Assembly: GCA_021730845.1 (NCBI GenBank)
Contig: JAKFYL010000009.1
Location: 1 to 44,447, forward strand
DNA from: Planctomycetota bacterium
Lineage (GTDB): Bacteria > Planctomycetota > UBA1135 > GCA-002686595
DNA length: 44,447 bases
Reading direction: 5' to 3'
Positions 1 through 44,447 of the stretch are shown in pieces. Under the pieces are notes generated by a model, which was given only the letters and a program-made list of their open reading frames with translations, searched no databases and had not been told where the DNA came from. How positions within the stretch are numbered: position 1 is the first letter of the stretch; each line of letters opens with the position of its first letter. Made by a program: the position numbers and the translations under genes.

Positions 1-1
1 A

Positions 2-691
2 GGGCTATGGGAAGAATCGCGCGACTGTGCCCTGCGTTTGCAAGCTGGCGGCGTGCGCTTTGCTTTTGGAACGGCAGGCGGAACTCCCGCGGAGCTGCTC
101 AAGCGCGTGCGGACGCTCGTCGAAGTCGGGTTGCCCGCCGCCGCAGCGCTCGACGCGCTGACAAGCGACGCCGCACAAATCTTGGGCGTCGAGCGCGAAC
201 TCGGCCGAATCGAAGTTGGCCAGCGTGCATCCTTGGCGCTGTGGACCAAGAGTCCGTTCGAAAAGGACGCCCAACTGGCGTGGCTCTTCATCGAGGGCTA
301 CCCGCATGAGTTCGAGCGCAAGACACCTGTGGCTTCCAGCGGCCCGCCCGCGGAAGGTTTGAGTGTCGCTGGCACCTGGGAAATCACCATCGAGTCCGGG
401 GACAACACGCGTCGCGGCACCGCGACGGTGACCATGGAAGCGAGCGGAGAGACCAAGGCCACAGTCGAAAGCGAAGGCTTCGGCGGGCGCACATCGAGCG
501 TCGAGTACAGCGGACAGTTGTCGGGCAAGACGCTGACTTTGACCGGTTCGACCACCCGCGGCGACCAAGCGATCGAGCTTTCCATGCGCGTGGAAGTCGA
601 ACCCGACTCGTTGTCCGGCACTCTGACCTCCAGTGGAAGCTTTGGCGAACGCACCAGCCAGATCCGCGGTACCCGCCGTCCCCAGCGCTAA
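2..691 (+). CDS. Amidohydrolase family protein, C-terminal part (5' truncated by window edge)
   Basis: The frame is open from base 2, so the N-terminal part and most of the metal-binding barrel lie outside the window. The visible start (GVRFAFGTAGGTP, then a helix-rich stretch and IEVGQRASLALW) matches the end of an imidazolonepropionase-like amidohydrolase: the last barrel strand and the return to the small composite beta domain, where family members read G.LEVGK.ADLVLW. The last ~110 residues are a separate Ser/Thr/Gly-rich beta domain (GTWEITIESGDN onward) that is not part of the core fold and may be a lipocalin-like or substrate-contacting extension. The next amidohydrolase gene starts 15 bp downstream on the same strand, so the two are probably cotranscribed. 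Substrate unknown. Confidence 0.75.
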   Translation, partial: GLWEESRDCALRLQAGGVRFAFGTAGGTPAELLKRVRTLVEVGLPAAAALDALTSDAAQILGVERELGRIEVGQRASLALWTKSPFEKDAQLAWLFIEGYPHEFERKTPVASSGPPAEGLSVAGTWEITIESGDNTRRGTATVTMEASGETKATVESEGFGGRTSSVEYSGQLSGKTLTLTGSTTRGDQAIELSMRVEVEPDSLSGTLTSSGSFGERTSQIRGTRRPQR

Positions 692-706
692 CGGGAAGCA
701 ACGCAC

Positions 707-3289
707 ATGCACACCACGCACATTCATCGCGCTTTTTCCGTTGTGATCTGCAGCTTTGTGCTCGGCGGGCAAGCCGCGGCCCACGACCACCCCGTGGAGA
801 TGAACGCCCTGCGAACGCCCCGGCTGCGGACCGGAGGAAGCTGCCTGATCCAAGACGTGACCATCCACAGTGCCGTGGACGCAGCCAAGCGCGGCAGCGT
901 GCTCGTGCAAGGCGGCAAGATCACCGCGATCGGGAAGATCGAAGCGCCAGCGGGCGTGATGGTCCTGGATGGAAAGGGCATGCACTTGGCGCCTGGAGTG
1001 ATCGATTGCCACTCGCACATGGCCATCGACCGCGGAATCAACGAAGGCACGCTCACGATCACCGCGGAATGCGATATTTCGGACGCCATCGATCCGGACG
1101 ACTTGACCATCTACCGGGCGCTGGCCGGCGGAGTCACCACCGCTCGGCTGCTGCACGGTTCCGCCAATGCCATCGGCGGTCGCCACGAAGTGATCAAGCT
1201 CAAGTGGCGGCGTTCCGTGGATGAACTGCGTTTTCCGGGAGCGAAGGAAGGCGTGAAATTCGCGCTCGGGGAGAATCCCAAGCAGTCCAACTCCGGAACG
1301 CAGACCAATCGCTTTCCCGACTCGCGTATGGGTGTCGAGGCGGTGTTCGAGCGCGCTTTCGCCCGTGCCCGCGAGTACCGCGCCGAATGGCAGGCTTTCG
1401 ACGCCGCGCGCGCCCGCGGCGACGATCCGCCCTCGCCCAGGCGCGACGTGCGTCTGGACGCGTTGGCCGGCATTCTCGATGGGTCCGTCGACGTGCACTC
1501 GCATTGCTACCGTGCCGACGAAATCCTGATGCTGCTGCGAGTTGCCGACCGCTACGGTTTCCGGATCAAGACCCTGCAGCACGTGCTCGAAGGCTTCAAG
1601 GTTGCCAAGGAGATCGCGGAGCACGGCGCCGGAGCCTCGACCTTCAGCGATTGGTGGGCGTACAAGATCGAAGCCTACGACGCGACTCCCTTCAATGGCG
1701 CGCTGCTGCACGAAGCCGGCGTATTGTCGACTTTCAATTCCGATTCGGACGAAATGGTGCGCCGCATGTACGCCGAGGCCGCCAAAGGTGTGCGCTACGG
1801 CAACATGGATCGTGTGGCAGCCTTGGCGCTGGTGACCATCAATGCCGCCAAGCAGCTGGCCATCGACGGACGCACCGGATCGATCGAGATCGGCAAGGAC
1901 GCGGATCTGGCGTTGCACACGGGCGATCCACTTTCGTCGCTGGCGCGCGTGGTGTGGACCATGGTCGATGGCGAGATCGAGTTCGAGCGCCGCGACGCCT
2001 TCGAGCTCGAGACCAAGCCGGCCGGGGTGTTGCCTATGGAGGAGCCGCGCCGCGACGCGTCGATTCGCGTCGAACCAGACGGCGGTGAGGTCATCGCGCT
2101 GGTGGGGAGCACGCTGCATCCCGTGACTTCCGCGCAGATCGAGAACGGAGTGCTCTTGATCCAACGCGGCCGCATCGTCGGTATGGGCAAAGGGCTGGCG
2201 ATTCCGGCCGGCGCGCGCGTGATCGAGGCCAAGGGCAAGCACGTTTGGCCGGGTTTGATCGCGCTTTCGACGCCGCTGGGCTTGACCGAAATCGGTTCTG
2301 TTCGCGCCACCGACGACTTGGCGGAAATCGGTGGGAATCAGCCCGATTTGCGCACCAGCGCCTCGATTGCCACGGATTCGGCGCATATCCCGGTGACGCG
2401 CTCGGCTGGCATCACGCGCAGCCAAAGCGCGCCCCAGGGCGGCGGGCCCTTGCGCGGCCAGTCTTGCGTGTTGCGCCTGTCCGGCGACACCTGGGAAGAG
2501 ATGCTCATGGTCGATCGCGACATGCTGCACCTGTCGTTTCCCGCGCAGGCCAATGCGGCCAAGGAAAAGAAGAAGTCCGAGGAGGTCAAGGCACTCGAGA
2601 AGCTGTTCCACGAAGCTCGCGAGTACCAGCGCTTGCACGGCGAAGCACAGGCCCTTGGAACACGCCCGCCGAACTACGATCCGCGGCTGGAAGCGTTGGC
2701 ACCCTACGCGCAAGGCAAGCGTCGCATCGCGATCTATGCCAACAATGCCCAGACCATTTTGGATGTGCTCGCCTTTGTGCGCGAGCAGAACCTGGATGCG
2801 GTCCTGATCGGCGTGACCGAGGGCTGGAAAGTGGTCGACGAATTGTGCGCTGCCAAGCTGCCCGTGGTCGTCGGGCCCGTGCTCACGCTGCCCAGCAGCG
2901 AGTTCGATCCCTACGATGCGCCCTATGCCAACGCCGCCGTGCTCTCGCGCGCGGGGATCCCCGTGGCGCTGGCGGCGATGGACGGCGAAAACACGCGCAA
3001 TTTGGCGTTCCACGCTGCCATGGCGAGCAGTTTCGGGCTCGCGCGCGAAGAGGCGCTGCGAGGCATGACGATCTATCCGGCGCGGGTGCTTGGCCTCGAG
3101 CAAGAGCTCGGGAGCCTAGCACCCGGCAAGCTGGCCGACGTGGTCGTTACCGACGGGGACATGCTGGAGATCACCACCCACGTGGAGCGCGTGTTCGTCG
3201 AAGGCGTCGAACAGTCGATCTCCAACCGACAGGTCGAGCTCTACGAGCGCTATCGCGCGCGACTGCACAGGCTGCAAGGCAAGCGCTGA
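707..3289 (+). CDS. Exported two-domain amidohydrolase; second domain lacks metal ligands
   Basis: This 860-residue protein begins with a likely signal peptide (hydrophobic residues ~9-25, ending AAA-HD) and contains two imidazolonepropionase-like amidohydrolase domains in tandem. Domain 1 (about 45-440) has the metal-binding DCHSH motif at 100-104, a second His pair in VDVHSH, a late FNSDSDE segment, and the exit motif IEIGKDADLAL. Domain 2 (about 455-850) keeps the entry and exit strands (GRIVGMGKG, LAPGKLADVVV), but at the expected D-x-H-x-H position it reads PGLIALSTPLG, so it should not bind the usual metals there. A GGAAG-like ribosome site lies ~9 nt before the ATG. It follows another amidohydrolase by 15 bp and may form a complex with it. 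Substrate unknown; a peptidase, dipeptidase or cyclic amidase role is possible. Confidence 0.85.
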   Translation: MHTTHIHRAFSVVICSFVLGGQAAAHDHPVEMNALRTPRLRTGGSCLIQDVTIHSAVDAAKRGSVLVQGGKITAIGKIEAPAGVMVLDGKGMHLAPGVIDCHSHMAIDRGINEGTLTITAECDISDAIDPDDLTIYRALAGGVTTARLLHGSANAIGGRHEVIKLKWRRSVDELRFPGAKEGVKFALGENPKQSNSGTQTNRFPDSRMGVEAVFERAFARAREYRAEWQAFDAARARGDDPPSPRRDVRLDALAGILDGSVDVHSHCYRADEILMLLRVADRYGFRIKTLQHVLEGFKVAKEIAEHGAGASTFSDWWAYKIEAYDATPFNGALLHEAGVLSTFNSDSDEMVRRMYAEAAKGVRYGNMDRVAALALVTINAAKQLAIDGRTGSIEIGKDADLALHTGDPLSSLARVVWTMVDGEIEFERRDAFELETKPAGVLPMEEPRRDASIRVEPDGGEVIALVGSTLHPVTSAQIENGVLLIQRGRIVGMGKGLAIPAGARVIEAKGKHVWPGLIALSTPLGLTEIGSVRATDDLAEIGGNQPDLRTSASIATDSAHIPVTRSAGITRSQSAPQGGGPLRGQSCVLRLSGDTWEEMLMVDRDMLHLSFPAQANAAKEKKKSEEVKALEKLFHEAREYQRLHGEAQALGTRPPNYDPRLEALAPYAQGKRRIAIYANNAQTILDVLAFVREQNLDAVLIGVTEGWKVVDELCAAKLPVVVGPVLTLPSSEFDPYDAPYANAAVLSRAGIPVALAAMDGENTRNLAFHAAMASSFGLAREEALRGMTIYPARVLGLEQELGSLAPGKLADVVVTDGDMLEITTHVERVFVEGVEQSISNRQVELYERYRARLHRLQGKR

Positions 3290-3294
3290 GTCGT

Positions 3295-3322
3295 TCGCGC
3301 GGGGCTAGAGTTCGCCGCGCGA
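3295..3322. terminator. Bidirectional hairpin terminator between convergent genes
   Basis: A perfect 8-bp stem (TCGCGCGG at 3295-3302 and CCGCGCGA at 3315-3322) with a 12-nt loop spans the 15-bp gap between the amidohydrolase stop and the convergent aspartokinase stop, and extends into the last kinase codons. There is no clear T tract, so termination strength is inferred. Confidence 0.45.
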
Positions 3323-4108
3323 TCTGACCGGCGGCGCGAGTGCGTCCACCCGCGTCAGGCGGCCGCCGCCGGGCCGCGCAACTTCGAAGGCCACGTCATG
3401 GGCTTGGGCATAGTCCAGCGCCTTGGGCTGGATGGCGCGGCCCGCGCAGTGCCGAGCCTGGTCGAACGAGATGTGGTCCAAGTGGCATGCTCTGCCCCGG
3501 GCAGGATCGTCGTCGTAGATACCGTCGACGTCCTTGAGCAGGCGGCACACCTTGGCTTCGAGCGCACCTGCCAGCGCGATCGCCGTGAGATCCGAGCCAC
3601 CGCGGCCGAGCAGCGCCAGGCGCCCGCGTCGATCGCAGCCCACGAAACCCGGAACGACGACTGCCGGAGCGCGCGCGAGTTCGCGCAGGATCGCTGCAGG
3701 GCGCATCTTGCACGGGTCGGCGTCCAGGGCCGAGCCACGCACGACTAGGCCCATGTCCCGCGCCGTCATGGCGCGAGCACTGACTCCCTGCCGGCCCAGC
3801 GCCAAGGCAAGCAGGGCCGCGGCGCGGGCCTCCCCAAGCGCCACGAGCGTGGCCAAGGAATGTCCCAGGGCTGCCTCGCCGCCAACTTGCCGGCCGTGGG
3901 CCAAGAGAGCATCGGTTTCCCCTCGAAAGGCGGACACGACCGCGACGACGCGCGCGCCGCCCTGGGTCCAGCGGCGAATTTCAGCGGCTACGGTAGGCAG
4001 ATCGCCGGGATCTTTCAGCAGCGAGCTGCCGAACTTGAGTACGGCAATCGGGCCACTAGCGAGGTCGGAACGGGTGGAAACGGAAGTACGCGAAGATAGC
4101 GCTTGCAC
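3305..4108 (-). CDS. Aspartokinase-like amino acid kinase without ACT domains
   Basis: The protein consists of an amino acid kinase domain only. The phosphate-binding KFGSS motif sits at residues 25-29. Later it has LGRGGSDLTA and KDVDGIYDDDP, the classic aspartokinase nucleotide and aspartate site. Aspartokinases phosphorylate aspartate as the first step toward Lys, Thr and Met, and normally carry two C-terminal ACT domains that bind the feedback inhibitor (total ~400-450 aa). Here the frame stops at 267 aa, right after the catalytic domain. The start is a GTG with no obvious Shine-Dalgarno; no better in-frame start precedes KFGSS. It could be a deregulated paralog, a catalytic subunit partnered with a separate ACT protein, or a specialised kinase for another pathway. 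Neighbours do not indicate which. Confidence 0.8.
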   Translation of the reverse strand: MQALSSRTSVSTRSDLASGPIAVLKFGSSLLKDPGDLPTVAAEIRRWTQGGARVVAVVSAFRGETDALLAHGRQVGGEAALGHSLATLVALGEARAAALLALALGRQGVSARAMTARDMGLVVRGSALDADPCKMRPAAILRELARAPAVVVPGFVGCDRRGRLALLGRGGSDLTAIALAGALEAKVCRLLKDVDGIYDDDPARGRACHLDHISFDQARHCAGRAIQPKALDYAQAHDVAFEVARPGGGRLTRVDALAPPVRSRGEL

Positions 4109-4200
4109 GGCGAAAAAGGCATCGAACGGGACTGCGCGACGGGGGTTAGGACTGCCGGCGGCCCGGGCCGGCGGTCCACTTCCGAGCGCACGTTGCGCAG

Positions 4201-4308
4201 TTATTTGCGCAGAGTCGTTCGAGCGTGGAAGCCGCCGCCCGGGCCGCGTTTGGCTTTTTTCGAATCGAGCTTGTGCAAGCTCGCAGTGGGGGCGGTCAGG
4301 GCTTCCAT
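4201..4308 (-). CDS. Possible small basic peptide (35 aa)
   Basis: An ATG-initiated frame of 35 codons lies alone in the 256-bp gap between two minus-strand genes. The peptide is basic in its second half (LDSKKAKRGPGGGFHA, ending TTLRK), and third codon positions are mostly G or C as in neighbouring genes. No ribosome site is visible and I recognise no family. It may be a nucleic-acid-binding micropeptide or chance. Confidence 0.2.
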   Translation of the reverse strand: MEALTAPTASLHKLDSKKAKRGPGGGFHARTTLRK

Positions 4309-4364
4309 CGAAATGCTAGTGGGCGAATGATAGGCGGGGAGCGAACCCAAAAGCAATGCTTCTT

Positions 4365-4883
4365 TCAGCGACCCTTGCGCTTGCGGTCGCTGTGGTTGAC
4401 GCTCGTGGTGCGGGTCCATTGCCACCCTTTCTCGGTCTTGGCCAGCTCGCCGGAGATGCGCGCGTCCCACCAAGCTTGGGGCTTGTCGCCTTGCAGGCGG
4501 GAAATGTTGGCCGAGATGCTCGCTTTGGCAGTCTTGGGCTCGCCCTCGGTGACCACGACATCGAAGGGTACTTCGGGCAGATCGGCGCGCAAGGCGAACT
4601 TCTTAGACTGCTGGTCGATCTCCTGAAAGAACGTGTAGACCAGGGCTTCACGCAGTTCTTCGCGGCGCACGCCGGACTGCACATCGAGGAAGTTCTCGTC
4701 CAGGCCAGCCATGAATCGGCTCGTACGCTGCTCATTGAAGGCGTCGACCATCTCCTGGCACAGGCGGCGGATCTTGTCCTGGTCGGATTCCATGGCCCGC
4801 AGCACCGCACGCCCGCCGATCCACAGCAGGATTCCCAGTGTCAGAGCGCCGGCGACCCGGGTCTTCGTCACTTGGAACGCCAT
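4365..4883 (-). CDS. Membrane-anchored NTF2/SnoaL-like small protein
   Basis: This 172-residue protein has one N-terminal hydrophobic helix (about 11-28, VAGALTLGILLWIGG), which should act as an uncleaved anchor or signal. A ~130-residue mixed alpha/beta domain follows. It starts with a helix (KIRRLCQEMVDAFNEQ) and ends with a strand around GWQWTRTTSV. That order (helices, then curved sheet ending in a W-rich strand) resembles the NTF2/SnoaL-like fold, many members of which are small ligand-binding or accessory domains. The tail is basic (RKRKGR). It lies 28 bp downstream of the crotonase gene on the same strand and is probably cotranscribed with it. The fold is inferred from the helix/strand pattern only. 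Confidence 0.7.
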   Translation of the reverse strand: MAFQVTKTRVAGALTLGILLWIGGRAVLRAMESDQDKIRRLCQEMVDAFNEQRTSRFMAGLDENFLDVQSGVRREELREALVYTFFQEIDQQSKKFALRADLPEVPFDVVVTEGEPKTAKASISANISRLQGDKPQAWWDARISGELAKTEKGWQWTRTTSVNHSDRKRKGR

Positions 4884-4911
4884 GAGAGCGAAGAATGAGG
4901 GCCCGGCGCGC

Positions 4912-5673
4912 CTAGCGCGACTTTCCGAGGGCCTTGTTCAGGTACTCGCGGATCGAGGTGTGCGTGCCTGGGTCTTGCCACACGGCCAATACGCGCTGGC
5001 GATGTGCTTCACTTGCGCGCCAGCCGTGCAAGATGCGCGCGCGTTCTTGCTGCTTGGCCAGCGCAAAAGCCTGGCCGGGGATGCGAGCGAGCTGTTCGGC
5101 GATTTCCTGGGCGCGGCTCTGCACATCGGCGGCGGGGGTCAAGTCGTGGACCAGGCCTTTGGCGCGCGCATCGGCCCCCTCGAACTGCGTGCCCAGGAGA
5201 ACCATTTCCTGGAATACCTCCGGTCGCACGGCGACGCGCATGATTTCCAAGGCCAGCCAGGGGTAGGCCACCCCAACTTGAAGTTCCGGCACGCCGATAC
5301 GCCCATGTTCATCGCCCATGACGCGCCAATCGCAGGCGCAAGCGATGACGCACCCGCCGGCGATGGCGTGCCCGTTGATGGCGGCCACCAGCGGCTTGTT
5401 CAGCGCGAACAGCGCGGCGAGCATTTCATCGAGGGCCGACAAGAAGCGTTCGATGTACCCGGGCCCGCCGTCCAAGATGCGGCGCAAATCGACGCCGGCG
5501 GAAAAGCAACTGCCCGTTCCGGTGAGCACGGCCGCTTTGTGCGCGGAGGCTTCGATCTCCCGCGCCGCTTGCGTCAGCGCTTGGCACAGCTCCACATCCA
5601 GGGCCTGTACCTTGCCGTGCTCCATACGCAGCAGGGCCAGATCGCCGCGCGTTTGAATCGAGACGCCAGTCAT
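4912..5673 (-). CDS. Enoyl-CoA hydratase/isomerase (crotonase) family protein
   Basis: At 253 residues it has the usual length of a crotonase-fold enzyme acting on acyl-CoA thioesters. The first oxyanion-hole segment reads LTGTGSCFSAGVDL and the second NGHAIAGGCVIACACD, both diagnostic. The first catalytic-glutamate region is present (VPELQVG). The second is atypical: YPWLALE replaces the common P..GG.. pattern, so hydratase versus isomerase or hydrolase activity cannot be assigned. The ATG has no Shine-Dalgarno and lies only 15 bp downstream of the right edge of the palindromic element at 5689-5847, which separates it from hemG. Before that insertion it may have been the last gene of the heme operon transcript. 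Confidence 0.88.
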   Translation of the reverse strand: MTGVSIQTRGDLALLRMEHGKVQALDVELCQALTQAAREIEASAHKAAVLTGTGSCFSAGVDLRRILDGGPGYIERFLSALDEMLAALFALNKPLVAAINGHAIAGGCVIACACDWRVMGDEHGRIGVPELQVGVAYPWLALEIMRVAVRPEVFQEMVLLGTQFEGADARAKGLVHDLTPAADVQSRAQEIAEQLARIPGQAFALAKQQERARILHGWRASEAHRQRVLAVWQDPGTHTSIREYLNKALGKSR

Positions 5674-5688
5674 GGCGCCAAGAGCTTA

Positions 5689-5847
5689 GGGTCCGTCCGA
5701 GAAAAACTGTCACATTATTGCGAGCCATCGTCGCCGCTGGCGTCGTTGCGACTCCTCCGAGTATTGCCGCGAATACGCGTCGTCGCCGCGCCTAGCCATC
5801 GGCGACGCTGGTTCGCAATAATGGGACCCTTGTTCCCGGACGGACCC
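5689..5847. mobile_element. 159-bp MITE-like palindromic element with ~38-bp inverted ends and TTA target duplication
   Basis: The two ends are near-perfect inverted repeats: GGGTCCGTCCGAGAA... on the left and ...TTCCCGGACGGACCC on the right, continuing inward to CATTATTGCGA(G/A)CC, about 38 bp with six mismatches. A direct repeat TTA flanks it (5686-5688 and 5848-5850). The centre contains a smaller palindrome (GTATTGCCGCGAATAC) and no coding frame of note. Size, inverted ends and 3-bp duplication fit a non-autonomous miniature transposon. The right-hand TTA is also the hemG stop codon read on the minus strand. Confidence 0.75.
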
Positions 5848-7191
5848 TTAGCGCACCGCGTTCCCGGATCGAGCGCGATTGCGTGCGGCCGTGATCAAGG
5901 CCGGAATTCCGATGCCTCGCAAGTGGTTGCCCAGGATTTCCAGTTCCGGCGTGCCCGCTAGGGCCAGCTCCAGGGCAGCCACACGCTCCGGATGCTGCAA
6001 GTCGTAGCGCGGCATGACCGCGCCCCAGTTCGAGTGCCAAACGCTGAGCGGCTCGCCCGTGATCGAAAGCAGCGGCGCGACCTCGGAAAGCACGATCTCG
6101 AGCAATTCGGCCTTCGAAGCTCGGCCCAGATCCGGCCGCCTTGCGCCTCCCGACAGCGTGCGCAGCACCACCGTGTCCGCTGGCGAACTGGCGGGGTCGA
6201 TGCTGCTGGAAAACAGGGTTCCTAGGTGCCGAAGGCCCTGCTTGTGGGGCACCAAGTATCCAAAGCCGTCGAGGGCGTGTCCTATTTGGTCGCGTTTCCA
6301 AACGCTGACTAGGCCCGCCAAAGTCTCGTGCTGCAAAGGAAACGCAGCGAGCGCCCGCGCGACTTGGGGCAGGGTCGGCTCGACGAGGGGCAAAAGCGCC
6401 CGGTGGGGAGTCGCCAGGACCAGTTTGTTGCACTCGAAGCGCTCGTTGTCGGTTGCCACGACGAACCCGGTCGCACTGCGCTCCAGCGCGCGAACCGGCG
6501 TAGACAGCCGCAGCCTGTTTCCCAATTGCCTTGCGAGTGCATCGGGCAGGCGCTGCATGCCTGCGACCGGGCGCTGTATCGCGGGGGCGCGCGAGTTCTT
6601 GGGCACGCTTGCTTCCTGGGCCGCACGCGCCTTCATGGCGGCGAAGACGCTGCCATGCCGCTGGATCATGTCCGGCAGCTCGGCAAAGCACGCACGCAGA
6701 GAAAGCTGGCCGGGGTCACCGGCATGGATGCCGCTCACGAATGCGTCCACGAAGGTGTCCAAGACTTCGTTGCCGAAGCGGTGCGCGGCAAAGTCCGCGA
6801 TCGAACCGTCCAGGGCCTTGTCCGCCGCGCGGGTCGGCTCCATGAGCACCCGCGCCTTGCCCAGTGCAGAAAGGACCTGTGTACCGGCCAGATCACTCGG
6901 GCTACTTGGGACTTCGTGCAGTTGGCCGCGGTGGGCGAGGAAGCGCTTGGAAACTGGAACCCCGTGGCACCGGATCCGCGCGAGTTCCATCAATTCGCCC
7001 ACGGCCGGGGTGGAACCTTGCAGCGACTCGGGACCGTCTTCGAAGCGCAGCGCACCTTGTTCGATGGTGCGAATCAAGCCGCCGGCGCGCGGCGAGCTTT
7101 CGAGCACGAGCACATTGGCCTGTGGTCCCGCGAAGGCTGCGTACGCCAAGCCCGAGATCCCAGCGCCTACGACCAGCGTGTCGACGTGCAT
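5848..7191 (-). CDS. hemG: Protoporphyrinogen oxidase, FAD-dependent HemY type
   Basis: This enzyme oxidises protoporphyrinogen IX to protoporphyrin IX, the penultimate step of the protoporphyrin-dependent heme route. The 447-residue product begins with a dinucleotide-binding motif (VVGAGISGLAYA, residues 8-19), then an FAD-contacting LESSPRAGGLIRT segment. It ends with a second FAD strand region (LGNHLRGIGIPALI), as in flavin-dependent oxidases of the amine-oxidase superfamily. The frame is open further upstream, but the start is placed at ATG 7191 because the GxGxxG motif then falls at its usual N-terminal position. It begins 7 bp after the hemN stop. The stop codon TAA coincides with the target duplication of the adjacent insertion element, so the native C-terminus may have been altered by the insertion. 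Confidence 0.92.
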   Translation of the reverse strand: MHVDTLVVGAGISGLAYAAFAGPQANVLVLESSPRAGGLIRTIEQGALRFEDGPESLQGSTPAVGELMELARIRCHGVPVSKRFLAHRGQLHEVPSSPSDLAGTQVLSALGKARVLMEPTRAADKALDGSIADFAAHRFGNEVLDTFVDAFVSGIHAGDPGQLSLRACFAELPDMIQRHGSVFAAMKARAAQEASVPKNSRAPAIQRPVAGMQRLPDALARQLGNRLRLSTPVRALERSATGFVVATDNERFECNKLVLATPHRALLPLVEPTLPQVARALAAFPLQHETLAGLVSVWKRDQIGHALDGFGYLVPHKQGLRHLGTLFSSSIDPASSPADTVVLRTLSGGARRPDLGRASKAELLEIVLSEVAPLLSITGEPLSVWHSNWGAVMPRYDLQHPERVAALELALAGTPELEILGNHLRGIGIPALITAARNRARSGNAVR

Positions 7192-7198
7192 GGCGCTC

Positions 7199-8593
7199 TC
7201 ACACCGTTTGGCTGAATGTCCCGGCGCGCGCCTGACGCGCTTGCAGGTACTCATCGAAGCACATGGCAATCGGGCGCAGGAAAAGGCGACCCAGGGGAGT
7301 GACCACGGCGCGCCGCGCTGTGAGCTCCACCAGTCCGTCGGCGGCCAAGGGCCGCAAGCGCTCCCATTCCGCGGCAAAGTGGCTGCCCAAGTCGTGCCGC
7401 CCTGTGCGTAGTTCGAGCTCATCCAGGTCCAGGCGCATGCGGCACATCAAGTCCAGGATCGCAGCGCGGCGCAAGTTGTCCTCCGGCGTGCGCTGCAATC
7501 CGCGGTGAGCGGCCAAGCCTCCGGATCGGATGCGTTGCTCGTAGTCGCGCGTGGTGGGCTCGTTTTGGAAGAAGCAGCCGTCGATCTCGGAAATCGCGCT
7601 CATGCCCAGGGCCAACATGTCCTCGCAAGGGTGCGTGGCGTAGCCCATGAAATTGCGGTGCAATCTGTCTTCGCGCAGGGCCTGGTGCAGGGTGTCGCTG
7701 CGCAGGGCGAAGTGGTCCAAACCCACGACTTCATATCCCGCTTGACCCAGGCGCTCGAGTGCCTGGCAAAACAAACGCGTGCGCAGCGCGGGATCGGGCA
7801 GGGCTTGCGACTCCAGGGCCTTTTGAAACGGCTTCAACCACGGAACGTGGGCGTACCCATACAGCGCCAAGCGGTCGGGTTTCCACTGCGCCACGTGATC
7901 CAGGGTCGCGGCGAAGGTGGCTTCATTTTGGCGCGGCAACCCGTACATCAAGTCGACGTTCACGCCGCCGAAGCCCAGCTGCCGGCAGTGTTCGATCAGC
8001 GCCTGGGTTTCCTCGGCCGTCTGGTGGCGAGCTACGGCGGCCTGCACGCCGGGATCGGTGTCCTGCACGCCCATGCTGACTCGGTTGAACCCCAGGTCGG
8101 CCAAAGTCTCGATCTGTTCCTTGCGCGTGACGTGCGGATGCACTTCGAGCGAGAGCTCGGCCCCGGGTAAGAGCTGGAACTCGCGCGCCAGTGCACCGAA
8201 CAGGCGCCGAATTTGCTGGCTCGAAAGATGCGTAGGCGTGCCTCCGCCCCAGTGCATTTGCGCCACGCTGCGCCGCGCGCCGAGCAGGCCCGCCGCGCGT
8301 TCGATTTCCAGCTCGAGCGCCTCCAGATAATGCTCGACCAGGTCGGCGCGGCGTGTGATCTGCACCGTGCACCCGCAGTACAGGCACAAGCTCTCGCAGA
8401 AGGGAATATGGACGTACAGCGACAGCGGTTCGCTCGCCCGACGCGAGGCGCGTTCGAGTGCGGCGCGCTGCTCGGCCTCGCCAAAAGCGGTCGTCCACTC
8501 CGGCACGGTTGGGTACGAGGTGTACCGCGGACCCTGGCCGCCCCAGCGCTCGAGCAGGCGCGGATCGAAAGCAACAGGTCCGGCCGCTTTCAT
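7199..8593 (-). CDS. hemN: Oxygen-independent coproporphyrinogen III oxidase (radical SAM)
   Basis: HemN decarboxylates two propionate side chains of coproporphyrinogen III to vinyl groups using S-adenosylmethionine radical chemistry, without oxygen. The 464-residue protein shows the iron-sulfur motif CESLCLYC (C66, C70, C73), preceded by YVHIPF, then C75 and a GGGTPTHLS SAM-binding loop. The N-terminal RYTSYPTVPEW segment is typical of true HemN and is absent from HemW-like heme chaperones, which supports the hemN call. The ATG start overlaps the hemE stop as ATGA, indicating translational coupling. Having only the anaerobic enzyme here suggests heme synthesis that works at low oxygen; an aerobic HemF could exist elsewhere. 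Confidence 0.95.
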   Translation of the reverse strand: MKAAGPVAFDPRLLERWGGQGPRYTSYPTVPEWTTAFGEAEQRAALERASRRASEPLSLYVHIPFCESLCLYCGCTVQITRRADLVEHYLEALELEIERAAGLLGARRSVAQMHWGGGTPTHLSSQQIRRLFGALAREFQLLPGAELSLEVHPHVTRKEQIETLADLGFNRVSMGVQDTDPGVQAAVARHQTAEETQALIEHCRQLGFGGVNVDLMYGLPRQNEATFAATLDHVAQWKPDRLALYGYAHVPWLKPFQKALESQALPDPALRTRLFCQALERLGQAGYEVVGLDHFALRSDTLHQALREDRLHRNFMGYATHPCEDMLALGMSAISEIDGCFFQNEPTTRDYEQRIRSGGLAAHRGLQRTPEDNLRRAAILDLMCRMRLDLDELELRTGRHDLGSHFAAEWERLRPLAADGLVELTARRAVVTPLGRLFLRPIAMCFDEYLQARQARAGTFSQTV

Positions 8594-9621
8594 CGCCGCC
8601 GCTCCTGTGCGGCGCGTACAAAGGCGCCGACGCACTCCGGATTGGTTTCCTTGAGCACACCATGGCCAAGGTTGAGCACGTGGCCGGGCCGGTCTTCCAC
8701 GGTGGCAAGCAGAGTCTGTGTCTTGGCGAATACGCTTTCCGGCGTACCCAACAGCAAGGATGGATCGAAATTGCCTTGTAGCGCGACGCGCTGTTTGGTG
8801 CGCTCGAAAGCTGCCGGCAAGTCCGTGCGGTGATCGAGCGCCAAGCCCTCGATGGGCAGCTCGGCCAAGTCTTCCACCAAGTGATCGGCGTGACCTGCGA
8901 AGGCGATGACCGGCACTTTGCCGCGTACGCTTCCCAGCGCGGCGCGGCTCCAAGGCGCAGCCGAGCGCAGATACTCGTCGCGGCCTAGTTGGCTGGCCCA
9001 AGTGTCGAACAGCACCACCACTTCGGCCCCACAGTTGACTTGATACTCCAAGTGCCGCGCCACCATCTCCGCGAGTTTGTCCAGCAGCGCGTGATAGGTG
9101 CTCTCGCTGCGCAGCATCAGCGTGCGCAAATTGGCGAAGGACTTGCTCGTTCCGCCTTCGATGGCGTAACTGGCCAAGGTAAACGGAGCGCCGCAAAAGC
9201 CGATCAACGTCTTGTCCGCGGGCAAGCCGGCTGCCACCAAGCGCAAGGCATCGCCCACGAACTGCATGGACTCGCGTGGATCCGTCAGGCGCAGTGCGTC
9301 GACGTCGGCGCGCGTGCGAATCGGCTGGGGCAATTGCGGGCCGTGCTCGTCGAAGATCAGGCGCATGCCCATGGCCTCCAACGGCACCAGGATGTCGCTG
9401 AATAGGATGGCTGCATCCATTCCAAAGCGTCGCACCGGTTGCAGCGTGACTTCCGCGGCCAGTTCGGGCGCGCGGATCATCTCCAGAAAGCCCCCTGCCT
9501 GGCCGCGCACCGCGCGGTACTCGGGCAGGTAACGTCCCGCTTGGCGCATGAGCCAAACGGGGGTGCGTTCGGTCGCTTCACGCCGCAGGGCTCGGATCAG
9601 CAGTTTGGATTCGGTTCGCAT
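8590..9621 (-). CDS. hemE: Uroporphyrinogen decarboxylase
   Basis: HemE converts uroporphyrinogen III to coproporphyrinogen III by removing four carboxyl groups; it is cytosolic and cofactor-free. The 343-residue length is normal. The N-terminal signature PVWLMRQAGRYLPEYR spans residues 21-36 with its substrate-binding arginines, and the catalytic-type aspartate is D76 in AILFSDIL. The second family signature appears as GFCGAPFTLASYAIEGG, and the late FNLGHG-like segment reads LNLGHGVLKET. It follows the response-regulator gene by 24 bp and overlaps hemN by 4 bp, so it belongs to the same transcript. Confidence 0.96.
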   Translation of the reverse strand: MRTESKLLIRALRREATERTPVWLMRQAGRYLPEYRAVRGQAGGFLEMIRAPELAAEVTLQPVRRFGMDAAILFSDILVPLEAMGMRLIFDEHGPQLPQPIRTRADVDALRLTDPRESMQFVGDALRLVAAGLPADKTLIGFCGAPFTLASYAIEGGTSKSFANLRTLMLRSESTYHALLDKLAEMVARHLEYQVNCGAEVVVLFDTWASQLGRDEYLRSAAPWSRAALGSVRGKVPVIAFAGHADHLVEDLAELPIEGLALDHRTDLPAAFERTKQRVALQGNFDPSLLLGTPESVFAKTQTLLATVEDRPGHVLNLGHGVLKETNPECVGAFVRAAQERRR

Positions 9622-9645
9622 GTTTGGCTGCTCAGGCGGTGCCTG

Positions 9646-10341
9646 CTAAGGCGTCAGGCGGTACCCCGTCCCGCGCACGGTATGGATGTAGCGCGGATTC
9701 TGCGGATCGTCCTCGATCATGCGCCGCAATCGCACGATGAAATTGTCGATAGTGCGCGTCGTGGGAAACGCGTCATAGCCCCAAACGCGGTCGAGGATTT
9801 CCGAGCGCGAAACGACCTCGCCCGGGCGCTCGGCGAGCGCGCGCAAGATCAGCGTTTCCTTGGGCGAGAGTTCCGTGGACGTGCCTTGGCGCGAGACTTG
9901 GAACGTCTTGAAGTCCACGACGCAGTCGCCCAGCTTCAAGCGATCCCCGGCCGGGTGGGGGCTTTGCATCCAGCGCGTGCGCTTGAGAATGGCCCGCACA
10001 CGCAGTACGAGTTCGCGCAATTCGAAGGGCTTGGCCAAGAAGTCGTCGCCACCCAGCTCCAGCCCGCGCACACGATCGTCCGGTGCGCCGCGCGCGGTCA
10101 AGAACAGGATTGGAACTTGGTCTTGTTCGGCCCGCAGACGTGCGCACACGGCGAAACCATCCAGGCCAGGCAGCATCACGTCCAGGAGCACTAGATCCGG
10201 TCGCCACTGACGAACCTGTTCCAAAGCTTCGTTGCCATCGGCGCATGTGCGCACCTCGTAGCCTTCCAATGCCAAGTTGTCGCACACCACTTCCGCAATG
10301 TGGGCTTCGTCTTCGACCACCAGTAGTTTTTCGCCGCTCAT
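9646..10341 (-). CDS. OmpR/PhoB-family response regulator in the heme operon
   Basis: This is a 231-residue DNA-binding response regulator. The receiver domain (1-120) has the acidic pair E10/D11, the phospho-acceptor D54 in LLDVMLPG, T82 and K104 (AKPFELREL). The C-terminal winged helix (about 130-231) carries the OmpR-family sequence LSPKETLILRAL and ends with the recognition wing YIHTVRGTGYRL. Its ATG overlaps the end of the histidine kinase gene by 4 bp, so the pair is translationally coupled. It lies between hemL and hemE in an otherwise purely biosynthetic operon, which suggests that it controls this operon or responds to its product. Binding sites were not identified. Confidence 0.95.
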   Translation of the reverse strand: MSGEKLLVVEDEAHIAEVVCDNLALEGYEVRTCADGNEALEQVRQWRPDLVLLDVMLPGLDGFAVCARLRAEQDQVPILFLTARGAPDDRVRGLELGGDDFLAKPFELRELVLRVRAILKRTRWMQSPHPAGDRLKLGDCVVDFKTFQVSRQGTSTELSPKETLILRALAERPGEVVSRSEILDRVWGYDAFPTTRTIDNFIVRLRRMIEDDPQNPRYIHTVRGTGYRLTP

Positions 10342-11345
10342 GCTCGGTCGCCTTCTCGCGTAGCTGCCGCACCATCGGCCAATGGCAAGCGTAGATCCAC
10401 TTCGAGCCCGCCCCCGCTCGCCGCCGGTGCTTCGCGCGCCGTCACGCGGCCGCGATGTGCCTTGGCCAACTCGGAAACGAAGTACAGCCCGAGACCCGAG
10501 CCCGGTTGGTCACTCACAAGTTTCTCGCCGCCGCGCACAAAGGGCTCGAACAGCGCTCGGGGGTCTTGGCCGCGCAATCCAGGTCCGCGGTCGCGCACTT
10601 TCAAGAACGCGTCCCGGCCCAGGCAGCCAACGGAGATGTCGACTCGGCTCGACGCGCCGCCATACTTGTGCGCATTCGACAACAGATTGCGCAGCACCGT
10701 CTCGATCGAGCGCGGATCCGCGCGCACCGGCAGCGGGCCGCGCAAGTCCAACTGGATCGCGAGCGTGGCCACAGCGGGATCGCTTTGTACGTTTTGTACT
10801 CCGCGCTCGACCAAGTGGGCCAAGTCGTGCTCTTCGAGGGTTAGCTGGGGCGAGACGCTTTGCATGCGGGCCGTGAGCAGCATCTCGTCGACGAGTCGGT
10901 GCAAGCGCTCGAGATCTTCGCGTGCGTGGGCCAAGTAGCGCTCGCGCTTGTCCGGTTCGACGCGCCCTTGGTGCAAGCTCTCCAGGTACAACTTGGCCGA
11001 CGCGATCGGGCTCTTGAGTTCGTGCGTGAAGGCCGAAAGCATGTTCTTCTGGGAGGATTGCAGCGCGATCTCGCGATGCAACGAGCGCAGCACCAAGACC
11101 ACGCTGGCCGCCAGCAACAAGCCCAAGAAGGCACCTTCGAAAGCAAACATGCGCATCGAATCATCGGTGGCCTCGGTCAGGGCCCGCGATTGGGCCGGCG
11201 TTAGTTCGGCCCCCAAGCGCTGCATGCGGCCCAGCAATATCTCATCCTGACGCGAGAAGAACACGATCCACCAGGCGATTACCAGTGCATACAGCACGGT
11301 CACCGCCATGTACGTATAGAGCTTGCGTCGAGGCCCCCTGACCAT
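10338..11345 (-). CDS. Membrane sensor histidine kinase in the heme operon
   Basis: The 335-residue kinase has two transmembrane helices (about 12-30 and 68-88) enclosing an extracytoplasmic loop of only ~37 residues, too small for a conventional ligand-binding sensor. The dimerisation/phosphotransfer helix holds H108 in SAFTHELKSP. The ATPase domain shows N224 (LLSNAHKYGG), the DRGPGL loop (252-257) and the GSGLGLYF lid (282-289). Its ATG lies 1 bp after the hemL stop, and its 3' end overlaps the response regulator start by 4 bp. The minimal loop suggests sensing within the membrane or via a partner; heme or porphyrin sensing is an inference from location only. Confidence 0.94.
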   Translation of the reverse strand: MVRGPRRKLYTYMAVTVLYALVIAWWIVFFSRQDEILLGRMQRLGAELTPAQSRALTEATDDSMRMFAFEGAFLGLLLAASVVLVLRSLHREIALQSSQKNMLSAFTHELKSPIASAKLYLESLHQGRVEPDKRERYLAHAREDLERLHRLVDEMLLTARMQSVSPQLTLEEHDLAHLVERGVQNVQSDPAVATLAIQLDLRGPLPVRADPRSIETVLRNLLSNAHKYGGASSRVDISVGCLGRDAFLKVRDRGPGLRGQDPRALFEPFVRGGEKLVSDQPGSGLGLYFVSELAKAHRGRVTAREAPAASGGGLEVDLRLPLADGAAATREGDRA

Positions 11346-11346
11346 C

Positions 11347-12654
11347 TCAGGACCTCGCCGTTTGGACCTGGTGCACCTGTGCCAACGCGTTACCCATGGC
11401 TGCCACGCAGGCGTCGATGCTCGCTTCGTCGTGGGCCGTGGACACGAACGCGACCTCCCACGCCGACGGTGCCATCCAGCAACCGTGCGCGAGCAGTTCC
11501 GGATGCAGGCGCGCGTACATCGCGGCCCCGCGCTTGTCGACTTGCTGCCAGGCCCGCGGCGCAGGTCCGGGTTGCAAGCAGATCCAAAGGATCGAACCCT
11601 GCCGCACTACGTTCGCGCACACGCCGCGCACGGCGAAAGCCGTTTTCCAGCCGGATTCCAAACGCGCGGCCAAACTCTCCAGCCGCGCGTAGACTCCCGG
11701 CGCGCTCAGTTCGCGCAAGGTGGCTAGTCCGGCGGCCATGGCCAGCGGGTTCCCCGAGAGTGTGCCGGCTTGGTACACAGGACCCAGTGGCGCGACACAG
11801 CGCATGATTTCGGCGCGAGCTAGGTAGGCGCCCACGGGCATGCCGCCCCCGATGATTTTGCCCAGAGTCACGATGTCGGGCTGGATTGAGTACAGCTCGC
11901 ACGCGCCGCCTGGAGCCACTCGCAATCCGCTGATGACCTCGTCGAAGAGCAGCAACGCGCCGTGGCGCTCTGTCACCGCGCGCACATGGCGCAGGAATTC
12001 AGGCCGCTGCAACAAGAGTCCGGAGTTGGCGGGCACCGGTTCCATCACCACGGCTGCGATTTCGCTGCCGCGCCGCGCGAACAAGTCATCCAGCGCCTGT
12101 TCGTCGTCCAAAGGCAAGACTTCCGTGAGCTCCGCCACGCAGGCCGGAACACCGGCCGAAGACGGTTGCGCTCCATTGCCGATGGTGGCCAGCCCCGAGC
12201 CGGCGTGCACCAGGAGCGCATCGGCGTGGCCGTGGTAGCAACCATCGAATTTGACGATGCGCTGTCGGCCCGTGAATCCGCGCGCCAGGCGCACGGCGCT
12301 CATGACGGCCTCGGTCCCGGTGGACACGAAACGCAGCTGATCGGCGCACGGAAAGCGGGCCAAGAGAGCCTCGGCCAGTTCGACTTCATCGGGACAGGTT
12401 GCGCCAAACGTCAAACCGCGGCTGGCCGCGCCCACGACCGCATCGATGACTGCCGGATGGGTGTGGCCGAGAATCAACGGACCCCAGGAGCCGACCAAGT
12501 CCACGTAGCCGCGACCGGTCGTGTCCCAGATGCGCGCGCCGCGACCGCGAGCGACGAAGGGCGGATCGCCTTCCACGGAACCAAAAGCGCGCACGGGTGA
12601 GCTGACGCCACCGGGCATTGCGGCACGCGCGCGCTCGAGCAGTGATTTGTTCAC
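11347..12654 (-). CDS. hemL: Glutamate-1-semialdehyde 2,1-aminomutase
   Basis: HemL is a PLP enzyme that moves the amino group of glutamate-1-semialdehyde to give 5-aminolevulinate, the second step of the C5 route. It shows the PLP phosphate site STGTEAVMSA, D238 in LLFDEVISG, and the Schiff-base lysine K266 in LGKIIGGG. A frame reading ATG at 12660 exists, but the Shine-Dalgarno AAGGAGG (12661-12667) touches that ATG. The GTG at 12654 is 6 nt away, overlaps the hemB stop as GTGA like the other junctions here, and places NKSLLERA at the family N-terminus. The product is then 435 aa. It follows hemB directly and precedes the histidine kinase by 1 bp. Confidence 0.95.
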   Translation of the reverse strand: MNKSLLERARAAMPGGVSSPVRAFGSVEGDPPFVARGRGARIWDTTGRGYVDLVGSWGPLILGHTHPAVIDAVVGAASRGLTFGATCPDEVELAEALLARFPCADQLRFVSTGTEAVMSAVRLARGFTGRQRIVKFDGCYHGHADALLVHAGSGLATIGNGAQPSSAGVPACVAELTEVLPLDDEQALDDLFARRGSEIAAVVMEPVPANSGLLLQRPEFLRHVRAVTERHGALLLFDEVISGLRVAPGGACELYSIQPDIVTLGKIIGGGMPVGAYLARAEIMRCVAPLGPVYQAGTLSGNPLAMAAGLATLRELSAPGVYARLESLAARLESGWKTAFAVRGVCANVVRQGSILWICLQPGPAPRAWQQVDKRGAAMYARLHPELLAHGCWMAPSAWEVAFVSTAHDEASIDACVAAMGNALAQVHQVQTARS

Positions 12655-13619
12655 AACCATCCTCCTTGGAGTGCTTCTCGTGCGTGGTAGCTGATGATCC
12701 AATCGGCTCCGGCGCGCCGAATCGAGTGCAGGATCTCGCGCACCACGGCCCGCTCGTCGATCCAACCGCGTTCGGCCGAGGCCTTGACCATGCTGTACTC
12801 GCCCGAGACGTTGTACGCCGCGACAGGCACCAATGCGCGTTCTTTGATGGAACGCAGGACGTCCAAATAGGCCAGGGCCGGTTTCACCATCAGCATGTCG
12901 GCGCCCTCATCCACGTCCAGCAGGCTTTCGCGCAGGGCCTCGCGGGCGTTGCGGTGGTCGAGCTGGTACGAGCGCCGATCGCCTTGCTGGGGCGCGGAGT
13001 GCGCCGCTTCGCGGAATGGCCCGTAGAACGCGGAAGCGAATTTGGTCGAGTAGGAAAGCAGCGCACGGTCGCTGTAGCCGGCAGCGTCCAGGCCCGTGCG
13101 CAGCGCGGCCACGCGTCCATCCATCATGTCGCTGGGCGCGATCACGTCGGCGCCGGCCTTGGCATAGGCCACCGCCGCGGCGCTCAACAGGGGCAGGGTT
13201 TCGTCATTGAGCACTTGGGATCCGCGCACCAGCCCGCAGTGTCCGTGGTCGGTGTAGCCGCACAGGCACACATCGGTGACGATCGTCACGCGTTCTCCCA
13301 AGCGCTCGCGTATGGCGCGCACGGCGCGCACTACGGGGCCGTGCTCGTCGGCCGCTTGAGATCCGCGCGCATCCTTGCTGTCCGCCAATCCGAACAGCAG
13401 CACCGTGCGCAACCCCAGTTCGAGATCGCGCTCGATCCGCTCGACCAAGGGCCGAATGCCGACGCGCTCGATACCCGGCATGGAAGCGATGGGTTCGCGG
13501 CCCGTGTCCGCGTTCAACACGAAGTGCGGCTGCACCAATTGGGCCGCGCTCAGTTGCGTTTCGGCCAAGGATTCGCGCAGCAAGCTCGTGCGCCGCAGGC
13601 GCCGCGGTCGAATGTTCAT
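12651..13619 (-). CDS. hemB: Delta-aminolevulinic acid dehydratase (porphobilinogen synthase)
   Basis: HemB condenses two 5-aminolevulinate molecules into porphobilinogen. The 322-residue protein has both active-site lysines: K193 in YSTKFASAFYGPFREA and K246 in MLMVKPALAYLD. The cysteine cluster DVCLCGYTDHGHCG (C118, C120, C128) marks the zinc-dependent class. The open frame extends further upstream, but ATG 13619 is chosen because it overlaps the hemC-hemD stop as ATGA and gives a normal N-terminus. The 3' end overlaps hemL by 4 bp as GTGA. Alternating ATGA/GTGA overlaps through this operon imply coupled translation. Confidence 0.95.
   Translation of the reverse strand: MNIRPRRLRRTSLLRESLAETQLSAAQLVQPHFVLNADTGREPIASMPGIERVGIRPLVERIERDLELGLRTVLLFGLADSKDARGSQAADEHGPVVRAVRAIRERLGERVTIVTDVCLCGYTDHGHCGLVRGSQVLNDETLPLLSAAAVAYAKAGADVIAPSDMMDGRVAALRTGLDAAGYSDRALLSYSTKFASAFYGPFREAAHSAPQQGDRRSYQLDHRNAREALRESLLDVDEGADMLMVKPALAYLDVLRSIKERALVPVAAYNVSGEYSMVKASAERGWIDERAVVREILHSIRRAGADWIISYHAREALQGGWL
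12661..12667 (-). promoter_or_regulatory. Ribosome binding site deciding the hemL GTG start
   Basis: The minus strand reads AAGGAGG here, a near-perfect anti-16S match, inside the last codons of hemB. It is immediately adjacent to an ATG (too close) and 6 nt from the GTG at 12654 (optimal), so it supports the GTG. Confidence 0.6.
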
Positions 13620-15280
13620 CGGATGCGCTCCAGGGGTTGCAAGCGGCGCGAAAGGTGGCGCAAGAGCGCCTCGATCAAGTCCTCGCCGGCTCCTTCGTTG
13701 GCCCACGCGATGGTGCTCGCCGCCAGTCCCGCTTGGCTCAACGCGGCGGCCGTGGCCGGGCCCAGCGGAACGCGTTCGGTTGCGGATTGGGCGTGATCGT
13801 CTCGCGAGCGCTCCCACGCCGAAGCCGCCGCCACGGCCGAGGGACTGGTGTACACCCGCACGTCGATGTCGCGGCCGAGTTCGACCTGGCCGCGGGGCAC
13901 TGCGCGGTACATTTCACAGCGCACGACTTCGTGACCGCGTTCGCGGAACTCCTGTTCCAAGTCGTCGCGCGCGTCCACCGCGCAGGGGAACAGCACGCGC
14001 GCCCCGTGGTCCAAGCGCACCGACTGGGCCAGCGCTCGCGCGCCGGAAGCGCCGACGACATCGGGCGCTAGTCCGCGTTCCATCAGGGCCATGGCAGTGG
14101 ACTTGCCCACGGCAGCTAGCTTGACGCCGCGCGGCAACGCGCAGTCACCTAGCAGCGTGGCAGCAAAGCGGCTGGTCACCGCGACCCAATCTCCGGCGCG
14201 CAGCCGACCTACGTTTCCGGCCCAAGCTGGCGCGGGAACGCGCTCGAATTCCAGCACGGGTTCGAGTTTCACGGCGGCGCCCAGCATTTCCAAGCGTGCT
14301 GCGAGAGTGCTGCACTCCTGTCCCGAGCCAGCTAGCGCGACGCGCAATCCGGCTAGCGGTCCATAGCTCTTTCCGCCGCCGGAAGTGAGCGCCTGCCAGG
14401 CCAGATCGATGGCCTGCTGCGGGGAACTTGCGTCGGCGCGCAGCCAGCGCGATGGCGCCTTGGCGCTCAAACAACCCGCTCCCAGGAACACATGCGCGGC
14501 AAAGCCCTGAGGGCTCGCTTCGATCGCGGCACCCAAGGGCAAGTTGCATCCGCCCCCGGCGCGCGTGAGCAGCGCGCGCTCGGCCGCGACGGACACCTCG
14601 GCCGCTTCGTCGTGCAGGATGTCGCGCACCAGTGTGATCAGCGCCTGGTCTCCTTCGCGTGCTTGCAGTGCCAGCGCGCCTTGGGCCGGAGCCGGAACGA
14701 ACCAAGCCTGCGGCAAGCGGAACACGGCCAAGTCCCGCAAGTCCAGTTGCAGGCGCTCCAGGCCGGCTTCGGCGAGCAAGATCGCTTCGTATCGTCCTTC
14801 GCGCAGTCGCTGCACGCGCGTGGGCACGTTGCCGCGCAGATCCAGGAGCTGCAAATCGGGTCGCAGCGCGCGCACTTGCGCCGTGCGGCGCGGCGCGCTG
14901 GTTCCCACGCGCGCGCCAAAGGCCAGCGGCAGGAATGCGCCCTGGGCATTCAGGGCCGACTCGCGCACGAGCAAGCGCTCGGCCGAGCTCGCGCGCGCTG
15001 GAATCGCAGCAATGCACAGGCCCGCTGGAGACTGGGTGGGCAAGTCCTTGTGGCTGTGGACCGCCAGGTCGATGGAACCAGCGAGCAAAGCGCCCTCGAT
15101 CTCGGCCGTGAAGAAGGCCTTGCCTTCGACTTGTGTCAGCGGGACATCGTCGATCATGTCGCCGCGCGTCTTCAAGATCACGAGTTCGCACGTGTGCCCG
15201 CTAGCTTCTAGCGCACGCGCCACGAAACGGGCCTGCCACAGGGCTAGGTCGGAACCACGGGTGCCGATGCGAATGTTCAC
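13616..15280 (-). CDS. hemC/hemD: HemC-HemD fusion: hydroxymethylbilane synthase + uroporphyrinogen-III synthase
   Basis: The 554-residue protein joins two consecutive enzymes. Residues 1 to ~305 are porphobilinogen deaminase, which assembles the linear tetrapyrrole: RIGTRGSDLALWQ at the N-terminus, HSHKDLPT (catalytic Asp), the GTSAPRR segment, and the dipyrromethane-cofactor cysteine C245 in GGGCNLPLG. Residues ~310-554 are a HemD domain, which cyclises it with ring-D inversion. It starts PLAGLRVALAG and has VAVTSRFAA and VYTSPSAVAAA, the weakly conserved hallmarks of that fold. There is no stop or frameshift between the halves. Fusion would let unstable hydroxymethylbilane pass directly between sites. 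The GTG start at 15280 overlaps the hemA stop (GTGA). Confidence 0.93.
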   Translation of the reverse strand: MNIRIGTRGSDLALWQARFVARALEASGHTCELVILKTRGDMIDDVPLTQVEGKAFFTAEIEGALLAGSIDLAVHSHKDLPTQSPAGLCIAAIPARASSAERLLVRESALNAQGAFLPLAFGARVGTSAPRRTAQVRALRPDLQLLDLRGNVPTRVQRLREGRYEAILLAEAGLERLQLDLRDLAVFRLPQAWFVPAPAQGALALQAREGDQALITLVRDILHDEAAEVSVAAERALLTRAGGGCNLPLGAAIEASPQGFAAHVFLGAGCLSAKAPSRWLRADASSPQQAIDLAWQALTSGGGKSYGPLAGLRVALAGSGQECSTLAARLEMLGAAVKLEPVLEFERVPAPAWAGNVGRLRAGDWVAVTSRFAATLLGDCALPRGVKLAAVGKSTAMALMERGLAPDVVGASGARALAQSVRLDHGARVLFPCAVDARDDLEQEFRERGHEVVRCEMYRAVPRGQVELGRDIDVRVYTSPSAVAAASAWERSRDDHAQSATERVPLGPATAAALSQAGLAASTIAWANEGAGEDLIEALLRHLSRRLQPLERIR

Positions 15281-16572
15281 GACTTCGATCCTCGGGAAGT
15301 GTCGACCGCAGGTGAGCGCGGCAAAGCGGCATCCTGGGCCGCAAGCGTGCTGCGGCCGGCCTTGGCGAATTCCTTGACGGCTGCGATCGAAACGTGGGCG
15401 ATGCGGCCAAGCGCGCTGCGCGCCCAGCGTTCGATGAACTCGCGCTCGGGTTCGCCGGTCGTAGTGGGCAGATGTTTGTGCAGTAGCTCCAATTCGCGCT
15501 CGAGCGCGCGCGTGCTTTCTGCGTGCACCGTTTCCAAGGCAGCTACAAGGCCCACGTCCGAATGCTGCCCAGCCCACTGATCCACGTGCTCGTGGACGAT
15601 GCGCGCGGCGCACTCCGCAGCACGCTCGCGCGCTTCGCGATTGAGCGCAGCCAAGTGGCGCAAGCCTTCCAAGTCGATCACCGTGACCCGCTCGTCGGCG
15701 CAGGCTGCTACGTTGCGCGGCATGGACACGTCGACCACCAGGAGTCCCGATCCGAGCGGGGTCCGCCGCGCGGCGCGCTCCAAGAAATCAACGCGCAGGA
15801 TGGGCTCCTGGGCCGACGTGGCGCACAAAATGGCGTCGACGGGCGCATGTCCCTGCAAGAATTCTTCCAAGTCCAGCGCGCGCGCCTGGCATTCCTGCGC
15901 CAACTCGCGGGCGCTGGCCAGGCGTCGATTCACGACGTACGCAACCGCCAAATCGTGCGCCGGCAGGCTGTGCAAGAAGGCGCGTGCCATCTCGCCGGTC
16001 CCCAGGACGGCAATGAGCGGGGATCGACCCGCGAAGCGTTGGGCCAGCGCCATGGCCGCCAGGCTCACCACGCTGACCGATCCGTGGGCAATCGAGGTCT
16101 TGCGCCGCACTTCGCGTCCGCAGCGCACGGCTTGCTGGAACAACGGCGCAAGCAAGGGGCCGACCAGGCCCTGTTCGCGAGCCTGCTCGAAGGCTTGGCG
16201 AACCTGGGTCTGGATTTGGGACTCGCCGAGCACCAGTGAATCCAGCGAAGCGATCACTTCGAATAGACGCTGGGCCACATCGGCGCCACTGGTCCAAGCC
16301 AGGCTTTCGGTCAGCGGGTCGCCTTCACGTAGACCGAGCGCGCGGCACAACAAAGTCCGGTCCGTGGCCGCCGGCCAGTCGCCCGCTTCGCGTGCGTAGG
16401 CGAATTCCAAACGATTGCAGGTAGAAATCACAACCAGTTCGGAGGCTGCCAACTCGTCGGCTAGCGAGCGCGCGGCGGCGCTCCCGCCAGCGCTCAAAGC
16501 GATCTTGGCGCGTTCCAGCTGATCCGCGCTGCAACGGGACAAGCTCCAACCGGTCCAGGCGATGCGTTCCAT
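15277..16572 (-). CDS. hemA: Glutamyl-tRNA reductase
   Basis: HemA reduces glutamyl-tRNA(Glu) to glutamate-1-semialdehyde with NADPH, the committed step of the C5 pathway. The catalytic STCNR motif falls at residues 50-54 when translation starts at ATG 16572, the family's usual position; an ATG 36 nt upstream would shift it. Other hallmarks are LVLGESQIQTQVRQAF, the NADPH-binding VLGTGEMARAF, and a C-terminal helical dimerisation domain (about 300-400). It is the first gene of the minus-strand heme operon, so its 5' region probably carries the main promoter. In many bacteria HemA is regulated by heme; no regulatory motif was recognised in its N-terminus. Confidence 0.95.
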   Translation of the reverse strand: MERIAWTGWSLSRCSADQLERAKIALSAGGSAAARSLADELAASELVVISTCNRLEFAYAREAGDWPAATDRTLLCRALGLREGDPLTESLAWTSGADVAQRLFEVIASLDSLVLGESQIQTQVRQAFEQAREQGLVGPLLAPLFQQAVRCGREVRRKTSIAHGSVSVVSLAAMALAQRFAGRSPLIAVLGTGEMARAFLHSLPAHDLAVAYVVNRRLASARELAQECQARALDLEEFLQGHAPVDAILCATSAQEPILRVDFLERAARRTPLGSGLLVVDVSMPRNVAACADERVTVIDLEGLRHLAALNREARERAAECAARIVHEHVDQWAGQHSDVGLVAALETVHAESTRALERELELLHKHLPTTTGEPEREFIERWARSALGRIAHVSIAAVKEFAKAGRSTLAAQDAALPRSPAVDTSRGSKS

Positions 16573-16680
16573 GCAAACCCCGCTAGCTCTATCGGCTGAC
16601 AGCAGCATTCGAGTGTCACAGGTGCGTCATGGCCAGCAAAATGGTCCCGCGACTGGTCCAGGAGGCTAGATTTCTCGTCC
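16573..16680. promoter_or_regulatory. Divergent hemA/hemH promoter region
   Basis: This 108-bp gap separates the divergent starts of hemA (16572, minus) and hemH (16681, plus), so it must hold promoters for both the long operon and the ferrochelatase gene, unless hemH uses a distant one. An AGGAGG (16660-16665) precedes hemH, but 15 nt from the ATG, which is longer than ideal. I see no convincing operator palindrome by eye. Confidence 0.55.
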
Positions 16681-17685
16681 ATGAAAGGCCTCAAGGAATC
16701 CATCCAGCAAGCTCCAGTGGGGGTGCTGCTGGTCAATCTGGGTTCGCCTGCCGAACCTACACCGAGCGCCGTCGAGGCGTTCTTGGAAGAGTTCCTGAGC
16801 GACCCGCTGGTGGTGGACTGGCCGCGTTGGCTCTGGCAACCGATCCGGCGCACGTTCATTCTGCCGCGGCGCAGCAAGACCGTCGCGCATCTGTACGCCG
16901 AGATTTGGACCTCAGGGGGTTCGCCGATCACCGCGTACACGGCGCGGCAGGCCAAGATGCTCAGCGGCGTGCTCGGCCTGCCTTGGCGCGTACAATGGGC
17001 CATGCGCTACGGCCAGCCCAGCATTGCTCTGGGACTGGAAGACCTCGTGCGCAAAGGCTGCGAACGCATCGTGGTCTTGCCGCTGTTTCCGCAGAGTTCG
17101 CGCACGACTACGGGTACGGTGTTGCTGGAGGCCACGAGCGCAGCGGCGCGCATGAATCCCGTGCCGCAACTCTTGCCGGTGAATGCCTATCCGGCGCATC
17201 CGGCGTTCGTGATGGCCTGGGTCGAGCGCATCCAAGAGACACTGGCTCGCGCCAACTCACCTGCGCCGCATGTCGTGTTCAGCTTTCATGGCTTGCCCGA
17301 GCGCTACATTCGACGCGGCGATCCCTATCGCGATCACTGCGAAGCCACCGCCAAAGCCATCGGCCAGGGCCTGCATCTGCGACCCGGAGGCTGGACCATG
17401 GCCTACCAGTCCAAGTTCGGTCCCGAGCGCTGGCTCGGACCTTCGACTGTCGATGTCGTCGCGCGGCTGGCCAGGACGCAACCCTCGCTCGTGGTCGCTG
17501 CGCCGGCCTTCGTGTCCGATTGCCTGGAGACGCTCGAGGAGCTCGGCGCGCGCTTGCGCCAGACTTTCGTGGCCAATGGGGGGCAAGAGTTCCTGTTGGT
17601 GCCGTGCCTGAACGACTTTCCAACCTGGATTGCGGCGCTGGCGGAGCTGGTCTTGGAGGCCAGTCCGCCCAAGGCCGTTCGCTAG
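16681..17685 (+). CDS. hemH: Ferrochelatase
   Basis: HemH inserts ferrous iron into protoporphyrin IX, ending the protoporphyrin-dependent pathway. The 334-residue protein has LLVNLGSPAEP near the N-terminus, the active-site histidine H203 in FSFHGLPERYI, the YQSKFGPERWLGPST porphyrin-contact segment and a late SDCLETLEELG with the conserved glutamates. The common PQYSAATTG segment is PQSSRTTTG here, a mild divergence. It is divergent from the heme operon and shares its short upstream region with hemA, which supports co-regulation. A much longer plus-strand frame overlaps this gene out of phase, but it is non-coding here. Confidence 0.95.
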   Translation: MKGLKESIQQAPVGVLLVNLGSPAEPTPSAVEAFLEEFLSDPLVVDWPRWLWQPIRRTFILPRRSKTVAHLYAEIWTSGGSPITAYTARQAKMLSGVLGLPWRVQWAMRYGQPSIALGLEDLVRKGCERIVVLPLFPQSSRTTTGTVLLEATSAAARMNPVPQLLPVNAYPAHPAFVMAWVERIQETLARANSPAPHVVFSFHGLPERYIRRGDPYRDHCEATAKAIGQGLHLRPGGWTMAYQSKFGPERWLGPSTVDVVARLARTQPSLVVAAPAFVSDCLETLEELGARLRQTFVANGGQEFLLVPCLNDFPTWIAALAELVLEASPPKAVR

Positions 17686-17704
17686 GCAAGCCTGGGAGTC
17701 CCGG

Positions 17705-17725
17705 GCGCGGGTGTTCCGCCCGCGC
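17705..17725 (+). terminator. Hairpin downstream of hemH
   Basis: GCGCGGG (17705-17711) pairs perfectly with CCCGCGC (17719-17725) across a 7-nt loop, 20 bp after the hemH stop. A T-rich run follows only ~30 bp later, so it may stop transcription inefficiently. Confidence 0.4.
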
Positions 17726-17876
17726 ACCGCCCGCTCGCTGCGGGCCAGGCGTGGGGTTTTCTTCCGGGCCACTGCTGCGAAAATTGGGCTCGCATGGCAT
17801 CCTGGACACAGGCGCTCCCGCGCGGCTTTTGGGGTGCCTGTCCGACGTTCCCCTCTTTATCGAAGGAAGCAGCATC

Positions 17877-20800
17877 ATGTTTTCGAGCGCCATCGCTACC
17901 CACTCTGCTTGGCTCGCCCTAAGTGCTTTGACTCTCGGTTCCGACGCAGGCAAACCGGAGTCGAGCGCGGAAACAGTCGCTGCGGCTGCTCCGGTCGTGC
18001 TCGACGTACGCGCAAACAGTTTCACGGCTAGCTCACAGGATTCGGCCGCGCTAGCCGTCGACGCCCGTGGTTCTTCGGTGGTCACTTGGCAGAGCCGCCG
18101 CCAGGAAGCCATGAACTATGGCGTCTATGCCCAGCGTTTCGACGCGCGCGGCAGGCCGATGGGATCCGAGGTCCGTGTGAACTTGTTCGCGGACGGACCG
18201 CAAACCAATCCCGCCGTGGCTCTCGATGCCAAGGGCGTGGCTTGGTTCGCTTGGGAGTCCCTCGACCAAGACGGCGACATGGGCGGCGTTTTCGCCCGTC
18301 GCATGGACCAAGCACTCGGCAGTGGCACAAGTGAAGTACTGGTCAACGAAACGATCGTCGGCCACCAAAACGAAGTTGCGCTCGCTTCCGATCCACAAGG
18401 CAACGCACTCGTGGCTTGGACCGGGCCCCATGCACAAGGCCGCGCGGTGTTCGTGCGCGCTCTGGGCGCGGACGGCAAGCCCATGGGAAGTGAAGTGCGC
18501 CTGAGCGAAGTAGCCGAGACCAGTCCCGTGCGCGCCACGCTCCCCAGCGTGGCCTTCGATTCCAAGGCCGGTTTCGTCGTCACTTGGTCCGAGGCGGACG
18601 AGCGCGGCGTGCCGCGCGCCATTCTTGCGCGCGCGGTCGACGCCGCCGGCCGGCCCGCGGGCGCCGCGTTCGAAGTCGCCGGCGCTGAGTTGGGCGCGCC
18701 CGTGGAGCCCGCGATCGCGATCCATTCCCAGGGAGTGATGGCCGTTGCTTGGCTTGCTGCGCAGGCCGAGGACTATGTGCCTTGCTTGCGTCGTTTCGAA
18801 TTCGATGCCGAGCACAAGTCTTGGAGCCCTGCTGCCGCGCGCGCATTGCCGACCCAGTGCCCTGGCTACACCAGTGGTCTCGATCTCGTGCTCGCCGAGG
18901 ATGGCCGCGTGGCTCTGCTCTGGTCGAGCTACGGTGATGAAGACCGCAAGGCAGACACGTTCCTGCGTTGGATCGATGCCGATGGCAGCGTGGGAGCAGC
19001 GTTGCGCGCGACCGGGGCGACCAAAGGGCACCAGCGCCTGGCTGTCGGCGCCGGCGGACGGCGCTTGGCACTCGGACCTGGAGGCGTCTTGGCCCTGGCT
19101 TGGAACGGAGACGCCGGCCAAGGCGACGACAACGGGGCACACCTGAGCGTGCACGGACTCGAGCTCGCGTTCGAAGGCGAAGTCCTCGATTCCGGGAGTC
19201 TTGCGACCCTCACGTTCGACGTGGAAGCCGCGCAACCCCACGAGCCTCCGATCCGCGTCAAGCCGGCCTTCGTCACTCTCAACTCGAACCTGAGCATCGG
19301 CGGCCCGGATTTCGGTTTCAACGGGATTTCGCAAACCTCGCTCACGCCGCCCGATCCGCACCTGGCCGTCGGCCCGAACCACATCGTGCAAGTCGTCAAC
19401 GACTCGGTGGCGATTTACACCAAGAGCGGCACGCAGCAGTCGGTGCAAACCCAAGCGGCCTTCTTCCAGCAAAGCGGTTTCATGTTCGACGCGGAAGCCA
19501 TTTGGGATCCGCTGTCGAGCCGATTCATGGTCATGACCAACAACCGTTCTGGAAGCCAAGGCTTCTTCGAACTCGCCGTTTCCGATGATGCGGACCCCAA
19601 CGGCACCTGGTTCCGCTACCACTTCAACGTGACTGCCGCAGCGGGCTCGGGTTCCATCGACTCGCCGAACATCGGGGTCGACGGCACAGCGGTGTACTTG
19701 ACCGCGGACTTTCCTCCGTTCACCACCGGCAATTTCTTGATTTTCATCGTCGAGAAGGCGCCCCTGTTGGTGGGCGCGCCCAACCCCATCACCAAGAGCA
19801 TGCTCATGACGACTTCGCAGTCCTGGGGCACGCCCGTGATGCACAGTTCGGCCGCGGGTTTCTACATGGTGCAAGGTCTGGAGACGCCGTCCGCTTCCAA
19901 CCTCGTGCTGCACGCCATCACCAATCCGCTGGGGACACCGGTTTTGACCAGCTTCAACCTGCCGGTGCCGACCTATACCGCGCCGGAAGATCCGCCCCAA
20001 CAAGGAACGAGCTCGAGGCCGGAGACTTTCGAGGCGCGCTTTTGGAGTTGCATGTACAAGAACGGGAAGCTGTACGCGACCCACCACCAGGGCAGCACGC
20101 GCGTGGTGCAGCGCTGGTATGAAATCAACATGGGCAACTGGCCGTCGAGCGGAACGCCGACGTTGGTCCAGTCGGGCAACGTGGACTTGGGCGCCGGCAT
20201 TCGCACGTTCTTCGGCAGCATCGCCGGCGACGGCCAGAACAACATCGCCTTGACCTTCGCGCGCTCGAGCCCGACCGAGTTCATTTCGATGTCGCGTGCC
20301 TATCGCTTGGCGGGTGACCCCGCGGGCACGCTGACACCGCCGGTGTTCATGCGCCTGAGCACCGGTCCCGACAATTCCGGCCGCTGGGGCGACTACAGCG
20401 GCACGGTTGCCGACCCGAACGCCGATGGCGTCTTCTGGGGCACGCACGAATACAGCGTGGGCGGCTGGGCGACTTGGATCGGCGTGTACGGTCCCTGCAC
20501 GCCCCCTACGACGTACTGCACCGGCAAACTCAATTCGGTGAACACCGTGCCGTCGATCGGTTCCGTGAACCTGCCCAGCTTGGGCACCAATGCTTTCTCC
20601 GTGACCGTTTCCCAGGGTGTGCCGAGCGTCAATGCGCTGGTGTACTCGGGCAGCGCGCCGGATTCGGCGCCGTTCTTCAATGGATTCCTGTGCGCCCAGC
20701 CGCCGCTCGAACGCAGCCCCGTGCTAAGCCTCGACGCCTCCGGTCAAGGCACGCTCAACGTGCCCGTAACGGTCGGTCTGCTTGGCACTACGCGCTACTA

Positions 20801-20885
20801 CGGATGGTGGATGCGCGATCCGACGCACCCCGACGGAACTGGCGTGGGGCTTTCCAACGGTTTGCAGGTGACCTTCTGCCCTTGA
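17877..20885 (+). CDS. Large secreted multi-domain protein with planctomycete C-terminal domain
   Basis: A signal-peptide-like start (FSSAIATHSAWLALSALTLG) begins at ATG 17877, with AAGGAAG about 8 nt upstream; the longer open frame reaching into hemH is rejected. Residues ~35-300 hold several ~60-residue repeats of the type ALAVDARGSSVVTWQS...VYAQRFDARG, common in secreted propeller-like proteins. The middle region (about 470-860) contains VGPNHIVQVVNDSVAIY and NIGVDGTAVYLTADF-like strands, which suggest a second beta-propeller. The last ~125 residues (from YCTGKLNS to LQVTFCP) form a Cys-containing domain that recurs in two other products of this window. No catalytic motif is recognised; extracellular or cell-surface binding is likely. 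Confidence 0.85.
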   Translation: MFSSAIATHSAWLALSALTLGSDAGKPESSAETVAAAAPVVLDVRANSFTASSQDSAALAVDARGSSVVTWQSRRQEAMNYGVYAQRFDARGRPMGSEVRVNLFADGPQTNPAVALDAKGVAWFAWESLDQDGDMGGVFARRMDQALGSGTSEVLVNETIVGHQNEVALASDPQGNALVAWTGPHAQGRAVFVRALGADGKPMGSEVRLSEVAETSPVRATLPSVAFDSKAGFVVTWSEADERGVPRAILARAVDAAGRPAGAAFEVAGAELGAPVEPAIAIHSQGVMAVAWLAAQAEDYVPCLRRFEFDAEHKSWSPAAARALPTQCPGYTSGLDLVLAEDGRVALLWSSYGDEDRKADTFLRWIDADGSVGAALRATGATKGHQRLAVGAGGRRLALGPGGVLALAWNGDAGQGDDNGAHLSVHGLELAFEGEVLDSGSLATLTFDVEAAQPHEPPIRVKPAFVTLNSNLSIGGPDFGFNGISQTSLTPPDPHLAVGPNHIVQVVNDSVAIYTKSGTQQSVQTQAAFFQQSGFMFDAEAIWDPLSSRFMVMTNNRSGSQGFFELAVSDDADPNGTWFRYHFNVTAAAGSGSIDSPNIGVDGTAVYLTADFPPFTTGNFLIFIVEKAPLLVGAPNPITKSMLMTTSQSWGTPVMHSSAAGFYMVQGLETPSASNLVLHAITNPLGTPVLTSFNLPVPTYTAPEDPPQQGTSSRPETFEARFWSCMYKNGKLYATHHQGSTRVVQRWYEINMGNWPSSGTPTLVQSGNVDLGAGIRTFFGSIAGDGQNNIALTFARSSPTEFISMSRAYRLAGDPAGTLTPPVFMRLSTGPDNSGRWGDYSGTVADPNADGVFWGTHEYSVGGWATWIGVYGPCTPPTTYCTGKLNSVNTVPSIGSVNLPSLGTNAFSVTVSQGVPSVNALVYSGSAPDSAPFFNGFLCAQPPLERSPVLSLDASGQGTLNVPVTVGLLGTTRYYGWWMRDPTHPDGTGVGLSNGLQVTFCP

Positions 20886-20893
20886 GAAGCGTG

Positions 20894-20920
20894 GATCCGT
20901 CATGCCTTAGCTGACGGATC
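20894..20920 (+). terminator. Hairpin after the large secreted protein gene
   Basis: A perfect 9-bp inverted repeat (GATCCGTCA / TGACGGATC) with a 9-nt loop starts 9 bp after the stop codon. No T tract follows, so it is terminator-like but not canonical. Confidence 0.55.
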
Positions 20921-21003
20921 ACCTTGCACTCGTTCTTCGAGGCCGGCTGCCTTGGTGGCGGCTGGCCTCGATTCAAACCAGTGGCTCCAAGCGGCCGCGC
21001 GAG

Positions 21004-21366
21004 TCAACTTTCAAGGTAGTCGTCGTCCTGCTCAACGGCTGCAAGGTCAGTCGGGAAGGCGTCCGGCTCCGTCAGTTGTTTCCCGCGCCTTGGGTGAACC
21101 ACCCAGACGGCCCGCGTCTCGTCCACGATGGTGAAGAAGAGCACGAACTGGCCGATCGAGTTGCGGCGCAGTTCGTAGTCGCACCAGGCCGCCCCAACTG
21201 CCATGCTGTAACGACGCGGCACTTCAGCGAGCCCTTTGATCTAGTCGTAGGTGAGCGCGAGCTACCTGGCGGCGTTCTCCGGGGCGCCCTGAACGGTGGC
21301 GACGTACTCGGCCTGATCTCAGATGCGGCGCTTCGCCGAGTGGAGGGCGAAGACCTCGTAGGTCAT
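21004..21366 (-). pseudogene. Decayed RelE/ParE-type toxin with three in-frame stops
   Basis: Reading the minus strand from ATG 21366 gives one continuous frame that matches a RelE/ParE ribonuclease or gyrase toxin. It begins MTYEVFALHSAKRRI and continues with DQAEYVATVQGAPENAAR, then FVLFFTIVDETRAVWVVHPRRG near the end. It is broken by a TGA (21319-21321) and two TAGs (21262-21264, 21241-21243), without any frameshift. The stops replace residues that are usually Arg, Trp and an acidic or polar residue. The last 72 codons remain open but lack the first half of the fold. The start overlaps the antitoxin stop by 4 bp (ATGA), the normal arrangement of such a pair. TGA and TAG end neighbouring intact genes, so readthrough by recoding is unlikely. 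Confidence 0.7.
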
Positions 21367-21524
21367 CGGTCGAGCTTGAGGCCAAGCTCGTCAGCGATCT
21401 CGCGTAGGGCTTCCTTCATGGGCTCACCGCGGCCGGCCCGGACATCCTCCATGCCGCGCTCGATCGCAGCCAGGTTTCGGGCGAGTTTGGCGGCTTCTTT
21501 GTCAGTGATCTTCGGATTCTTCAC
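21363..21524 (-). CDS. Putative antitoxin paired with the decayed toxin
   Basis: The 53-residue product, from GTG 21524, has a helix-rich, charged sequence (KITDKEAAKLARNL early, EALREIADELGLKLDR at the end) and lies directly upstream of the broken toxin with a 4-bp overlap. That organisation and size fit the antitoxin of a type II module. The frame is open upstream, but the preceding residues do not look coding, and no ribosome site is visible. With the toxin inactivated it may persist as an anti-addiction remnant or be decaying. Confidence 0.5.
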   Translation of the reverse strand: MKNPKITDKEAAKLARNLAAIERGMEDVRAGRGEPMKEALREIADELGLKLDR

Positions 21525-21827
21525 TAGCGGGGAGGGCGAGAAGGCGCGGTTGCGAGGGGATGAGTACCATCGAGGTGTCGACCAGTTCGGGAGGGAGTAT
21601 GCCCAGAATGCGATTGCTGCCGGCGGCAAGCACAAAAGGGACCCCCTTTGACGTGGGCTGTGGCGGGTTTGGTTCTCTACATTTCTAGAGATCACCACTC
21701 CCTAGCATTGCGCACCTGGATGCTCGCTGGTCGAGCCGGTGCGAAATCTTGCACCTGGTACATCAAGAAGTTCGAGCTACTCGCGCTGCTCAACCTGTGA
21801 GAAGTGCTGCTTCAGATTCAAGCCGCG

Positions 21828-23237
21828 TTAGTTCTGCCACACCTGCCAAGTAAGGTCGTCGTCGCGCAGAGTTTCCAACGTGGAATTCGGTTCCAGTAGA
21901 GTGATGCGATCGACGCGCAGCGAGCTGATGACCTTGGAGCCCCCCTGGGCTCCGCCATCGTTCATGTAGTTCGTCGTCAAGACTTGCATGGGCCGCCACA
22001 CACCCGAGGCGATCTCTACATAGTCGCGAAATTCCGTGGCTTTGCGCAGCCTGCCTGCGCTGTCGTAGACCTTGGCCGCGATTGGATGCAGGTGCGCAGT
22101 GCTGGCGTCGAGGGTGAATTCCTGGCCACAATAGCTGCCAGATTGCGTCGGATGAAGACGCCGGACGTACAGCTTGTTTCCAATCCCGACTTCCGTGGCG
22201 TACTGGATGCTGTCGAAGTACGGAATGTCAAAGGGATTCGTAGTCCAGTCATACACAGGACGAAGGCCGCTGGCCCACCCGTCTTGGAACACCGACTGGA
22301 ACCATGGCAATGAGGTCGGATATGCGTTCGCGTATTCCATTTCCACATTGCTTTCCATCCACAGCCCTTCCGACCACTCAGCCGTAGCGACTGTGGACAC
22401 GGTTTGTCCTTCGAGGGTTGCGGGTTCCGTGATCTCCGAATAGAAGCGGCCCGAGGCGAGCAGATCGGAGCGAACTCGCCAGTGATGATCACCGTCGCTC
22501 ACGCCGTCAGGGCCAAAATGCTGGGTCGACACGTTCGCGAGCACCCGAACACCGGCAAGCCGCGGGTGATGTGCGGCAACGGGTGCTAGCGGTCCAACCG
22601 TGAGATTAGCCTGCTGTGCAAGGTCATAGGCGGAAGCGAAGGGATTGGTCGCAGTCAGCGCTGGCGAGGCAACGAGCGGATCGCCTTTCCACAGCATGAA
22701 GACACTACCCCCGGCGCCGGGCTGCAATTCTCCCAACGGCCCTTGGGGAGGCGGTAGGTCAGGGCACGGCCGAGTCTTTGCGGAAAAATCGAATGTAGAC
22801 GACTTTTGCGGCGGAACGCAGCGCATGGCTGCGGCGATCGCGGCAGGGACATCAGCCCATGTCTCCCAGCTTCCAGGATCAAGGCCGGTAAGGTCGGGGC
22901 AAGCTCCGGCACTGTACAGATCCACCGTGACCTTGAATCCGCTCGGATCGCAATGAATTAGAGTTGCGGCTGGTCCACAGGTGTAGACCGTCCCGTGATA
23001 GAACGAATAGCCGAGCAGGCACTGGCTAGGCGATGAAGCTGAGACACCTCCAACTGTGATGGTGAGCTGGGGGGAGCATGGGGTGTTGGCAGAATTGTGC
23101 ACCCCGGCAGTGATGGCTACAGTCCGGGTTAGGTTGTTACATGCCTCTTGAGAAATTGCCCTGCTCGGCAATATCGCGGCTGCTGCTACGATCGCCCGGT
23201 GAAACTTGGTGGAGTGTTGTATTCTCGTTCTGGCCAA
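21828..23237 (-). CDS. Secreted hypothetical protein, unknown function
   Basis: I do not recognise this protein. The start is uncertain: the frame opens at TTG 23312, but TTG 23237 gives a plausible signal peptide (basic RTRIQHSTKFHR, hydrophobic AIVAAAAIL, then SRAISQ). The N-terminal third is Cys-rich (ACNN, PCSPQ, QCLLG, TCGP, HCDP), a pattern of disulphide-linked exported modules. The C-terminal half alternates strands such as YVEIASGVWRPMQVLTTNY and SSLRVDRITLLEPN, which resembles the LolA/LppX-like sheet of lipoprotein carriers, but this is weak. Codon use is less GC-rich than neighbouring genes, and it sits next to a decayed toxin-antitoxin pair, so horizontal origin is possible. Confidence 0.65.
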   Translation of the reverse strand: MARTRIQHSTKFHRAIVAAAAILPSRAISQEACNNLTRTVAITAGVHNSANTPCSPQLTITVGGVSASSPSQCLLGYSFYHGTVYTCGPAATLIHCDPSGFKVTVDLYSAGACPDLTGLDPGSWETWADVPAAIAAAMRCVPPQKSSTFDFSAKTRPCPDLPPPQGPLGELQPGAGGSVFMLWKGDPLVASPALTATNPFASAYDLAQQANLTVGPLAPVAAHHPRLAGVRVLANVSTQHFGPDGVSDGDHHWRVRSDLLASGRFYSEITEPATLEGQTVSTVATAEWSEGLWMESNVEMEYANAYPTSLPWFQSVFQDGWASGLRPVYDWTTNPFDIPYFDSIQYATEVGIGNKLYVRRLHPTQSGSYCGQEFTLDASTAHLHPIAAKVYDSAGRLRKATEFRDYVEIASGVWRPMQVLTTNYMNDGGAQGGSKVISSLRVDRITLLEPNSTLETLRDDDLTWQVWQN

Positions 23238-23327
23238 TGAGTGAGCTGGTTCTCGGTTTGTGGGTACCCGACTATACACTTTGCTCACGGTAGGGTCACT
23301 GGAAGGACCCAATCGTCACCTAGCGGA

Positions 23328-23353
23328 GCGCCCCTGGCTGAAGCCAGGGGCGC
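23328..23353. other. Strong 11-bp GC-rich hairpin in a divergent intergenic region
   Basis: GCGCCCCTGGC (23328-23338) pairs perfectly with GCCAGGGGCGC (23343-23353) across a TGAA loop. It lies between a minus-strand gene starting at 23237-23312 and a plus-strand lipoprotein starting at 23421, so a terminator role does not fit well. It may be a small dispersed palindrome or a transcript leader structure. Confidence 0.6.
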
Positions 23354-23420
23354 CGCAGAAAGTCGAGCGGCGTTGGAGAACTCCCATTCGCTCGGCCAGG
23401 TACTAGAGTAGGGGAGCGCC

Positions 23421-24002
23421 ATGAAACACTTCTTCACCGTTCCCCTGGCCGTCGCGGCCGCCTTGTTCACCTCTTGCGCTACTACCTACCACTCGGCGCG
23501 CTTCGTGCCCGCACCGCTGGAGGTTCCGCTGCTCGCGGAAGGCGACCCGGCTGGCCAAGCGCGCGCGCTGCTTTCCGTGCGCGGAATTCGGCGCGCCAGC
23601 AAAGGCAATCCGGCGGAGGTTGAGATCAAGTTTCGCATCGAGAACATGGGCAGTCTGCCGCTCACCTTGGAAGGCCAGCAGTGGGAACTGGTCGATTCCG
23701 ATTTGAATGCGTTCGGCCCCGCGCGCTTCGAGCCTGAGCCGGGAGCGGTCCTCGAGCCGGGAGCCAAGCTTACTAGCCTGGTGTTTTTCCCCGTGGACGC
23801 AGGCAAGAAGCTCGACGACTATTCGCTCGGAGGATTCAACCTTCGCCTGGCGATTCGGATGCAAGACCGCGTCGTCTCGACGGGTGTTGCGTTCGAGCGC
23901 GTGGCTGAGTCCTACTACCCGCCCTACTACTACAACGACGGCTTTTACGGTCCGTCCCACTTCCACGTGGGGGCCTACATCGGGACTTTCAGCGAGGACT
24001 GA
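23421..24002 (+). CDS. Small lipoprotein
   Basis: The 193-residue protein has a lipoprotein signal (MKHFF, hydrophobic AVAAALFTSC, with Cys at about 19), so it should be lipid-anchored after processing. The mature part is a beta-rich domain (VEIKFRIENMGSLPLTLEGQ, FEPEPGAVLEPGAKLTSLVF) that resembles late-embryogenesis/WHy-like or other immunoglobulin-type modules binding through strands. The C-terminus is aromatic (YYPPYYYNDGFYGP). No enzyme motif is visible. It is preceded by a hairpin and followed by the reverse-strand 47-codon gene. Confidence 0.75.
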   Translation: MKHFFTVPLAVAAALFTSCATTYHSARFVPAPLEVPLLAEGDPAGQARALLSVRGIRRASKGNPAEVEIKFRIENMGSLPLTLEGQQWELVDSDLNAFGPARFEPEPGAVLEPGAKLTSLVFFPVDAGKKLDDYSLGGFNLRLAIRMQDRVVSTGVAFERVAESYYPPYYYNDGFYGPSHFHVGAYIGTFSED

Positions 24003-24048
24003 TCGCGATCGACTGCCGCAAGGGTCGCCCTCGGGCGCTTCTGCTAAC

Positions 24049-24192
24049 TCAGGGGCTCGTGGCGACGAGCAGCAGCATCAGTGCTGCCCACAGCGTCCAG
24101 CCAATCCTGCGCTCCAAACGCGCCGATTGAATGGCCCAGCCTTGCGCGCGGTTGCCAGCAGGCATGCTCACGAGAGACTTGGTTTGGATCAT
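24049..24192 (-). CDS. 47-residue single-pass membrane peptide
   Basis: An ATG frame of 47 codons has a good Shine-Dalgarno (CAGGAG on the minus strand, 24201-24206) spaced 8 nt from the start. The peptide is amphipathic and basic at first (IQTKSLVSMPAGNRAQG), followed by ARLERR and a hydrophobic C-terminal helix (GWTLWAALMLLLVATSP), suggesting a tail-anchored membrane peptide. It faces a convergent lipoprotein gene 46 bp away. No family is recognised. Confidence 0.5.
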   Translation of the reverse strand: MIQTKSLVSMPAGNRAQGWAIQSARLERRIGWTLWAALMLLLVATSP

Positions 24193-24360
24193 GGAACTTG
24201 CTCCTGGGTGGGATCGATTCGAGGGAGGGTGGACTTTCCCAACATCGGCCAGAAGTGCAGCGCGCTGGATGATGGCCCCCGCGCCCTACCCCCGGTTCCT
24301 ACAATGGGAGAACCTCTGCTATCCCCGTCGAAGTCGTGTTGACCCGCCCTTCACCCCGTC

Positions 24361-24654
24361 ATGGATCCCAAAGAAACTGAAATCACCTGTCCTTGCTGTT
24401 CCAGCCGGATTCTGGTCGATCTCCGCACTGGGAAAGTCTTGAGAACTCAGGCCCCCCCGGTCTTGGACGAGCGCGGCGAGCGCAAAGTTCAGGAAAAGGA
24501 CTGGGATCACGCCCTAGGGCGGGTGAAGCAGCGCCAGGACGGTGGCGCCGGGCGCTTGGACGAGGCCCTCGATAAGGAAAAGTCCAAATCCAAAGACTTG
24601 GACGAGCTTTTTCGGCGGGTGGGCAAGGATCGCAAGGGAGAATCCCCGGATTAG
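24361..24654 (+). CDS. Small zinc-knuckle-like conserved hypothetical protein
   Basis: This 97-residue cytosolic protein opens with a single cysteine knuckle, ITCPCCSSRILVDLRTGKVL (C10, C12, C13), then a charged, probably helical linker and a Lys/Asp/Glu-rich C-terminus (LDKEKSKSKDLDELFRRV). The CPCC.. segment followed by a hydrophobic strand looks like half of a zinc ribbon; a second knuckle is missing, so it may bind metal as a dimer. It precedes the LOG-family gene by 180 bp on the same strand. Function unknown. Confidence 0.65.
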   Translation: MDPKETEITCPCCSSRILVDLRTGKVLRTQAPPVLDERGERKVQEKDWDHALGRVKQRQDGGAGRLDEALDKEKSKSKDLDELFRRVGKDRKGESPD

Positions 24655-24834
24655 CGCCGGGCCAGTGCGGCGCTCAAGGGCCGCCGGGCGTGGGTCGATG
24701 CTGAACCACCAACCCAGGGCCTAGAACCCAGACCTGGCCAAGGCCGGCGTTTCGATCGTCCTTGCTTCGAGAGCCAATCGTCCCCGCTCTGACCCCCGCC
24801 CGTACGCCCGCCACTGAAGGCCTAGATCCCACGC

Positions 24835-25704
24835 ATGAACGAGCAACGCTTTTCGGCCGTCAAGGCCTACGAGAACCAGGCCTTCTTGAAGAGCCCGGAT
24901 GCTCGCATCCTGCGCATCCTCGCCGAGTACATGGAGCCGCAGTCGCGCTTCCACGATCTCAAGGTCAAGGACACGATCGTGGTTTGGGGCTCGGCGCGCA
25001 TTCCGTCCGCCGAACAAGCCGAGCGTGAAATGGCCGAGGCGCGCGCCAAGGGCGGCGACTTGCGCCAGGCCGAGATGCGCCTGGGCATGTCGATGTACTA
25101 CGAAGCGGCGCGCGAACTCTCGCGGCGTCTGACGGAGTGGTCGAAGTCCCTGCCGGGCAACGAGCGCCGGTTCGTGATCTGCTCGGGCGGCGGTCCGGGA
25201 ATCATGGAAGCCGCCAACCGCGGGGCCTCCGAAGCGCGCGGGCTCAACATCGGACTCAACATCTCGCTGCCCTTCGAGCAGGAGGGCAACCCGTACATCA
25301 CGCGCCGCTTGGCGTTCGATTTCCATTACTTCTTCATGCGCAAGTACTGGTTTGCGTACTTGGCCAAAGCCATCGTCGCTTTCCCCGGCGGCTTTGGAAC
25401 GCTGGACGAGTTCATGGAAATCTTGACCCTGGTCCAGACCGAGAAGATTCGCAAGGTCATGCCCATGGTGCTGTTCGGCACGAAGTACTGGGGCGAAGTC
25501 GTGCATTTCGAGAAGATGGCCGAGTTCGGCACGATCAGCCCGAACGACTTGGGCCTGTTCTTGCGCACGGACTCGGTCGACGAGGCGTTCGAGTACATCA
25601 CCGCGCGCCTGTCCAAGGCCCTGCAGCCCAGCGCAGGTCCGGCCCAAGTGCCCGATGCCCAACTGGGCACCAGCTTGGTCCCGCCGGTCCTGTGCGACGA
25701 ATGA
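24835..25704 (+). CDS. LOG family nucleotide phosphoribohydrolase
   Basis: Proteins of this family (formerly called lysine decarboxylases) remove the base from nucleoside 5'-monophosphates; some make cytokinins, others recycle nucleotides. The signature PGGFGTLDE lies at residues 184-192, preceded by the FFMRK segment (166-170) that contributes an active-site arginine. The Rossmann-type loop is SGGGPGIMEAANRGA (117-131). At 289 residues with an extended N-terminal helical segment, it resembles the longer bacterial subgroup rather than the ~190-aa plant-like enzymes. Substrate cannot be told from sequence. Confidence 0.9.
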   Translation: MNEQRFSAVKAYENQAFLKSPDARILRILAEYMEPQSRFHDLKVKDTIVVWGSARIPSAEQAEREMAEARAKGGDLRQAEMRLGMSMYYEAARELSRRLTEWSKSLPGNERRFVICSGGGPGIMEAANRGASEARGLNIGLNISLPFEQEGNPYITRRLAFDFHYFFMRKYWFAYLAKAIVAFPGGFGTLDEFMEILTLVQTEKIRKVMPMVLFGTKYWGEVVHFEKMAEFGTISPNDLGLFLRTDSVDEAFEYITARLSKALQPSAGPAQVPDAQLGTSLVPPVLCDE

Positions 25705-25771
25705 CCGAGATCCGGCCTAGGCTGGATGCTCGACCGTTCTCCTTGGGCACGCGGTTTGCGACGATTCGCCC

Positions 25772-27040
25772 ATGAGCAAGCTCCTCCTGCTGCTGGCAGC
25801 CGTATGCAGCGGCCTTTCAGGCCCGCAAGGCAGCGATCCGGCCAAGATCGATCGCTTGGTGGTCTCCAGCAATGGACACTTTCAAGCGCTGATTCGCCGC
25901 GCCAAAGGCCAAGAGGAAATCGACGTAGCGCTCGCGCGCTGGGTGGTGGATGTTTCCGAGCGCAGCACCGCGGGCGAGCCCAAGCTGCTTTGGACGGCGC
26001 GCTATCCCTACCGGGGAGACGCCATGGAGTACCGTTTGGCCGATGATGGCAGCGCGATAGCTGCCGTGGCTCGCAAGTTTCACGCTTCGCAGCCGATCGT
26101 GGTCGTGCACCGCTTGGGCGAGGAATTGGTCAAGCTTGCGGGCTCCGAGCTGATCGATCAAACGCGCGATTTGCCCGTGCAGGACGGCGCGCGCTTGTGG
26201 TTGCAGCCTGAGAACGAAGCGATCGCCGTGCGCTGGGTCGATGACCTGTTTGGTCCAGAGCAGCGGCTCGTGTTGGAGACGCTCGAAGGCAGCTTGCACT
26301 TGCGCTTGTCCACGGGCGAAGTCGTGGCCGCCCAGGCCAACTTGGCGCCCATCGTGGTCTTCCCCGAGTTGCTCGAGGAAACCAAGCCTCCCAGCCGTAT
26401 TCCGTACGTCACCGGCATCGAGTTGCCGCGCGCGGTGGATGCGGGCGGAGACTTGAAATTCGCGGTGCGCGGCAGCAACCCGTCGATCGGCTGGAGTCTG
26501 GCTGGGTACCTGGCGGCCTATGACCCAACGGCGAAGGTGCTCTTGCTCGAAACCCGGTCGCGCTATTTTCCCCAGGGCGGATTGGCGGCGCAGGTGCTGC
26601 AACCGTTCCAATACCAAGGCTCGGTGCGCGGACTTCCGGTTGGAAACGTACGCGTGCGCGTGGCGACCAGCGGAGCGCCGCTGGATGAGTTTTCGCTGGA
26701 CGTGCTCCCGTCCGGAATGGTGCTGCGTTTGGTGCGCACCGGCGGCTTCGCAGGTTTCGACGACAACCTGGAGATCTACAACCACGGTCTCAAGCGCGTC
26801 GTCAGCAGGCGTGCGAAGGAGCCGCGCTTCGAATACGTGCCGGCCGCGACGGTCGCGTCCTACGTGGACTTGCTGTCGCGCATGGAGCCGGGGCAGGCAC
26901 CGCTACCACGTGACGTGAGCGACGCGCTGCACTTCGAACTGTCCTGGTGGCACGAGGGAGCATGGGTGTCGCGCTCCTGGAGCGATCCCGGCGGCCCGCC
27001 TCCCGGCCCGTTGCCGGCGCTGCTGCAAGAAGGGTTCTAA
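25772..27040 (+). CDS. Exported hypothetical protein
   Basis: I do not recognise a family. The 422-residue product starts with a signal peptide (SKLLLLLAAVCSGLSGPQG). The N-terminal half alternates short strands with a propeller-like rhythm (LWTARYPYRGDAMEYRLADDG, VVVHRLGEELVKLAG). Residues ~215-330 contain VTGIELPRAVDAGGDLKF and LPVGNVRVRVATSG, suggesting carboxypeptidase-regulatory-like or Ig-like strands. The C-terminus is Pro/Gly rich. Its TAA overlaps the TAG of the convergent gene (27037-27040), so the two transcripts must overlap at their 3' ends. Confidence 0.65.
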   Translation: MSKLLLLLAAVCSGLSGPQGSDPAKIDRLVVSSNGHFQALIRRAKGQEEIDVALARWVVDVSERSTAGEPKLLWTARYPYRGDAMEYRLADDGSAIAAVARKFHASQPIVVVHRLGEELVKLAGSELIDQTRDLPVQDGARLWLQPENEAIAVRWVDDLFGPEQRLVLETLEGSLHLRLSTGEVVAAQANLAPIVVFPELLEETKPPSRIPYVTGIELPRAVDAGGDLKFAVRGSNPSIGWSLAGYLAAYDPTAKVLLLETRSRYFPQGGLAAQVLQPFQYQGSVRGLPVGNVRVRVATSGAPLDEFSLDVLPSGMVLRLVRTGGFAGFDDNLEIYNHGLKRVVSRRAKEPRFEYVPAATVASYVDLLSRMEPGQAPLPRDVSDALHFELSWWHEGAWVSRSWSDPGGPPPGPLPALLQEGF

Positions 27041-28233
27041 CCCCCGCCGGGCAAGAGCAGCACCAGTTCGCGTGTGGGGCCGCTGACACCCAGGCGCAGC
27101 AGGGTTGGAGGGCTGTCCTTGCGTTGCATTCTCACGCGCCAGTTGCCTACGGGCAAGCGTGCTTCAAAAGCTCCCGCTGCGTCCGTCCGCGTCGAATACC
27201 ACACGTCCAACTCAGGTTCGCGGATGAACTCGAGCGCGACGTCCGCCAGGCCTTCGTCCTGTGCATCGATTGCGACCCCGGCGACCTCGACCGCCTTGGG
27301 CGCGCGTTCGATCACCAAGTCGACCAGGGCCGGTAGCTCGTTTTCGGCCACCAAGGTCAGCTCGAGCCAACCGTCGCGATCCGGATCTAGTCGTACCAGT
27401 GTCGAACCCTGTTGACGCAGGCCCGCGGCCGGGCCCAACTGCAACGTCGCGCCTCCATACATGGACCGCGAGCCGCGCCCGCCCATCATCTCCATGCCCC
27501 TGGACGTCATCCCAGCGCTTCCCATCATGTCCGACCCGGCGCTTGCCAGCTGGAACTCGCGTTCGCGCTGGCTGCTGCGGTCCTTTCTAGCCTCCTCGCG
27601 CGTGGGCTCGACGCGCACGACCAGATCCTCGCCGGCGCGCACCGGCAGGCGCAGGCGTGGACCGGCGCGGTTGGCATCGACCCAGGTGTGCACGCGTTCG
27701 CGTGTACCGATGTCGGCACCTGGATCGACTCCTGGTTCGCCATCTTGCAAGGACTCCGGCGTGACGTAGCTCGAATGGCGCACCAGGTGAAAGCGGAAGT
27801 ACGCCTCGGTGGGTACGAGCTCGAGCGCATAGCGGCCGTCGCTTGGGGCTTCGAACGCCAGCAGTGCATGAAGCTCCACGCCGCCGGAGGCGTCGGTGGT
27901 GGCCAGCACTCGGCCCTGGGCGTCGACCACGCGCAGGTTCACGGCGCATTTCCAGCCGCGTGCAAAGCCCATGGCCGAGAGCTCAAACAGCGAGAGCTCA
28001 CCTTGCTTGGCATCGAAGGCGTAGCTCGCGCGTTGGCCGTCGGCCGTGAAGCGCTCGGACAAGACGCCGTCGCGCGCGAGCTCGGCTGCGGGCGGCGACA
28101 CGTGCGGCTCGGCGCGCTCCATGTTCGGCATGGTCGGCAGTGGGACTCCGGCGGGGCGCGCGTCGAGACCGCGCCCGTCCTGGTTCCAATGACCGAGGAC
28201 AACCAATAGAAGCGAGGGGATCAATCGGTTCAT
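27037..28233 (-). CDS. Exported PPC-like / carboxypeptidase-regulatory-like protein
   Basis: The 398-residue product, started at ATG 28233 because this overlaps the DUF1501 stop by ATGA, has a signal peptide (MNRLIPSLLLVVLGHW). Residues ~55-150 resemble a bacterial pre-peptidase C-terminal (PPC) domain: AFDAKQGELSLFEL, LRVVDAQGRVLATTD, GRYALELVPTEAYF. A Met/Gly-rich linker follows (SDMMGSAGMTSRGMEMMGG). The C-terminal ~90 residues are a carboxypeptidase-regulatory-like module (VAGVAIDAQDEGLADVALEF, then RTDAAGAFEARLPVGNWRV). It is the last gene of a three-gene operon with DUF1800 and DUF1501 proteins, so it may act with them at the cell surface. Confidence 0.75.
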   Translation of the reverse strand: MNRLIPSLLLVVLGHWNQDGRGLDARPAGVPLPTMPNMERAEPHVSPPAAELARDGVLSERFTADGQRASYAFDAKQGELSLFELSAMGFARGWKCAVNLRVVDAQGRVLATTDASGGVELHALLAFEAPSDGRYALELVPTEAYFRFHLVRHSSYVTPESLQDGEPGVDPGADIGTRERVHTWVDANRAGPRLRLPVRAGEDLVVRVEPTREEARKDRSSQREREFQLASAGSDMMGSAGMTSRGMEMMGGRGSRSMYGGATLQLGPAAGLRQQGSTLVRLDPDRDGWLELTLVAENELPALVDLVIERAPKAVEVAGVAIDAQDEGLADVALEFIREPELDVWYSTRTDAAGAFEARLPVGNWRVRMQRKDSPPTLLRLGVSGPTRELVLLLPGGG

Positions 28234-29456
28234 GCGCGCCGCACCATGTCGAGGGAAGGCCAATCGCCGCCCAACAACGCGCGGGCGTCGAGGCCTAGCC
28301 AGCCTTCGAGCGCTTCGCGCAGCAGGCTGCGGAAGTCAGACGTGTACACCAGATTCCCGACCTCATCCAGCGCTCCCAGGTCGGGAGCCTGGCCGTAGAT
28401 GCCACCGCGCACGCCCCCGCCCACGAGCAGCGCGATCGAGGCTGCGCCGTGGTCGGTGCCGGCTTCAGTGCTGACGCCACTTTCGGCCGCGCGGCGGCCG
28501 AACTCGCTGAACACCAGCACCAGCGTGCGTTCCAGGTTTCCGCTCGCCGACAGATCGCGCAGGAACGCGTCGAGCGCAGCATCCAACTCCGAAAGCAAGC
28601 GCGCGTGGGTGCGAACCTGATTGGCATGCGTGTCATAGCCTGTCTGCTGCACGTGGAAAAGCCGTGTAGGCAGTCCGGCGGTCAGCACGTCGGCGCAGCC
28701 GGACAAATCGCGCGCCAAGGTCGTGCTCGGGTAGTCCACGCCGCGCTCGGAGCGCGACACGGACTGCAAGCGCTGCAAGCACTGCAGGGCCTCGCGCTGC
28801 CTCGCGGCCGTGTACTCGCACTCCGACTGCTGGCGAGTCCCACGGGTCAGGGCCAAGAAGGCATCTTTTCGGGCGCTGATCTCACGATCCTCGAGCGCGC
28901 TGGGCAGGTCGAGGCGGAACGCTGCCAGGTTGTTGATGGCCAGCGCGCACCCGCCCTGTCCGCGGGCAATCGGCGAAGCGTTGTCGCAACCCAGGGCCAT
29001 CAATGCCAGAGCATCCTCGTCGGCGCTCGCACCCCACAGCCAGCCTTCGGCAGCCAGCAGTTCGTCGGTGCGCGCGCAGGACCAAATGTCGCGGCTGACG
29101 AAGTGCGACAAGTTGGGCCGGGGATAGCCCACGCCGCGCTGCACGGCCACGCAGCCGCGCTCGTACCACTCTCGCAAGCGGGCCAGCGAAGGATGCAGTC
29201 CTTGGTTGTCGTCGAGCGTGAGGCACTGCTCGCGCGGAATGCCGATCATCGGACGCAAGCGTCGGTAGTTGTCGTCCGAGAAGGGCACCAGCGTGTTCAG
29301 CCCATCGTTTCCGCCCGCAAGCTCCAGGACCACCAGCGCGCGCTCGCCCGAAAGCTTGCCCTGAGCCGCGGCCGCAAGCCAGCCAGGTAGGCGCGCGGCG
29401 CCGGCCAAGGTCGATAGACCGCCACCCAAGAACATGCGTCGATCAAAGTGCTTCAT
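28230..29456 (-). CDS. DUF1501 family exported protein
   Basis: DUF1501 proteins belong to the alkaline-phosphatase/sulfatase-like fold and in Planctomycetota usually sit beside a cytochrome-type DUF1553 or a DUF1800 partner; their exact reaction is not established. This 408-residue member starts with a Tat-type signal (DRRMFLGGG, then a hydrophobic region). It has LELAGGNDGLNTLVPFSDDNY near the N-terminus, FSEFGRRAAE and a GTDHG region around 315-335, all typical. It overlaps its upstream DUF1800 partner (ATGA) and its downstream PPC-like neighbour (ATGA). Confidence 0.9.
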   Translation of the reverse strand: MKHFDRRMFLGGGLSTLAGAARLPGWLAAAAQGKLSGERALVVLELAGGNDGLNTLVPFSDDNYRRLRPMIGIPREQCLTLDDNQGLHPSLARLREWYERGCVAVQRGVGYPRPNLSHFVSRDIWSCARTDELLAAEGWLWGASADEDALALMALGCDNASPIARGQGGCALAINNLAAFRLDLPSALEDREISARKDAFLALTRGTRQQSECEYTAARQREALQCLQRLQSVSRSERGVDYPSTTLARDLSGCADVLTAGLPTRLFHVQQTGYDTHANQVRTHARLLSELDAALDAFLRDLSASGNLERTLVLVFSEFGRRAAESGVSTEAGTDHGAASIALLVGGGVRGGIYGQAPDLGALDEVGNLVYTSDFRSLLREALEGWLGLDARALLGGDWPSLDMVRRA

Positions 29457-30892
29457 GCGACCGAGAACTCCGCTGCGGCAATGGTGAGGTGCACCAAGCC
29501 GCGAAGCTTGGCGCGGCGAGCGTCGCGCGCGTTGGTACCCGTGTCGCGCGCATCGCAGCCGTCCAGATAGGCAACCAACGCGGCCGTGCTCTGCGCGTCG
29601 GGTACCCGCTGCCAGAAGCGTTGGGCGACACTGTGGGCCAGCGCCGCGTTGTCCGCGCTGTCCGCCGGCGCGAGCGACTCGAAGTCGAGTGCCGCGGCGC
29701 CGAGCACCCGTCGGCGCGTGTGGGTTAGTTGCGAGAGGGCTTGCCCCATGCGGTAGCGCTCGATCAGCCCGCCGGCCGTGACTCGCGCGCGCCCGCTCGG
29801 CCAGCCGGCCACTGAAGGCGGATTGAACAGGACTTGGCCTAGGCCGGGCGCATGGTCGAGCAAGCTTGACGCGTGGACATTCTGCACGCCCAGCAAGCGA
29901 GCCGCGGCGACTGCCATCTCGATACCCGAACGTTGCTGAGCGAAGCGCTGTTCGCCGGCGTAGAACCAGGCCGACATGAAAAGGTGACGCAAGCCCTCGC
30001 GCGCCGAAAGCTCATGGGTTGACAGTTGGGCCGCCAACGCGCGCTCGACCAGCTCGGGCCAGGTGTCGGCCGCGAAGAAGGCGAGCAGCTTGCGAGCCAA
30101 AAAGCGCGGGGCTTGCGGCCGAGCCAGGATGCGATCGAGAGCTTCCTCGCCCTCCTGGGCGCCGGCCGCGCCTTCGCGTCCGCGCACGGTCTCGCCGAAC
30201 AACGTCTTGTCGCTCGGGTCGTGGTCCTGCTGCGAAAACTCCATGCGCTGGCCGCCCTCCGGCGCTGCGCCCCAGCCGGTGAATACGCGGCTGAGTTCGT
30301 CGACGTCGCGCTGCGAATAGTTGTCCACGCCTAGCGTGAACAGTTCCAATACCTCGCGCGCGAAGTTCTCATTGGGCGCGCCGCGCCGGTTGAGACGCCC
30401 GTCGAGGAACACCTGCATGGCCGCGTCGTGCGCTATCGCGCCTAGGAGCGGCCGGAACGGTCCGGCCCCGTAGGCGTAGAGCGCTTCGAGCTGGGCGACG
30501 CACAGCTCAGGGTAGGGCACCTTGCCCTGAGCCGTTGCGAAGTGTCCGTGCCAGAACAGCGTCAGTTTTTCGCGCAGTGGATAGCGCGTGCGCACCATGC
30601 GGTACAGCCAACGCGCGCGCAGTACGGCGAAGCCGTCGCGCCCGACCATCTGACGCTGCTCGGGGGACAAGGCGAGCTCGCTGCCCAGCGCGGCGAGCTC
30701 TTCCTCCAACGCCTCGTCACGCGCCGGGAAGTCGACGACTTGTGCCACGGCTTGCTCGAAGGGCATGACCGCGAGCGCTTGGACCTCTTCCGGCCGGCCG
30801 CCGAAGCCCGCGCGGCGCAGCAGGTGCGCGGCGCAGTCGGCGTTCCAGTCTGCGGCCGGCAGGGCTGCGAGAGCGCTCTGGTTCATGCTCAT
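29453..30892 (-). CDS. DUF1800 family protein
   Basis: The 479-residue protein has the DUF1800 N-terminal signature HLLRRAGFGGRPEEVQAL and the later LTLFWHGHFATAQGKV and NENFAREVLELFTLG segments. DUF1800 and DUF1501 genes are routinely adjacent and are thought to work together, but the biochemical role is undefined. Translation is placed at ATG 30892, which has AGGAA about 7 nt upstream (the frame extends 11 codons further). No signal peptide is evident, unlike its Tat-targeted partner. It is the first gene of the operon, so the 427 bp upstream should contain the promoter. Confidence 0.88.
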   Translation of the reverse strand: MSMNQSALAALPAADWNADCAAHLLRRAGFGGRPEEVQALAVMPFEQAVAQVVDFPARDEALEEELAALGSELALSPEQRQMVGRDGFAVLRARWLYRMVRTRYPLREKLTLFWHGHFATAQGKVPYPELCVAQLEALYAYGAGPFRPLLGAIAHDAAMQVFLDGRLNRRGAPNENFAREVLELFTLGVDNYSQRDVDELSRVFTGWGAAPEGGQRMEFSQQDHDPSDKTLFGETVRGREGAAGAQEGEEALDRILARPQAPRFLARKLLAFFAADTWPELVERALAAQLSTHELSAREGLRHLFMSAWFYAGEQRFAQQRSGIEMAVAAARLLGVQNVHASSLLDHAPGLGQVLFNPPSVAGWPSGRARVTAGGLIERYRMGQALSQLTHTRRRVLGAAALDFESLAPADSADNAALAHSVAQRFWQRVPDAQSTAALVAYLDGCDARDTGTNARDARRAKLRGLVHLTIAAAEFSVA

Positions 30893-31319
30893 GGTTCGTT
30901 CCTGATAGCGTCCCTGGTTAAGCAACTTAGGTGAAGTATTTTCGTCGGCCAGCGGCCCAAGGTGTAAGAAGCGAGTCTTCCAAATGGCTTGCTAGGGCTT
31001 TCCCCCAGAGCCACCATCCAGGCTTGCAACGTTGGGCCAGGTTGTGGTCCTACGCTGGTAAGTCCTCTGCCTTTTAGATTGGGGCCCGCCCAGCGTCACG
31101 CCCATTCCAAGAATTTCAGTGCCTGGATTGCGTTGCCGACTAGGGCTGGTCAAGTTGGGGCAGGCACGCAAGCCAGCTAGTTTCCGGCAAGACTGCCCAA
31201 GTAGTACCGGTGCAGGCGGCCGAAGCGGAACAGCGGCAAGCTCCCGAACTCGCTCTTGGACTCGCCATTTTGGCATTGCCATCTGGGACCGATGGAGTGC
31301 GTTGTGGGAGGAGTCCAAG
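30893..31319. other. Intergenic region between divergent operons
   Basis: This 427-bp gap separates DUF1800 (minus) and the 306-aa gene (plus). It should carry promoters in both directions. I find no convincing small gene, long palindrome or repeat; composition drops slightly in GC around 30920-30990. Confidence 0.4.
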
Positions 31320-32240
31320 ATGGACGAAAACTCGATTCCATCCGCTTTCAAAATGCGCCTGCAGCGGATCGAACAGAGCTCGACTGCGGGCGTCGCCGTC
31401 GGCCGCACATACCTCCTGCGTAGCCTGTCCACGGGAGAGCACGACATTCTCGGGGCGTTCGAGGTGCTCGCGCAAGACGACAAGAGCGCGACGATTGCTT
31501 GGCGCGTCCTGAAACGTTGGGAGATCCCGCGCACGCGCAGCAGCGACTGGCCGGATCCCTTGGCGCACGTTCCACCTCCGCCCGAAAACCTGAGCGCACT
31601 CTCCACGGACGAGCTCATCGGCCGCCGAACGGATCTCGCGGCTCGAGCCGAGAAGAAGATCCTCGACCCGTCGGAAGGTCTCGACCCGGATCTCCGAAAA
31701 AAATATGCGGCGCAGCCGAACGGCGGTTTGGCGCGCATCGCCGAGCGCGGGCGCTGGGACGCGCTTCTCTCCATGGATGGCGGTGGTGCCTTCTGGTCGT
31801 TCACCCAGCGGTCGAACGACTGTCAAAAAGAAGCGCAGATTACGCTGCAGCAGGGCCGCTTCACTTCGGGGTTCGCCGGCCGCGACCGTGGCTACGTGCT
31901 CGACTTGGGGGCGATGCCGCTGGGAGATGTCGGCCTGCGGTCGGACTTCCCTTTGCTCGACCAGCGCGGGCGTGAAGCCACCGCGTTCCTATTCGACCTC
32001 TCGCCCGTGCCCATGGCGGCGAACCGTACGGACCTCGAGATCAGCCAGGCCGACAACGAGCGCGCGGGAGAGCTCGGCCTCAGACACGGCGCGCAGGCGA
32101 CGATCGGGCACACGTACCTCGTGCGCTCGGTTCAAACTGACAAGCAGGACGTTCTGGCTGCATTTCAAGTCCTCGCCCGCGATGAGGGTGGATTGACCCT
32201 CGCCTGGAAGATCCTGCGTCAACAGCCCGCATCGAGGTGA
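31320..32240 (+). CDS. Protein with the same ~43-residue module at both ends
   Basis: The 306-residue product starts at ATG 31320, with an excellent ribosome site (GGGAGGAG, 31306-31313, 6-nt spacer). Residues ~26-67 (VAVGRTYLLRS, GAFEVLAQDD, IAWRVLKRW) and the last ~40 residues (ATIGHTYLVRS, AAFQVLARDEG, LAWKILRQQ) are clearly homologous copies of one small beta module. The central part includes GRWDALLSMDGGGAFWSF and a DRGYVLDLGAMPLGDV segment that may be another beta-sandwich. There is no signal peptide, so it is likely cytosolic or secreted by another route. No family is recognised. It is transcribed toward the sigma-fusion gene, 227 bp away. Confidence 0.7.
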   Translation: MDENSIPSAFKMRLQRIEQSSTAGVAVGRTYLLRSLSTGEHDILGAFEVLAQDDKSATIAWRVLKRWEIPRTRSSDWPDPLAHVPPPPENLSALSTDELIGRRTDLAARAEKKILDPSEGLDPDLRKKYAAQPNGGLARIAERGRWDALLSMDGGGAFWSFTQRSNDCQKEAQITLQQGRFTSGFAGRDRGYVLDLGAMPLGDVGLRSDFPLLDQRGREATAFLFDLSPVPMAANRTDLEISQADNERAGELGLRHGAQATIGHTYLVRSVQTDKQDVLAAFQVLARDEGGLTLAWKILRQQPASR

Positions 32241-32467
32241 TCATCAACCGGCGCTGGTGATCGACCCGAGACACGCGGACGTCTTTCGGCGGTATAGAGG
32301 CCTTAGCGCCCGCGACCCCCCTCAAAAAAAATGCTCGGTCTCTAACGCCAGGGAAGGTCGCGCGCTACCGGGCGAGCTCGGGCGGCGCGCGAATTCAGCT
32401 GCGGGGCACGAATACCCTGCGCCTGCTGCAACGTCCACGCCAGGCGTGGCGTCTAATACTGGTGGCG

Positions 32468-34486
32468 ATGCCCAATCCCAGGACCTATTGCACCGACGAG
32501 TTGCTGCGCCACGCCGGCTGGCTCCGGCGCGTGGCCGTTCGCTTGGTCGGTGAGGTCGATGCCGCGGACCAGGTGCAGGCCACCTGGCTCGCTGCGTTGC
32601 GCCATCGCCCGCACAATCCCGGTCCCTGGTTGCGCCGCGTGCTGCACAACCACGCGGTGAGCGATGTTCGCCGCCGGTCGCGGGCACGCACGCGCGAGAT
32701 CGCGCATGCGAGATCCGAAGCTTTGCCGTCGACCTCGGACCTCGCCGCGCACGCCGAGATGACGGGTCTGCTCCTCGAGGCCGTCCTGCGGCTGAAGCCC
32801 GCGCAACGCGACGTGATCTTGCTGCGCTACTTCGACGAGCTGCCGCACGCCGCGATCGCGCACAGGCTGGGCATGCCGCCGGCAACGGTGCGCAGCCACC
32901 TGGCGCGCGGCCTCGAACAACTGCGCCACGACCTCGACGCCGCGGCCGGCGGCGATCGAGACCGCTGGATGCGCGCGCTCGCGCCGTTCGCGTCCACCAC
33001 GCTCTCCACGACGAACGCGAGCGCCTCCGCTTCACTCTTGCTCACGGCACTTTCCATGACCTCGACCCAGAAGATCGCCGCCGGTACGCTCCTCGCCATC
33101 GCCTTCCTCGCCCTCGCGTCGAAGCAGCTTGGCATCCTCCCGTCCGAGCCGCCGGCGGTCGCAGAGGAGCCGCGGGCCGCCCTGGAGGGCATCGACCGCA
33201 GCGAAACGCCGCTGGATCACGGCAGCGTGAGCCCCACGCGCACGCCAGTGGACGGACATGCGATCACCGACCCGCCGCGCGTCCCTACGCAGCGCATCCG
33301 GGTGGTCCATGCCGCGACCGGAGCGAGCGTGCCGCACGCGACCGTCCTGTACTGCAAGAGCGGTTTCGTTTGGGATGAGCTCGACGCGCGAAGCAAGGAG
33401 GAGCACTCGCTCATGGCCGAGGTCTTCCTGCAGAAGCATGGCGAGACAAAGACCGCGGACGAAAACGGCATCGTCCAAGTCCCGCTCGCGGTCGCGAGCC
33501 TGGTCATCGTTGGGCGCAAAGGGGACCTCTACGGCACGGCCATCGAACGCAAGGACGACGCCGTCTGGCAGCTCGCGCTGTCGCCACATGGCTCACTCGT
33601 CGTCGAATTGTTCGATGACCTCGGCGCGCCCGTCGAGGGAGTCCGGATCCTCTGTACAGACATGTCCTTCGCGAACGTGTTCCGGGTGGACTTGCCCCTG
33701 GGCACTACGGACGAACACGGCCGCGTGACCCACCTGTTCCAGGTGCCGCAGGCTCGAGACGAGGCGCTCGAGTCGCCTGCGCTCGAAGTCCTGCGCAAAA
33801 GGCTGACGGTGTTCGCCAGCCTGCCCGGCGGCAAACACGGCGAGTTTGCCTTCGATCCCGCAGACCCGCCGCGCCAGCCCGTGCGCATCATCCTTCCGGC
33901 GACCGGGACCGTGAGCGTTCTGGTCCTCGATCCCGCGGGGAACTACCTGGATCCTGCCACCCTCGGCGACCCGAACGTCGAGATCACTGTGGCCGACCCG
34001 GCGGTGCACGAGGTGCCGGGTCCGATGCGCGGCCGACAGATCGCCACGATCGCCGCCGACGGCTACGCGCGCTTTTCGAACGTGGTCTGCGGCAAGACAC
34101 TGTCGGTCAGCGCCCCGACGCTGCTGGGCAAGATCGAGTTCGCTGGTCCGAGTGCAGACCGCCGCGATGTTTTGGTGGAGCACCGCATGCACGCCGACCA
34201 TCCTGTCCTCACGGGCCGGCTCGTGAGCGCCGACCGCAAACCCGTGCCGAACACCCAATTCGGGATCATGTGTCGAGGCGACGGATTCCTGACCACGGTT
34301 GGGGTTAGGACCGACGACAAGGGCTGGTTCACGGCCTACCTCCCCGAGAGCGCCATGGGCAAACAAGCAGCCGAGGTCTCAGCGTTCCTGGATTGGCAGG
34401 AACTGTCGCCGGATCGGACCGCGCGCGTGCTCCTGTCGGTGCCGCTGACCGGAATCGTGCAGCTCGGAAACGTCGTCGTGCCTTAG
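32468..34486 (+). CDS. ECF-type sigma factor fused to a membrane anchor and exported domains
   Basis: Residues ~8-75 are a sigma-70 region 2 (DAADQVQATWLAALRHR, PGPWLRRVLHNHAVSDVRRR). Residues ~100-152 are a region 4 helix-turn-helix (PAQRDVILLRYFDELPHAAI, AHRLGMPPATVRSHLARGLE). Instead of ending there, the protein continues through a transmembrane segment (about 203-219, IAAGTLLAIAFLALASK) into ~450 residues of beta-rich domains with carboxypeptidase-regulatory-like motifs (TADENGIVQVPLAV, TDEHGRVTHLF, RTDDKGWFTAYL). The topology puts the sigma part in the cytoplasm and the rest outside. The start is ATG 32468; a GTG two codons earlier is possible. Release by proteolysis, or direct regulation by the outside domain, is inferred. 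Its stop abuts the convergent glycosyltransferase stop. Confidence 0.85.
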   Translation: MPNPRTYCTDELLRHAGWLRRVAVRLVGEVDAADQVQATWLAALRHRPHNPGPWLRRVLHNHAVSDVRRRSRARTREIAHARSEALPSTSDLAAHAEMTGLLLEAVLRLKPAQRDVILLRYFDELPHAAIAHRLGMPPATVRSHLARGLEQLRHDLDAAAGGDRDRWMRALAPFASTTLSTTNASASASLLLTALSMTSTQKIAAGTLLAIAFLALASKQLGILPSEPPAVAEEPRAALEGIDRSETPLDHGSVSPTRTPVDGHAITDPPRVPTQRIRVVHAATGASVPHATVLYCKSGFVWDELDARSKEEHSLMAEVFLQKHGETKTADENGIVQVPLAVASLVIVGRKGDLYGTAIERKDDAVWQLALSPHGSLVVELFDDLGAPVEGVRILCTDMSFANVFRVDLPLGTTDEHGRVTHLFQVPQARDEALESPALEVLRKRLTVFASLPGGKHGEFAFDPADPPRQPVRIILPATGTVSVLVLDPAGNYLDPATLGDPNVEITVADPAVHEVPGPMRGRQIATIAADGYARFSNVVCGKTLSVSAPTLLGKIEFAGPSADRRDVLVEHRMHADHPVLTGRLVSADRKPVPNTQFGIMCRGDGFLTTVGVRTDDKGWFTAYLPESAMGKQAAEVSAFLDWQELSPDRTARVLLSVPLTGIVQLGNVVVP

Positions 34487-35752
34487 TCAGCGCCTGAAGA
34501 ACGTCCGCTCGATGGCGTCGCAGGCGGTGTCGACACCGCGCTCCGTGCGCACCTTGGCGGCCACGCGTTCAGCCGCCGTGGCGTAGGACGGATCGTCGAG
34601 CAAGATGCGCAAGTCGCGCGCCGCGCGGCCCGCACGGTAGCGCCGCGACGACAGCACGCGCGCCATGCCCAGGCGGGCCGCGCGATACGCGTTGTCCGCC
34701 TGATCGTGAGCGAAGGGAACGCCAAGCATCGGTCGCCCGCTTCGCAGGCTTTGGCCGAGTGTGCCGGCCCCACACTGCTGGACCGTCGTAACGGCGCGCG
34801 GCATCAACAGAGAGTGCGGAGCACGATCCACCGCGAGGATGGTCGACGGAAGGGAAGGCTGCAGCGCCGCCGAATTGCCGGGACCGACGAGCAGCACGGC
34901 TCGCGCGCCGAGTGCCTGCGTCGCCTCGATGCTCTCCCCCCAAAACCTTCCCGGGTCCAGCACGGCGGACGAGCCAAGGGTGAAGACGATCGGTGGAGGG
35001 CCCTTTGTGAGGAACGCCTCGAGGGATGCCTCGAGTGTGGTGCCATGCGCCCGATCGTGGAACATGTGCCCGGTCACCACCACATTCGGGGGCCAGTCGG
35101 GTTGCGCGGCTCCCAACACTCGGGAGTACATGGCCAGCACGAGGTGGGGCGAGTGTTGGCCATCGAAGATCGGGACGAGGCCGGGTGGAAGTCCCAGTTC
35201 CTTGCGGAACGCCTCGACGGGACGCGCCCACTTTCTGGCGCTGGCCTTGCCGCCGGCGACTAGGAGCCTGTTGAACCAGCTTCCAAGGATCTCGAGCTTC
35301 TTGAGCCAGGGGGCCGGTGGCAGGACCGGCATGTCGGTCGGCGAGAAGAAGGACATCGGTGCGAGGACCGTGCTTGCCCACGGAACGCGGTGCTTCTGTG
35401 CGTAGATCGGAACCGCGAGTGAGAGCGGATGGCTGATCAGGAGGTCGGCGCCCCGCGCGGCGGCGCTCACATCCTCGAACTGCTCCCGCACCGCAGGAAA
35501 GATCAGGTCTTCGAGCAGGTTCTTGGGACCGTGACTCACGTCCATGATCTTCCGGACGGTGGCGGTGTCCCCTGGGTCCGCGTACGGGCGCAGGGGAAAG
35601 AAGTCGAACCCATCGCCGGTCACGAGGGCGCGGAAGTACTCCAGAGTCGCCACGGCGACGGAGTGGCCCCGTGCCCGTAGACCAAGTGCCAGGCCGATTG
35701 AGGGATCCACGTCGCCGTGGGAACCCCAGCAGCAAAGGACAATGCGTGCCAT
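34487..35752 (-). CDS. UGT-type (GT1/MGT-like) glycosyltransferase
   Basis: The 421-residue product starts RIVLCCWGSHGDVDPSIGLA, the N-terminal signature of macrolide/sterol-type UDP-sugar transferases (G-S-H/R-G-D). The C-terminal nucleotide-sugar domain has LGSSAVLDPGRF and ends with the acceptor/donor cleft motif CGAGTLGQSLRSG.. PFAHDQADNAYRAARLGM. In relatives that motif is HHGGAGT; here HH is QQ, so the histidine that contacts the donor phosphate is missing. ATG 35752 is chosen over earlier frame positions because it gives the family N-terminus. The stop directly abuts the sigma-fusion gene. The acceptor is unknown: lipid, sterol-like or natural product. Confidence 0.85.
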   Translation of the reverse strand: MARIVLCCWGSHGDVDPSIGLALGLRARGHSVAVATLEYFRALVTGDGFDFFPLRPYADPGDTATVRKIMDVSHGPKNLLEDLIFPAVREQFEDVSAAARGADLLISHPLSLAVPIYAQKHRVPWASTVLAPMSFFSPTDMPVLPPAPWLKKLEILGSWFNRLLVAGGKASARKWARPVEAFRKELGLPPGLVPIFDGQHSPHLVLAMYSRVLGAAQPDWPPNVVVTGHMFHDRAHGTTLEASLEAFLTKGPPPIVFTLGSSAVLDPGRFWGESIEATQALGARAVLLVGPGNSAALQPSLPSTILAVDRAPHSLLMPRAVTTVQQCGAGTLGQSLRSGRPMLGVPFAHDQADNAYRAARLGMARVLSSRRYRAGRAARDLRILLDDPSYATAAERVAAKVRTERGVDTACDAIERTFFRR

Positions 35753-35937
35753 GGCGGGAAAGGTATGGGGAGCGCCGGCTTGGCCCAAACGCCGGGCCCT
35801 CATGGCGCAACGGGGCCTCGGCCTAGCGTACTAAGGATGTTCCTCGCTCTGAACGTACGCGCCGGACCCGACGCATCATGACCGGTCCCTTCGTGTAGGG
35901 ACCTGAGGAAAGTTCCGACCTGCGATTGACTGGTCCT

Positions 35938-36113
35938 GGATTGCGATGAACAAGATTTCGCACACCTTGGAGCTACGAAGGCGCGCTCCATGCGCAAAGC
36001 ACGGGTCTCGCGGCGCAAGCGTGTGAGCTCTGCGCGCTCCCCCGTGGTCGGCGGCACTGCAGCGTTGCTACCGCATCGATCGCGGGCTGCTTGACCCACT
36101 TGCGCAGCACGTT
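35938..36113 (-). pseudogene. IS3-family OrfA remnant (frameshifted)
   Basis: On the minus strand, NVLRKWVKQPAID (starting at 36113) runs in one frame, and TTGERAELTRLRRETRALRMERAF runs in the next. Together they match the helix-turn-helix end and leucine-zipper of IS3-family OrfA transposases, but with a frameshift between them and no OrfB or 5' part. It is an old, inactive fragment. Confidence 0.5.
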
Positions 36114-36120
36114 GGGGGGG

Positions 36121-36201
36121 GGAAAGGCAGTCCAAGCAGACGACCCTGGGGTCACACCCTAGGGCGGCTGAGCGTTTCTATTGCAGCCCGCGCTCGCGAG
36201 C
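36121..36201 (+). repeat. Dispersed ~80-bp repeat, copy 1
   Basis: It contains the conserved core TCCAAGCAGACGACCCTGGG, then GTCACACCCTAGGGCGGCTG. CCCTGGGGT and ACCCTAGGG can pair around a CAC loop. It shares a 27-nt identical core with copy 2 and lies in the same orientation. Confidence 0.75.
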
Positions 36202-36322
36202 GTCGGAAACCTCCAGAGCGCCAGATAGTCCTTCTGCCCCTCCGACGCCCGAGCGCCTGGGATGGGGCCTAAGTTGGCCGTGTGACCCGAGCATCTGCAT
36301 CCGCTAGCTAGAAGCCTGCGCC

Positions 36323-38257
36323 ATGATCGAGCACGCCCCGACTACGGATACCCGCCCCGTGGCGCTCGTTTCGATGCCCTGGCAAGCGCTCAACGCGCCG
36401 AGTCTCCAAGTAGGGCTGCTCAAGGTGCTGCTCGAACGCAAGGGCATTCCCGCGCGCGCCCACTCGCTGCACCTGGGATTCATGGACTTCCTCGCGACGG
36501 TTTGTGCCGGCGAGAATCAGCCCTTCACCGCCGAAGACTATCGATTCATCTCCGACCGCTGGGCCGAATTGGCGGTCGGTGATTGGATTTTCGCGACCGA
36601 AGCCGTGCGCGCCGCATCGCCGCAGAAGGACAAGCGCTACGCCGAGCTGCTCCAGCACCGTGGAATGCACAGGAAACTGCTCGAACGCTTGCAACGGTTG
36701 CGTCGTCGAGTGCCCGCGTTCCTCGCGTCCGCTGCGGACGAGGTGCTCGCGGGGTCGCCTTCCGTCGTCGGATTCACACTCACGTTCACGCAGACGTTCG
36801 CCTCGATTGCGCTGGCTCACGAGTTGAAGCGGCGGGACCCCAGACTCAAGGTCGTGATCGGAGGAGCAGCTTGTGCGGCGCCGATGGGCCGCGGCCTGCT
36901 TGAGGCCTTCCCATGGATCGATGCTGCCGTCAGCGGCGAGTCAGAGGCGGTTGCGCCGGCTCTCTTCCAGGCGCTTCGTGAGGGAGCAGATGTGCCCTAT
37001 CTTCCCGGGGTCGCGCGCCGCGTCGGTGATCGGGCCGCGCCGGCGCCCCCAGAGGGCAAGCGCTCCGCCATGGACGACGTCCCGCGACCCGACTTTGACG
37101 AGTACTTCGAACGCCTCGGGCGCTCCCCGATTCGCTCCGTGGTGGCGCCGCACATTCCTTTCGAGAGTGCGCGTGGCTGTTGGTGGGGCGAGAAATCGCA
37201 TTGCACGTTCTGTGGCCTGAACGCCATGGACATGGCCTTCCGCAGCAAGAGCCCGGAGCGAACCATCGACGAGTTGATGGAGCTCTCGACGCGCTACCGT
37301 GTTCTCGACTTCACGGCGGTCGACAACATCATCGACCGCGGGTATTTGAAGTCGGTGATCCCGGCCCTCGCGTCGCGCGGGCTCGACCTCCGCATTTTCT
37401 ACGAGTCCAAGGCCAACCTCAGCCGCGAAGAGATCCGCCTCCTGCGACAGGCGGGCGTGCGCAAGCTTCAGCCGGGTATCGAGAGTCTCTCGACCCACAC
37501 GCTCAAGCTGATGAAGAAGGGCGTCACGGGGCTCCAGAACGTGCGCATGCTCAAGTGGTGCGCGATCGAGGGGATCGAGGTCGCTTGGAACCTCTTGTTC
37601 GGGTTTCCTGGCGAGCTCGCCGAGGAGTACGACGCGATGGCCGAACTCGTGCCGTCGCTCGTACACCTCCAGCCGCCGGCGCTCGGCCAGATCGTGATCG
37701 ATCGTTTCAGTCCCTATCACGACTCGCCCGGGGACTACGGCATCGAACTCACGCAGCCGGCGGTCCACTACCCGCTCTTGTACGACGTCCACGAGCCTGT
37801 ACTCCTGGAGCTCGCGTACACCTTTCAGCACCGCTACGTTGACGGGCGCGATCCGCGCGACTACGTCGCTGGACTATCGAAACGCCTGCGTCAGTGGCAG
37901 AAGGACTACGACCGCAATCGAGGCGCACTCCGCTTTCGGCGTGGCCCGGGTTACTTGCACATTGCCGACACGCGCACGACGACCGAGAACGCCGGTTACG
38001 AACTCCTCGGCCTCGAAGCAGCCGTCTACGACGCGATCGATGATGGCGCCAGCGTGGAACGCGTCCGCGCGCGGGTCGCCGCGACTCTCGGAGAGACACC
38101 CTCGGACAAGGATCTGCGGCGAGTCCTGGGCGAGTTCGTGGAGGCTCGCATCGCCATGGAGGAGCGCGGGCGCTTCCTGTCGCTAGCGCTCCCCGTCGAC
38201 GGCGCATCCGCGCCGATCCTCCGCCAGTCAGACGCCACGCGCCAGGCGTCGTCCTAA
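36323..38257 (+). CDS. B12-dependent radical SAM RiPP maturase (rSAM C-methyltransferase type)
   Basis: The 644-residue protein has an N-terminal B12-binding-like domain (about 12-235, with VGFTLTFTQTF and VIGGAACAAPM) and a radical SAM domain whose cluster cysteines follow the unusual spacing C286-X7-C294-X2-C297 in GCWWGEKSHCTFCGLN. That sequence is the hallmark of the RiPP maturation radical SAM family (TIGR03975-like). These enzymes modify ribosomal peptides, often by C-methylation of precursors with nitrile-hydratase or Nif11 leaders. Later motifs include KLQPGIESLSTHTL and LLFGFPGE. I found no precursor peptide on either side. The gene is bracketed by direct repeats, and a UGT is divergent from it. 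Confidence 0.85.
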   Translation: MIEHAPTTDTRPVALVSMPWQALNAPSLQVGLLKVLLERKGIPARAHSLHLGFMDFLATVCAGENQPFTAEDYRFISDRWAELAVGDWIFATEAVRAASPQKDKRYAELLQHRGMHRKLLERLQRLRRRVPAFLASAADEVLAGSPSVVGFTLTFTQTFASIALAHELKRRDPRLKVVIGGAACAAPMGRGLLEAFPWIDAAVSGESEAVAPALFQALREGADVPYLPGVARRVGDRAAPAPPEGKRSAMDDVPRPDFDEYFERLGRSPIRSVVAPHIPFESARGCWWGEKSHCTFCGLNAMDMAFRSKSPERTIDELMELSTRYRVLDFTAVDNIIDRGYLKSVIPALASRGLDLRIFYESKANLSREEIRLLRQAGVRKLQPGIESLSTHTLKLMKKGVTGLQNVRMLKWCAIEGIEVAWNLLFGFPGELAEEYDAMAELVPSLVHLQPPALGQIVIDRFSPYHDSPGDYGIELTQPAVHYPLLYDVHEPVLLELAYTFQHRYVDGRDPRDYVAGLSKRLRQWQKDYDRNRGALRFRRGPGYLHIADTRTTTENAGYELLGLEAAVYDAIDDGASVERVRARVAATLGETPSDKDLRRVLGEFVEARIAMEERGRFLSLALPVDGASAPILRQSDATRQASS

Positions 38258-38308
38258 TCGGTGAGTGTCCCGAGTCTCGTCGACTCGGAATCGGCACCTG
38301 CCGGGGGC

Positions 38309-38388
38309 GATAGGAGATCCAAGCAGACGACCCTGGGGTCACACTCTAAGGCGGCTGAGGGGTTCTCCGCAGCCGGCGCCCGCTCAAG
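38309..38388 (+). repeat. Dispersed ~80-bp repeat, copy 2
   Basis: It starts with GATAGGAGATCCAAGCAGA and shares 27 identical consecutive bases with copy 1 before diverging slightly (ACTCTAAGG for ACCCTAGGG). It begins 51 bp after the radical SAM stop, in the same orientation as copy 1. Confidence 0.75.
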
Positions 38389-38509
38389 CGGAGCCTACGT
38401 CCGGATCGGCCCCTTTTTGGCACAGATCTTTGGATTCTTGGCGGCTTGTTGAGACTCAGGACGTTTTTTGGTCAGCGGCAATCAGCGCGCCTTCTCACGC
38501 CACGGTCTC

Positions 38510-39535
38510 ATGACAATGCACACCACTCGTAGTTCCACGTGCCCCACTCTCGGCCTACTCCTCTCACTGATCGCATCGAGCTGCTCTGCATTGAGGGTCC
38601 ACGAGCTGGTTCCTGGATCGAATTCGACCACGAAGTCGACGATCGAGCGCCTCGAAGGCCTGCCCTTCTTCCGGAAGGTCGGAGCGTTGCAGCAGACGAC
38701 TACTCGCAGCAGGACCTATCGCTCCGTGACGTTGACCATGCACGAGGATGCTCACGAGGTTGGCCCGAACGGCGCGACAGCCACCACTTCGCGCATCGTC
38801 GACTCGTTGCAGGTCCCCGTTAAGGAGTCGAGCTGGGACGAGGTCGTGGTCAAGGCCGTGATCGACACGATGCCGCTCGATCCGAGCAAGGCACCCAGCC
38901 TAGCCTGCGTGGTCGCGCTCCTGGTGCCACAGGCCAAGCTCGAACCGATCTCGCCGGCAAAGATGATGGAACTCTTCGACGTGGAACGACTGGCCAGCGG
39001 AGGATTGGCGCCGGGTGAGCACGCGCACGACCAGGTCCTCGACAACACGGTCGCGGAAGTGGCCGTGGTCGACTACGGCACGACGTACTTCGTCAACGCC
39101 GTCACGCCGCTCTTTGGAACTGCCAGCCTCGGCGTCAAGCTCGCCGGTGACGGCACCCTGAACGAGGTTTCCGCGGAGGTGGATGCGACCAAGCTCGCTG
39201 ATCAGCTCCCGATCAAGGAGTTCCTCTCGTCGAAGCTGTTGCCGGCGGCGGCCGCAGCTGCACTCGACACGAATGCGACCCGGCGTGTCCAGTACCGCCT
39301 CGTGGTCTCGGCTGTTCCCCAGGGCTATCGATATGTTCTCACCCACACGGAGTGCATCTCGACTGACAAGGACAAGGATTCTTCGGACCGCAAGCGAGCT
39401 CCCCTGACCTACGCGAATGCGCAGACGATCACGCGCAAGTCGCTGTCCGATGCCGGCTCGACTGGACCGGCAGCGCAGCCCATCTTGGCCGTTTCCGGTA
39501 CTGTGAGCCAACTGCCACAGGACAAGAAGCCGTAG
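38510..39535 (+). CDS. Putative lipoprotein, unknown function
   Basis: The 341-residue product has a lipoprotein signal with a cleavage region LLSLIASSC near residue 25. The mature protein is a long alpha/beta domain without recognised motifs: LPFFRKVGALQQTTTRSRTY, then repeated VALLVPQAKLEP and VAVVDYGTTYFVNAVTPLFG segments with a regular strand pattern. Two ATGs (38510, 38516) can serve as start; no clear ribosome site separates them. It lies between repeat copies 2 and 3, and it is convergent with the secreted propeller gene. Confidence 0.7.
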   Translation: MTMHTTRSSTCPTLGLLLSLIASSCSALRVHELVPGSNSTTKSTIERLEGLPFFRKVGALQQTTTRSRTYRSVTLTMHEDAHEVGPNGATATTSRIVDSLQVPVKESSWDEVVVKAVIDTMPLDPSKAPSLACVVALLVPQAKLEPISPAKMMELFDVERLASGGLAPGEHAHDQVLDNTVAEVAVVDYGTTYFVNAVTPLFGTASLGVKLAGDGTLNEVSAEVDATKLADQLPIKEFLSSKLLPAAAAAALDTNATRRVQYRLVVSAVPQGYRYVLTHTECISTDKDKDSSDRKRAPLTYANAQTITRKSLSDAGSTGPAAQPILAVSGTVSQLPQDKKP

Positions 39536-39613
39536 TCGTTGGTGGGGGAGCACGGTCAGTGGCATCGTCGCATGGCCCCTGCAGTTCGCGAACGCTCAAG
39601 GATCCACCAACGA
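39536..39613. other. Spaced inverted repeat between convergent genes
   Basis: TCGTTGGTGG (39536-39545) and CCACCAACGA (39604-39613) are perfectly complementary, 58 nt apart, just after the lipoprotein stop. The spacing is long for a terminator hairpin but could fold. The rest of the 263-bp convergent gap shows nothing else. Confidence 0.35.
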
Positions 39614-39798
39614 TCTGCAGGTGTACTGCCTCGAGGCGCTCGAGCTGAAGTCCTGTTGACCTTGCGATCCAGCCGAGGACGATGACGCGCCGCGTGGACA
39701 CCAACTGGCACATCGAGCGCGCCGACCGGAATTTCGCTCGGCGTGCGATTCGGCATCGACGCGCCCGGCCCTGCGCTGGTCGGGCGCGTGCGTTGCGC

Positions 39799-41457
39799 CT
39801 ACTGGAAGACAACCTGGCGCGCGTCGCTGAGGTTGAAGGTCGAGTTGCCGGGCCCCTGCGGGTCGCGGTACCAGGACTGGAAGTTGTGCGTGGAACCCGG
39901 AACGATCACGCCGGAGAACGGCGGCGCCTGCAGATTGAGCGCAAGCTGGATCGTGCCCTGGGGCGTGGCGGCCTTGATCGGCAGCACGCGAATGACCGTG
40001 CCGCCCAGGCACAGGAAGCCGTCCCCGAAAGGTACCTGCGCCTGCTGCGGCGCGAAGATGAAGAGACCCGCCAGATTGGGCGGGATTCCTTGCGCGGCCA
40101 GCAAGACGTTGTTGTTCGCGACCACGGTGCTGCCGTAGGCGGTGATCGAAGCGCCCGGGCCGGCCGAGTTCGGCGCGCCCACGCAGTAGGACGTGCCGAT
40201 CTCGGGCAAGTTCTCCACCAAACGCGCGGTGTCGCCGCCGGTCACGAACACGCTGCCGACCTGGTTGCCCAAGGCGAGGCCCGAAGAGTTGGAGCCCGTG
40301 GTCGTCACGGTCCAGGCCGACGTGCCGTCTGCGCGCACCTTGCAGACGGCCATTTCGAACAGCGTGCTCGCCGCCAGGTAGGCGTTGTTCGAAGCGTCGA
40401 GCAGCATGTGCGCGTGAAGCAAGAGGGCCAGGGGGCCGTCGGCGTCGAGGTTCGACCACAGGAGCGACCCGGCGGGATCGACCTTGAAGAAGGCTGCTCC
40501 AGCGGTGTTTGAGTTGGGGAAGCCGGAGACCACGGCCGCCTGGTCGCTGCCGACTTCGATGCGGAAGCCCGACGAGGGATAAGCCTTCTCCCACAGGAGC
40601 GCGCCTTGGGGGTCGAGCTTCTTGATCACGGTGCCGCCGTTGCTGACGAACTCGCCGTGCACGAGGTAGCTGTTGCCCAAAGCGTCGCCCGCCGCGTCGC
40701 CGACGGTGAGACTCTGTACGCCGGGCAAGCCCCACACCGAGTTACCCTGACGATCGACGCGCGCGTAGCCGTTGAGCGAACCGAAGAGCGCGCGCCCCGT
40801 GACGACCATGTCGCCGCCTGGCGCGAACTTGAAGTTCACGGGGAGGCCGATGCCGTAGGGATCGAGCCAAGTCCACTGCGGGGTGCCGTTGGAGGCGAAC
40901 TTCTTGATCTTGGTGATCGCGGGGCCCTTGCCCAGCACGTAGGCGTTGTCGGCCTCGTCCAGCAGCAGCTTGCGCGTCGACGAGCCGTCAAAGCTGCTCT
41001 CGTACAGGATGCGGTACAAGGGCGTGCCGTCCGCCGCGAACTTGAGCAGAATGCTCGCCGCCTCGACGGGGTTGGAGAAGCCCGACATCAACGTGCCGCA
41101 CACCAGCACGGCGCCCTGGCTGTCGACCGCCACCCACTGGGCGCGCTCCCACTTGGTGCTGTCGGTCTGGTCGATCTCCGCCACCCACAGGAGGTTGCCG
41201 TTTACGTCGCGCTTGGTGACGGTGATTTCGGTGCCCAGGTTCTGATCGTAGTCGGCCGTGAAGGCGTTGTCGGCAGCGTCGACCGCGACCATCACGCCGC
41301 GCGTGTCGACCACCCAGTCGACCTGGACCTGGCCCTGCGCGACGGCGGCGAATAGTGCCAGCGCGGCCAGTCCGCTTGCCGCGCGTCGTGCGACGAGGGC
41401 CCGGAGTGTTTGGGGATGCCTGCCTTGGATCAAGATGTCGTTCGTGTTCATGGGCAT
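39799..41457 (-). CDS. Secreted beta-propeller with planctomycete C-terminal domain
   Basis: The 552-residue product has a signal peptide (hydrophobic AASGLAALALFAAVAQG, cleavage before QVQVD). Residues ~45-400 hold regularly spaced propeller strands of the type VAVDAADNAFTADYD, VTKRDVNGNLLWVAEID and LLDASNNAYLAAS, like bacterial quinoprotein or delta-60-repeat proteins. The last ~130 residues (from SYCVGAPNS to the end) contain PFGDGFLCLGG and NFQSWYRDPQGPG, matching the C-terminal domain of the 1002-aa secreted protein. ATG 41457 is preferred because AGAGAG lies ~5 nt upstream. Confidence 0.82.
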   Translation of the reverse strand: MPMNTNDILIQGRHPQTLRALVARRAASGLAALALFAAVAQGQVQVDWVVDTRGVMVAVDAADNAFTADYDQNLGTEITVTKRDVNGNLLWVAEIDQTDSTKWERAQWVAVDSQGAVLVCGTLMSGFSNPVEAASILLKFAADGTPLYRILYESSFDGSSTRKLLLDEADNAYVLGKGPAITKIKKFASNGTPQWTWLDPYGIGLPVNFKFAPGGDMVVTGRALFGSLNGYARVDRQGNSVWGLPGVQSLTVGDAAGDALGNSYLVHGEFVSNGGTVIKKLDPQGALLWEKAYPSSGFRIEVGSDQAAVVSGFPNSNTAGAAFFKVDPAGSLLWSNLDADGPLALLLHAHMLLDASNNAYLAASTLFEMAVCKVRADGTSAWTVTTTGSNSSGLALGNQVGSVFVTGGDTARLVENLPEIGTSYCVGAPNSAGPGASITAYGSTVVANNNVLLAAQGIPPNLAGLFIFAPQQAQVPFGDGFLCLGGTVIRVLPIKAATPQGTIQLALNLQAPPFSGVIVPGSTHNFQSWYRDPQGPGNSTFNLSDARQVVFQ

Positions 41458-41816
41458 AGAATCTCTCTAGGGTTCGCGTTCGCGGGGATCCTGCCGATGC
41501 CCCGGGGCAAGCACCTATTCTCCGGCACGGAACGGACGGCGGAGATCCGGCGAAGGTCGTATTCGGGTGAGACTTTCGGCCACCTCGCCGGCCTCGTCTC
41601 GCGTCCTGTCAGGCCCGGAAGCGCTGTTCGGTGGATAGGAGTTCCAAGCAGACGAAACTGCGGTCACACCCCAGGGCGCCTGAGCGTTTCTCTGGCAGCC
41701 GGCGCCCGCGAGCTTCGCCGGGCCTGGTCTTGGTCGAGGCTGGCTGTGGGCGCAGTTCCTCGAGTGCTCGCGGCTTTTGAGAGCTCCGCGAATCCGCGGG
41801 AGCGCTATTGGATCTC
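41458..41816. other. Intergenic region with repeat copy 3
   Basis: This 359-bp gap lies upstream of the secreted propeller gene and downstream of the small lipoprotein gene, both minus. It contains repeat copy 3 (41634-41713) and presumably the propeller promoter. No gene is seen. Confidence 0.5.
41634..41713 (+). repeat. Dispersed ~80-bp repeat, copy 3
   Basis: It opens GATAGGAGTTCCAAGCAGAC and ends GGCAGCCGGCGCCCGCGAGC. It differs from copies 1 and 2 in the hairpin arm (AACTGCGGT for CCCTGGGGT), so its stem is weaker. Same orientation as the other copies. Confidence 0.7.
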
Positions 41817-42329
41817 CTATCCCCCCCCTAGGTAGCCCAGGCTCTTGAGTCGCGCGATTTCGCTCGGGTCGGTGGCCTTGGTCGCGCGTTGTTTGATCAT
41901 CTCTTTGACATCGACGGCTTTGGGGTCGTCTTTGATCAAGCTTTCGCCGGCAGCGAGCGTTTCGGCGGCCGCGCCCAGGCGATTCTCGTTTACCATGGCG
42001 TTGGCCGTGCGCAGGTAGTCCTTGGCGGTGACTTTGCCGGGATGCGACTTGGCGAGGTCAATCAGCTCCTTTTTCGAGCGCTCCGCGTCGACGCGCACGA
42101 GGGCTTCGACCAGGCCTAGTTTCGCACGCAAGAATTCCGCATCGGTGGGCGTCAGTTTGGTCAGCGCCGCTTCGAAGCTGGCCACTGCCTCCTTGCTCTT
42201 GGCCGAATTAAGGGAGGAGTAGCCGGCGTCGACTTGTTCCTTGGGCGAGCCGCCGCCGCTGCAGCTGCACAGCGCTAAGGCCAAGAGCAGGGACGCGACG
42301 TGGGACCGGTGCGGATCGATGGTAGACAT
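41817..42329 (-). CDS. Small TPR-like lipoprotein
   Basis: ATG 42329 gives a 170-residue protein with a classic lipobox (LALALCSC, lipidated Cys at 23). The mature part is helical with TPR-like pairs (YSSLNSAKSKEAVASFEAAL, LRAKLGLVEALVRVDAE, YLRTANAMVNENRLGAAAET). The C-terminus is the short LKSLGYLGGG, a tail I have the impression of seeing at the ends of other planctomycete exported proteins. It could scaffold a surface or periplasmic complex. Confidence 0.75.
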   Translation of the reverse strand: MSTIDPHRSHVASLLLALALCSCSGGGSPKEQVDAGYSSLNSAKSKEAVASFEAALTKLTPTDAEFLRAKLGLVEALVRVDAERSKKELIDLAKSHPGKVTAKDYLRTANAMVNENRLGAAAETLAAGESLIKDDPKAVDVKEMIKQRATKATDPSEIARLKSLGYLGGG

Positions 42330-42525
42330 GATTGGCAAGCATACGCGGGAACTGCCGGGCAGTTGGCTGGGACGGCGCAGGTCCAAAGCAAGGAGCCTTC
42401 CATGAGAAGGCCCTCAGCAGTCAAGGGAAGGTTTTCGGTTTTTTGCCGGTCGGGACCGGCGCTCTGGAGCTCGGTGGACGGTCGGACCCTCGTCGAATCG
42501 CAGGCTTCCATTCGCACTCGTTGAG

Positions 42526-42545
42526 GCGCCCGCTTGGTGGGGCGC
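42526..42545 (-). terminator. Weak hairpin after the repeat-protein C-terminal segment
   Basis: GCGCCC (42526-42531) and GGGCGC (42540-42545) pair across 8 nt, about 57 bp downstream of the minus-strand stop at 42602. No T tract. Confidence 0.25.
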
Positions 42546-42601
42546 GGTGCATGAGGGGGTCCGTCCGTCAGGCGCTGCTATCTGGCTCACGAGCTCTGAG
42601 C

Positions 42602-43107
42602 TCAAGGCTCCGTCGCAGTCGCCCAGACGGATGGACATGCATGAAACTCCAAGCCGTTGGCCAATCCGGCGGCTTGCGCAGCAGATGGGTCGCGGAACCA
42701 GAGTTGACTGTTCACAACTTGACCGACGATCACCAGCGGCCCACCGATGGGCTCCGCCAGGTACTCAGCCAAGGTGTAGAGCAACGAACCCGTGCACGCG
42801 CCGCTGCCCCGCGAGTTCTTGACCAACAACCGGTAATGTGGCGCCAGAACGCACAGCGTGCCGCCAGAAAACGGCACGTTGTCTTGGCCTGTCGTGCCGA
42901 AGAACAATAGACCGTTCTGATTGGCTTCGAGGCCATTGCCCGCCATGCGAAAATCGGTCGGAACGGCAAGGCTTGGAGAGCAAGTGCAGCACACGATCGG
43001 ACAGCAACTGCTGGAGGAAACCAGTGCCGTGCGGTAGTTGATGCCGGGACCCAGCTCATGGACATCCAGCCCATTTGGCGAGAAAGCTGTCGCCCGCGGG
43101 GCTGCTT
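42602..43107 (-). pseudogene. Frameshifted C-terminal domain of the repeat protein
   Basis: In the frame next to that of the upstream repeat protein, a stretch with no plausible ATG start reads FSPNGLDVHELGPGINYRT, then NQNGLLFFGTTGQDNVPF and FSGGTLCVLAPH, ending GLANGLEFHACP. This is the Cys-containing C-terminal domain found in secreted planctomycete proteins. The frame is open only from 43105, after a TAA at 43106-43108, and it overlaps the end of the repeat gene. The simplest reading is a one-base indel around 43060-43105 that detached this domain, either real or a sequencing error. Confidence 0.6.
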
Positions 43108-44447
43108 ACAAAGGCACCGCCCGCGTACATCGCCGGTCCAGAGCCGTCATCGTAAACCTGGAGTACTGAGACGATGTGGTTCATGCCACTTCCAAGGGGC
43201 GACCAGCTCGAGCCGTTCCATTTCGCGATCCGGTTCGCCGACGCGCCGCCTGCCGTCGTGAAGTAGCCCCCCGCATACAGGGCCGGGCCCAAGCCGTCGT
43301 CGAATGCAGTAAGCGCAAAGACGGGCTCGTTCATGCCGTTGCCGAGCGCCGACCACACCGAACCGTTCCATTTTGCAATGTGCCCCGCACTCACGCCGCC
43401 TGCGAACATGAAGTAACCGCCCGCGTACAGCGCTGGCCCCAAACCGTCGTCGAAAACTTTGAGGTCGGAAACACGCGAAAGCCCGAAACCGTTGCTAACT
43501 CCTCTTCCCAGGGCCGACCAATTCGATCCGTCCCATTTCGCAATTCGACTGGCACGCACGCCGCCCGCGGTCGTGAATTCGCCCCCCGCATACAACGCCG
43601 GACCGGCGCCGTCGTCGAAAACCGCTAGCGCGAGGACCGCACCGTTCGTCCCGCTTCCCAGCGCCGACCAATTCGAGCCGTCCCATTTCGCAATACGGTA
43701 CGCGCGCACGCCGCCGGCGGCCGTGAATTGGCCCCCTGCGTACAACGCCGGGCCGGAGCCGCCGTCGAAGACCGTAAGCGCCGCAACGGTGCCGTACAGC
43801 CCGCTGCCGACCGCCGACCAGCTCGAGCCGTTCCATTTCGCAATGTCGAACGCTTGCACGCCGCCCGCGTTCGTGAAACTGCCTCCCGCGTACAGCGCTG
43901 GACCCGAACCATCGTCGAAAACCGAGAGGGCGTATACCTCATTCCAGTCTTCCATTCCCATTCCGCTTCCGAGCTCGGACCAGCTCGAGCCGTTCCACTT
44001 CGCGATCTTCTTCGCCGGAGCGCCGCCCACGATCGTGAAAGCGCCCCCCGCATACAGCGCTGGGCCCGAACCATCGTCGAAGACCGCGAGCGCACTGACG
44101 CGACCATTTAGCCCGATTCCCAACCCCGACCACCTGGATCCGTTCCATTTCGCGATGTTGCTTGCCGGATCGCGCCCCGCGAGCTCGAACTCGCCGCCCG
44201 CATACAACACTGGACCCGAGCCGTCGTCGATGACGGTGAGGGCCTCAACACCCAATGAAGGAAAACTGACACTAATTCCGCTTCCCAGCGACCACCAATT
44301 CGAGCCGTCCCATTTCGCAATGTTGTTCGCCCGCCCGCCGCCCGCGGTTTTGAATTTGCCCCCCACGTGAAGCGCCGGACCGGTGCCGTCGTCGAAAACC
44401 GCGAGTGCGAGGACCGGATTGTTCGTCCCGCTCCCCAGCGCCGACCA
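43056..44447 (-). CDS. Secreted tandem-repeat protein (5' end beyond window)
   Basis: The frame enters from the right edge, so the N-terminus and signal peptide are missing. It shows nine ~49-55-residue repeats with the pattern IAKWNGSSWSALGSGMN, then V.AL.VFDDGSGPALYAGG.F. Each is a four-strand blade, so this is probably a large beta-propeller or several. DNA of the repeats is also similar (about 150 bp period). It ends LAKWAGCP followed by TGA (43056-43058). Such repeats occur in secreted proteins of planctomycetes and relatives; the ligand is unknown. The following C-terminal domain is out of frame. Confidence 0.85.
   Translation of the reverse strand, partial: WSALGSGTNNPVLALAVFDDGTGPALHVGGKFKTAGGGRANNIAKWDGSNWWSLGSGISVSFPSLGVEALTVIDDGSGPVLYAGGEFELAGRDPASNIAKWNGSRWSGLGIGLNGRVSALAVFDDGSGPALYAGGAFTIVGGAPAKKIAKWNGSSWSELGSGMGMEDWNEVYALSVFDDGSGPALYAGGSFTNAGGVQAFDIAKWNGSSWSAVGSGLYGTVAALTVFDGGSGPALYAGGQFTAAGGVRAYRIAKWDGSNWSALGSGTNGAVLALAVFDDGAGPALYAGGEFTTAGGVRASRIAKWDGSNWSALGRGVSNGFGLSRVSDLKVFDDGLGPALYAGGYFMFAGGVSAGHIAKWNGSVWSALGNGMNEPVFALTAFDDGLGPALYAGGYFTTAGGASANRIAKWNGSSWSPLGSGMNHIVSVLQVYDDGSGPAMYAGGAFVSSPAGDSFLAKWAGCP

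Follow-up and report, generated by a model that had tools for sequence, protein, structure and literature searches.

The window, as we call the whole 44,447-nucleotide stretch of planctomycete DNA analysed here, encodes a sensor histidine kinase (HK) and a response regulator (RR) that form a real, conserved pair functionally linked to the surrounding heme operon and of a kind already known from Leptospira. Very probably, the two proteins constitute a HemKR-type two-component activator of the operon that provides feedback on heme synthesis.

The kinase–regulator pair is embedded in a heme biosynthesis operon

Pfam and NCBIfam assignments place hemA-hemCD-hemB-hemL-HK-RR-hemE-hemN-hemG head-to-tail on the minus strand and show hemH diverging from them:

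16681..17685, plus strand: hemH, ferrochelatase, divergent (TIGR00109 over cut-off)
15277..16572, minus strand: hemA, glutamyl-tRNA reductase, first gene of the operon (TIGR01035 over cut-off)
13616..15280 (start approximate), minus strand: hemCD fusion, hydroxymethylbilane synthase plus uroporphyrinogen-III synthase (Pfam Porphobil_deam and HEM4)
12651..13619, minus strand: hemB, porphobilinogen synthase (NF006762 over cut-off)
11347..12660, minus strand: hemL, glutamate-1-semialdehyde aminomutase (NF000818 over cut-off, TIGR00713 slightly under)
10338..11345, minus strand: HK, HemK-type sensor histidine kinase, 335 aa (Pfam HisKA and HATPase_c)
9646..10341, minus strand: RR, HemR-type response regulator of the OmpR/PhoB family, 231 aa (Pfam Response_reg and Trans_reg_C; member of a clade with 99/99 support)
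8590..9621, minus strand: hemE, uroporphyrinogen decarboxylase (TIGR01464 over cut-off)
7199..8593, minus strand: hemN, oxygen-independent coproporphyrinogen III oxidase (TIGR00538 over cut-off)
5848..7191, minus strand: hemG/hemY-type protoporphyrinogen oxidase (TIGR00562 over cut-off)

The genes are tightly packed. A single base separates the hemL stop codon (11349-11347) from the HK ATG at 11345, HK and RR overlap by 4 bp (ATGA), the hemE ATG (9621) follows 24 bp after the RR stop codon, and the hemN ATG overlaps the stop codon of hemE. An earlier sequence-only reading of the window had given the same coordinates and the same three junctions around the pair, all of which were confirmed from the sequence, and had placed HK-RR and the hem genes on one transcript, for which co-transcription is indeed plausible. 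Below hemG on the same strand, positions 3305-5673 encode an enoyl-CoA hydratase/isomerase, a small unknown protein and an amino acid kinase (Pfam). Two adjoining minus-strand genes at 28230-30925 were judged by eye to resemble a DUF1501/DUF1800 pair, a combination common in planctomycetes.

The pair resembles HemKR of Leptospira

The heme-responsive systems HssRS, HrrSA and ChrSA govern the export or breakdown of heme and are not known to be encoded within a heme synthesis operon. The sequence-only reading generalized from heme kinases encoded apart from the enzymes and implied that the present arrangement was new; however, Leptospira interrogans has provided a precedent since 2008, with the kinase and regulator genes separating hemL from hemE in the order hemACDBL-hklep-rrlep-ENYH (PMC2266917). 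Hklep/Rrlep are now named HemKR (PMC11426443). Mutants of L. biflexa require hemin or 5-aminolevulinic acid for growth (PMC2266917). HemR recognizes the hem-box TGACA-N6-TGACA, its phosphorylated form activates hemA and represses hmuO, and 5-aminolevulinic acid shuts off HemKR via the phosphatase activity of HemK (PMC11426443), an activity for which the Thr four residues after the phospho-His (T102) is needed. The same two-component system was also stated, as data not shown, to be linked to heme biosynthesis genes in Bdellovibrio bacteriovorus (PMC2266917), and our literature search found a HemKR-like system in no further group.

Compared through published descriptions, the window pair and Leptospira HemKR (LB014/LB015) agree in several respects. 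Both pairs lie between hemL and hemE within the same hem gene order (that of L. interrogans), both kinases have two transmembrane (TM) segments, a short outer loop (~32 residues in HemK) and no other sensor domain, and both regulators are of the OmpR/PhoB type with a hem-box before hemA. In L. biflexa, the pair (LB014/LB015) is located away from the hem genes, as it is in part of the window's order. The two systems differ in the residue at phospho-His+4 (Ser in the window, Thr in Leptospira), in one mismatch in the window's box and in their hosts, the window deriving from a different, uncultured group. A search of a plasmid collection returned no Leptospira sequence among the best matches, and the PDB matches listed were all general kinases and regulators.

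In a regulator tree comprising members of the window's order, a metagenome-assembled genome (MAG) recorded as “uncultured proteobacterium” (locus L036) and paralogues, with families f47 and f54 left out, L036 and the order members form one HemR clade with 99/99 support, although L036 sits on a long branch and its exact position is unsure. The window RR scores 206.7 bits against the NCBIfam PhoB model, below the cut-off of 296.2. PhoRB/PhoB-type systems share the regulator superfamily and a similar class of direct-repeat operator, yet the PhoB-type paralogues tested fall outside the HemR clade and, unlike the window pair, lack a Glu 38 residues before the phospho-His.

Invariant sensor residues of the kinase lie in its membrane part

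Hydropathy analysis of HK reveals two hydrophobic segments, at about residues 9-32 (TM1) and 64-90 (TM2), that enclose an outer loop of ~35-40 residues, and a domain scan found neither HAMP nor PAS nor any further sensor domain. The phospho-His is H108 in the motif HELKSP. In an AlphaFold model of HK with a mean pLDDT of 88, TM2 runs unbroken into the predicted dimerisation helix carrying H108. An alignment of 24 HK orthologues, including that of L036, shows only two invariant residues outside the catalytic part, W26 in TM1 and E70 at the beginning of TM2. This Glu is found 38 residues before the phospho-His in every orthologue inspected and is absent from that position in the paralogues inspected, whereas the phospho-His+4 residue varies, being Ser in the window's clade and Thr in several distant orthologues. 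The sequence-only reading had described an outer loop of ~37 residues, which agrees with our topology, and had suggested a membrane-embedded signal, which is plausible since both invariant sensor residues, the TM1 Trp and the Glu that opens TM2, belong to the membrane segments. We propose that the membrane part containing W26 and E70 is the likely site at which HK reads its signal. The loop swap made in Leptospira (residues 31-62) was scored by growth only, a readout of the kinase-on state, and is therefore compatible with a sensor in this part.

A hem-box precedes hemA in the window and other hem operons that contain the pair

The published HemR site, TGACA-N6-TGACA, was used to search the window. 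It has one site with at most one mismatch:

16614..16629, minus strand: hem-box-like site TGACGCACCTGTGACA, one mismatch to TGACA-N6-TGACA, 42 bp upstream of the hemA start codon

The site falls in the intergenic region common to hemH and hemA, within positions 16573-16680, the very region singled out by the sequence-only reading as a place where RR might bind, and it strongly supports the pathway-controlling circuit proposed there. Downstream of the box, the window's own -10 element is not a clear match. Elsewhere in the window's genome, exact TGACA-N6-TGACA sites number only two, on contig C10 at 8874-8889 and 11659-11674 (L157:2875-2890 and 5660-5675). Both flank a paralogous HK-RR pair, and exact sites also occur near its counterparts in four relatives (G025, G004, G037 and G033); they possibly represent cross-talk or a motif common to PhoB-type regulators. 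We discarded the view of the hemA box as a single member of a large regulon, as sites with at most one mismatch number 40 in the window's genome, hardly more than the 32 of a reversed-pattern control; this view is also opposed by the relatives, which have just 1-5 exact sites per genome (across 12 genomes, 29 exact sites versus 5 for the reversed pattern). G124, G190 and G034 have no exact box other than the one at hemA, and in most heme-making genomes the hem operon is the only recurring box target apart from a paralogous kinase gene.

Across genomes, a hem-box lies before the first gene of the operon, on the same strand, in 25/25 fetched loci with HK-RR beside hemL, and is exact in 20. These loci include six from outside the window's order and L036, the MAG filed under Proteobacteria. 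The comparison set consisted of 18 loci with at least 1.2 kb of sequence after hemL and no pair there; a box was found in three, whose genomes (G055, G056 and G058) carry HemR elsewhere. When HemR was called by profile score, at a visible gap between values of at least 297 and at most 286 bits, the box was present in 23/24 heme-making genomes with HemR versus 2/22 without it (Fisher 1e-9, shared descent ignored). The single exception among the 24 is G060, whose hemA box has two mismatches, and the two HemR-negative genomes with a box, G027 and G042, are drafts. The Fisher value overstates the association because the association follows shared descent: on the hemA tree, HemR changes four times and the box twice, and the tree offers only four independent pairs, of which one agrees, none disagrees and three are uninformative. 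The association is clustered by phylogeny, and the independent pairs do not suffice to prove it. Conservation of the box itself is evidence apart from this kinship-affected statistic, the box being still exact where hemA proteins fall to about 30-40% identity and the flanking DNA differs. A -10-like TANNNT element lies 19-21 nt after the end of the box in 17/32 promoters (shuffled mean 1.5), and a direct repeat so close to -35 agrees with a PhoB-type regulator acting as an activator, the role reported in Leptospira.

Distribution, relocation and retention of the pair

The gene order hemL-HK-RR-hemE, which the sequence-only reading had proposed to seek in relatives, recurs in many genera and several families, so the neighbourhood is not due to chance. 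Within the window's order, several families have the operon together with the pair. Of 144 genomes drawn evenly from the phylum, 12 gave HemR-grade scores (at least 325 bits): six belong to the window's order, five to family f47 (all that were drawn from it) and one to f54. Each of the six from outside the order carries both the operon and an exact box. In L036 the genes run hemE-hemA-hemC-hemL-HK-RR-hemF-hemH, a different order, and an exact box stands 52 bp before hemE, the first gene of its operon. Relatives in the same family (f1; for example G001, G002, G006, G016 and G029) possess a hemA-hemCD-hemL cluster with neither HemR nor box; therefore, control of heme synthesis must differ there.

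The pair is located elsewhere in the genome in two clades nested among operon-borne ones. We considered and rejected unrelated paralogy for the HemR-like pairs located outside the operon, as these fall inside the HemR clade and have the same membrane signature. Heme-making genomes with a relocated pair (G055, G056, G058 and G060) have kept the hemA box, which is degenerate in G060. Occurrence of the pair in relatives without heme genes, regarded by the sequence-only reading as evidence against a dedicated heme circuit, was partly observed: seven genomes (G040, G041, G045, G048, G051, G052 and G053) keep a HemR-clade pair and yielded no match to hemA or hemE. Since the seven lie in two clades nested among operon-borne ones, pathway loss and rewiring fit better than an original non-heme role. 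In three of the seven, the pair follows a homologous gene for an exported protein of ~370 aa that heads an operon:

L043:10528-11625, minus strand: exported-protein gene, heading an operon with a HemKR-like pair
L044:8149-9258, plus strand: exported-protein gene, heading an operon with a HemKR-like pair
L052:11890-13008, minus strand: exported-protein gene, heading an operon with a HemKR-like pair

The two copies scanned (L044 and L052) matched no Pfam family. All three genes are preceded, at 34-66 bp, by a hem-box with at most one mismatch, so the DNA preference of the regulator seems kept and its target changed.

A model for feedback control and its alternatives

In the model that we favour, HK would phosphorylate RR by default. 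Phospho-RR would then occupy the hem-box (16614-16629), some 20 bp before the presumed -10 region, and activate hemA and hence the whole operon, HK-RR genes included. A rise of a pathway product, which in Leptospira is 5-aminolevulinic acid or a derivative, would act through the membrane part of HK to switch the kinase to a phosphatase; RR would then be dephosphorylated and the operon turned down. The direction of regulation and the nature of the signal are carried over by analogy with Leptospira. Counting against the model are the mismatch in the window's box, the indistinct -10 element, the Ser at phospho-His+4, the box in G027 and G042 where no HemR was found, and the seven genomes that retain the pair although no hemA or hemE match was obtained from them.

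It is possible, though on balance unlikely, that heme synthesis is one output among others of a pair that does control the hem operon but responds to respiration, to quinone redox or to the state of the membrane rather than to a metabolite of the heme pathway. Such a role would suit the location of the conserved sensor residues in the membrane rather than in a ligand domain, the retention of a pair with the same membrane signature in the seven genomes without detectable hemA/hemE, and the boxed exported-protein genes ahead of the pair in L043, L044 and L052. However, the hem operon is the one target that recurs in most heme-making genomes, the paralogous kinase gene aside, and in Leptospira it is 5-aminolevulinic acid that turns HemKR off through the HemK phosphatase (PMC11426443).

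Two further readings would detach the pair from heme control. Were the hemA box to belong to a PhoB-like paralogue, the pair would be an operon passenger with another target; the two exact sites beside the paralogous pair on C10 and the similar sites by its counterparts in G025, G004, G037 and G033 point this way, and the E. coli Pho box, in reverse complement, also fits TGACA-N6-TGACA. We nonetheless hold this to be quite improbable, since the hemA box tracks HemR and not the paralogue: where HemR is missing, other PhoB-like regulators are present but hemA has no box, the box was kept in G055, G056 and G058 after the pair had moved out of the operon, and it was for Leptospira HemR that this motif was measured. 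Gene order could also reflect descent only, with the pair trapped in the operon and without any regulatory link to heme, as operon orders are heritable and most carriers of the pair come from one order. The same placement recurs, however, in two families outside the order, in L036 with its different gene order and in Leptospira, and a conserved operator stands at the first promoter in every case, which makes inheritance alone extremely unlikely.

Returning to the HemKR-type activator, a broader and rather speculative proposal is that the module of kinase, regulator and hem-box has spread over distant phyla, reads a membrane-borne signal via the TM1 Trp and the TM2-start Glu, and has been kept and rewired to an exported protein where heme synthesis was lost; such retention and rewiring in heme-less lineages would suggest a signal that is not simply a heme intermediate. 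Our analysis extends a circuit described experimentally only in Leptospira, operator included, to a large uncultured group, and the comparative data set of pair, box, relocation and heme loss goes beyond what Leptospira alone offers. In this setting, W26 and E70 are candidates for the sensing step of HemK.

Follow-up and report, generated by a model that had tools for sequence, protein, structure and literature searches.

Genome-mining rules take a match to TIGR03975 (rSAM_ocin_1) as the sign of a RiPP cluster. Enzymes of this family methylate unreactive peptide carbons. The leader-binding domain of RiPP enzymes is PqqD. Two other cobalamin radical SAM methylases, MgmA and Mmp10, methylate methyl-coenzyme M reductase. 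By published description, PoyC and PoyB of the proteusin polytheonamide have a cobalamin radical SAM architecture with a Cx7Cx2C motif, and PoyC methylates the C-beta of valine (PMC5682303 and PMC11285071). DscE of the discodermin NRPS pathway is described as a cobalamin radical SAM C-methyltransferase that acts on a peptide, and it methylates discodermins in vitro (PMC12858407).

We analyzed a 44,447-nucleotide stretch of a Planctomycetota genome (the window) together with its source assembly, a set of 487 contigs that totals 4.4 Mb at 88% completeness. The window holds an intact gene that is the sole TIGR03975 gene above cut-off in the assembly. The initial annotation had read its C-X7-C-X2-C motif and the GLN that follows as marks of the RiPP radical SAM C-methyltransferase family, and profile searches bear this out. 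The protein scores 631.3 bits against TIGR03975, with a curated cut-off of 281.85, and covers the whole model (1-606 of 606), versus 52.6 bits against TIGR04014, the MCR methylase family. The family is already known and the protein is a further member of it. The cluster motif reads GC286-WWGEKSH-C294-TF-C297-GLN300, and C286, C294, C297, and N300 are invariant among 23 aligned homologues (alignments A2 and A3, which hold the window and 22 of the 25 homologue loci, with L027, L038, and L049 omitted). Pfam Radical_SAM matches residues 283-442 with 54 bits, above its cut-off, and Pfam B12-binding matches residues 136-214 with 27.7 bits, below its cut-off of 32.1. The gene has a GC content of 65.4%, that of the window being 65.2%, and typical codon usage.

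The AlphaFold model of the whole enzyme has a mean pLDDT of 89.5, and in the PDB it most closely resembles the cobalamin radical SAM enzymes TokK, TsrM, OxsB, CysS, and MgmA, with Z scores of 17 to 21 (17.8 for MgmA); Mmp10 matches with a Z score of about 8.5. MgmA and Mmp10 share this fold but belong to other sequence families, and their substrate is a known protein. The predicted enzyme has the layout of cobalamin-dependent (class B) radical SAM methylases, an N-terminal cobalamin domain followed by a radical SAM core, and on the model the N-terminal domain is putatively of the cobalamin-binding type. A search of a viral fold library returned nothing at E ≤ 0.001. The features of the locus are collected in Table 1.

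Table 1. Features of the radical SAM gene and its flanks, in window coordinates
Feature	Coordinates	Strand	Basis
Radical SAM C-methyltransferase, TIGR03975 family, 644 aa	36323..38257	+	TIGR03975 score; fold matches TokK, TsrM, OxsB, CysS, MgmA
Putative cobalamin-binding-type N-terminal domain, about residues 10-240	36350..37042	+	Sub-cut-off Pfam B12-binding; fold matches
Radical SAM core with Cx7Cx2C, about residues 275-465	37145..37717	+	Pfam Radical_SAM; motif invariance
C-terminal PqqD/RRE-like winged helix, residues 528-626	37904..38200	+	Predicted model; hhalign
Upstream gap without coding small ORF	35804..36322	.	Codon scores; comparison with relatives
Downstream gap without coding small ORF	38258..38467	.	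Codon scores; comparison with relatives

Modelled alone, the C-terminal domain reaches a pLDDT of 92.2 and shows three strands, three helices, and a small hairpin (E9-14, E17-22, E30-35, H36-44, H51-62, and H68-80 of the fragment). The structural definition of an RRE, as given in PMC12710340, requires three strands and then three helices, and this is the order seen in the predicted domain. An hhalign comparison with a profile of four PqqD-like proteins of the order gave a probability of 85% and a score of 33.6 over 67 columns, while 100 column-permuted decoys scored at most 15.6 (probability at most 1.6%) and the reversed profile 11.1; with other windows of the enzyme the score increased only where these ran into the C-terminal domain. 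The lasso-peptide RRE TbiB1 was the joint best row of the structural aligner (Z 8.7, 80 residues, rmsd 2.5), a rank it shares with DNA-binding winged helices, Nur and RosR among them, and the lasso protein TfuB1 matched nearly the whole domain with E 0.058. Foldseek found no PDB match for the domain at E ≤ 0.001. Pfam PqqD did not match the window's own fragment at E ≤ 1 and weakly matched 3 of 23 family members, the best at 0.0063. The domain is the least conserved part of the enzyme in comparison with L050 (52% versus 64-77%) but not with L052 (62% versus 48-66%). It probably shares common descent with RRE domains and is a putative binding site for the substrate peptide. Since the domain is a predicted winged helix whose profile resembles that of PqqD, the substrate is still likely to be a peptide, and the RRE-like character favors a peptide or a protein.

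No precursor or other RiPP gene linked to the enzyme gene was seen in the window or at the clade loci examined. All ORFs of at least 20 aa in the two gaps have negative or near-zero codon scores, the best being +1.0 for a 23-mer versus +31 to +268 for 11 larger genes; the scorer was a crude custom script trained on the same 11 window genes that served as reference. None of the small ORFs is common to relatives, so that the orphan status proposed for the enzyme holds in both gaps. The initial annotation had also stated that neither flank holds a short frame with a Shine-Dalgarno sequence. We indeed found no 4-nucleotide match before any gap ORF of at least 20 aa, yet this absence is uninformative because only 3 of the 11 larger window genes have a match of at least 4 nucleotides and the radical SAM gene itself is not among them. 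By codon scores and comparison with relatives, a precursor in the flanks was ruled out. Rfam gave no match up to E 1 over 31000-44447 and hence no RNA or riboswitch near the gene.

Several other features of the window were noted. An intergenic direct repeat of about 80 nucleotides, 82-84% alike and on the same strand, is present at 36118-36205, 38305-38392, and 41630-41717. The three copies bracket the radical SAM gene together with the two genes that follow it. A search with a narrow pattern found only these three, but BLAST revealed a fourth copy at 1453-1538 of contig C357, where paralogues of window genes are its neighbours. The copies fold no better than shuffles. We dropped the idea that the repeat is the border of a mobile cassette, given the fourth copy on C357 and a similar arrangement in none of six relatives' loci. 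In the protein encoded at 32462-34486, an ECF sigma factor is joined to a long C-terminal portion that gives a weak carboxypeptidase-regulatory-like match. A gene at 43056-44447 is made of repeats of about 150 nucleotides, and a similar gene on C357 adjoins a paralogue of the gene at 41817-42386.

Homologues at E ≤ 1e-30 are carried by 10 of the 154 genomes of the order. The nearest are in G031 (68% identity), G030 (67%), and G009 (59% and 50%), so that an identity of 67-68% is kept in another genus and one of about 50-68% across other genera, with all domains present. In a maximum-likelihood tree of 49 homologues, the window enzyme falls in an 11-row clade with an SH-aLRT of 100; the tree was reduced from 51 rows by dropping L073 and L059, which duplicate the loci L031 and L036, respectively, and L049, a weak match only, was left out. 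The clade consists entirely of Planctomycetota: eight rows come from the order of the window, and Stieleria, Rhodopirellula, and strain TBK1r account for the other three. Strains of Stieleria/Rhodopirellula carry the lineage that is sister to the others (L025-L027). Placing the homologue hits by the tree, we find clade members in 7 of the 154 genomes of the order.

Among the clade members examined, the neighbours of the gene vary from one to the next and none is a RiPP gene; they include a sulfatase-TPR protein, a methyltransferase, a release factor, an alpha/beta hydrolase, a secretion ATPase, a MAM-domain protein, and a TonB receptor (the Pfam scan of clade neighbours covered 10 proteins, and L055 and L018, truncated at contig ends, show one flank each). 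Three Pirellulaceae-type loci have neighbours in common with one another. An all-against-all ORF comparison of the window with the loci of its three nearest orthologues found no common neighbour beyond shadows of the radical SAM gene and weak matches, namely, one that links window 42605-43105 with secreted proteins of L052 and L053 and one of the sigma-factor type to L054. In a search for an empty site between G030 and G031, two genomes of one genus, G031 showed no close copy of the two proteins that neighbour the G030 homologue. Directly after the radical SAM gene of strain TBK1r lie three to four 81-nucleotide tandem repeats (L026 7915-8237).

A conserved precursor in the gaps of relatives had been named beforehand as the finding that speaks against an orphan enzyme, and none emerged. 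Small ORFs within 3 kb gave 0 pairs at E ≤ 0.01 among nine clade loci (L018 and L027 not included, and L025-L026 matches excluded from the counts), versus 2, 0, and 1 pairs in three shuffles. Neither a precursor nor an export gene, as expected of a RiPP cluster, stands beside the enzyme at the window or the clade loci compared. The orphan status is a property of the clade and not of one assembly. In a literature search confined to openly licensed full texts, we found no published description of this lone clade in the titles and passages covered.

We searched for four RiPP markers only (NHLP, Nif11, peptidase C39, and PqqD), of which divergent leaders may escape the short models. In the window genome, at 88% completeness, no leader precursor of the kind that defines a proteusin or Nif11 pathway was found: TIGR03793 (NHLP) and TIGR03798 (Nif11) gave 0 matches in its contigs at E ≤ 0.01. 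The absence of an NHLP precursor from the assembly sets the enzyme apart from PoyC and PoyB. Within the order, where alone Nif11 was searched, each of the two leader types is found in 3 of 154 genomes. G030 is the only genome of the order with both an NHLP leader and a homologue, and its leader adjoins two further paralogues, at a distance of roughly 52 kb from the orthologue. Of 20 genomes, 4 have peptidase C39, including the clade genomes G030, G031, and G064, and 5 have PqqD, none of them among the seven clade genomes; neither has a match in the window genome, and both were dropped as pathway markers.

The premise that the family usually adjoins an NHLP or Nif11 precursor is weak. NHLP leaders were found in 3 of 34 homologue-carrying genomes, seven of which are clade genomes, in a non-random sample drawn by similarity to the window enzyme, in which G480 and G511 probably represent a single organism and G515 probably corresponds to G030. 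NHLP linkage is not the rule in this sample. Other family members have NRPS genes beside them (L042 of Kutzneria and L044 of Planctomycetota, both over the TIGR03975 cut-off), or subtilases (L031 and L086), or housekeeping genes, and the L057 member is near a SPASM radical SAM enzyme, an ABC transporter, and a Cys/Asn-rich candidate precursor.

Several small ORFs and leaders at other loci were also noted. Cys/Asn/Asp-rich candidate precursors with repeated N-and-C units occur near TIGR03975-like enzymes at L057 (13893-14501, minus strand) and L103 (G065 C29:94763-95086). An NHLP-type precursor lies beside two TIGR03975-like enzymes in G030 (L058 12243-12947, minus strand). A short ORF upstream of the radical SAM gene, perhaps a precursor, is conserved across two Acidobacteriaceae loci (L040 4430-4840 and L046 4646-4867), and a low-complexity ORF with repeated GGLTGGT units (L082 4314-4811, minus strand) is near the radical SAM gene of G386. 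NHLP leaders are also present in two genomes of the order without a homologue of the window enzyme at E ≤ 1e-30 (G121 C41 and G126 C74). Outside the window's clade, lone TIGR03975-like genes stand beside gyrB (L083) and mgtE (L084). The Cys/Asn-rich precursor of G005 was rejected as the substrate of the window enzyme, as it occurs in 2 of 154 genomes and is absent from the window genome.

Our best explanation, to which we give an even chance, is that the enzyme is a stand-alone cobalamin-dependent radical SAM peptide C-methyltransferase whose substrate, a ribosomal peptide or protein, has its gene at another place in the genome. By analogy with PoyC, it should methylate an sp3 carbon by means of a 5'-deoxyadenosyl radical and methylcobalamin. 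Methylcobalamin would sit in the N-terminal domain, and a [4Fe-4S] cluster in the Cx7Cx2C core would cleave SAM to yield the 5'-deoxyadenosyl radical. Hydrogen abstraction by this radical would occur at an unactivated sp3 carbon of the substrate, probably C-beta, the position that PoyC methylates, and the methyl group would come from methylcobalamin. Binding of the substrate peptide would fall to the PqqD/RRE-like winged helix, and the gene for this peptide would be unlinked to the enzyme gene. The computations show family membership, a predicted fold, a lone setting in the examined clade members, and the resemblance of the C-terminal profile to PqqD; methyl transfer, peptide binding, and a substrate in trans are what we infer for this enzyme. 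Several points speak against it: no substrate was found, C39 matches are present in the three clade genomes mentioned above, the C-terminal domain gave the ties, the negative Foldseek and Pfam PqqD results, and the low conservation against L050 described above, some family members adjoin NRPS genes, and the incomplete assembly may lack a precursor.

Among the alternatives, the best placed, though unlikely, is that the substrate is a single conserved resident protein, methylated in the way that MgmA and Mmp10 act on theirs, with no RiPP involved. The lone gene in unrelated contexts, the clear fold match to the protein-modifying MgmA, and the window genome's lack of all four markers are consistent with it. 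However, the patchy distribution of the clade in the order is unlike that of a housekeeping modification, and the best sequence match is to TIGR03975 and not to the MCR methylase family. A version of this idea that we regard as less likely still is that the cluster-free Planctomycetota clade has departed from RiPP biosynthesis and acts as a C-methylase of a resident protein of the cell, with the RRE-like domain as a protein-recognition module. If true, resident-protein C-methylation would be a bacterial counterpart of methyl-coenzyme M reductase methylation.

It is also doubtful, and a little more so, that an ordinary RiPP precursor lies with its pathway at another place in the genome or in sequence absent from the assembly, its leader being of a type outside the NHLP and Nif11 models. 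The precursor may be missing from the assembly because this is incomplete, and the leader models did miss the Cys/Asn-rich candidates that G005 and G065 have near their family members. Against this, the remaining clade loci in the comparison are likewise without a linked small ORF, and since this absence recurs across the clade, gaps in one assembly do not explain it. Slightly less probable again is that the enzyme acts in the tailoring of a nonribosomal peptide whose genes lie at another place in the genome. As some family members adjoin NRPS genes, a ribosomal substrate is not a given, and the action of DscE on discodermins, as published, is a precedent (PMC12858407), although DscE, unlike the window enzyme, is encoded inside an NRPS cluster. 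The two NRPS-associated members pair by themselves in the tree, far from the window's clade, and no NRPS is among the annotated neighbours of clade members. A decaying relic of a lost cluster is very improbable: partner genes are lacking, but the ORF is intact with typical codon usage, the cluster cysteines are invariant, and sequence identity and all domains are kept in other genera.

The observations bear on how TIGR03975 matches are interpreted. A sponge-microbiome study discarded clusters called by the TIGR03975 rule as likely false positives, and this step fits the finding of a lone clade (PMC9426513). That a lone clade with a PqqD-like domain is conserved suggests that something else lies behind some TIGR03975-based cluster calls. 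The clade also offers a defined set of genomes in which to hunt for the substrate, including bacteria of the Rhodopirellula and Stieleria type.
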